Shown here piece after piece: positions 1 to 35,435 of a DNA stretch of 35,435 nucleotides (its first letter is position 1; each line of letters opens with the position of its first letter). The translations under genes were made by a program, and so were the position numbers. The DNA is from a virus, in IMG/VR virus record IMGVR_UViG_3300049718_000026, positions 1 through 35,435 of that record; one strand, written 5' to 3'. The notes beneath the pieces are model-generated. The model was not told the DNA's origin and searched no databases. It saw only the letters and a program-made list of their open reading frames with translations.

Positions 1-179
1 CGGCCCATCTCGCGGCTGGAGGGCAGGATCCGCTCCAGGACCTCCTTGGCTTCCTCGATGGTGAGGAGGTTGGTCCCGCTGCGTCCCGGACCCTGCTTGG
101 TGGCGCAGAGGTCTGCGCACACGCTGTCGGGCAGAGGGCAGGAGAGGAATCGATCAACGAGGATGTCGATCTCGAACAT
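1..179 (-). CDS. conserved small phage protein (partial, runs off the window)
   Basis: The first 59 codons are visible; the 3' end lies outside the window. ATG at 179 is preceded by AGGAG about 6 bases upstream. The N-terminus reads MFEIDILVDRFLSCPLP, followed by a DSVCADLCATKQGPGRSGTN stretch and an acidic/hydrophobic helix (EEAKEVLERIL). From memory, the LPDSVCADLCATKQGPGRxGTNLL block recurs in small uncharacterised proteins of proteobacterial phages. No function is known to me. It is the last visible member of a three-gene minus-strand cluster, 11 bases after the gene upstream of it. Confidence 0.75.
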   Translation of the reverse strand, partial: MFEIDILVDRFLSCPLPDSVCADLCATKQGPGRSGTNLLTIEEAKEVLERILPSSREMG

Positions 180-190
180 ACTGTGCTCCT

Positions 191-421
191 TTATGCAATG
201 CCGAAGAATTTTGGTGCTAAGTCTTCCTGGTCTCCATAATAATAGCATGCAACGAAACTGGTGCGTGGAGCAAATGCTGAGCAGGATGGACGCCAGTCGT
301 TTACTTCTGTTTCTTCTGCCGTCTGGTATGAGCCCAGCTCTGAATTATAGATGCCTACTGGTAGATCGCCGAACTTGGCTGTTGCACTGGTTAGCAGGGC
401 TATTAATTCTGATGCTAACAT
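191..421 (-). CDS. hypothetical small phage protein
   Basis: 76 residues. The frame is open further upstream, but the start at 421 is chosen because AAGGATC lies just before it and because the shorter start overlaps the previous gene by only 7 bases. The N-terminus (MLASELIALLTSATAKFGDLPVGIYNSE) resembles the widespread small phage proteins of the pattern SELIxxLxxxxxxxGDLPV, whose function is unknown. The C-terminal half is aromatic-rich (ACYYYGDQED). Probably soluble; no membrane segment or signal peptide. The gene sits in the middle of the minus-strand accessory cluster. Confidence 0.7.
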   Translation of the reverse strand: MLASELIALLTSATAKFGDLPVGIYNSELGSYQTAEETEVNDWRPSCSAFAPRTSFVACYYYGDQEDLAPKFFGIA

Positions 422-564
422 GATTTGATCCTTTTTGCTGTTTCTTCGCCTAGAGCTGCTTTGATTAGTCTTGCTCCTTCTGAGCACAGGTCCCACGGAT
501 TCTGCTCACATTGTGAACATTTATCCAGGTGAGCATGGAATGCATCAAGTTCTTCTTTATTCAT
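415..564 (-). CDS. small cysteine-rich (HxxxCxxC) phage protein
   Basis: 49 residues starting MNKEELDAFHAHLDKCSQCE. The motif HLDKCSQC followed by a further cysteine (WDLCSEGARLI) suggests a small metal-binding or redox-type fold. Small phage proteins of this HxxxCxxC...LCxxGxxLL pattern are common and uncharacterised. The start at 564 is supported by AAGGATC in an 18-base segment identical to that before the next gene. A longer reading from 687 has no such signal. It overlaps the following minus-strand gene by 7 bases. First gene of the leftward cluster. Confidence 0.7.
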   Translation of the reverse strand: MNKEELDAFHAHLDKCSQCEQNPWDLCSEGARLIKAALGEETAKRIKSC

Positions 565-579
565 GATTTGATCCTTTTT
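562..579 (-). repeat. 18-base repeated translation-initiation segment
   Basis: On the minus strand the 18 bases AAAAAGGATCAAATCATG, covering ribosome binding site, spacer and start codon, are identical here and at 419-436, the start region of the next gene. The flanking sequence diverges immediately on both sides. This suggests either a copied initiation cassette or strong selection on this signal. It also fixes the start codons of both genes. Confidence 0.8.
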
Positions 580-646
580 AAATGGCAGGGTTACGCTCAA
601 GCTTGGGTCTTGGTGCTCAAAAGCTTGGCCCTGCACAAGAAACCTA

Positions 647-674
647 AGTATCGGCTGATTTTTAAAAAAGTAAA
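647..674 (-). promoter_or_regulatory. candidate leftward sigma-70-type promoter
   Basis: Reading the minus strand, TTTACT (669-674) and GATACT (647-652) are separated by 16 bases. Each matches the -35 and -10 consensus at four of six positions. It would start transcription about 75 bases before the first leftward gene at 564. This is a weak match judged by eye only. Confidence 0.25.
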
Positions 675-989
675 GTGGGTAATTCACAGTGTTATAACAG
701 TGTTCAGCTGGAACCGGATGGGGGCTGGTGTGGTGCTGATTTGGGGTGCGTGTGGGTCAGTCTGAAGGTGCGTGGAGTCCCCTTTACGCGAATGAAATGC
801 GAAACCACTAACGTGATGAAATTTTGTGCGATTTTGAATGGTGAAGCGAAACCTGGATGGTGGATTGCTTATTTTTCATGGTTGTTATGTGGGTTCGGAC
901 GTTGTTTTAATAGCGAAACCTAGGCGTAACCTGAATGTGTGGTTGTGAGTGATAATGTGTGAATATTGGTGATTATAAATCATGGTTTG

Positions 990-998
990 TGGTATAAT
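990..998 (+). promoter_or_regulatory. candidate extended -10 promoter for the structural operon
   Basis: TGGTATAAT is a perfect TGn plus TATAAT extended -10 element. No good -35 hexamer lies at the usual spacing, which extended -10 promoters tolerate. It points right, toward the packaging genes that begin at 1360, and implies a leader of about 350 bases. A second -10-like GATAAT lies at 951-956. Visual evidence only. Confidence 0.4.
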
Positions 999-1282
999 GT
1001 GTGTGTTTTGGGTGTAAGTTGTTGGAAATAACCGGATTGGTTGGTGCATTATTCTGGTCGCTTTTGAGATGCTACTGCAGGTCTGTGGTTTCGCATTTCC
1101 TTCCCGCGCGAAGGTGGCGATTCTGGCGATGTGCTTGGGCTTGGTGGACTGATGTGCTGGGCTGGGTTTCTGGGCGTGTCCCGGCTTGAAGGTGGACTGA
1201 TTCGGTCTGTGAAAAATTCAGGTTTTACCATGAAAATTCAGCAGCGCGATGGCTAAGTGTGAAGGATACTAAGGGTAAGATG

Positions 1283-1300
1283 TGGGCGGAAGCCCATTTT
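1283..1300 (+). terminator. short attenuator-like hairpin in the operon leader
   Basis: TGGGC (1283-1287) and GCCCA (1292-1296) form a perfect stem around a GGAA tetraloop of the GNRA type, followed directly by TTTT. It looks like a weak intrinsic terminator or leader attenuator between the candidate promoter and the first late gene. The stem is only five pairs, so function is uncertain. Confidence 0.3.
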
Positions 1301-1359
1301 GGTGTTGAGACTTCACTGTTTCAGCGAACCTTTGCGAATTATCATACTGGGTTACTCCA

Positions 1360-1830
1360 ATGCAAAAGACCCTTACCCACAACGACAAAGTGATTAATGA
1401 CCGGCCGCAGGCCTTCAAACCGGGCATGGCCAAACCAGCTGGGTCTGGCCGCAAAAAAGGTCAGGTGAATAAAATCACCAAGTCTGTCAAAGAAGCATTG
1501 GCTGAAGCCTTTGAACAGATGGGTGGCATCCCTAGCCTTGTGCGCTGGGGTCGTCTCAACCAAGGCGAGTTCTACAAGCTTTGGGTCCGGCTTCTTCCCA
1601 TCCAGGTCAACAACACCATCGGCACACCTGTTAAGATTGAGAATGAGCATGATCTGTCCAAACTCAGCATTGATGAACTCAGCAGCCTGGCCTCTATGAT
1701 TGAAAAGACCACTCTGATCACTGCTTGCAGCAGCAGTGATGAAGTGATGGTAGGCCTTATGCAGCAGGCTGATGAAGCTGCAGAAGAAGAACGAGAGAAT
1801 GATCCTCTGTCCTCTGAAGATGCGGGCTAA
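1360..1830 (+). CDS. putative terminase small subunit-like protein
   Basis: 156 residues. The N-terminal part has the pattern FKPGMAKPAGSGRKKGQVNK, a basic, glycine-rich lead-in typical of small-terminase-like and related DNA-binding proteins encoded just before phage large terminases. A helical segment with EFYKLWVRLLP follows, and the C-terminus is highly acidic (EEERENDPLSSEDAG). In related phages this type of protein precedes the large terminase and may recognise DNA for packaging. That role is inferred from position and general appearance. First gene of the rightward late operon. The start ATG lacks a strong ribosome binding site, but no better start is visible. Confidence 0.6.
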   Translation: MQKTLTHNDKVINDRPQAFKPGMAKPAGSGRKKGQVNKITKSVKEALAEAFEQMGGIPSLVRWGRLNQGEFYKLWVRLLPIQVNNTIGTPVKIENEHDLSKLSIDELSSLASMIEKTTLITACSSSDEVMVGLMQQADEAAEEERENDPLSSEDAG

Positions 1831-1831
1831 C

Positions 1832-2038
1832 ATGAGAAAAGAGACTGTTAAGTATCACTGTGACAGCTGTGGTGATAACAAGTATCTGATGTGGAAGCAT
1901 GGATCTGATGCTGCGTCTGCTATCGATAAAGAATTTGCATATGTTCCATGCAGCTGTGGTTCTCATGCAAAGTTTGTATGTGTAGTTGAACCTGCTGTTC
2001 CCATCCTTGTTGGCCTGTCAGATGAAGAGGACTGTTAA
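1832..2038 (+). CDS. small CxxC/CxC putative metal-binding protein
   Basis: 68 residues starting MRKETVKYHCDSCGDNKYL. The pairs CDSCG near the N-terminus and CSCG about 30 residues later make a plausible zinc-ribbon site. The C-terminus is acidic (SDEEDC). Start ATG 1832 lies two bases after the previous stop, so translation may be coupled. An upstream in-frame start at 1772 would overlap the previous gene heavily and is rejected. Function unknown. Confidence 0.6.
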   Translation: MRKETVKYHCDSCGDNKYLMWKHGSDAASAIDKEFAYVPCSCGSHAKFVCVVEPAVPILVGLSDEEDC

Positions 2039-2040
2039 TT

Positions 2041-2139
2041 GTGGACATCATTGCTTATCAAAAGTCTGGTCATGCAGTTGTTGATAATGCACTGTTTATT
2101 GTCCTTCTGCTATTGGTCGTAATGCTGATGGTGAAATGA
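2041..2139 (+). CDS. 32-residue single-pass membrane micro-protein
   Basis: GTG start two bases after the previous stop, with GAGG about ten bases upstream. The peptide begins VDIIAYQKSGHAVVDNALF (initiator shown as V) and runs into a purely hydrophobic stretch, IVLLLLVVMLMV, ending in lysine. Its stop overlaps the next ATG as ATGA, so it fills its slot in the operon exactly. One transmembrane helix is predicted by eye. Function unknown. It is short enough that a chance frame cannot be excluded, but the exact fit and hydrophobic core argue for a real gene. Confidence 0.55.
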   Translation: MDIIAYQKSGHAVVDNALFIVLLLLVVMLMVK

Positions 2140-2372
2140 TGGCACGCAGAGCTCAGCCCCAAGCACCAGCACCTCCGCCACCTGATCCATTGCCACCAAA
2201 CGTGACACTGACAATGGAACGCATGTCACCAGCTGAACAGATGCTCTCAATAATTAGTCACGGAACCACTCTGATCAGCTACCTTCCACCAGATACGCAG
2301 GAAGTAGAAGCAAAGAAGCTGCTGAAGTTCATAAACACTTTCCTGGAACGACAAGCAAAGGAACGGTCATGA
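2136..2372 (+). CDS. hypothetical protein with proline-rich N-terminus
   Basis: 78 residues. The first 22 residues are Ala/Pro/Gln-rich (ARRAQPQAPAPPPPDPLPP), followed by a likely helical domain (SPAEQMLSIISHGTTLISYL and EAKKLLKFINTFLERQ). The start overlaps the preceding stop by ATGA, and its own stop overlaps the next ATG the same way. Two ATG codons stand in tandem at 2136 and 2139. I do not recognise the family. Its place just before the terminase suggests a packaging or accessory role, unproven. Confidence 0.6.
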   Translation: MMARRAQPQAPAPPPPDPLPPNVTLTMERMSPAEQMLSIISHGTTLISYLPPDTQEVEAKKLLKFINTFLERQAKERS

Positions 2373-2692
2373 ACGAGCCAGTGAAGATATCAATCCATGG
2401 TTACACCCACTTCATTGTCGGGCTGCGCAAGCACGGTGATCCTGAGCTTCCTGGTGTTAGGTTCAGGCCATACACCGAGGAAGAATTTGCCGTCTGTGAA
2501 CTGGCTGAGGATGGTGGTCCTAGGCTCAATGATGCACAGGTGGAACGTCTGGAGATGTCTGAGTCTGAACCTGGTGATGTTGTCATTGATCTTGGCAGCA
2601 CAGAACTCAATGAAGAGTTCTGTGACCTTCTCAACAAGGCTATTCCGATTGCACACCAGAAGATGAAACAGGCACACAATCCGTGCAAATGA
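2369..2692 (+). CDS. hypothetical protein
   Basis: 107 residues beginning MNEPVKISIHGYTHFIVGL. Mixed alpha/beta character and mostly acidic, with a C-terminal helix rich in Lys/Gln/His. No membrane segment or recognisable motif. It overlaps the previous gene (ATGA at 2369) and the terminase gene (ATGA at 2689), so it is cotranslated with the packaging module. I do not recognise a family. Confidence 0.65.
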   Translation: MNEPVKISIHGYTHFIVGLRKHGDPELPGVRFRPYTEEEFAVCELAEDGGPRLNDAQVERLEMSESEPGDVVIDLGSTELNEEFCDLLNKAIPIAHQKMKQAHNPCK

Positions 2693-4230
2693 CACTTCCA
2701 AGCCTTGAGGAGGTCAAGGCAGAACTGGGACGCCGGGCATTGATCCGGTGCATTCAGTATTGCAGAGATGACTACAAGGTTGGCTGGTTCAATGATCTGC
2801 TGGCAGAAACACTGGAGAGGTTTGTTGAAGACAGCTGGGCAGGCAGAAGCCCAAGACTGATCATCATGGCACCTCCTCGCCACGGCAAGAGTGAGCTGGC
2901 CTCACGATATGCTCCGGCCTACGCATTCGGCAAGCACCCTGACATGAAGATCATCGCCACATCACATGGTGCTGAGCTGGCTAGTGCAATGAATCGGGAC
3001 ATACAACGCATCATTGACTCGCCAGCATATGAGAAGCTGTTCCCTGAGACAAGGTTGTTTGGCAAAAACATCCGCACCGTAGCAGACGGATCGTATCTGC
3101 GGAACTCAGATGTATTCGAGATCGTCAACCACCGAGGGGCATATAAGAATGCCGGCGTCGGTGGTTCTGTTATGGGCGTCGGTGGCAACATGGTGATTGT
3201 CGATGACCCTGTGAAGGATAGCGAGGACGCACAGTCTGAGACAATGCGTGAGAAAACATGGGACTGGTTCACAGGAACCTTATACCATCGTGTTGAGGCT
3301 GGTGGTGGCATCCTGATCATCATGACCCGCTGGCATGCGGACGATTTGGTTGGTCGCCTTCTTGACAATGCGAAGGAAGGTGGCGAGCAGTGGGAAACAC
3401 TCTGCTTCCCTGCCATTGCTGAGCACGACGAGTTCCATCCACGCACAGGTGCCCTGCTGAGGCATGAAGGTGAGGCCCTGCACCCTGAGCGCATTGACCT
3501 TGGCCAGCTGAATCGGATCAAACTCGGCACCAGCGGAAAGCCTGGCACAGGGTCTCGGGTGTTCACTGCACTGTTTCAACAGCGGCCATCTGTTGAGTCT
3601 GGTAACTACTTCCAACGTGGCAACTGGGTGTTCATCAAACCACCACAGCCCATTGACACAATGTCCAGGCAGGAAAGGCTGTATTACTTCCGCCAGCTTG
3701 GCATCATCATGGTTGGCCAGTTCTGGGACACTGCACTTGGTGGCAAGAAGAAGAACGACAATGCAGCATGCGCAACACTGGCGTGGTCTCCAACTAGGAA
3801 TTACCTTGTCGATCTGTGGTGTGACAAGGTCAAGTTCTCTGATGTGCTGGACCAGGTGAAGATGCTGTATGACAAGTGGACGCCAAACCTGGTGGGTGTT
3901 GAAGGTGGTGGGTCGCATTCTGGCAAGGCCACAGTTGATCTGCTGTCTCGATCAACATCTATCCCATTCAAAGAGATCATGACATCCACAGACAAAGAGT
4001 TCAGGGCTGGAGCCTGTGAGCCAACACATGAAGCCAAGATGTGCTGCTTGTTTGATGGCAATGACTTCAATGCGAAGTTTGTTGACCATTGTGCTGATTT
4101 CCCCAACATTAAGAATGACGATGATGTTGATGCCTGGATGCTGGGTATTGAAGAGATCAATGGTGGGCCCAAAAACTTCCAGTTCTCGCCAGAGATCCTG
4201 GCTGCGCTTGGTTCTGGAGGTAGGAGATGA
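2689..4230 (+). CDS. terminase large subunit
   Basis: Motor ATPase and nuclease that pumps DNA into the prohead and cuts concatemers. 513 residues, normal for the family. The ATPase half shows Walker A PPRHGKS near residues 62-68, Walker B VIVDD near 169-173 and the coupling motif TRWH near 213-216. The RNase H-like nuclease half shows its acidic residues in FWDTA (about 347), GVEGGG (about 405) and NDDDVDAW (about 478-481). The hydrophobic lead IIMAPP before Walker A is typical. ATG 2689 is preferred over GTG 2683 because it forms an ATGA overlap with the previous stop. The two differ by two residues. Family assignment is firm; the packaging strategy (headful or cohesive end) cannot be told. 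Confidence 0.96.
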   Translation: MTLPSLEEVKAELGRRALIRCIQYCRDDYKVGWFNDLLAETLERFVEDSWAGRSPRLIIMAPPRHGKSELASRYAPAYAFGKHPDMKIIATSHGAELASAMNRDIQRIIDSPAYEKLFPETRLFGKNIRTVADGSYLRNSDVFEIVNHRGAYKNAGVGGSVMGVGGNMVIVDDPVKDSEDAQSETMREKTWDWFTGTLYHRVEAGGGILIIMTRWHADDLVGRLLDNAKEGGEQWETLCFPAIAEHDEFHPRTGALLRHEGEALHPERIDLGQLNRIKLGTSGKPGTGSRVFTALFQQRPSVESGNYFQRGNWVFIKPPQPIDTMSRQERLYYFRQLGIIMVGQFWDTALGGKKKNDNAACATLAWSPTRNYLVDLWCDKVKFSDVLDQVKMLYDKWTPNLVGVEGGGSHSGKATVDLLSRSTSIPFKEIMTSTDKEFRAGACEPTHEAKMCCLFDGNDFNAKFVDHCADFPNIKNDDDVDAWMLGIEEINGGPKNFQFSPEILAALGSGGRR

Positions 4231-4367
4231 GACCTGTGACTGGTGAGTTCAGAATCTATATCCCTACATTCTGGGCGTATGCGGCTGCGTTCTGTGCAAT
4301 GTTTGGTCTTGTGCGTCTGTGCGATTACATCATCGACAAGACCCTGAAGCTTGAGGTGATCAAGTAA
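4227..4367 (+). CDS. 46-residue putative membrane micro-protein
   Basis: ATG at 4227 overlaps the terminase stop and is preceded by a very strong ribosome binding site (GGAGG and GGAG within 14 bases). The peptide begins MRPVTGEFRIYIPTFWAYAA and has a hydrophobic centre (FWAYAAAFCAMFGLV) followed by a charged tail (DKTLKLEVIK). The stop TAA shares its last base with the portal ATG (TAATG). One membrane helix is likely. Function unknown. Position and initiation signals make it a confident gene despite its size. Confidence 0.75.
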   Translation: MRPVTGEFRIYIPTFWAYAAAFCAMFGLVRLCDYIIDKTLKLEVIK

Positions 4368-6361
4368 TGCTCTGGCTGCCGAAGTTCCTGAAGTCCAGCA
4401 TTGATGCCTATGCTGAGTCTGCCGCTGGCCGGGAGATGGACCGCAGGCGCGCTGCTGCTGCGCAAGGAATAAACGCAGCTCATGAAGTGTTTACAGACTC
4501 AATGCTCAAGGCGATTAAAAATCCAGCCAAAGCAGCTGAGATGCGTGGAACCGCCATCAGGGCCATCCACCCGCACTTCCCAGTCCAGGCATACAAGCCA
4601 CCAAAGGGTGTTGGTGGTTCTGAGCGCAAGGTCCTGGCCCTAGATGATGCTATGGGTGGCATGTATAATGTCATTGGCATGGGTGGATCTGGTGCACCAT
4701 TCACAGCACAAGGCTTTCCTGGCTTCCCATACCTCACTGAGCTTACGCAGACATCTGAGTATCGTGACATGTATGAGCGTGTTGCTGCTGAGATGTGCCG
4801 CAAGTGGATCACATTCCGTGGCAAGGGTGAAGATGACAAGACTGAGCGCATAGGTGCCATCGAGGATGAATTCTCCCGGCTTCAGGTCCGTGAGAATATG
4901 CGCAAGGGAGCTGTGCTGGAAGGATCAATGGGCAGGGCACAGCTGTTCATGAACTTTGGAGAAGATGGCAAGGACCAGGATGAGAAGGATGAGCTGAAGA
5001 CAAAGCTCATGTTCAACAGGTTCAAGATCAATCGCAATAACAAACTCAAATCACTGAAGACCATTGAACCAATTACCACCTATCCTGCAGCTGTTGATTC
5101 TGACAATCCGCTGTGCAGCAGCTTCTATGTTCCGAGCTCTTGGTTTGTGTATGGCACAGAGGTTGCTGCCAGCAGGATGCTCACTATGGTTGGCCGTGAG
5201 CTTCCAGACCTACTCAAGCCTGCCTATAACTTTTCAGGCATCTCCCTGTCCCAGCTAGCCCAACCCTATGTTGAGTATTGGCTCAACACTAGGGACTCAG
5301 TTGGTGAGATCCTCCAGAACTTTAGCACGGTGGCATTTGGCACAAACATGGACATCATGCTCAATCCTAATGCACCTGCCTTGATCAATCGTCTTCAAGG
5401 CTACAGCGAGACCCGCAGGAACAATGGCGTGTTCATGTATGACAAGGACCGCGAAGACATCAAGCTTCTGAATGTGACGCTGGCTGGTCTTGACAAGCTT
5501 CAGGCGCAGGCCCAGGAACATATGGCGGCTGTGGCTAAGACGCCATTGGTTGTGCTGCTTGGAATTACGCCAACTGGTCTGAATCAGTCTGCTGAAGGCG
5601 ACATGCGGGTGTTCTACGACTACATTCAGGACCAGCAGGAGAAGCTGTTCCGTCAGATTATCCAGAACCTGCTAAATGTCGTTCAGCTTGGTTTGTTTGG
5701 TGACATTGACCCTGACATAACGTTTGATTTTGTCAATCTGTTCTCTGTGACTGGTAAGGAACAGGCCTTGATTACCAAGACCACGACGGATAGTGATGTT
5801 GCATTGGTCACTGCTGGTGTTGTTAGTGCGCAGGAGGTCAGGTCCAAGGCTGCTCGGGATCCAGCATCTGGTTATAACAATCTGGATGTCAACAAGATGC
5901 CACCAAAGCCAGCACTACCTGCTCCTGGTGGCAAAGGTGGAGCAGGTGCAACTGGTGAAGGCTCACCAAGCAGCATCGCCACTACAAATTCTGAAATGAA
6001 CACTGGAGGTGATTCTGTTGCACAGATCGCCATTGATGCAATTGAGAATGCTCTCTGTGCTGATGGAGCTGTTGTCTTGCCCAGCTACGCACTGAGCAAA
6101 GCAGCCCTGGAGGCCACGCGGGTCCTCGCAGTGGCAGGCGGTGAGCTGGCCCTAGACTCTGCGATTGGATCGCAAAAGCGAGCATTAAATGCTCTCAGGG
6201 TGGCGCTCACCGCCACTTATGAAGATGGTGCTGTTACTGCTGTGGTCGGGCAGCTGTTTGATGCACACAGCGCTGCGGTCAGCAGCCTTGAACTGCTGCG
6301 TGATAAACTGGCGATGGATTCTATGATTGATGCTGAAATTGTTGAAGGAGAACAGAAATGA
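4367..6361 (+). CDS. portal protein (DUF1073 family)
   Basis: 664 residues. The portal is the dodecameric ring at the capsid vertex through which DNA enters and leaves. The core resembles DUF1073-type portals: an YRDMYERVAAEMCRKW helix near residues 135-150, a FSRLQVRENMRKG segment near 170, then the PITTYPAAVDSDNPL and PSSWFVYG region, and the clip/stem-like GDMRVFYDYIQDQQEKLFRQ segment near residue 420. After about residue 520 comes a Gly/Pro/Ser-rich linker, then a largely alanine-rich helical tail that ends acidic. Position right after the terminase fits. The start overlaps the micro-gene stop by one base. Confidence 0.9.
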   Translation: MLWLPKFLKSSIDAYAESAAGREMDRRRAAAAQGINAAHEVFTDSMLKAIKNPAKAAEMRGTAIRAIHPHFPVQAYKPPKGVGGSERKVLALDDAMGGMYNVIGMGGSGAPFTAQGFPGFPYLTELTQTSEYRDMYERVAAEMCRKWITFRGKGEDDKTERIGAIEDEFSRLQVRENMRKGAVLEGSMGRAQLFMNFGEDGKDQDEKDELKTKLMFNRFKINRNNKLKSLKTIEPITTYPAAVDSDNPLCSSFYVPSSWFVYGTEVAASRMLTMVGRELPDLLKPAYNFSGISLSQLAQPYVEYWLNTRDSVGEILQNFSTVAFGTNMDIMLNPNAPALINRLQGYSETRRNNGVFMYDKDREDIKLLNVTLAGLDKLQAQAQEHMAAVAKTPLVVLLGITPTGLNQSAEGDMRVFYDYIQDQQEKLFRQIIQNLLNVVQLGLFGDIDPDITFDFVNLFSVTGKEQALITKTTTDSDVALVTAGVVSAQEVRSKAARDPASGYNNLDVNKMPPKPALPAPGGKGGAGATGEGSPSSIATTNSEMNTGGDSVAQIAIDAIENALCADGAVVLPSYALSKAALEATRVLAVAGGELALDSAIGSQKRALNALRVALTATYEDGAVTAVVGQLFDAHSAAVSSLELLRDKLAMDSMIDAEIVEGEQK

Positions 6362-7236
6362 GTTCACAGGGTGCTGACTGGTTTATCACTGGGGCTGCTG
6401 CTCAGTCTGCTCTTAACATTGACATTCTGCAGGTATGGTCCAGCCAGGGTCCAATTGACACTGTTGCTGGTGGCCAGGGTTCTGGTGGTATTGCATCATA
6501 TGCTGCTTTCTACATTCAGATCAATGGTAGTTCTGGTATTTCTTCGGGGCAGATCATCTTTGAAGGGTCAAATGATGGTGTGACATATGTGCCGTTGACG
6601 TTCTATGATGATGCTGTTGTGACTGGTGCCGCAATCAATTCTGCCATCTCAATTGCCGCCAGCACCAGCAGGTTCTTCTCTGGCAAGCTGACCTTCCGAT
6701 ATTTCCGGTGCCGTATCTCCACTGCATTTGTCGGCGGCACCATTCAGGCATTCTCCAGGCTGGTTGATGAGGACTACAACCCTAGGGTGACTGCTGTGGC
6801 AAACCAGACTGCAGCAAACATGCAGGTTCAGGCTTCCCTTGTGGCGGGGACTGCTCTGGCTGGCGATGTCGCCATTGAGTATCGAGCCAATGCCACTGGT
6901 GCTGCCACCCCTGCTCCTATCATGTCGCCTGTCACTCCTGCTGGTGCTTCGATAAAGGGCTCTGCTGGTCGTGTTATGGCAATCAATCTGCAGAACAGTG
7001 CTGCTGCCCTGCGGTCTATGAAATTCTTCAATGCCACCAGTGTGACTATGGGGACCACAGCAGCTGCATTCGAGGTGGATATCCCGGCTGGGGGCAGTGC
7101 TCAGTTGAACTTTGATGGTGGGATTGGTTTCGCGACTGGTATCATGTGGGCTGTCACTGCTGCGAAGGGACTGACTGACAACACTACAACTAGTCTGGCA
7201 CTTAATGATGTTTCTGGTGTTGTTGCTTACGCGTGA
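6358..7236 (+). CDS. putative head-associated structural protein
   Basis: 292 residues, Gly/Ala/Thr-rich and beta-like. The first half (YAAFYIQINGSSG, IIFEGSNDGVTYVPL, FRYFRCRIS) reads as a jelly-roll-type domain. The second half (RVMAINLQNSAAALRSMKFFN, then FDGGIGFATGIMWAVT) matches, from memory, a C-terminal module common in phage virion proteins. No enzyme motif. It overlaps the portal stop and sits before the minor head gene, so a capsid decoration or vertex role is plausible. The ribosome binding site GAAGGAG is clear. Confidence 0.6.
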   Translation: MSSQGADWFITGAAAQSALNIDILQVWSSQGPIDTVAGGQGSGGIASYAAFYIQINGSSGISSGQIIFEGSNDGVTYVPLTFYDDAVVTGAAINSAISIAASTSRFFSGKLTFRYFRCRISTAFVGGTIQAFSRLVDEDYNPRVTAVANQTAANMQVQASLVAGTALAGDVAIEYRANATGAATPAPIMSPVTPAGASIKGSAGRVMAINLQNSAAALRSMKFFNATSVTMGTTAAAFEVDIPAGGSAQLNFDGGIGFATGIMWAVTAAKGLTDNTTTSLALNDVSGVVAYA

Positions 7237-7243
7237 GGCTGAA

Positions 7244-7612
7244 ATGAGTGAATCTTGCAGCATGACTTGTAGCAGGCGCATGAATGAGATGGGGCCTTGG
7301 GAACACAAGGTTGGGCTGGACAACTGGCGTAAAGATGGCTCCTGCAGCTTCTGTGGTGGGCTCAACCCTGACCTTGTTCTTGAAGAGATCAGAACCGACC
7401 CTGAAGCATTGATTGTTCCAACCGACAAGTCCTACAAGATCTATGTCGTCAGCAAGAACTGGAATCACAAGAAGAGCTACTTTCAGCACTTCAGTGTGGA
7501 ACAGCGCAAAGAGTTCATCAAGCTTTACAATGAGAACATCATGAAGCTTGATGTGCCTGGTTACTTCTACGTCTGGCCTTTCTTCATGGCGCCAGAACCC
7601 AAACCGGAGTAG
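7244..7612 (+). CDS. conserved phage protein with CxxC motif
   Basis: 122 residues from ATG 7244, which has GAGG upstream. A longer frame from 7205 would run inside the previous gene. The central signature is NWRKDGSCSFCGGLNPD followed by VPTDKSYKIYV. I recognise this as a recurrent uncharacterised phage protein found near portal and head genes. A second cysteine-containing stretch lies at the N-terminus (ESCSMTCSRR), so a zinc site formed by the two pairs is possible. Function unknown. The next gene begins four bases after its stop. Confidence 0.7.
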   Translation: MSESCSMTCSRRMNEMGPWEHKVGLDNWRKDGSCSFCGGLNPDLVLEEIRTDPEALIVPTDKSYKIYVVSKNWNHKKSYFQHFSVEQRKEFIKLYNENIMKLDVPGYFYVWPFFMAPEPKPE

Positions 7613-7616
7613 TCCT

Positions 7617-8492
7617 GTGAGACTTGTAGCTTCCACACCTCATGCTGTTGTGCTGTCGCCGTGGCGATCCAGCGCAGCTGTAGAGGCCTGGTATGGAAGC
7701 ACTATGGAGAAGATGGTCAAGGCTATGGTCCTGAATGTGTCCTACTGGATCAAGCACGAATATGAGAATAACGAAAAATCGATTGCTATGGACTCGCCAT
7801 CTTCAGTCCTTGATGCCACTATGGCTAAGCTGTCCAAGCAGTGGACTGGCACCTTCAACCACATGGCCGCAACCATCGCACGCACATTCACTCGAAGGTG
7901 CTTGACCCATCACGATCTAGCAATGAAGGCTTCGCTCAGCAAGGCTGGGTTCTCTGTCCCATTCCAAATGACTGAGCACATGGTTGACCGAGTGGAAGGG
8001 CTGACTGCTGAGAATGTGAGCCTGATCAAAAGCATCCCCGCACAGTATCTGGACAAGGTCCATGCCAAGGTGCTGGAATCTGTTCGCAAGGGTCGTGACA
8101 TGAAGGAATTGACCAAGGAACTGGAAGGCTACGTTGAGCTGGGGAAGCCCGACTGGAGTCACAACCAGGTCATTCGTCGTGCCAGGTTCATTGCACGTCA
8201 GGAGAACAACAAGGCAACAGCAGCCTTTCAGCAGATCCGGCTCATAGACCTTGGTGTTGAAGAATCTTACTGGCAGCACACTGCAGCAAGCAAAGAACCA
8301 AGGCCTGAGCACGAGGAATGGAGTGATGAAGGCCTGAAGTATAAAGTGGCGAAAGGTATGTATAGTGAAGTGGCAGAGAAGTGGGTGCTTCCTGGTGAGG
8401 ATTACAACTGTGGTTGCACTGGTGCTCCCATTGTTCCTGGATACAACGACAAGGGAAAAGGTTCAGAGAATGATGAAGAGGAGGCAGCATGA
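7617..8492 (+). CDS. minor head protein, MuF / SPP1 gp7-like
   Basis: 291 residues. This family sits at the portal vertex and is injected with, or helps organise, the DNA. The start GTG 7617 is chosen over the longer frame from 7548. GGAG lies about nine bases upstream, and the resulting N-terminus (RLVASTPHAVVLSPWRSSAAVEAWY) resembles relatives that begin with a basic stretch then xxExWY. The C-terminal MuF-type domain is clear: RRARFIARQENNKATAAFQQ, then YWQHTAASKEPRPEHEEW and the ending EDYNCGCTGAP. The tail is acidic. Confidence 0.85.
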   Translation: MRLVASTPHAVVLSPWRSSAAVEAWYGSTMEKMVKAMVLNVSYWIKHEYENNEKSIAMDSPSSVLDATMAKLSKQWTGTFNHMAATIARTFTRRCLTHHDLAMKASLSKAGFSVPFQMTEHMVDRVEGLTAENVSLIKSIPAQYLDKVHAKVLESVRKGRDMKELTKELEGYVELGKPDWSHNQVIRRARFIARQENNKATAAFQQIRLIDLGVEESYWQHTAASKEPRPEHEEWSDEGLKYKVAKGMYSEVAEKWVLPGEDYNCGCTGAPIVPGYNDKGKGSENDEEEAA

Positions 8493-8839
8493 TTATCAAG
8501 CTGATTATGACTGTTTATCTGCTTGGTAGCATTCAACCTCACACACAGAAGGTTGGCTTTGATATGCCAATTGTAGTCAAGGAGTATGATCCTTCTGCAT
8601 ATTTCAATTACATTGATGGCCAGATGGCGGAATCCAAGAGACATGGCTCTGCGAAAAACTGTTTGTTTGAATTCATAGATCCAGATTACATTGGTGGCTA
8701 CAGTGATTCATTCACTAAGCTTGTTGTGGCTGTTGTCAAGCACTACATTGGACTTGATTATCCTGTTGCTGTTGGTGAAAGCAGAACTGGTCACACTTTC
8801 CTGATTCAGATTGGTCTTCATCAGAAAGCGAAGGAGTAG
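8489..8839 (+). CDS. hypothetical protein
   Basis: 116 residues. ATG 8489 overlaps the previous stop by ATGA and has an excellent GAGGAGG site. The N-terminus is mildly hydrophobic (MIIKLIMTVYLLGS), possibly a short anchor or a buried strand, followed by an aromatic acidic region (YDPSAYFNYIDG). No motif recognised. Lies between the minor head protein and the prohead protease. Confidence 0.6.
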   Translation: MIIKLIMTVYLLGSIQPHTQKVGFDMPIVVKEYDPSAYFNYIDGQMAESKRHGSAKNCLFEFIDPDYIGGYSDSFTKLVVAVVKHYIGLDYPVAVGESRTGHTFLIQIGLHQKAKE

Positions 8840-8842
8840 AAC

Positions 8843-9802
8843 ATGTTTGAAGAGATGATTGCATTCGACAGGGGAACTGCACGAACCATTGATAAGAATG
8901 GTTATATGCATGTTGAAGGCTGTCGTCTGTCCAAAGCCTGTGTCAGTCCTTATCGTGGTCGGGAGATCGATCGCTGGCAGCAACTTGGCCTTGATGGTGA
9001 CAAGATCTACCAGGTTTACCGTCCTGCTGTTGAACTGGAGAAGGCTGCGCACACATGCCACGGCATGCCATTGATGGACAATCACGTCCCTGTTTCTTCC
9101 AGTGAGCTGGAGAAGTCCAGAGTTGGTCTGCGCATTGTTGGCGCAATTGGCAGCAATGTCAGGATGGTTGGCGACTATCTTGTTGGTGATGTCACCGTGT
9201 GGAAGGATGGCGCATTGGATGGCATTTACACCAAGGAGCAGTCTGATCTTTCTTGTGGCTATCGTTATGAGTTGGATGTGAAGCCTGGTGTTGCTCCGAG
9301 TGGCCAGCCCTATGACATGTCAATGTATGACCTTGGTTTTAACCATGTGGCTCTGGTCCCTGATGGTCGGGTCCCTGGTGCTATGATTGCTGACTCTGCC
9401 ATGGGTGATCTGCGCAGCGAGACTGCCAAGGATGCCAGCAACAGTGCTGATGCCTGCAGCAAGGATGCTGAGACTGCGACTGCTGCTGCTCATGATAAAC
9501 CCAGCAGGTCCTCACACGCTAGTGCAGTGGAGGCACACTACAAGGCTCTGGCTTACCACCAGATGGCACAGAAGGCGAACTACAGGGCTGGCAATTCCGA
9601 CAAGGCCAAGGAACATGGTGGCAAGGCTGCGCAGCACCAGGGCAAGATGGATGAGCACAAGGGCCAGGCTAGCCCTGGTTCTGGGCAGATGGCTGATGCA
9701 TTGAGGTGTGCATTTGCTTTCGATGACACTCATGCGCATTACGCTGGGGAGTATGGGGCTGCAAGGGAGAAGGCTGCAGCTACAACTAAAGAGCGCTTAT
9801 GA
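8843..9802 (+). CDS. DUF2213 putative prohead protease
   Basis: 319 residues. DUF2213 proteins of phages are predicted capsid maturation proteases, usually fused to a scaffold. Here the N-terminal 195 residues carry the domain: FDRGTARTIDKNGYMHVEG, MPLMDNHVPV (a likely catalytic His region), DLSCGYRYELD (a likely catalytic Ser) and FNHVALVPDGRVPGAMIADSA. After this comes a Lys/His/Ala-rich segment of about 100 residues (HYKALAYHQMAQKANYRAGN) that looks helical. ATG 8843 has GGAG seven bases upstream. The scaffold-like half normally expected at the C-terminus is encoded by the gene at 9960. Catalytic assignment is by analogy only. Confidence 0.8.
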   Translation: MFEEMIAFDRGTARTIDKNGYMHVEGCRLSKACVSPYRGREIDRWQQLGLDGDKIYQVYRPAVELEKAAHTCHGMPLMDNHVPVSSSELEKSRVGLRIVGAIGSNVRMVGDYLVGDVTVWKDGALDGIYTKEQSDLSCGYRYELDVKPGVAPSGQPYDMSMYDLGFNHVALVPDGRVPGAMIADSAMGDLRSETAKDASNSADACSKDAETATAAAHDKPSRSSHASAVEAHYKALAYHQMAQKANYRAGNSDKAKEHGGKAAQHQGKMDEHKGQASPGSGQMADALRCAFAFDDTHAHYAGEYGAAREKAAATTKERL

Positions 9803-9847
9803 GTCAATGGCTCATGGGTTATATGCAGATAAATTGAGTGGCAAAAA

Positions 9848-9958
9848 ATGATCACATTCGCGCAGGAGGCCAATGAGGAGCCACAGGCAATGAACCCAGC
9901 AGCACAACAGCACTTAAACACCGGCATGGTGCCAAACAATCCTACTAAGGAGGCCTAA
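9848..9958 (+). CDS. possible 36-residue peptide between protease and scaffold
   Basis: The frame begins MITFAQEANEEPQAMNPAAQ and ends NNPTKEA, its stop two bases before the scaffold ATG. It is polar and Gln/Asn/Pro-rich. The ribosome binding site is poor (GAGTGG). Its composition resembles a linker, so it may be a remnant of a protease-scaffold fusion or a real small gene. The strong AAGGAGG near its 3' end serves the next gene. Confidence 0.35.
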   Translation: MITFAQEANEEPQAMNPAAQQHLNTGMVPNNPTKEA

Positions 9959-9959
9959 G

Positions 9960-10922
9960 ATGGCCGCAATTAAAATGTTGTCCAGGAGGGGCGAGGCCAT
10001 CAAGGGTGCTCTGGTTGCCCACATTGCTCCGCTCCTGGCAACTGACAAAAAGCTCAAGGCTGGTGAGGTTGATGCGATCATCCTTGCCTGTGATGCAGCT
10101 CCATACAAGAAGCAGCGTCCAATCATCGCCAAGGCATTCACCGAGGCTTTCAAGCCCAGGCTGGCCAAGGATGATCTGGATCCTGACACTGTGAAGGAAC
10201 TGCTACTTGCGCTGGCCCAGGGCAGTCAGCCCAGTGACGAGGATGGCGAAGGTGATGAGCCTGAAGATGGCGACGACTCTGCTGTGGAAACTCAGGCTGG
10301 TGGTGGCATTCAGCCAGGTGACAATCCGGATGGTGGCACTCAAGGTGGTGGCACTCCTCAGATGCAGACTCCGGCTGTTCCAGAAGTTGATCACGGCAAA
10401 GCCATCTCAGACATCATTGCGAAGTCTGGTATGTCTCCTGAAGACCAGGAAGCATGCAATGGCCACATTCAGGCACTTGGTGCTCCCAAGCATGCCAATG
10501 ACAAGTTTCCGCCCAAGACGGGCAAGGAGGGCAATATGGGAGCTGAGACTGCTGCCAAACCAGATTTCCTCACCAAGCCTGCGATGGACGCAGCGCTGCT
10601 GAAGGTGAGTGCTGATACTCGCAAGGAGACCATCGCTGAGATGGCTGCTCGCTGGGAGGCTGTGAAGGCTGTGAAGCCGATTATTGGTGATGTCAACCCG
10701 ATGGCATTCGACACTGCCGATGCCATCTACCTGGCCGCTCTGGACCACGCTGGTGTCAAGCTTCCGAAGAATACTCATCCTTCTGCCTATGCCACTCTGG
10801 TCTCCATGCATCTGAGTGGTGCGGCTGAAAAGGCCAAGCAGGAAGGTCGTCGTCCTGCGATGGATGCCACTGTGGCAAAGACTCTGGCTGAACGCTACAA
10901 GAACGCCCCGAAGCTGGGTTAG
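9960..10922 (+). CDS. putative scaffold protein (C-terminal half of a DUF2213-type protein)
   Basis: 320 residues, acidic and helical, starting MAAIKMLSRRGEAIKGALVA after a perfect AAGGAGG site. Residues about 40-75 (ACDAAPYKKQRPIIAKAF) and the later TKPAMDAALLKV plus PIIGDVNPMAFDTADAIYLA regions match, from memory, the part that follows the protease domain in single-chain DUF2213 proteins. The middle is a Gly/Asp/Glu-rich linker. Scaffolds guide capsid shell assembly and are then removed, which fits the position directly before the cement and capsid genes. No protease residues are seen in this chain. Confidence 0.65.
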   Translation: MAAIKMLSRRGEAIKGALVAHIAPLLATDKKLKAGEVDAIILACDAAPYKKQRPIIAKAFTEAFKPRLAKDDLDPDTVKELLLALAQGSQPSDEDGEGDEPEDGDDSAVETQAGGGIQPGDNPDGGTQGGGTPQMQTPAVPEVDHGKAISDIIAKSGMSPEDQEACNGHIQALGAPKHANDKFPPKTGKEGNMGAETAAKPDFLTKPAMDAALLKVSADTRKETIAEMAARWEAVKAVKPIIGDVNPMAFDTADAIYLAALDHAGVKLPKNTHPSAYATLVSMHLSGAAEKAKQEGRRPAMDATVAKTLAERYKNAPKLG

Positions 10923-10933
10923 GAGGAAACCAA

Positions 10934-11923
10934 ATGCCTTTTCAGAGACAAGTTCCCATCAATCAGGCTCCTGGCTTCATTGGCGCGATCGCCTCGATGA
11001 ACCCGATTGCCACCATTGTGGCAGGGCCTGGCGGCCTGGTCGCAGGAACTGGTGGTGTGGCCGTTGGCAGGTTTGCCTGGAACACCTATCCAAACAGTGC
11101 CTCCACCACCATCAGTGGCAACCCCGGCCAGGCTACCAATCAATGCTTGACTGGCCGGGTCCCGGATGGTTTCATCGGCAACCTGCAGGAAGGCCTGATC
11201 ACCATCTGGCTGAACGACAGCACTCTGATTGTTCCTGTTGGCTACGGGGTGACGGAATACAATCGTGGTGACTTCTGGGCACAGAACAATATGTCCGATG
11301 CCCCCATGGGCGCAAAGGTCTTCGCCAATCTTCTTGATGGTCAGGTGACCTCTGGCGTCCCTGGTGCATTCCTCACCCAGGCTCCTGGCTCTGCTGCTGC
11401 TGGCTCTGCCACCCTTGTTCTTGGCAGCTATACGGTCATCATCACTGCCAATACCACTGGAACTTTCGCCCCAGGTCAGATCATCACTGGCGCTGGGATT
11501 CCTCCTGACACCACGATCGAGTCTGGCACCATTGGTGCCACTGGCACCTTCCAGATGTCTGCACCTGCCACCATCGCTGGTACTGGTGTGGCTGTCATTG
11601 CTGTGGCTCTTGAAGGGAATGGTGGTGCTACCTGCTCCAGTGTTACTGGTGGCACTGGCAGTCCCAACCTCACCATCAATGCTGTTCCTGTTGGCTCTCT
11701 CTATGTTGGCCAGCTGGTCCAGAACATTGCTGGCATTGCTGCTGGCACGTATATTTCTGGTCTTGGCACATGGAATGGCGCCACTGGCTATGTGGTCCTT
11801 AGTGCAAACCCCACTGCCACCATCACCGCACAGGCTTGCAATTTCACTCCATGGATCGAGACGAGCTGGTTTGTCAAGAGTGTGGGCAACATTGGCGATC
11901 TGATCAAGATCGGCGTCGTCTAG
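10934..11923 (+). CDS. structural cement (decoration) protein, Gp24-like, with inserted beta modules
   Basis: 329 residues. The N-terminus (MPFQRQVPINQAPGFIGAIA, then IVAGPGGLVAGTGGVAVGRFAW and YNRGDFWAQN) is typical of Gp24-type cement proteins that brace the capsid shell. The canonical C-terminal piece (PWIETSWFVKSVGNIGDLIK) appears only at residues 306-325. Between them lie two Gly/Thr-rich beta modules, at about residues 160-225 and 245-302, with motifs GQIITGAGIPPDTTI and GTYISGLGTW. This makes the protein much longer than usual. GGAGG precedes the ATG. C-rich third codon positions suggest high expression, as for the next gene. Confidence 0.8.
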   Translation: MPFQRQVPINQAPGFIGAIASMNPIATIVAGPGGLVAGTGGVAVGRFAWNTYPNSASTTISGNPGQATNQCLTGRVPDGFIGNLQEGLITIWLNDSTLIVPVGYGVTEYNRGDFWAQNNMSDAPMGAKVFANLLDGQVTSGVPGAFLTQAPGSAAAGSATLVLGSYTVIITANTTGTFAPGQIITGAGIPPDTTIESGTIGATGTFQMSAPATIAGTGVAVIAVALEGNGGATCSSVTGGTGSPNLTINAVPVGSLYVGQLVQNIAGIAAGTYISGLGTWNGATGYVVLSANPTATITAQACNFTPWIETSWFVKSVGNIGDLIKIGVV

Positions 11924-11935
11924 GAGGAATGAGAG

Positions 11936-12991
11936 ATGCGCAGAAATGAAGAAATTCAGTTCATCGAAGACCACTATGGTATTGTCTTCGATGAATGCAT
12001 GGACTTCTCTGATTCCAGTGAAGGCCAGCTCGCCGCGGATAGCATCATGGTTGATGCTGCCCCTACTTACTCCCTGCAAGCACAGGGTGTTCTCAACTCC
12101 AACTCTGGTGTGATGGCCTACATGGTCAACTTCATGGATCCAAAACTCCGTGAAGTGCTGGTTGCTCCTTGCAAATTCGCCGAGATCTGTGGCGAGACCA
12201 AGAAGGGTGATTGGACTGTCGACACCATGACCTTCCCCATCATTGAGTCTGGTGGTGACGTCAGTGTCTATGGCGATCTGAACAACAATGGACTGGTCAG
12301 CGCCAATGTGAACTTTGAACCTCGCCAGGTCTTCTACTACCAGTCCTTCACTCGCTGGGGCGATCGGCAGCTGGCTCGTATGGGGCTGGCCAAGATCGAC
12401 TGGGCTTCCCGCCAGAACATTTCCACTGCGCTGACGTTCGCGAAGTTCCAAAACAAGAGCTACGCTCTTGGCATGCCTGGCCTGGACAACTTCGGTCTGC
12501 TCAACGACCCGATGCTGATCCCACCGATCCTGGTGGCGAATGGCACCTGGGCCAGCACCACTGGTCTGAACATCTACCAGGATATCATGAATCTGTTCTC
12601 GCAGCTGGTTAACCAGACTGATGGCCTGGTGGACGAGAACACCAAGATGAAGCTGGCACTGTCTCCGTATGCTGCCACCAAGCTTGCTTCCGCCACCCAG
12701 AATGTCTATGGGAATGCGACGGTCCGTGAGCTCATGAAGACCACCTGGCCAAACATGGAAGTCATCACCGCCATGGAGTATGCGGTGGCTGGGACTGGTG
12801 GTGTACAGCTGGCTCAGCTCATCGCTGAGGAAGTTGGTGGTCAGGAAGTGGTCACCTGTGCCTTCACTGAGAAGATGCGGGCTCACAGCATCGTCCGAGA
12901 CACCAGCTCCACTTACCAGAAGAAGTCTGCTGGAACTGGTGGTGCTGTGGTCTTCGTCCCTGCTGGCATCGCTCAGCTGATTGGCATGTAG
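11936..12991 (+). CDS. major capsid protein (DUF2184-type)
   Basis: 351 residues, forming the icosahedral shell. The diagnostic stretch is FYYQSFTRWGDRQLARMGLA followed by KIDWASRQN and FQNKSYALGMPGLDNFGLLN, as in DUF2184-type capsids of the HK97-fold group. The N-terminal 35 residues are acidic and might be removed in maturation. AGGAGG lies about ten bases before ATG 11936. Codon use is C-rich at third positions, in line with very high expression. It follows cement and precedes the connector genes, and a hairpin stands after its stop. Confidence 0.9.
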   Translation: MRRNEEIQFIEDHYGIVFDECMDFSDSSEGQLAADSIMVDAAPTYSLQAQGVLNSNSGVMAYMVNFMDPKLREVLVAPCKFAEICGETKKGDWTVDTMTFPIIESGGDVSVYGDLNNNGLVSANVNFEPRQVFYYQSFTRWGDRQLARMGLAKIDWASRQNISTALTFAKFQNKSYALGMPGLDNFGLLNDPMLIPPILVANGTWASTTGLNIYQDIMNLFSQLVNQTDGLVDENTKMKLALSPYAATKLASATQNVYGNATVRELMKTTWPNMEVITAMEYAVAGTGGVQLAQLIAEEVGGQEVVTCAFTEKMRAHSIVRDTSSTYQKKSAGTGGAVVFVPAGIAQLIGM

Positions 12992-13005
12992 TCTGTTCAT
13001 GGTTA

Positions 13006-13041
13006 GGGGAACTCAGCGTCAGTGGCTCGGTTGAGTTCCCC
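13006..13041 (+). terminator. stem-loop after the major capsid gene
   Basis: GGGGAACTCA (13006-13015) pairs perfectly with TGAGTTCCCC (13032-13041). Two further inner pairs (G-T, C-G) leave a loop of about 12 bases. No T-run follows, so a strong intrinsic terminator is unlikely. A partial terminator, RNA-processing or mRNA 3'-end protection element is more likely, allowing more capsid than connector protein. Confidence 0.5.
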
Positions 13042-13075
13042 AGCAAACACGAGCCCAACCCATAGGGGAGTTACA

Positions 13076-13579
13076 ATGGCTAAGAAGCTTGAACCAGTTC
13101 CTGAGAACAAAGCAGTCACCACCAGCACTGTCTGGATTGGCTGCCGTCTGACCAGTGGAATCATCCTCGATGTCCGTGAGCTTGTCGATGTTGAATACAA
13201 TGGTAAGACGATCCAGCAATACGCAGACATCAAAGAGCGCAGAGTCTTGCGGGGGATTGGCAACTTCACGCTTCCAAACAAGGATCGCAAGTGGCAGCCC
13301 GCACAGAGCCTCCGGCTCACTGATGGCAATGCAACCTTGACCCTGCTGGACAAGGATTTCTGGGAAACTGCTTTGCGGCAGAATGCTGCTCTTCAGCAAC
13401 TTGTCAAGAAGAACCTGGTCTATGTCGCAGCCAGCAAGGATGCTGCCATTGAAATGGCGGATGAACTTTCTGAAGTCAAAACTGGTTTCGAAAAGTTCCA
13501 GTTTGAGAAAGATCCTGCCTTCAAGACCATCAAGCCACGAAATGACAAGGATGAAATCCCTATCCCTGATGGGAAATGA
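13076..13579 (+). CDS. putative head/neck structural protein
   Basis: 167 residues from ATG 13076, with GGGGAG eight bases upstream. The frame is open from 13022, but that part lies in the hairpin region. The sequence has VWIGCRLTSGIILDV at the N-terminus, LTDGNATLTLLDKDFWETAL in the middle and VKTGFEKFQFEKDP near the C-terminus. This pattern is common in proteins encoded directly after DUF2184-type capsids, with no defined function. A minor head or vertex role is inferred from position. Confidence 0.65.
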   Translation: MAKKLEPVPENKAVTTSTVWIGCRLTSGIILDVRELVDVEYNGKTIQQYADIKERRVLRGIGNFTLPNKDRKWQPAQSLRLTDGNATLTLLDKDFWETALRQNAALQQLVKKNLVYVAASKDAAIEMADELSEVKTGFEKFQFEKDPAFKTIKPRNDKDEIPIPDGK

Positions 13580-13587
13580 GGTAGGCA

Positions 13588-14010
13588 ATGGCAGTCTTCA
13601 TTTTTATTCCAGAGACATTCCAGGAGCAGTTTCCTGAGTTCACTAAGCAGGCTCCTGCTGTCTTGATGAACTATTTCACTATGGCATGTGGCATCCTTGA
13701 TAACACAGATCGCAGTAGGGTTGAAGACATTCCCCAACGTGGTCTTATGCTCAGTCTTCTCACTGCTCATTGCACCTTGATCTTTGGTGGTGATAATGAC
13801 TCTGCACCAGGCCAGCAGGTTGGTCGAGTGAGCTCTGCTGGTGAAGGGCCTGTCAATGTCAAGTTGGACATGGGTGAAAACACTACAAACAAAGCCTGGT
13901 ATGAGCAGACAAAATATGGTGCCATATATTGGCGTATTTCTGCACCTTACCGCTCAGCGTTATACATTGCTCCACCACCTCGCAGAAATAGATTCATACC
14001 TCAGACCTAG
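13588..14010 (+). CDS. DUF4054 head-tail connector
   Basis: 140 residues. DUF4054 proteins are head-completion or connector components found between the capsid and tail genes of myoviruses. Family features visible: FQEQFPEFTKQ near residue 11, RGLMLSLLTAHCTLIFGG near 52, GQQVGRVSSAGEGPVNV near 75 and WYEQTKYGAIYWRIS near 105. AGGTAGG precedes the start. The next gene follows after nine bases. Confidence 0.8.
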   Translation: MAVFIFIPETFQEQFPEFTKQAPAVLMNYFTMACGILDNTDRSRVEDIPQRGLMLSLLTAHCTLIFGGDNDSAPGQQVGRVSSAGEGPVNVKLDMGENTTNKAWYEQTKYGAIYWRISAPYRSALYIAPPPRRNRFIPQT

Positions 14011-14019
14011 GACTGAATC

Positions 14020-14577
14020 ATGGGTGTCTCAATCATTGGCGGAGAAAAGATGAAAGCCAAGCTGGCTGAGATGGCCGAAAAGCTTGGCCCAGGCAAGACT
14101 CTGCGTGTTGGATTCCTGGAAGGTGCTACATGTGGCAAGGACAATTCTGCGCCAGCACCACAGGTGGCTTTCTTCAATGAGTTTGGCACCATCGAACGCA
14201 CGCACAGTCTGAGCACTGTGGACACCACTTATGGTCCATTGCAGAAAGGCTCCCGTCGTGCCTCTGCATACAGACATATTCCTGCTCGTCCATTCTTCAG
14301 GAATATGATCCAGAAAAATAGCAAGAGCTGGGGAAAGTTGATTGCTGCTGCGATGAAGAAACTGAATTACAGTCTGATGGGCGCATTGAGCCTAACTGGT
14401 GAGGTTCTTGTTTCGCAGCTCCAGAAGTCAATTGAGGATTTTACGGACCCAGAGAATGCTCCATCGACAGTGAAGGCCAAGGGATTCAACAAACCACTGG
14501 AAGACTCCAAGAACATGAAGCGTGCTGTTGCATATGATGTGAAAGCTGGCTCTGAAGGGGAGGAGAAAAATGCTTAG
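14020..14577 (+). CDS. virion morphogenesis protein, HK97 gp10-like
   Basis: 185 residues. The core (KTLRVGFLEGATCG, VAFFNEFGT, IPARPFFRNMIQKNS, GEVLVSQLQKSIEDF, APSTVKAKGFNKPLEDS) is characteristic of gp10-like tail or neck completion proteins that join head and tail. Between NEFGT and IPARPFF lies an extra loop of about 30 residues (ERTHSLSTVDTTYGPLQKGS) where shorter relatives have only a few. The C-terminus overlaps the next gene by eight bases. Confidence 0.8.
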   Translation: MGVSIIGGEKMKAKLAEMAEKLGPGKTLRVGFLEGATCGKDNSAPAPQVAFFNEFGTIERTHSLSTVDTTYGPLQKGSRRASAYRHIPARPFFRNMIQKNSKSWGKLIAAAMKKLNYSLMGALSLTGEVLVSQLQKSIEDFTDPENAPSTVKAKGFNKPLEDSKNMKRAVAYDVKAGSEGEEKNA

Positions 14578-14941
14578 CCTCCACAGCCTTGCTTCCGGAG
14601 CATTGAATGGGGTTTTCCCCATGAAGATGGCTCTTGTGAAGAAATGCACTGGTGTGAAAACCAATCCAGACTATTCCAGGGTCCCAACATATGTTGAGTA
14701 TCCAGAAAAGGTTCGGGTGGTTGCCTTATCTGCTCGGGAACTTGAGCACATGTATGATCAAAATGTTCAAGGGATACTGCAGAAGGTGTTTCTGAGTGGG
14801 TTCTGGGAAGGAGTTGATCGGCGTAAGTCCACCGGTGGTGATCTGATCGTCATTGATGGTGTCACGTGGCTGATTGTCGAAGTCCTTGCTGCCTATCCAA
14901 CCTGGTCCGCAGTCTGTGTCCAGAAACAGGTGGATCCATGA
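14570..14941 (+). CDS. putative tail completion / collar protein
   Basis: 123 residues with a hydrophobic N-terminal helix region (LSLHSLASGALNGVFPMKMA), then VRVVALSARELEHMYDQNVQG and TGGDLIVIDGVTWLIVEV near the C-terminus. This arrangement matches a recurrent small structural protein between gp10-like and gp12-like genes in related myoviruses. A tail terminator or collar role is inferred from that context. GGGGAGG just before ATG 14570 serves as ribosome binding site. Confidence 0.65.
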   Translation: MLSLHSLASGALNGVFPMKMALVKKCTGVKTNPDYSRVPTYVEYPEKVRVVALSARELEHMYDQNVQGILQKVFLSGFWEGVDRRKSTGGDLIVIDGVTWLIVEVLAAYPTWSAVCVQKQVDP

Positions 14942-15078
14942 TGGCCTTCAGGACCACAGGGAAGCCACGCTGGATTCACAGCCACACAATCACACAGCCA
15001 AAGTATGTTTTACCAAACCCTGGCCACACTAGGCCTGATGCTGGCCAATATACTTTGTGCTTGAAGGGGGTGAAATGA
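14938..15078 (+). CDS. small hypothetical protein
   Basis: 46 residues, starting MMAFRTTGKPRWIHSHTITQ, basic and proline-containing with no hydrophobic segment. It overlaps both neighbours by ATGA-type junctions (start in the stop of the previous gene, stop in the start of the next), which supports translation. The start could be 14938 or 14941. A conserved companion of the neck genes is possible, but I do not recognise it. Confidence 0.55.
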   Translation: MMAFRTTGKPRWIHSHTITQPKYVLPNPGHTRPDAGQYTLCLKGVK

Positions 15079-15602
15079 ACTTCTCACCTTCCATTACAGA
15101 ATCTCAGATCATGACAGCAGTTGGAGACTGGGTGTGTTCCATCCTCGGCATACCAGCTGAAGATATGGTTCAAGCTCACGAAAATCGTGTCCCTTCTCCA
15201 AATGCAAATTATGTTCAGATGGACTCTATACTGGACACACGTCTGGCAACCAATGATGTTGAATATGATGGCGTAGCTGGCACAGTGACAGAGACCCAGC
15301 CAACCAAAGTTGGTGTTCAGCTTGATTGCTTTGGTGATTCTGCAAATGATTGGGCTCGTGTTATCAGCACCATCTTCAGGAGCAGCATGGCATATGATTT
15401 CTTTGAGTCATATGGGATTGCTCCCCTTTTCAACGACGATCCACGCCACATGCCTGTTATCAATGGTGAAAACCAATATGAGCTGCGGTGGGTGATCACA
15501 CTTTACTTCCAGTGCAACGTGGCCATTGTGGCTCCGATGCAGTTCATGACTTCCGTCGAGATTGGTGTGATTAGTGTGGATGCAAAGTATCCACAACAGT
15601 GA
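15075..15602 (+). CDS. neck terminator protein, gp12-like (LIC_12616-type)
   Basis: 175 residues from ATG 15075, with GGGGG upstream. Family hallmarks are AHENRVPSPNANYVQMD, a RLATNDVEYDG segment, VGVQLDCFGDSANDWARVIS near residue 87, and PLFNDDPRHMPVINGENQYE near 125 with WVITLYFQCN after it. Such proteins cap the neck/tail junction. It lies immediately before the sheath gene, as expected for the tail terminator of a contractile-tailed phage. Confidence 0.8.
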   Translation: MNFSPSITESQIMTAVGDWVCSILGIPAEDMVQAHENRVPSPNANYVQMDSILDTRLATNDVEYDGVAGTVTETQPTKVGVQLDCFGDSANDWARVISTIFRSSMAYDFFESYGIAPLFNDDPRHMPVINGENQYELRWVITLYFQCNVAIVAPMQFMTSVEIGVISVDAKYPQQ

Positions 15603-15613
15603 GGTAAATAGCC

Positions 15614-17335
15614 ATGTCCATTCCTGTTACTGCATTTGATACTGTCACACCAAGTGTGCTGGCAGGTGGAGGAAACGCACTGGCACTTGTCGGTCTGTTC
15701 CTCAGTGGTAGCCCACTGCTCCCCGTCGGAGCTGTGATGAGTTTTCCCAATTCTGCTGCTGTTCAAGCATACTTTGGGAACTATAACTCATCTTTCTCTG
15801 CATCTTTTGCCACCAATGTCATGACGGTCTCTGGCACTCCGACCAGTGTCTTGGCAGTTGGGCAGCAGGTTCAAGCTGCTGCTGGAGGGACTGCCCTTCC
15901 TGAAAACACCTACATCTCTCAGCTGGGGACTGGCACGGGTGGTGCTGGCACCTACATTCTCAGCACCACTCCTGGAACCATTGCCTCTCAGTCCTGCACA
16001 TCTCAGGCAGTTGAATCTGCGATGGCAACCACCTACTTCAGTGGCTTCACAAACAGCAATAAGAAGCCAAGCGCAATGCTGTTCTATCGCTACTGCTCAG
16101 CAGCAGCTCCGGCATTCTTGCGTGGTGCTTCCAATGCCCTGCTGACTCTGGCTCAGGTTCAGGCTATCAGTGCTGGACAGCTCAGTGTGGTGATTGACGG
16201 AGTAGTCAAGACTGCTACTGGACTCAACCTTGGTGCTGCTACCAGCATGTCAAATGCTGCAGCTCTTATCACTGCAGCTCTGAGTCTGTCTGGGACTGCT
16301 GCTGTCACCTATTCCAGTCAGTTCAATGCATTTGTGATTACGTCTGGAACCACTGGTGCTAGCTCCAGTCTGGCATTTGCTACCAGTTCTGCACAGAACG
16401 TAGCGAATCTTCTTGGCCTCGATGCTACTAGTGGTGGCACTCTTTCGCAGGGTTCCATCGCTATGACTCCTGCCACTGCGATGGCCGCATTAACCCTACT
16501 CACTCAGAACTGGGTTGGTTTCACCACCACATGGGAACCTGTGCTTGCAAACAAGGAACTTTTTGGTGCCTGGGTAAATGGCACTAGTGGCCAGTTCCTC
16601 TATGCTGAGTTCGATTCTGATCCAACCATCATTGGTCCAAACTCCAGTTACAGTGGGTTTGCTTACTGGGCTGACATCATCGGGAATGCTTCTGGTGTTG
16701 TTCCTTGCTATCAGGATCCTCTTGAAGCTGCTTTTGTCCTTGGTGCCATTGCAAGCATCGACTTCACCCAACAGGATGGCGCAGCCACCCTTGCGTTCAA
16801 GAGTGGGACTGGTCTGAGCGCGACCATCACCAATGGAACTGCGGCAGCAAATGCAATCGCCAACGGCTACAACTTCTATGGAGCGTGGGCCACTGCGGCC
16901 AACAATTTTAATTTCTTTTACAATGGGCAGATAACAGGTCCTTACAACTGGATTGATGCATACGTGAATGCCATCCAGCTGAATTCTGCTTTGCAGCTTG
17001 CGATGGTCGAACTCCTTGTGAACACCAAGTCCATCCCATACACCAACAAGGGTTATGGTCTGATCAAGGCTGCTTGCATGGATACAATCAATGCTGCCGT
17101 CAACTTTGGTTCCATCACTCCGAATGTGCCACTTTCTGCTTTGCAGATTGCGGAAGTTAATGCTGCTGCAAGTCTGGCCATTGATGGCATCTTGGCGACT
17201 CGTGGCTGGTATCTGCAAGTCCTTCCTGCCACTGCAACAGCCAGACAGAATCGCACCACTCCTCCATGCAGCCTGTGGTATATGTATGGCGGCAGCGTCC
17301 AGCAGATCAATTTGGCTTCTGTCTTCATCCCCTAA
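15614..17335 (+). CDS. tail sheath protein (DUF3383) with an inserted module
   Basis: 573 residues. The sheath polymerises around the tube and contracts to drive penetration. DUF3383 signs are AVMSFPNSAAVQAYFG near residue 40, KPSAMLFYRYCSAAAPAFLR near 151, WVGFTTTWEP near 297, and the C-terminal ITPNVPLSALQIAEVNAAAS plus ATRGWYLQVLP. Right after VQAYFG a module of about 65 residues is inserted (residues about 64-130, motifs MTVSG, VGQQVQAAAGG, YISQLGTGTGGAGTY). The canonical chain then resumes at ESAMATTYFSGF. A similar module occurs in the cement and baseplate J proteins. GAGGT precedes the start. Confidence 0.9.
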   Translation: MSIPVTAFDTVTPSVLAGGGNALALVGLFLSGSPLLPVGAVMSFPNSAAVQAYFGNYNSSFSASFATNVMTVSGTPTSVLAVGQQVQAAAGGTALPENTYISQLGTGTGGAGTYILSTTPGTIASQSCTSQAVESAMATTYFSGFTNSNKKPSAMLFYRYCSAAAPAFLRGASNALLTLAQVQAISAGQLSVVIDGVVKTATGLNLGAATSMSNAAALITAALSLSGTAAVTYSSQFNAFVITSGTTGASSSLAFATSSAQNVANLLGLDATSGGTLSQGSIAMTPATAMAALTLLTQNWVGFTTTWEPVLANKELFGAWVNGTSGQFLYAEFDSDPTIIGPNSSYSGFAYWADIIGNASGVVPCYQDPLEAAFVLGAIASIDFTQQDGAATLAFKSGTGLSATITNGTAAANAIANGYNFYGAWATAANNFNFFYNGQITGPYNWIDAYVNAIQLNSALQLAMVELLVNTKSIPYTNKGYGLIKAACMDTINAAVNFGSITPNVPLSALQIAEVNAAASLAIDGILATRGWYLQVLPATATARQNRTTPPCSLWYMYGGSVQQINLASVFIP

Positions 17336-17363
17336 ACCACCAAGCTCTTGAGGAGAAACTCAA

Positions 17364-17798
17364 ATGGCTTACACGATCTCTGACGCCAATGCGTCTTTCA
17401 CCCTGGCAATTACCAGCCTCTTTCCTGCTCCACAGAACCTGAGATATTTTGGCACTGATGATGCATTCGCAACGGAGAATGTGAAGCCCAGTGAAGTCAA
17501 GATGGGTGTTGACGGACACCAGAGTGTTGGTTATGCTTCTCACCCAACCATCATCAAGATCAAGCTCGCAGCTGACAGCCCAAGCAACCAGCTTTTTGAT
17601 CTCTGGTATCTTGCACAGAAGACGACCCTTGATGCCTACACTGCAAGTGCAGTCATCAAGCTTCCTAGCATTGGACAGGAATATATTGGCATCAATGGAG
17701 CACTGACTGGCTACATGCCTATGGCTCCTGCCAAGAAGATTCTGCAGGAACGCGAGTTTGAAATCACCTTTGAATCCCTGACCCCTGCTGGAGTGTAG
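17364..17798 (+). CDS. tail tube protein
   Basis: 144 residues. Myovirus tube subunits of this type stack as hexamers inside the sheath. The chain shows YTISDANASFTLAI at the N-terminus, ENVKPSEVKMGVDGHQSVGY in the middle, LAADSPSNQLFDLWYLAQK and finally AKKILQEREFEITFESL. All are typical of tube proteins paired with DUF3383 sheaths. TTGAGGAG precedes the ATG by about ten bases. Placed between sheath and chaperone in the usual order. Confidence 0.85.
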   Translation: MAYTISDANASFTLAITSLFPAPQNLRYFGTDDAFATENVKPSEVKMGVDGHQSVGYASHPTIIKIKLAADSPSNQLFDLWYLAQKTTLDAYTASAVIKLPSIGQEYIGINGALTGYMPMAPAKKILQEREFEITFESLTPAGV

Positions 17799-17799
17799 T

Positions 17800-18207
17800 A
17801 TGCGCAATGAAAAGGAAGTCGCCATCACTGAAGGTCGCGATGCAGGCAAGACTTTTCTGATCATTGAAATGTCTTCTGCGAAAGGAGAGAAGTGGGCTGC
17901 TCGGGCTCTTCTTGCCCTGCTCAAATCAGGCATCGAGATCCCGGATGAAGTTGTTCAGCAGGGAATGATGGGTCTGGCTGCAATTGGAGTCAAAGCCTTT
18001 GCTGGCATTTCTTGGGAACTTGCCGAGCCACTGCTTGATGACATGGTCCCAAGTTTCCGGTTTGTGATGGATTCCATCAGCCCCAATCCTCTGCTCAAGC
18101 ATCGTCCGATAACTGATGATGACATTGAGGATATCACCACCAGATTTCAGCTTCGCAAAGAGTGGATTGAGCTTCACTTTGGTTTTTTGTTCGCCGCCAA
18201 GTCGTAA
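17800..18207 (+). CDS. tail assembly chaperone, short form
   Basis: 135 residues. It escorts the tape measure during tube assembly. The chain reads RNEKEVAITEGRDAGKTFLI, then AEKW-like GEKWAARALLALLKSG, IKAFAGISWELAEPLLD-type residues (VKAFAGISWELAEPLLDD) and DIEDITTRFQLRKEW. These are characteristic of the first chaperone gene before the tape measure in this phage type. Near its 3' end it contains a slippery heptamer, so a fraction of ribosomes should make a longer form. ATG starts one base after the tube stop; GGAG lies about eight bases upstream. Confidence 0.85.
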   Translation: MRNEKEVAITEGRDAGKTFLIIEMSSAKGEKWAARALLALLKSGIEIPDEVVQQGMMGLAAIGVKAFAGISWELAEPLLDDMVPSFRFVMDSISPNPLLKHRPITDDDIEDITTRFQLRKEWIELHFGFLFAAKS

Positions 18208-18227
18208 AAATAAGTGACTTTGGCGGC
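18183..18227 (+). promoter_or_regulatory. programmed -1 ribosomal frameshift signal
   Basis: T TTT TTG at 18183-18189 is a canonical X XXY YYZ heptamer in the zero frame (codons GGT TTT TTG). Three bases later GCCGCCAAGTC (18193-18203) pairs with GACTTTGGCGGC (18216-18227) around a 12-base A-rich loop, with one bulged T. The hairpin would stall the ribosome on the heptamer. The spacer is shorter than the usual 5-9 bases, but the lowest pairs could open. Confidence 0.82.
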
Positions 18228-18407
18228 AAACACAAGGACAAACTTATAAATTATGCCAATGTTCCAGCAAGCATTGGCATAATAATAAGTAAGAATCTAG
18301 CAACTCTTGCTGAACTCCAAGAGATTTATGGTGTTGAAGATATGTATAACCTCCTTGAAGTTGCCATGGTTAACATGCACAATACCAATGTGATGAACCA
18401 AGATTGA
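18189..18407 (+). CDS. -1 frameshift extension of the tail assembly chaperone
   Basis: This 72-codon frame is open from the slippery site to TGA 18405-18407 but has no plausible start of its own. Slippage by -1 at 18183-18189 joins 130 residues of the short form to this part, giving about 202 residues, like the gpG/gpGT pair of lambda. The extension contains NVPASIGIIISKNLATLAEL followed by QEIYGVEDMYNLLEVAMV. This resembles the product normally encoded after the chaperone in related phages (pattern LATLEELQxxYxxxDxxxxLE). It ends seven bases before the tape measure start. The frame and heptamer were checked base by base; expression is inferred. Confidence 0.82.
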   Translation, partial: VRRQVVKISDFGGKHKDKLINYANVPASIGIIISKNLATLAELQEIYGVEDMYNLLEVAMVNMHNTNVMNQD

Positions 18408-18414
18408 GGTTGTG

Positions 18415-20370
18415 ATGAGTGGAACTGTGATAGATGCTTTTCTGGTCACACTTGGTCTTGATACCAAGGAGTTTCACACTGGTGTTGATCAGTCTAAACG
18501 AGATCAAGATGAGCTGCGCAAGAACACTGAGGAGAATGTTGGGAAGATGAAAGAGTCCTATCAAGGACTGATAGAGAAAGTTGGGCAGTTATTTGCTCTT
18601 CTTGCTGGTGGTCATGAGTTAAAGGAATTTTTTAATAGCACTCAAGAAAACGAAGTTGCCACTCTACGCTTATCTGAAATGATTGGCATGAGTGTTGAAA
18701 AACTAGGTCAGTGGCAAGGTGCGCTGGTTGTGAATGGTGGAAGTGCTGAGGGATTCAACCAGAGCATGAAGACAATGGGTGGGTTCCTGATTGACATTGA
18801 GAATCACCTACCTCGCGCAGAACGTGCATTGAAAGCTTTCAAGGCTGCTGGTATCAATCTTGAAATGGGCAAAAAGTCTGATATCCTGGAAGTTCTTGAT
18901 CAGGTCCAAGATCGTTTCAAAAAGCTTACTCTCATGGAAGGTCGTGAGCTTGGCAGGCACATGGGTCTTGATGAGAACTTTGCCAGAATGCTGCATGACT
19001 CAGATGACAGCCTCAAGGACCTTTTGCACACAATGGAAGAGATTGGCACTCCCACCAAGGAAGAGGCCGAGGCCATGGAGAGGCTGGAGCGGGCCCAGAA
19101 AACACTTGGAATTGTACAAGGTGCACTTGGTAGGATCATTGTGGATATGCTGGCACCAGCAATCAAGTTTGTTACAGATAAGCTCCTTGAATTTGCCATG
19201 TGGGCAAAGGACCATCCTCAGATTATCAAGACTGCATTCATAGGAATTGCTGGAGCCATCTCTGTTCTTGGAGCAGCAGCTGGAGCAGCTATGATACCGA
19301 TGCTGGGCATAACAGCTGCTCTTTCTGGAGTTGCTCTTGGTGTTGGGATGATTGCATCTGGCCTTTACATGTTGTGGCAGCAGAATGACAGCTGGCTTCA
19401 TGATCTTGTGACCTGGATCCAAGGTGTTGGAATGTGGTTTGAGATTGTGTGGGAGCGCATTGGCTCTACAACACTGATTGTCTTGAAGGCTCTCTGGGAG
19501 AATATCGAGAACATTGGAAGGATTGTTGCGGATGTTCTGGAGCTGGTGGTTTCTCTGTTCACAATGAATGGTGAACGCATTTCAAAAGCCTGGGAAAAAT
19601 TGACAGCAGATGTCAATCAGATGTTCAAGATGCTTTGGAATTCTCTGGTATTTGGTGCTGTGTTTGCATTCTATTCAATTGAAGCTGCTGCATCTGCATT
19701 ATGGAATAACATGAAGGCACCAGCAGAGGCTTTCTTCAACTGGGTCATTTCAAAATTCTCTTGGTTGAATGCTGCTGTGTCATTCATCAAAATGCTCAGC
19801 CCTAGTTCAATAAGCACAATTGGCGGAAAGGAAAGCACCCAGCCTGGTGGTAGATCATCAAGGGTGATGTCTATGGAGCCAGCAAATACATTGGCAGGCA
19901 CTCCCAGTTCTTCTTCTCCTGCAGCAGGGGTTTATGGCTCTTCTGCACACACCACCAGAGCAGGAAGCATTCAATCCACAGTAAAATCTCCAGTTCTTGA
20001 TATGCCAGTCCACAAGCAAGTGGCAGCAAATCATCTTGCTGCCATTGGAGGTCTGCCACCTGAAGTTCCTGCAGCCAAACCTGTGGCAGCCACTGCCACA
20101 CAGAACCAGCTCCTGGATCCCACTAGCAAAGAGGCAGCAGCCTTCAACAGGCAGTTCTCATTCATGGGTGCTACCCCACACGCTGCGATGGCAGCTCCAG
20201 CAGCTCAGCCATCTGGTCCAAGCACAACTGACAATTCAAAAAGGGAAGTTAGTGTTGGTCAGGTAAATGTCTATGCTGCTCCTGGAGCAGATGCTCAGAG
20301 CATTGCGGATACTACAGCCAGAACAATCCGTAACACAGGTATGGCCGATCAAGTTGATGGGGGGATCTGA
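18415..20370 (+). CDS. tail tape measure protein
   Basis: 651 residues, setting tail length. At about 1.5 angstroms per residue this predicts a tail near 100 nm. The N-terminus (SGTVIDAFLVTLGLDTKEFH) is typical of tape measures. It is followed by charged coiled-coil stretches to residue 270, hydrophobic segments at about 275-345 (TAFIGIAGAISVLGAAAGAA and ALGVGMIASGLYML), more helix, and from about residue 475 a Ser/Pro/Ala-rich low-complexity region. ATG 18415 is preferred over GTG 18412 for its spacing to GAGG. Relatively short for a myovirus tape measure. Confidence 0.88.
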   Translation: MSGTVIDAFLVTLGLDTKEFHTGVDQSKRDQDELRKNTEENVGKMKESYQGLIEKVGQLFALLAGGHELKEFFNSTQENEVATLRLSEMIGMSVEKLGQWQGALVVNGGSAEGFNQSMKTMGGFLIDIENHLPRAERALKAFKAAGINLEMGKKSDILEVLDQVQDRFKKLTLMEGRELGRHMGLDENFARMLHDSDDSLKDLLHTMEEIGTPTKEEAEAMERLERAQKTLGIVQGALGRIIVDMLAPAIKFVTDKLLEFAMWAKDHPQIIKTAFIGIAGAISVLGAAAGAAMIPMLGITAALSGVALGVGMIASGLYMLWQQNDSWLHDLVTWIQGVGMWFEIVWERIGSTTLIVLKALWENIENIGRIVADVLELVVSLFTMNGERISKAWEKLTADVNQMFKMLWNSLVFGAVFAFYSIEAAASALWNNMKAPAEAFFNWVISKFSWLNAAVSFIKMLSPSSISTIGGKESTQPGGRSSRVMSMEPANTLAGTPSSSSPAAGVYGSSAHTTRAGSIQSTVKSPVLDMPVHKQVAANHLAAIGGLPPEVPAAKPVAATATQNQLLDPTSKEAAAFNRQFSFMGATPHAAMAAPAAQPSGPSTTDNSKREVSVGQVNVYAAPGADAQSIADTTARTIRNTGMADQVDGGI

Positions 20371-21077
20371 TGCCTGATGGATTTGCCCTGCCAAGTCTTC
20401 CTGTATCAAACACACCTAGTCTGAATTTTCAGCTACCAGACCTGCACCTGCCCAATGCTCCGGCTGTTCCATTCCTGCACCCAGCATCATTGCCAGCACC
20501 AAATATTGCTCCTCCTGCATTCGCAAACATCTGGGGAATTTATGATGCAAGCGGCAATAAGCTGTTTGATGTTGATACCTGCCTCAGTGCTGATTTCAAA
20601 GATCCCTCGAAAGTTAGCGAATTCCCTGTTGAGGATGGATCATTTACCACATACAACAAAGTCAAAGAGCCATTGGATGCAAAAATTAGGCTTGGTGTCG
20701 CAGGAATGAAAAAAATTGCAGTTGCTTTAACAGCTTTGCGTGCTGCTGTGGCATCCGTAAATCTTTATGATATATGGACGCCAGAATACATTTATCAGAA
20801 TTGCACTGTTGTTATTGGATCTTATAAAAGAACAGAAAAAGAAGGCAGGAATCTGCTTGAGGTGCTTATTGATCTCAAAGAAGTTAGGCAGGTTGGGACT
20901 CAGTATGCAACCAGTGTTCCCATCACCAGCAAAAAGGCTTTGAAGTCTTCATCTTCAAGCAAGGTAAGCAGCGGAAAGGCTCAGACAGCTACACCAACAC
21001 CAAGCCTTCAGAACATGACTACGTCACAGGTTGCCGCTCTGGCCAAGCAGCAGGCAGCTAAGGTATTTGGAGGCTGA
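20370..21077 (+). CDS. putative baseplate protein
   Basis: 235 residues. The first 50 residues are Pro/Leu/Asn-rich (LPDLHLPNAPAVPFLHPASL). The core then reads WGIYDASGNKLFDVD, KVSEFPVEDGSFTTYNKVKE, VNLYDIWTPEYIYQNCTVV and GRNLLEVLIDLKEVRQV. The pattern F(P)VExGxFxxYxKV is common in proteins encoded after the tape measure of contractile-tailed phages, likely connecting tube and baseplate hub. The C-terminus is Ser/Thr/Lys-rich. The ATG shares a base with the tape measure stop and is preceded by GGGGGGA. Confidence 0.7.
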   Translation: MPDGFALPSLPVSNTPSLNFQLPDLHLPNAPAVPFLHPASLPAPNIAPPAFANIWGIYDASGNKLFDVDTCLSADFKDPSKVSEFPVEDGSFTTYNKVKEPLDAKIRLGVAGMKKIAVALTALRAAVASVNLYDIWTPEYIYQNCTVVIGSYKRTEKEGRNLLEVLIDLKEVRQVGTQYATSVPITSKKALKSSSSSKVSSGKAQTATPTPSLQNMTTSQVAALAKQQAAKVFGG

Positions 21078-21078
21078 T

Positions 21079-21381
21079 ATGTTGTATTGTGATTTGGAAG
21101 TCGGTGGAGTCCCAATCTGGTATGCGGTTCCGTGCTTGAATGGAGTTTCAATCAATTCACATCCATATCTTGCATTCGATGGAGATCTGATTTTTATAGA
21201 TACACAAGGTGCAAATGATCCAGCTTATGATGGTCTTTCTGATCGATATGTTCTGCTTTATATTCAGGCGGGTGCAGATGATTTGCAGATATCATTGCAA
21301 GCAGTTCCATCACAGCAGATTAGTGTGACCCTTGGATCTCAGAATTGCACAATATCACTTTACACACGGGAGGTTCTGTGA
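21079..21381 (+). CDS. DUF6983-like baseplate protein, apparently circularly permuted
   Basis: 100 residues from ATG 21079, directly after a GGAGG site. The chain starts with MLYCDLEVGGVPIWYAVPCL, then YLAFDGDLIFIDTQGANDPA and SDRYVLLYI, which in the DUF6983 family as I recall it form the middle and end. The strand pair that should open the family (IPLxxxPSQxxxVxLxGQxCxxxLY) is instead at the C-terminus, as ISLQAVPSQQISVTLGSQNC followed by TISLYTREVL. Position between tail and hub genes matches family context. The stop overlaps the next GTG start as GTGA. Confidence 0.65.
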   Translation: MLYCDLEVGGVPIWYAVPCLNGVSINSHPYLAFDGDLIFIDTQGANDPAYDGLSDRYVLLYIQAGADDLQISLQAVPSQQISVTLGSQNCTISLYTREVL

Positions 21382-22238
21382 GTTTCAGTCAGAAAATCCT
21401 GCAAGTAAGCATCGTCAAAGGCCACGGAAATTTTGACTCTGGTGGCAACACCAAAATCATGTCTGGTCTTAGGGTTAAATGTGAAATTGAAAAGAATGGT
21501 CATCCAAGCAAGAATAAAGTTTCACTCAAGATCTATGGGATGAAACAGGATGACATGAATGCTTTAACCACATTGTCATTCAAACCTATGGCAGTGGTCA
21601 AAAATACAATTCAAGTAATGGCTGGTGATTCCAATGGAATGCAGGTGGCATTCCAAGGTGACATTACTGGTGCATGGGAAATTTATAGCTCTCCCCCAAA
21701 TCTTTATTTCCATGTGGAAGCTCTGTCTGGCTATTATCACTCTATCGCAGTTGTTACACCAAAGGGCTATCCTGGTTCTGTGTCGGCAGCCAGCCTGATG
21801 AGTGGCCTTGCATCACAGATGAATCTTGCGTTTGAGATGGATCCTTCAAATCCAGTCACCACACAGCTGAGCAGGCCTTATCTATGGGGAACGCCATTCC
21901 AGCAGGCTGCTGCAATTGCTGCTGCTGCCAACATCGAATTTGGAATAGATGATGATGTTTTATATATAGCCAACAGAGGAAAAGAGCGCAAGGGAACTGC
22001 TCCGCTGGTCTCAGTTGATACTGGGCTGAAAGCATATCCAACATTTGATAAAAAGGGTATACGCTTCAAAACCCTATACAATCCAGCAATTCTTTATGGT
22101 GGACTGGTTGTAGTTAAATCAGCAATACCAATGGCGTGCGGCACCTGGAGGGTGCATAAATTGCGTCACGATCTTGAAAGTGAAACACCTGGTGGTATCT
22201 GGGAAAGTGAAGTCTACGCCACACCACAAGGGAGCTAG
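21378..22238 (+). CDS. putative baseplate hub protein
   Basis: 286 residues. GTG 21378 is chosen because GGGAGG lies about six bases upstream and it overlaps the previous stop by GTGA. The longer frame from 21345 lacks this. The core reads VKGHGNFDSGGNTKIMSGLR, YGMKQDDMNALTTLSFKPMA, FQGDITGAWEIYSSPPNLYF, VEALSGYYHSIAVV, IEFGIDDDVLYIANRG and ending LRHDLESETPGGIWESEVYA. This matches hub proteins of T4 gp27/Mu gp44-like role in related phages. It would form the ring that carries the spike encoded next. Confidence 0.75.
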   Translation: MSFSQKILQVSIVKGHGNFDSGGNTKIMSGLRVKCEIEKNGHPSKNKVSLKIYGMKQDDMNALTTLSFKPMAVVKNTIQVMAGDSNGMQVAFQGDITGAWEIYSSPPNLYFHVEALSGYYHSIAVVTPKGYPGSVSAASLMSGLASQMNLAFEMDPSNPVTTQLSRPYLWGTPFQQAAAIAAAANIEFGIDDDVLYIANRGKERKGTAPLVSVDTGLKAYPTFDKKGIRFKTLYNPAILYGGLVVVKSAIPMACGTWRVHKLRHDLESETPGGIWESEVYATPQGS

Positions 22239-22241
22239 CCA

Positions 22242-23024
22242 ATGCCACAAGATGAAACAATTTTCCCTCAGCAGCAGCCAACATCTGGCAATGGAGATGT
22301 AAACGAAACTTTATTTGCAATTCAAAGGACTCTGGCCCTTATGAATATTGCAACTCAGGTGAAGGTTGTGGCAGTCCACACTTCAGGGAACACATCACCT
22401 GTAGGAACAGTAGATGTTATGCCGATTGTGAATGTTATTGATGGCTCGGGTAGATCCTGGCCTCATGACACAATATATGATGTTCCTTACATCCGCATTC
22501 AGGGTGGCATCAATGCTGTGATTTGTGACCCTCATGCTGGCGATATTGGCCTGTGTGTCTTCTGCGACCGAGACCAGTCTGCAGCCCAGAAGACAGGAGC
22601 CCAGTCCAATCCCGGCTCCGGTCGCCGATTCGATCTTGCTGATGGCATTTACATTGGAGGATGGAATTCGCAAGTAGTTCCCCAGAATTATGTTGTAATA
22701 AATCCTGATGGTTCCATTGCTGTGCTGTCAACCGGAAGGATTGATGTTACTGGAACTACTTGCGAATTTCATTGCCCTGTTGTTATGGATCAGACTTTGC
22801 AGGTTGTTGGCAACACCACACTGGAAGAAAATCTGACTGTTTTGGATAATGTTACTCTGGGCGGAAGTCTTTCTGCGACAGGCTCAACAGGCTCTGGAAA
22901 TGCTACGCTTGCTGGCAGCCTAACTGCCACTGGCAATGTTAAGGGTGGAACAGTTGATCTTGAAACTCATGTCCATACCAATGTTCAGAGTGGTAGCAGC
23001 AACACTGGGGGGCCAGTGGGATGA
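22242..23024 (+). CDS. baseplate spike protein (Gp138/gpV-type)
   Basis: 260 residues. The central spike punctures the outer membrane. An OB-fold-like N-terminal domain (about residues 35-140, with GTVDVMPIVNVIDGSGRSWP and DPHAGDIGLCVFCDRDQSA) is followed by beta-helical repeats (TLQVVGNTTLEENLTVLDN and GSLSATGSTGSG). The tip motif HVHTNVQSGSSNTGGPVG has the HxH arrangement that binds iron in known spikes. GGGAG precedes ATG 22242. Stop overlaps the wedge gene by ATGA. Confidence 0.88.
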   Translation: MPQDETIFPQQQPTSGNGDVNETLFAIQRTLALMNIATQVKVVAVHTSGNTSPVGTVDVMPIVNVIDGSGRSWPHDTIYDVPYIRIQGGINAVICDPHAGDIGLCVFCDRDQSAAQKTGAQSNPGSGRRFDLADGIYIGGWNSQVVPQNYVVINPDGSIAVLSTGRIDVTGTTCEFHCPVVMDQTLQVVGNTTLEENLTVLDNVTLGGSLSATGSTGSGNATLAGSLTATGNVKGGTVDLETHVHTNVQSGSSNTGGPVG

Positions 23025-23383
23025 GCACTTTAGGTCTTAACTATAACACATGGGATCTTGCTCTTGATGCTTCAGGAAATATGAGCATTATTTCTGGAGG
23101 ACTCGACATTGCTCAGGATGTTGCCAGTGCCATCAAATTGTTTCTTGGAGAACTTTATTATGATGTGACTGCTGGCATTCCTTATTTCAATAGTGTGTTT
23201 GGACCATCTTATTCCTCAAGCACAGTTCAGAACCTTATTCAGAATGCAGCCCTTACTGTTCCAAATGTAGTCACTGCGATAGCCACCATTACCAATTTTG
23301 ACTATACCATGAGGACTCTGACTGGGACAGTGGACATTACCACCACAACAGGCCAGACCATCACAGTAAATTTTGGGGGATAG
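23021..23383 (+). CDS. baseplate wedge protein, gp25-like
   Basis: 120 residues. The family joins sheath and baseplate. Signs are WDLALDASGNMSIISGG and DIAQDVASAIKLFLGELYYD near residues 30-50, then AGIPYFNSVFG, as in W/gp25-like proteins (pattern A.(D)V..A...F.GE..YD...G(I/V)P...). C-terminal strands read LTGTVDITTTTGQTITVNF. ATGA overlap with the spike gene. Confidence 0.85.
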   Translation: MSTLGLNYNTWDLALDASGNMSIISGGLDIAQDVASAIKLFLGELYYDVTAGIPYFNSVFGPSYSSSTVQNLIQNAALTVPNVVTAIATITNFDYTMRTLTGTVDITTTTGQTITVNFGG

Positions 23384-23384
23384 A

Positions 23385-24893
23385 ATGGCCACCTTCGTAA
23401 TTTCGTATGTCACAAATGTTCCTTCTCCAACACTTGGAACCACAGGTCTTGTTGTCCCAGATGAAGCATCTATTCTGTCTGGTGTTGTTGCAGACATGCA
23501 GGCAGCATATGGTGGATCTCTGAATCTCAATCCTGGTATATCTTCAACACTTTCGACTGCACAAGGTCAGCTGGCCACAAGTCTAACTGCCATCATAGCC
23601 AGCAAGGATAGCATGATGGCACAATATGTTTCACAGCTTGATCCAAAATATTCTCAAGGAAGAATGCAAGATGCAATTGGTTATCTTTACTATTTAACCA
23701 GACTGCCTGCCATCAGCACTCAGGTTAGCTGCACTTGCTCTGGTGCAGTTGGGACTGTGATTCCAATTGGTTCTCAGGTGCAGGACACTGCTGGCAATAT
23801 TTATTCTTGTATTGTTGGTGGGACAATTGGTTCTGGTGGAAATGTAACATTGACATTTGCCAATGTTGTTGCTGGTCCAATTGTTTGTGCACCAGGATCA
23901 GTAAATACCGTGTACATTACCATCCCAGGCTGGGATAGTGTCACCAATGCTTCAGCAGGCATCACAGGACAGAATGTTGAAAGTTCTATTGCTTTTGAAG
24001 CTCGCCGTGAAGCCTGTATACCACTGAACTCTATTGGACAGGCTTCAGCAATTCGTGCAGCAATTCTTAACACAGGACAAGATCTCACTCCAATGCAGGT
24101 TCCACTTGATGCCAGAGTTGTAGAAAACTACAGTGCTTTCACACAGATCATTGGTGGAATAACTGTTCAGCCATCATCTGTGTTCATCTGTGTTGCTGGT
24201 GGTAATGCAACAGAAATAGCTGCTGCTATCTGCTCAAAGAAAGATGTTGGGTGCAATTACACGGATGCAGCTTACTTCACTGCAAGTCTCACTGCTTTGA
24301 GCACAACCATGACTGTTAGTGCCATGACCTATGGTGCAAACTCTGGATACATAGCAGCAGGTCAGCAGATCAATTCTCCTTCTGGCTCGACAATTGCTGG
24401 TGGACCTTACACGATAGTCCAACAGCTTGGAGGAACACCTGGAGGCATCGGGACTTACCAGGTTGCTGCTTCAGGCATAAGCACAGGACCTGGCTTCTCA
24501 TCGCAGGCCCTTAGCTCTGCTGTTGTGGTTCAGGTCCCTGACACGGGTTATGCAATGCCTTATCCTATCTACCAGGTTGATTGTGCTCAGGCAGTTGACA
24601 CACCAATCAATGTTCAGGTAACTCTTGCAACTGCCACCAACCCTCCAAGCACAGCACAGACTACTTTGCAAAATGGCTTGGGAGATGCTTTCACTGGTGC
24701 AGATGGTCTTGCTGCTGCCACAATTGGAGGAACATTCTACAATTCTAGACTGTATGCCCTTGTGAGTGCATTGCTTCCTGGTGTTGGTGTCCTTGGTGTG
24801 CTAGTTGGATCTGGAACACCAAGCAATGTCTATCAGACATTAAACATGAACCAATATCCAGTTCTTGGAACTGTGACTGTGGTGTATGCATGA
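23385..24893 (+). CDS. baseplate J-like protein with an inserted module
   Basis: 502 residues from ATG 23385, with GGGGG upstream. J-like proteins are baseplate wedge components. The N-terminal body contains AQGQLATSLTAIIASKDSMM and GRMQDAIGYLYYLTRLPA. The middle has a TGxxxES motif (AGITGQNVESSIAFEARREA). After AAAICSKKDVGCNYTD a module of about 80 residues is inserted (about 296-378, with FTASL, MTVSAM, AGQQINSPSG, YTIVQQLGG and GTYQV). The canonical body then resumes with VQVPDTGYAMPYPIYQVDCA. A similar module lies in the sheath and cement proteins. C-terminal ending is typical of the family. Confidence 0.85.
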   Translation: MATFVISYVTNVPSPTLGTTGLVVPDEASILSGVVADMQAAYGGSLNLNPGISSTLSTAQGQLATSLTAIIASKDSMMAQYVSQLDPKYSQGRMQDAIGYLYYLTRLPAISTQVSCTCSGAVGTVIPIGSQVQDTAGNIYSCIVGGTIGSGGNVTLTFANVVAGPIVCAPGSVNTVYITIPGWDSVTNASAGITGQNVESSIAFEARREACIPLNSIGQASAIRAAILNTGQDLTPMQVPLDARVVENYSAFTQIIGGITVQPSSVFICVAGGNATEIAAAICSKKDVGCNYTDAAYFTASLTALSTTMTVSAMTYGANSGYIAAGQQINSPSGSTIAGGPYTIVQQLGGTPGGIGTYQVAASGISTGPGFSSQALSSAVVVQVPDTGYAMPYPIYQVDCAQAVDTPINVQVTLATATNPPSTAQTTLQNGLGDAFTGADGLAAATIGGTFYNSRLYALVSALLPGVGVLGVLVGSGTPSNVYQTLNMNQYPVLGTVTVVYA

Positions 24894-25507
24894 TAGCCCT
24901 TTCTGATACTGTCATAGCACAATATGCCAACAGTCCAATCATGCTGGCTCTTCTTGGATCATTCAATGCAGCAATTTCTCCACATATAGACTTTGATCTT
25001 GTTTACAATAACATATTGAACATAAATACAGCCACAGGGTATGGACTGGATGTTCTTGGAAGATGGGTTGGGGTTAGCAGGCTAATCACCATTCCTCCAA
25101 ATTCAAATTTCGTAGGATGGCGTGAAGCAAATTCTTGGCAGCCTTGGGGTCAGGCACCTTGGTGGGATGGCAACACTGCGGAGTTAACAGCAGGATCCAT
25201 TGTTTCTCTCAATGATGCTGTTTTTAGACAGGTTGTTCTGGCCAAGGCTCTGGCAAACATATCAAACTGTTCTGCGCCTGCAATAAATTCTATTTTGCGT
25301 GTGCTATCTGGAAATGTGCAAGGATCTCTTGCATATGTGAAAGACACAGGAAATATGTCTATGGTGATTTACTTCCAGGCTAATATATCAAATATTCAGC
25401 TCTACATCATCACCCAGAAGAGCATCATTCCTAAGCCTGCAGGTGTTCAAGCTTCCATCTGGACTCCGGCTACAGGGCTGGTTCCCATTGGTGCCACAAT
25501 ATACTAG
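24890..25507 (+). CDS. DUF2612 baseplate / tail protein
   Basis: 205 residues. DUF2612 proteins take the place of tail protein I at the baseplate edge, where fibres dock. Visible features are the N-terminal helix (ALSDTVIAQYANSPIMLALL), TATGYGLDVLGRWVGVSR near residue 48, AVFRQVVLAKALANISNCSA near 110, and INSILRVLSG. The tail ends with a Gly/Pro-rich strand. Starts by ATGA overlap with the J gene and directly precedes the fibre genes, the normal order. Confidence 0.82.
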   Translation: MIALSDTVIAQYANSPIMLALLGSFNAAISPHIDFDLVYNNILNINTATGYGLDVLGRWVGVSRLITIPPNSNFVGWREANSWQPWGQAPWWDGNTAELTAGSIVSLNDAVFRQVVLAKALANISNCSAPAINSILRVLSGNVQGSLAYVKDTGNMSMVIYFQANISNIQLYIITQKSIIPKPAGVQASIWTPATGLVPIGATIY

Positions 25508-25517
25508 GAGAAGTAGC

Positions 25518-26561
25518 ATGACAAGCATCGTTCTTCCTGCTCTGATCACTCACTCCTGGAGATATGGCTCTCTGTCTTCTGCTGGCATGCTGAATGCTGT
25601 TCCTGATGCTAGCACAGGAACATTTACAGCATCATTCCAGGATGGTCTTCCCTTGATTACTGCAACAGCTGAAGGTGCTGGTGGGACTCCAACACCACAA
25701 GGAGATATGAATGGTATTCTGCAGATAATCACAGGATTCCAGCTGTGGGTTAATGCTGGCGGTCAGTTCCCATTCAGTGCCACTTTATCGACTGCCATTG
25801 GAGGCTATCCACTTGGCGCAGTGGTCCAGCTATCTACAGGAACTTCATCCGTAATCAGCACAGTGAATGGGAACACAAATAACCCAAACACAAATATGGC
25901 TGGTTGGGCTCCGTATGGTGGTTCGACAATGGCCACTTTGACCGCCGTTGTGGCAGCACAGAATACAGCCAATTCTGCTGTGACCGCGGCCGCATCTGCC
26001 CAGACTACAGCCAACACCGCCATCACTACTGCCAATGCTGCGCAGTCTTCTGCTACGACAGCATTGGCAAAGGCCAATTATGCTGTTGCCAAGCAGAAAA
26101 TAACAGCAATAAATATTTTTACATCTGGGTCCAGTTGGACAGTTGCATATAATGCTTCTAGGATGTCTGGTCTGTGCGCAGGAGCTGCACCAATAATTCC
26201 ACAGTCCACAGGAATATATCTTGTTATTTTAACTGGGAATATAGTTTCTGGCACAGTTAATTCTACGCCCATAGGCTCAACTCCAGTTGGGGGCTCTACC
26301 CAAATTGGTCTCTGTGCTGGATTAGGGAATGGCCCTGGCAATGGGACTGCGGAATCAGGGACTCCAGTTGGTGGGGCTGGTGTGGTTGCAGGTGGAGCTG
26401 GAACTGAGTTTACACTTGTGACCACAGTGAATCTTTTTGCCAGCATAGGTGGTTCTGGAATAGGTGTTCCGTGTTGGATAGATGCTTTTGCGTTTGCTCT
26501 TCTATCTGGTCAGATAAGTGTTCTGTCAAATATCAGTCTACAAGCTACCGAGATTGGCTAG
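25518..26561 (+). CDS. tail fibre protein
   Basis: 347 residues from ATG 25518 (TAGGAGAAG upstream; the longer frame from 25443 overlaps the previous gene). The N-terminal attachment domain (PTPQGDMNGILQIITGFQLW, GGYPLGAVVQLSTG) is common in tail fibres. Residues about 140-195 form an Ala/Thr/Asn-rich coiled coil (AAQNTANSAVTAAASAQTTA), which implies a trimer. The C-terminal receptor region is Gly/Pro/Thr-rich beta structure with GGAGVVAGGAGTEFTL-type loops. Binds a host surface receptor; the ligand is unknown. Confidence 0.75.
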   Translation: MTSIVLPALITHSWRYGSLSSAGMLNAVPDASTGTFTASFQDGLPLITATAEGAGGTPTPQGDMNGILQIITGFQLWVNAGGQFPFSATLSTAIGGYPLGAVVQLSTGTSSVISTVNGNTNNPNTNMAGWAPYGGSTMATLTAVVAAQNTANSAVTAAASAQTTANTAITTANAAQSSATTALAKANYAVAKQKITAINIFTSGSSWTVAYNASRMSGLCAGAAPIIPQSTGIYLVILTGNIVSGTVNSTPIGSTPVGGSTQIGLCAGLGNGPGNGTAESGTPVGGAGVVAGGAGTEFTLVTTVNLFASIGGSGIGVPCWIDAFAFALLSGQISVLSNISLQATEIG

Positions 26562-26564
26562 CAC

Positions 26565-26747
26565 ATGTCACACAAAAACAGAGAGAGGAGCATCAAGGAT
26601 GAGAACCCAAGAGAAAAGATTGCCAGGATCTTCATGGAAAGGAGGCTGAAAGAATCTGACAGAAAAGCCAAAGACTTTGCATCGACACTAGATCCAAGGC
26701 AATTTGTTAACATCAGTCTGCCAGCCATCAAGAACCAAGAGGAGTAG
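26565..26747 (+). CDS. small, highly charged protein
   Basis: 60 residues beginning MSHKNRERSIKDENPREKIA, rich in Lys/Arg/Glu and likely helical. It fills the gap between the fibre and the next structural gene exactly, three bases from each. No strong ribosome binding site precedes ATG 26565; a second ATG at residue 24 is possible. A minus-strand frame across the same stretch is rejected because it breaks the operon. Possible fibre assembly factor by position only. Confidence 0.5.
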   Translation: MSHKNRERSIKDENPREKIARIFMERRLKESDRKAKDFASTLDPRQFVNISLPAIKNQEE

Positions 26748-26750
26748 AAA

Positions 26751-27137
26751 ATGTCAATCTCAATCGCAGTGAATACTCGCAATGCCCAGCTCACCACCTA
26801 TGGGGCAAACTTCAACAGTGGCACCCTGGTCCTCTACTCTGGCAGTGTGCCGGCGACCGCCGATGCCTCCCTTGGCGCTGCAGTGGCTCTGGTCACTCTG
26901 CCCTTCAGTGCATCCGCCTTTGGCACAGCATCTGCTGGGTCAATGACGGCGAATGCCATCACTCAGACCAATGCTGGTGCCTCTGGCACTGCCTCCTTCT
27001 ATCGGTGCTTCAACTCCAGCAGTGTGTGCATTGAGCAGGGCCTTGTTGGCACCTCTGGTGCTGACCTGAACATGAACACCACCGCCATTGTTGCTGGTGG
27101 CCCTGTCCAGATTACCAGTTTCATCCGGACTGAGTAA
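26751..27137 (+). CDS. putative virion structural protein
   Basis: 128 residues, small and beta-rich: NFNSGTLVLYSGSVPATADA, LPFSASAFGTASAGSMTANA and ASFYRCFNSSS, ending VQITSFIRTE. From memory this pattern (SGTLxxYxGxxPATAD...AFGxASAGxxTANAI) is frequent in phages near fibre genes, with no defined role. Its third codon positions are more C-rich than those of the fibre gene before it, like the capsid and cement genes, which suggests high copy in the virion. GAGGAG precedes ATG 26751. Confidence 0.65.
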   Translation: MSISIAVNTRNAQLTTYGANFNSGTLVLYSGSVPATADASLGAAVALVTLPFSASAFGTASAGSMTANAITQTNAGASGTASFYRCFNSSSVCIEQGLVGTSGADLNMNTTAIVAGGPVQITSFIRTE

Positions 27138-27200
27138 AAAAGAATCCAGCATCCCTCCGCAGATTCAGATTCCGGCTGAGGCCGCGCTTGGAGAAACCAA

Positions 27201-29858
27201 ATGAGCATCACCGTCATTTATGATAACTGGGGAACCACGCTCAGCGCGGCAATCACAGCCTCGGCAACTTCTATCCCACTTTCAGCGTCTTTCCCAACTC
27301 TTCCTGCAGGAAGTGTTTCTTACCTGACACTGGCCGATCCCACCAACACCATCCTGGAAGTAATTCAGATAACTGTTGGTGGTGGCACTCCAACTGCTGT
27401 CCGTGGTGTGAATGGAGTAAACCAAGCATGGCCATCTGGCACTACCATTGAGCTGCGTGACTGCGCTGAAGCTATCGCTGGGATGTCTTCTCCTGGCACT
27501 ATACCTTATGCCTTCACGAGCAGCCCTGATGCTCTTACCTTCCAGCAGGTTATGGATGCTCGTGGCGTAGACATCCGCCACTTCGGCGCAGTAATGAACA
27601 CCACTGCCGATCAGACCGCAGCCTTCACAGCAGCTATAGCAGCGCTGACTCTGGTTGGCGGGGGCACCATCATCATTCCTCCTGGATATCTGCTGGCCAA
27701 TATTGTGATCCCTGGCGGATCAGGTGGCATCCGAATCTGTGGTGCTGGAAAAGCTAACATCCAATCTGGGTCAACAATTCTTAACTACATAGGACCTTAC
27801 AACAATGCTCTGCCTGTGATCAAGATTGGAGATGGCACTGCATTGGTCGAAGGCTGCCACATTGATAGCTTGTGTCTCTACACCCCATCTGGATCTGGAA
27901 CCGCTGGAATTTTGTTCTACGATGGTGCTTACAAGTGCAGCGCAGACCACGTCCAGATAATGGGGTTCGCCACATACGGCATTGAATTTACGAACGCCAA
28001 TCTGCACCCCAACTCGTTCAACAATTTGCACGACATTACTGTGCAGTCTAGCCAGCCTCTTGGTGCTGGGATTGTAATTATGGATCCTGGTGACCAGACC
28101 CATGGCTGGACAAGCGCCATCACCATAAGCGACTTCAACATCACTACGCAGTATTACCAGCTCTATGGGTCTGGAGGAAGCATAGCATTCTCAAATGGCT
28201 ATTTCCAAGGCTCATATTCTGGATACGGCATCTACCTTGGCGGGGCCCAGATCTCATTTGCAAATTCATACATGGATTCAGTTTCCAATCCGCCAACTGG
28301 GTTCAACTTTGTCTCTGTGACGTTGGATATGGCCACAGACTATCGTTCTAGCAACTTCAACAATGTGCAAGCATTCCTTGGACAGCTTAACGCAGCAGGC
28401 ACCATGCTTGTTCTTGCTGCGCACACTACAGGATCCATAACCACGGGTACAGCAGCACTCGCTGTGTCCTCTGCTGCAGGTTTTGTTCCTGGCCGGCAGG
28501 TTCAAGTGGCAGGTGCAGGAACCTCTGGCATTCCACTGATTGCATCTGTGGTGTCAGTGTCAGGCCTGGTTGTTACACTGGACACCAATGCAAGCACCAC
28601 TGTATCCTCGGTAGACACAGCCTATGGCGATATTGCTCCGATCGAGTGTGCTGGCACATCATCTTCTAACATTGCTACGCCAGGTCTAGTGTTTGCCTAT
28701 GGAGCAAGTCAGCCCAAACTTGGACCAAGCTGGCTGACTTGCTCCATGGAGAGATTGTCAGGAGCTGGGACCTCAGCGCCTTTCAATGGCAGCAATCTAC
28801 TGCTTTCCACAAGCTATAGCACTGCTTTCGATGTTTTGCAGCCAACCCAAACTCCGATCCCTGTCACATCAATCAGCCAGTCTGGCACCACTGTGACGGT
28901 CACCACCACTTCTGCCCATGGCTTACAGACTGGCGATGGCATCCAGCTAATAGGAGCAAATGAGGCAGGAATCAATACGCTCTGGGCTCTGATTACTTAC
29001 CTCACAGCTACAACATTTTCATACACCTCTGCCACCAGCATCACGACAGGATCAGCCACAGGAACATTTGTGCTGCAAGCTTTCGGGCTCATAAGCTTTT
29101 CTCGTGGGGATCTGCGCATCGGCAGTCTTTCCATGAAAGCTTCGACGGGCACCTCAGGACGGGTGCTCTATACCGACAACAGCGACGCCAATTTGAACTT
29201 CAAAACTCCCGACACAACCAATGGTGTTTTTGCGGTGGCCTGGGGTAGCAGCATCACCACAGGCATGGGCTGGGGCATTGGGCCTTCGTCTGGCTACCAC
29301 GTGAAGTTCACTGGCAACGGGGTCGTGCAGCTCATTGCTGCGGCAGCACCGTCTTCGTCAAGTGGCTGGGGCCAGTTCTACTACAACACTACAGACACCC
29401 AATGCCATGCCATGAATGGGGCTGGGAATGATGGTGCTATTCTCACCACTGCCAGAGCACTAACAGTGCACACTGCCGCTGCGCCCACTTCCACTGTATC
29501 CACTACGGCAGTCATGATGGCTGCTGGTGGCACCATCACACCAGTGCTATCTACCCGCGCCATGATCATGATCTCTGGCCAGATGGCTAATTCCACAGCA
29601 GGAGATGGAGCTACTGTGGATGTTCGCTACGGCACAGGCACTGCTCCATCTAATGGTTCTGCTGTCACAGGAACTCTGGTGGGTATCGCCCAGTCCAGCA
29701 CGAGTGTTTCGGCTGGTCAGAAGTCTGGCTTCTGTGTCTGTGTTCCCATCACAGGACTGACGGTGGGCACTGCGGTCTGGGTTGACTTGAGCCTAATGGC
29801 GGTCACTGGCGGAACAGCCTCAATCACAGGTGTGACAGTCTCTGTTGTGGAAGTTTGA
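27201..29858 (+). CDS. tailspike with beta-helix (pectate lyase-like) domain
   Basis: 885 residues. Residues 1-115 look like a particle-binding head. VDIRHFGAVMNTTADQTAAF near 123-142 followed by GGGTIIIPPGYLLANIVIPG marks the start of a right-handed beta-helix of the pectate lyase 3 type, running to about residue 430. A beta-rich middle part and a C-terminal region of about 125 residues (TAAAPTSTVSTTAVMMAAGG onward) follow, perhaps for trimerisation. Such tailspikes bind and often cleave capsule, O-antigen or exopolysaccharide. The substrate and catalytic residues cannot be deduced here. GGAG before ATG 27201. Confidence 0.8.
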   Translation: MSITVIYDNWGTTLSAAITASATSIPLSASFPTLPAGSVSYLTLADPTNTILEVIQITVGGGTPTAVRGVNGVNQAWPSGTTIELRDCAEAIAGMSSPGTIPYAFTSSPDALTFQQVMDARGVDIRHFGAVMNTTADQTAAFTAAIAALTLVGGGTIIIPPGYLLANIVIPGGSGGIRICGAGKANIQSGSTILNYIGPYNNALPVIKIGDGTALVEGCHIDSLCLYTPSGSGTAGILFYDGAYKCSADHVQIMGFATYGIEFTNANLHPNSFNNLHDITVQSSQPLGAGIVIMDPGDQTHGWTSAITISDFNITTQYYQLYGSGGSIAFSNGYFQGSYSGYGIYLGGAQISFANSYMDSVSNPPTGFNFVSVTLDMATDYRSSNFNNVQAFLGQLNAAGTMLVLAAHTTGSITTGTAALAVSSAAGFVPGRQVQVAGAGTSGIPLIASVVSVSGLVVTLDTNASTTVSSVDTAYGDIAPIECAGTSSSNIATPGLVFAYGASQPKLGPSWLTCSMERLSGAGTSAPFNGSNLLLSTSYSTAFDVLQPTQTPIPVTSISQSGTTVTVTTTSAHGLQTGDGIQLIGANEAGINTLWALITYLTATTFSYTSATSITTGSATGTFVLQAFGLISFSRGDLRIGSLSMKASTGTSGRVLYTDNSDANLNFKTPDTTNGVFAVAWGSSITTGMGWGIGPSSGYHVKFTGNGVVQLIAAAAPSSSSGWGQFYYNTTDTQCHAMNGAGNDGAILTTARALTVHTAAAPTSTVSTTAVMMAAGGTITPVLSTRAMIMISGQMANSTAGDGATVDVRYGTGTAPSNGSAVTGTLVGIAQSSTSVSAGQKSGFCVCVPITGLTVGTAVWVDLSLMAVTGGTASITGVTVSVVEV

Positions 29859-29893
29859 TGTTCACTGTCATGTCTTGAGAAAGGCTGGCAGAG

Positions 29894-31534
29894 ATGTCAA
29901 CATCAGGAAGCCTCAACAAAGCAAAAATTGGACTATTTCGTCTGAATGGTGGCGCAGCCCTGGTGCTGCCATTCACTTGCAGCTCCTATGCATCTATGCC
30001 AAATGTTCTTGGCTCTGCATCAGCACTTGAAGGAGAATTGGCATCTTCTTCTGGATCTCTATCCATTCATGGATCTGGATCAGGAGTGCACAGCTTTGGA
30101 GCAGCAACAGCTATTTCTCTTGCTGTTGCTGGAGCTGTTTCTGGATTGCACGGAACAGCAGGCAGCACAGCATCTATTGTGTCTATGTCTGGTGCTGTGC
30201 AAGGTGGCCATGGGGTGTCAGGGTCATCCAATTCAGCAATAAGTGCAATACAAGGTGCAATTTCCACTGGTCATGGACTCGCAGGATCCAGCACACTCAG
30301 CATCCCACCCCCACAAGGATCAGCCACAGGGAACTATGGCACGTCTTCTGTGTCAGCAAATCCACAGTTCGCCAGATTTAATGCTGCTAGACTAGGTCTG
30401 TATCGTTTTAATGCTGGCCTAGCAGCATATGTTGTCAAAGGATCAGTGCAAAGTGCTGCCCTGGTTATCTATGGACAGGCTCTTGGGTCACCTGTGGCTG
30501 TCGGGAATATATCCAGCCTACTGGCAATCTCTGGTTCTGCCACAGCAGCCTCCGGCTCCGTTGGTTCAGGTTCCTCAGCACTAGTTATATCTGGCTCTTC
30601 ATCTGGTCTTGTTGGAACTGCCTGTGCATCAAATTCAAGCATAGGAACTCCAGCAGGATCTGGCGCAGGAGCACAAGGAGCAGCTGGGGAATCCGGAGTT
30701 TTTGCGACAGAATCTCTAGTTCTTGGTGGTATCCTTTCTGGTTTGTGTGGAGAAAGTGCTCAGTCTTCAGGATCTCTGTCTGCTGTTCTTGGCTCTTCAT
30801 CTGGCAATCATGGCGCTTCTGGTTCAGTTACATCTCAGGCCCTGACAGAAATAATGGGGCTGGCAGCAGGACTGTTTGTTGTGATGAGTGTCAGCACAGG
30901 ACAGTTGCAGATAAATGGTTCTTCTTCTGGGATACATAGCATTGCAGCTTCTTCTGTCTCTTCTGCTGAATCTATCCATTCTTCATCCTCTGGAGCTGTT
31001 GGATCATCTGGCAATGGGCAATCATGGATGCCAGCTATTTCTGGTTCCGCTGCAGGTAGCCATGGAATTGCAGGTGGCGGATCTGGTTCGGTTTCTGCAA
31101 TCTATTCTGTGTCTCTGTCAGATCATGGCACTGCTGGCTCTGGCACTTCTTCATTACCAGCAATACTTGGATCATTGTATGCAATACGTGGAGTAGCTGC
31201 ATCTGTTGTTGGGACAATAAGTGCTATTTCTGGATCGTCAACTGGTGCAATGCTTGTGGCAGGAACGATCCCAGCACAAGCTTTACCTGTTCTTGGCGGA
31301 TCGGTAACTTCCCTGTGTGGTGAATCTTCATACACAGTCAGCAAGCTTCCCTCTGTGGTAGGTTCTGTGTCTGGTCTGTGTGGATCATCAGGTGGTATAT
31401 CTGGGCCAGTCCCTGCTATTGGTGGTAGGGCTACAGGGTGGGCACCATATCCATTGCCAATTGATAAGAATTGCACTTATCTTGTTCCTGGTGAGATTCG
31501 CGTCCATGTAGTTGAAAGGAGATTTGAATCATGA
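29894..31534 (+). CDS. repetitive Gly/Ser/Ala-rich fibre-like protein
   Basis: 546 residues, dominated by about 20 degenerate repeats of about 20 residues. The consensus is roughly hydrophobic-x-hydrophobic-x-G-[SA]-x-[SA]-G-x-H-G-x-[SA]-G-S, with examples LAVAGAVSGLHGTAGS and VSMSGAVQGGHGVSGS. Two matching head motifs, KIGLFRLNGG (residues 11-20) and RLGLYRFNAG (166-175), show an internal duplication. The C-terminus (DKNCTYLVPGEIRVHVVE) resembles the linker preceding fibre-tail adaptor proteins. No cysteine-rich or enzymatic signs. A long, thin fibre or solenoid is likely. Lies between the tailspike and adaptor genes. Confidence 0.6.
   Translation: MSTSGSLNKAKIGLFRLNGGAALVLPFTCSSYASMPNVLGSASALEGELASSSGSLSIHGSGSGVHSFGAATAISLAVAGAVSGLHGTAGSTASIVSMSGAVQGGHGVSGSSNSAISAIQGAISTGHGLAGSSTLSIPPPQGSATGNYGTSSVSANPQFARFNAARLGLYRFNAGLAAYVVKGSVQSAALVIYGQALGSPVAVGNISSLLAISGSATAASGSVGSGSSALVISGSSSGLVGTACASNSSIGTPAGSGAGAQGAAGESGVFATESLVLGGILSGLCGESAQSSGSLSAVLGSSSGNHGASGSVTSQALTEIMGLAAGLFVVMSVSTGQLQINGSSSGIHSIAASSVSSAESIHSSSSGAVGSSGNGQSWMPAISGSAAGSHGIAGGGSGSVSAIYSVSLSDHGTAGSGTSSLPAILGSLYAIRGVAASVVGTISAISGSSTGAMLVAGTIPAQALPVLGGSVTSLCGESSYTVSKLPSVVGSVSGLCGSSGGISGPVPAIGGRATGWAPYPLPIDKNCTYLVPGEIRVHVVERRFES
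30044..31440 (+). repeat. degenerate 60-base coding repeats
   Basis: The repeats within the 546-residue fibre protein are visible at protein level with a period of about 20-21 residues, thus about 60-63 bases. At DNA level they are diverged, sharing recurring words such as TCTGGATCT, GGATCATCTGG and CATGGCACT. An interruption near codons 150-190 corresponds to the duplicated head motif. Divergence with a kept reading frame suggests an old array under protein-level selection. Confidence 0.7.
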
Positions 31535-31851
31535 TCAATGCATTCTTTAATGATCCTGTATTTGGTCTCAGTGTATTGCTTGATCCGCGTGCCTCTAAGA
31601 CATTCTCCTTGGACTGGGGCACTGAGTGGCTTGATGCTGGTGATGCCATACTTACAACTACATGGAATGCAGACACAGGCATGACAATTGTTGGCTCCAG
31701 CATGGTTAACAATATAACCACAGTGGAACTAATGTGTGCTGTTGCAGGAAACTACAATGTCACAAACACAGTGACTACGGCCGGCATCGCTGGCTCACCA
31801 GGCATTACAGATGCCAGAACATTCACAGTTCAGGTCAGGGAGGTGCGATGA
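31531..31851 (+). CDS. putative fibre-tail adaptor protein (Ig-like)
   Basis: 106 residues. Signature elements are FSLDWGTEWLDAGDAILTTT followed by ADTGMTIVGSSMV and a TVELMCAVAGNYNVTNTVTT strand pair. They match the small beta-sandwich adaptor proteins found beside phage fibre genes (pattern DW..WL..GDTI..STW). ATGA overlap with the previous gene and AAGGAG upstream. Likely bridges the repetitive fibre protein or another fibre to the virion. Confidence 0.7.
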   Translation: MINAFFNDPVFGLSVLLDPRASKTFSLDWGTEWLDAGDAILTTTWNADTGMTIVGSSMVNNITTVELMCAVAGNYNVTNTVTTAGIAGSPGITDARTFTVQVREVR

Positions 31852-32243
31852 TGATTGTTATGCAAGGAACTCCACCTATTATTGTCTCGCAGCAGTTTGA
31901 GGCCTGGGCTTATCGTGGTGTTATAGCTGTTCTATTCTATGTGGTTGGCTGGATGATGGTAGAACGCATCAAACACCAGAATAAAATCTGGGGTGTTGTT
32001 CAAGACAACAAAAAGAATAGCGAAATAGCACTTGCAGAAGCAAGAAAAGAATTCACAACTGCATTGAAAGAAACAATGCAAAATTTTAGTGGATCTCTTG
32101 GCCAGCTGAATACCACAGTCAAAGAAGTAGGTGACACTCTAAGAGCACTACAGCTCACCATTGGTAAAGAATATGCAACCCGTGTTGAACTGCGTGATCT
32201 TCGTGATGAACTCAAGCAGGAAATCAGGGATAAAGACAGCTAA
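31848..32243 (+). CDS. single-pass membrane protein with coiled coil
   Basis: 131 residues. A membrane helix at about residues 21-37 (YRGVIAVLFYVVGWMMV) is followed by a long charged coiled coil (NSEIALAEARKEFTTALKET to ELRDLRDELKQEIRDKDS). This resembles phage lysis-associated membrane proteins of the hemolysin XhlA or spanin-like kind. Which of these it is cannot be told. ATG 31848 overlaps the previous stop by ATGA; the longer upstream frame is out of context. First gene of the lysis-region cluster. Confidence 0.6.
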   Translation: MMIVMQGTPPIIVSQQFEAWAYRGVIAVLFYVVGWMMVERIKHQNKIWGVVQDNKKNSEIALAEARKEFTTALKETMQNFSGSLGQLNTTVKEVGDTLRALQLTIGKEYATRVELRDLRDELKQEIRDKDS

Positions 32244-32395
32244 TGCCTGATCTGTGGAGAGACCCATATGGGTGGCTTGGTCCAGATGACTGGCCTTATT
32301 GGCCCAAAGGCTCAGAATTTGGCGAGGCACCCAATTCCTGTGGAATCAGAGATGGTGAAATGTGCTCTTCAGAAGCAAATATAACGTATAATTAA
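32243..32395 (+). CDS. small tryptophan-rich protein
   Basis: 50 residues starting MPDLWRDPYGWLGPDDWPYW, with four tryptophans in the first 20, ending in an acidic, Ser/Asn-rich tail. The ATG shares its A with the previous stop (TAATG), a common coupling in this operon. No ribosome binding site of its own, so expression would depend on reinitiation. Function unknown. Confidence 0.5.
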   Translation: MPDLWRDPYGWLGPDDWPYWPKGSEFGEAPNSCGIRDGEMCSSEANITYN

Positions 32396-32421
32396 GTTGT
32401 AAATTGCCACATTCCTGTGGC
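32387..32421 (+). promoter_or_regulatory. -10-like box and small hairpin before the next gene
   Basis: TATAAT at 32387-32392 lies shortly before a perfect six-pair hairpin GCCACA-TTCC-TGTGGC (32406-32421). The -35 region is poor. Together with the very strong AGGAGG of the next gene this may give it separate expression, or the hairpin may be a processing site. Weak evidence. Confidence 0.25.
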
Positions 32422-32444
32422 CTAACCGTCCCTAGGAGGACAAA

Positions 32445-32702
32445 ATGAGTGCTTCCAATTTCCTTTCTGGACTTGAGACCGTTGCTGCGAAGGGCGAGAC
32501 TGAACTGTCCGCAATTCTTGCACAGGTCACTGCCCTGCAGGCTTCTCTGCAGGCTGTTGGTGTGGCTTCCCCAGTCATGGCTTCCCTCGCAGCCAATCTT
32601 CTGGTTGCTGAGGCTTTCCTCAAAATGGCGGTGACTGATACCACTCCCTTTGTGACTGCACTTGAACAGGCTGTGGCTGCACTCATCGCAGCTAAAAGCT
32701 GA
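32445..32702 (+). CDS. small alanine-rich helical protein
   Basis: 85 residues, SASNFLSGLETVAAKGETEL followed by alternating Ala/Leu/Val helices (LAANLLVAEAFLKMAVTD). Amphipathic and acidic, with no clear transmembrane span. CTAGGAGGAC before the ATG is the strongest ribosome binding site in this cluster. Codon use is biased like abundant proteins, suggesting high expression. Not recognised by family. Confidence 0.65.
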   Translation: MSASNFLSGLETVAAKGETELSAILAQVTALQASLQAVGVASPVMASLAANLLVAEAFLKMAVTDTTPFVTALEQAVAALIAAKS

Positions 32703-32715
32703 GGAGATATCTACT

Positions 32716-32940
32716 GTGAGCGACAAGATTGATATTCCAGCTGCTGTTGTGTCTATGTGCTTTAAACCTTCTACCTGGCTGGCGGTTGGAGCCACAGCAC
32801 TGGTTGCTCTGATGGTTGGGTGCTTGGCATTTAAGACCATTCCTGCACCACAGCTTGATGCTTTCAAGACTGCTCTCACATTGATTGTCGGTGCATGGAT
32901 CATCATCGTTAAAGATGTGTTCAAGGGTGAGGAGAGCTGA
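32716..32940 (+). CDS. holin-like two-helix membrane protein
   Basis: 74 residues from GTG 32716 (GAGGAG nine bases upstream; the longer frame from 32662 overlaps the previous gene). Two hydrophobic helices, at about residues 19-37 (WLAVGATALVALMVGCLAF) and 47-63 (TALTLIVGAWIIIV), are joined by a short polar turn. The C-terminus is charged (KDVFKGEES). Size and topology fit class II holins, which time lysis by opening the inner membrane. Holin sequences are too variable to be certain. The hydrolase gene follows at once. Confidence 0.5.
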   Translation: MSDKIDIPAAVVSMCFKPSTWLAVGATALVALMVGCLAFKTIPAPQLDAFKTALTLIVGAWIIIVKDVFKGEES

Positions 32941-33396
32941 TGAAAGTCCTGTATGCTAGATCACCAACTCCAATCTCTGTGGCAATACGGATTGACACAT
33001 GGAGTTCTTGTAGCCATGTTGCTCTTCTGGAATCCGATGGCCGTCACATCATGGAGGCTCGTTTCCCAAAAGTTAGGAGAATTCTTCTGGAAGAATTCCT
33101 CACAGACAATGGAGAGGTGTGGTGCAAAGACATCTACTGTAGAAATGAAGCCAAAGCACTGGCGTGGGCAAGAACACAGATCGGACACAAATACGACTGG
33201 TCTGCACTGCTTGGATTCCCATTGCATCGGGACTGGTCACACAGGAGAGTGGTGGTGTTCTGAGTATGTTGCCATGGCTTTTGAGAAAGGGGACACTCCC
33301 TTGTTTGACTCGGAAGTTATCAACCGCATTGTCCCAGAACATATGGTCATCATCCACGGAACACCTGTTCTGAATTTCAATCCTGTGATGATCTGA
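32940..33396 (+). pseudogene. permuted NlpC/P60-like hydrolase gene with a +1 frame change
   Basis: The first frame (32940-33263) begins MKVLYARSPTPISVAIRIDT and carries WSSCSHVALLE, the likely catalytic His, then HIMEARF and ARTQIGHKYDWSALLGFPLH before stopping. The next frame continues the family with EWWCSEYVAMAFEKGDTPLF, the likely catalytic Cys, and ends at 33396. Reading +1 near 33238-33243 gives DWSH-GEWWCSEY in one chain of about 151 residues. YaeF/YiiX-like permuted papain-fold enzymes of this layout are found near phage lysis genes. Without the frame change the catalytic Cys is missing. A sequencing indel, a real mutation or a programmed +1 event are all possible. Confidence 0.65.
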
Positions 33397-33407
33397 AACA
33401 TTTACAG

Positions 33408-33457
33408 AATAAATAGATAATGGGCTCAGCACATGGGCCCATTATCTATTTATTTTT
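33408..33457 (+). terminator. strong bidirectional hairpin terminator
   Basis: AATAAATAGATAATGGGC (33408-33425) pairs perfectly with 33437-33454 over 18 bases, with an 11-base loop, and is followed by TTT. It lies between the convergent rightward late operon (ends 33396) and the leftward cluster (ends 33504). The T-rich outer stem on both strands would let it end transcription from either side. Very likely a true terminator. Confidence 0.9.
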
Positions 33458-33503
33458 ACGCCATTTAGTCACTGAAGCGCATATGTCACCTCCTGATAAA
33501 AAA

Positions 33504-33704
33504 TCAATCACTCCAATCTGCTGTTTCTTGCTGAATTAATTCTTCTGAAGATATATCTGTTTCTTCCATGCATTGAGGACAATAGACGAAACCACGATAC
33601 CTTCCATTGCCATCTCTAGCTATATGAAGTCTCTGTGGTGCCATTCGAACGTAATCCCAGCAGCCAAATTCACACAACAGACCGAGACATTCCCGTTTGG
33701 CCAC
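33504..33704 (-). CDS. small zinc-ribbon-like protein
   Basis: 66 residues starting at GTG 33704, because an in-frame stop lies two codons upstream and AGGA stands about nine bases before. Two cysteine pairs, CEFGC near residues 11-15 and CPQC near 42-45, are spaced about 30 residues apart as in a zinc ribbon. The middle is basic (RMAPQRLHIARDGNGRYRG) and the C-terminus acidic. It may bind nucleic acid. Last gene of the leftward operon. Confidence 0.6.
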   Translation of the reverse strand: MAKRECLGLLCEFGCWDYVRMAPQRLHIARDGNGRYRGFVYCPQCMEETDISSEELIQQETADWSD

Positions 33705-33707
33705 GCA

Positions 33708-34040
33708 TCACAGTCCTGTGCTGCCATTGCCAATGCTGCCTATGCTTCTGTTGCTTTCACCAGAAATTAGACCTGGTTTTTTGTCTTTATCTTCCTGATC
33801 CTCTGCCAGCTGGACGGCATGTTCATGAGTGACCATGTCAAGATGAAGTCCATCTTCCAGGTCTCTGACAAAGACAGCCCCATTGGGGAATTTCTTCTCC
33901 AGTTCAATAATATCCTGTGGGGTAATTGTCTGGCTCCCACCCATCTTAAAGATCAGCAGTGCACAGATCTTGTGCCACTGGATGTGCATAGGGACCAGAC
34001 GGCCATTGGCCTCACCATTGACTTTATCATTATCGTCCAT
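33708..34040 (-). CDS. hypothetical protein
   Basis: 110 residues from ATG 34040, chosen for AAGGAG seven bases upstream. The core MHIQWHKICALLIFKMGGSQ followed by TITPQDIIELEKKFPNGAVF resembles small uncharacterised phage proteins with the pattern W..I...L(I/M)xK(L/M)G...(I)T..D(I). The C-terminus is a polar, Gly/Ser/Asn-rich tail. It sits one base downstream of the membrane protein gene's stop. Confidence 0.6.
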   Translation of the reverse strand: MDDNDKVNGEANGRLVPMHIQWHKICALLIFKMGGSQTITPQDIIELEKKFPNGAVFVRDLEDGLHLDMVTHEHAVQLAEDQEDKDKKPGLISGESNRSIGSIGNGSTGL

Positions 34041-34041
34041 G

Positions 34042-34467
34042 TCATTTCTCCTTGGGACATCTGCTGTTGAATTTCTCAATCAAATGCTCCAGCTCCACAT
34101 CCTGAGCCATCAGGTGCTGCTGAATGCTTGTGCTCTCGTGAAGGATTGCCTCCACATCCTTATATGTGTCATCTGCTTGTTTGTCAGCTGCATCGCCACT
34201 TACCTTCTGACCGACCATGATTATTGACAACAGGACCAGCTGAAGAAAGGTCTGTGCAATCCACGCAATGAGAGCAGCCAGACCAGAGTGAATTGCCTCT
34301 GGTAGACTCAGAAGGGCAAGAATGGCAAAGGCATAGGCACACCACATGGTTCCAACACCTGCTGTGATCTTCACCCCAAGCCATGAATTAAATGTGTCTG
34401 CCTCCTTATTCAGCACCCTACCTTTTCGCAGCTCGATGTGTGGATGCGGAATGTGTTCATACAACAT
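34042..34467 (-). CDS. conserved inner-membrane protein
   Basis: 141 residues. The central stretch WLGVKITAGVGTMWCAYAFA and IAWIAQTFLQLVLLSIIMVG forms two transmembrane helices. I recall this as a widely conserved small membrane protein of phages and bacteria, of unknown function. The C-terminal part is a soluble coiled coil (DTYKDVEAILHESTSIQQHL). An AGGT site precedes the start. Overlaps the upstream gene by 11 bases. Confidence 0.65.
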   Translation of the reverse strand: MLYEHIPHPHIELRKGRVLNKEADTFNSWLGVKITAGVGTMWCAYAFAILALLSLPEAIHSGLAALIAWIAQTFLQLVLLSIIMVGQKVSGDAADKQADDTYKDVEAILHESTSIQQHLMAQDVELEHLIEKFNSRCPKEK

Positions 34468-34774
34468 GTTTATACCTATCTTCTATGGCAGAAAATATTT
34501 CCCGCAGAATATCTGGCTCCATTCTGAAGTCACGAAACGCATGAGTAAAAGCACTCAATGGAACACCATGCTGCAGGCCAAGTGAAACTGCCACAGCAAA
34601 TGCATTGAGCACGTCCCGGCTGAATGTTCCCTCTTTGCTGGAATCAAGGAAAATTTCCCCCAGTGATCCATCTTCATATTCCCCAGTCGAAACATGAACC
34701 GAAAGTTGGCCTGAACCTGCAGTGAAGCTTATGCCTCTGCGCCTGTTCGGAAGCTTTTCCCTTGGACTCGTCAT
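34457..34774 (-). CDS. orphan TSCPD / NrdJ C-terminal-like domain protein
   Basis: 105 residues: REKLPNRRRGISFTAGSGQL, then GSLGEIFLDSSKEGTFSRDV and AVAVSLGLQHGVPLSAFTHA FRDFRMEP. This resembles the TSCPD-type domain at the C-terminus of B12-dependent ribonucleotide reductase (pattern RxxLPxRR, LxEIFL, SLxLQxGVPL), but the catalytic reductase body is absent in the window. It may be a regulatory remnant or an independent small protein. Overlaps the previous gene by ATGA at 34771-34774. Confidence 0.55.
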   Translation of the reverse strand: MTSPREKLPNRRRGISFTAGSGQLSVHVSTGEYEDGSLGEIFLDSSKEGTFSRDVLNAFAVAVSLGLQHGVPLSAFTHAFRDFRMEPDILREIFSAIEDRYKHVV

Positions 34775-35031
34775 TGAATGGTCCTGGTTCTATCTTCATG
34801 CAGCTCATAGATGGTGTCACTGATTTTCCACATGACAAGTCCTAGTTTCTTGCCAGATTCTTCTGCAGCTTCCACCTGATATTCCTGCCACAGTTTTAGC
34901 GACTCTGGTGTGTGTCTTGGCACAAACTCAGGCTCTGGGTCAAGATCAAAGAATGCCTGGAATAGCTCCGCATTGGGTGCGAGAGGATCCTGTCCTGGCT
35001 TGTGAAAAATCATTTTCTGCTGTCTGATCAT
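34771..35031 (-). CDS. hypothetical protein
   Basis: 86 residues, acidic, starting MIRQQKMIFHKPGQDPLAPN, with FDLDPEPEFVPRHTPESLKL in the middle. GAGGAGGAA precedes ATG 35031. Not recognised. Predicted soluble. Its stop overlaps the next minus-strand gene start. Confidence 0.6.
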   Translation of the reverse strand: MIRQQKMIFHKPGQDPLAPNAELFQAFFDLDPEPEFVPRHTPESLKLWQEYQVEAAEESGKKLGLVMWKISDTIYELHEDRTRTIQ

Positions 35032-35151
35032 CTATTCCTCCTCATTCTCTGCGAATGGATTATCTGCTCCTGTTATGAAGCAGATGCCATACATCACGAA
35101 GATGATGGCGATGAATTGGGTCATAAGCCACAGATTCTTGACAACACTCAT
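35032..35151 (-). CDS. 39-residue single-pass membrane micro-protein
   Basis: ATG 35151 follows a strong AGGAGG about eight bases upstream. The peptide starts MSVVKNLWLMTQFIAIIFVM, has one hydrophobic helix and an acidic tail (FAENEEE). It overlaps the stop of the transglycosylase gene by ATGA and ends directly before the next ATG at 35031. A place next to a lysin suggests a lysis-related membrane role such as a small holin or antiholin, unproven. Confidence 0.65.
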   Translation of the reverse strand: MSVVKNLWLMTQFIAIIFVMYGICFITGADNPFAENEEE

Positions 35152-35435
35152 TGCTCCCTCCTGTTTATAGCTGCTCTGTTGGCATCATTGTGAATAATGT
35201 ATTCTGCTGTCTGCTTTGCATTTGCTTGGCCAGATACCTTTGGGAGCACAGTCAGCCATGCATCTACTCCAGGGACACCCATTGTGGATGCAATCATGGA
35301 GGCTCTGTCTATCGTCCCTTGCCCAGCATTATAGCCACCAAGTGATTTGTGCCAGTTGCCAGAATAACGTGCTTCTAGCCACAGCATGTGGTGGCAGCCA
35401 CCTTGAATTGCGCTCTGTGGATCAAATGGTGACGC
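35148..35435 (-). CDS. lytic transglycosylase / SLT-type lysin (partial)
   Basis: The C-terminal 95 codons are visible; the start lies beyond the window. The chain reads ASPFDPQSAIQGGCHHMLWL, then RYSGNWHKSLGGYNAGQGTI, which match the SLT fold (GGxxxL...YNAGxG). Such enzymes cleave the glycan strand of peptidoglycan, either for DNA entry or host lysis. The catalytic glutamate would be upstream, outside the window. It starts the leftward cluster that opposes the late operon. Confidence 0.8.
   Translation of the reverse strand, partial: ASPFDPQSAIQGGCHHMLWLEARYSGNWHKSLGGYNAGQGTIDRASMIASTMGVPGVDAWLTVLPKVSGQANAKQTAEYIIHNDANRAAINRREQ

Follow-up and report, generated by a model that had tools for sequence, protein, structure and literature searches.

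Homologous beta-rich modules inserted into the capsid cement, tail sheath and baseplate proteins of a contractile phage

The stretch of DNA analysed here (the window, taken at its full length) is a 35,435-base virus record (IMG/VR record IMGVR_UViG_3300049718_000026, a virus of bacteria) with the structural gene order of a contractile phage. Three of its virion proteins, a capsid cement protein, the tail sheath and a baseplate J protein, carry inserted Gly/Thr-rich segments (Table 1). The cement protein scores 50.8 bits against the XM1 gp53 family (PF23982, cut-off 27), with residues 4-143 and the C-terminal end making up the core of an XM1 gp53-type decoration protein. The sheath scores 346 bits against DUF3383 (PF11863, cut-off 34.9) and is homologous to the sheaths of E217 and Pa193, while the J protein, whose ATG start at 23385 was read from the sequence, scores 28.9 bits against Baseplate_J (PF04865, cut-off 21.1). 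A 693-aa open frame on the minus strand (10919-13000) overlaps the cement and major capsid genes in antisense and is probably a by-product of codon composition, and a 292-aa ORF among the head genes (6358-7236) has no Pfam or PHROG match above cut-off.

Table 1 Genes and inserted modules in the window.
Feature	Positions	Strand	Supporting evidence
Cement/minor capsid gene, 329 aa	10934..11923	+	Pfam XM1_gp53_minor_capsid E 2e-13; phrog_2122 E 3e-33
Whole cement insert	about 11369-11851	+	
Module copy A, cement	11381..11611	+	Outside-only HMM i-E 6.5e-6; 0/5000 shuffles; six predicted strands
Module copy B, cement, in tandem with A at one insertion site	11612..11845	+	Outside-only HMM i-E 3.1e-10; six predicted strands
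Tail sheath gene, 573 aa, DUF3383 family	15614..17335	+	Pfam DUF3383 E 5e-103; phrog_205 tail sheath
Sheath module, site 1, directly after VQAYFG	15782..16006	+	HMM i-E 2.3e-18; AlphaFold2 pLDDT 93.3
Baseplate J (wedge) gene	23385..24893	+	Pfam Baseplate_J E 9e-7; phrog_6 baseplate wedge E 4e-40
J module, between KKDVGCNYTD and AVVVQVPDTGYAMPYP	24267..24518	+	HMM i-E 2.7e-4; 0/5000 shuffles

A first-pass annotation had placed four related segments in these three proteins, at positions that proved right to ~50 nt. It had correctly set the sheath insert right after VQAYFG, but its start there was ~20 nt late. The order of motifs it proposed fits the sheath and J copies well and the cement copies only loosely, the latter reading GATGTFQM and GATGYVVL where GGxGTYx[LV] had been expected.

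The module is compositionally extreme: Gly, Thr, Ser and Ala account for ~62% of its residues, charged residues for 2.5% (10.6% in the rest of the carrier proteins), Trp occurs five times in 7,975 residues, and a single Tyr is conserved. Such a bias, along with the weak scores of some raw pairwise comparisons, would fit ordinary low-complexity Gly/Thr-rich linkers that are alike in composition only. Pairwise sequence alone is indeed no proof of kinship, because shuffle Z scores are high when the sheath insert is compared with cement copy B (10.8) or with J (6.9) and reach only 1.0-3.9 in the remaining pairs. As the segments are rich in the same few residues, a family HMM was therefore built from 10 copies in other viral contigs only and searched against all frames of the window, where it matched exactly three proteins, namely cement (two copies), sheath and J, and none of the other Gly/Ser-rich ORFs. 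For each of the four inserts, 0 of 5,000 composition-preserving shuffles reached the real score. Profiles of the J site, cement A, cement B, sheath site 1 (one sequence) and sheath site 2 (from other phages), compared with hhalign, aligned at 95.8-99.5% probability in every pair, and cement copy A also matches the module region of phrog_21413 (E 6e-4). HMM, shuffles and profile-profile alignment thus agree on the relatedness originally proposed: the four segments are copies of one ~70-residue module and share common descent. The shuffles and the confident six-strand fold predicted for the sheath insert rule out a low-complexity artefact, and we regard the linker explanation as extremely improbable.

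Insert-free family members are known for all three proteins, showing that the segments are not ordinary parts of their families. The cement and J segments are absent in Acetobacter phage phiAO1, Pseudomonas phage Amjad_SA, Aeromonas phage 4_D05 and Pantoea phage PA-1, the sheath segment is absent in the sheaths of Amjad_SA, 4_D05 and PA-1, and the flanks rejoin cleanly in these insert-free homologues; each window segment is a clean insertion. In cultured phages, the homologues examined do without the module, which is thus dispensable for the virions of those phages. Among close relatives (L002-L004), a sheath 52% identical to that of the window passes from YFG straight into the next helix, while both cement modules are kept at the window's site and, in L003, whose J gene is fully covered, so is the J module (49 bits to the family model). 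The sheath insert is therefore a lineage-specific gain or loss. The G+C content of inserts and host genes differs little. Searching 50,697 phage records by tblastn with single modules gave no match, but the low-complexity filter may mask such queries, and this negative does not argue for absence; longer sheath and cement queries retrieved relatives whose length leaves no room for the insert, or matches that break off where the modules start.

AlphaFold2 modelling of the sheath insert from 111 aligned copies gave a confident six-stranded structure (pTM 0.82). The same strand order appears twice in a moderate model of the full cement protein (pLDDT 72), so that the sheath insert and both cement inserts, far from showing different folds, have one predicted strand order and fold class. 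The cement core model superposes on the cement proteins of T1, Pa193, Pam3, XM1 and E217 (Z 13.5-14.6); its inserts, at residues 150-226 and 228-305, separately match EF-Tu-domain-2-like barrels, and the core aligns across them. For the sheath insert, the best solved match is chain 8eci_1 of Arthrobacter phage Bridgette (Z 7.6, TM 0.70, 67 of 76 residues aligned); behind it rank the barrels of EF-Tu, IF2 and aIF2-gamma as well as phage tail proteins (Z 5.9-6.7), with matches of the EF-Tu domain 2 type covering 67-73 of the 76 residues. Since the Z values for the sheath insert all lie under 8, a barrel-type beta domain is the probable, not a proven, fold class. The inserts are predicted to fold independently. 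Chain 8eci_1 is probably the Bridgette capsid cement protein; dimeric capsid cement proteins have been described for that phage (PMC13033339). Although it is the closest solved fold, the likeness may reflect only a common arrangement; 8eci_1 is a free-standing protein of 124 residues, and its sequence does not match the module profile. The module sequence has no convincing match in the PDB, and predicted viral structures containing the module include a P22 gp10-like protein, a protein named HK97 capsid, a pectate-lyase protein and giant-virus collagen-like proteins.

Searches with natural copies found the module in 137 carrier proteins. The 84 non-redundant carriers include DUF3383 sheaths (13), XM1 gp53 cement proteins (12), neck terminators (11), E217-type cement proteins (3) and Baseplate_J proteins (3), along with gateway gp29, SU10 adaptor, head-closure and fibre proteins and many that belong to no Pfam family. 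Carriers fetched later add a tail fibre, a Dit-like protein, a GDSL esterase and a sheath of another PHROG family (L023). Carriers that can be assigned to a family belong to the virion, and no terminase, portal, tail tube or replication protein was found among the recognised carrier families. Two or more distinct carrier frames occur in 25 of 30 records, three or more in 18 and four or more in 12, counts that describe carriers only because the records were chosen for carrying the module. The module is rare in cellular genomes, being present in only 2 of the 150 searched, which were from a single bacterial order, and a Paraburkholderia prophage holds seven modules within ~20 kb, spread over five proteins with cement, neck, sheath and J among them.

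The modules could serve mainly to stabilise the virion, with each barrel packed onto adjacent cement, sheath or wedge subunits in the manner of accessory capsid proteins. The Bridgette match would suit such a role, the tandem cement copies are conserved at one site, and cement of the XM1 gp53 type carries its insertion in the C-terminal region, which makes the trimer contacts of XM1 (PMC10457771). However, the lattices that this one module serves (capsid trimer, sheath helix, baseplate and fibres) are unrelated, making a conserved interface hard to imagine, and homologues without it still form virions. We therefore consider stabilisation as the main role unlikely.

At least seven insertion sites are in use: one in cement, two in DUF3383 sheaths and four in J. 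The single cement site holds two or three tandem copies. The window's sheath site, after YFG, is unused in every other fetched sheath, the others using a site near residue 225. In J, modules lie near residues 252, 293/382 and 440 and at the C-terminal end, the site near 440 resting on one sequence at a contig end. In one record (L043, 3236-4693) an in-frame stop directly before the J module splits baseplate J into two ORFs, and a match in that record contains one TAG; recoding, a sequencing error or a broken gene would explain this.

Modules at the same site in different phages are on average 57% identical, whereas those in different proteins of one genome are 47% identical, equal to the background of unrelated sites (48%), indicating that copies are inherited in place and were not recently spread. 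At the DNA level, the longest match between the sheath insert and the other inserts is at most 12 nt. Both results bear out the earlier view that the copies are old and of low DNA identity, and leave duplication within a genome unsupported as their source. Several ancient gains, followed by inheritance in place, are the most likely history of the module. A near-neutral passenger, that is, a self-folding domain that spreads by recombination and persists in loops since it is harmless, would account for the many sites and host proteins, for an uncharged composition dominated by Gly, Thr, Ser and Ala, and for the coming and going between close relatives, as in the sheath of L002-L004. This explanation sits poorly with the retention of same-site copies across distant phages, with a Gly, Thr and Tyr core that is nearly invariant and with the several copies maintained per phage, and we judge it quite improbable.

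Scans of the window proteins and carriers found no Pfam model for the module, and an NCBIfam scan of six carriers likewise found none. PHROG 21413 (unknown) matches 74 of the 84 carriers and PHROG 38233 (tail fiber) 61, through regions at about 395-470 and 553-630, respectively, that correspond to the module; both are whole-protein clusters, and neither defines nor names it. No description or name of the module was found in the papers searched, and the family and its whole-virion spread appear not to have been described before. That one domain can be common to several virion proteins is a concept known from the promiscuous Ig-like domains of tailed phages, treated for sheath proteins (PMC9230969) and for Hoc (PMC10385173). 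Like these, the module is a small beta domain in or on several kinds of exposed virion protein, variably present between relatives, and weak accessory adhesion is the role proposed for the Ig-like domains. In contrast to them, the module is encoded in frame inside its host gene and occurs on the head, neck, tail and baseplate of a single virion. Its best fold matches are barrels and the Bridgette capsid chain, with no Ig sandwiches among the structural neighbours listed, though a fold outside that list may also fit. Ig, Big and fn3 Pfam models give no hit in any of the three window proteins at E up to 1, and a Big_2 search of the record came back empty. The module is most likely a family other than the phage Ig-like domains. 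An extra domain is also inserted in the contractile sheath of XM1, but it is reported to be FliD D3-like and unique to that phage (PMC10457771), and differs from the module.

Taken together, the data are best explained by a mobile beta domain, ~65-75 residues long and able to fold by itself, which tailed phages place in loops of their outer structural proteins, an account we hold to be likely. The N- and C-terminal strands would lie near each other, allowing the module to drop into a loop with the host fold undisturbed. Extra domains of sheaths generally point away from the tube (PMC9230969) and gp53-type cement is located on the capsid surface (PMC10457771), from which we infer outward display; in the window virion proteins, exposure at the particle surface is probable. 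Virion symmetry would then repeat the module many times over head, tail and baseplate. It is fairly probable that this unnamed, virus-specific domain covers the outside of contractile phage at every level, from capsid cement and neck to sheath, baseplate and fibres, was inserted independently at seven or more sites and forms a virion-wide coat in many uncultured phages.

As to what such a coat does, we tentatively suggest contact, weak but multivalent, with the surface of the host or the matrix around it, by analogy with the adhesive role proposed for phage Ig-like domains (PMC9230969; PMC10385173). Contact of this kind might keep the virion close to cells until it binds its specific receptor. 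Next in likelihood would be shielding of the surface or stabilisation of subunits. Glycan binding, raised in the first-pass annotation, is a possibility. The module does not resemble a classic carbohydrate-binding module, as it is missing the aromatic sugar-stacking residues (Trp, Tyr or Phe) and is nearly devoid of Trp and charge. Its low charge and scarce Trp also leave room for roles in stabilisation or as a passenger.

If the mobile-domain account holds, the module would be a second, non-Ig family among the few domains that phages move between structural proteins, and we know of no other such domain documented across head, neck, tail and baseplate in a single particle. In environmental phages, its simple profile accounts for sheath, cement, neck and baseplate proteins of unusual size. 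The module also shows where the structural proteins of contractile phages naturally accept insertions. It also makes testable whether a whole-particle coat alters the sticking of phages to cells or their survival outside them.

Other repetitive or unusual genes were seen alongside the carriers. The long tail fibre of the window (27201-29858) contains two beta modules of the HGL/TGD type (residues 408-489 and 554-625), another recurrent phage kind; hhalign aligned them with the present module at only 16-19% probability and over the first third only, and we do not claim kinship. Downstream, at 29894-31534, a 546-aa ORF consists of degenerate Ser/Gly/Ala repeats with a pattern like SGS.SG.HG.AGS; it matches nothing in Pfam or PHROGs, and its DNA shows no tandem repeat of that length. 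In Acetobacter phage phiAO1 (L108), a gene annotated as catalase (15391-17514) lies on the opposite strand within the tail gene cluster.
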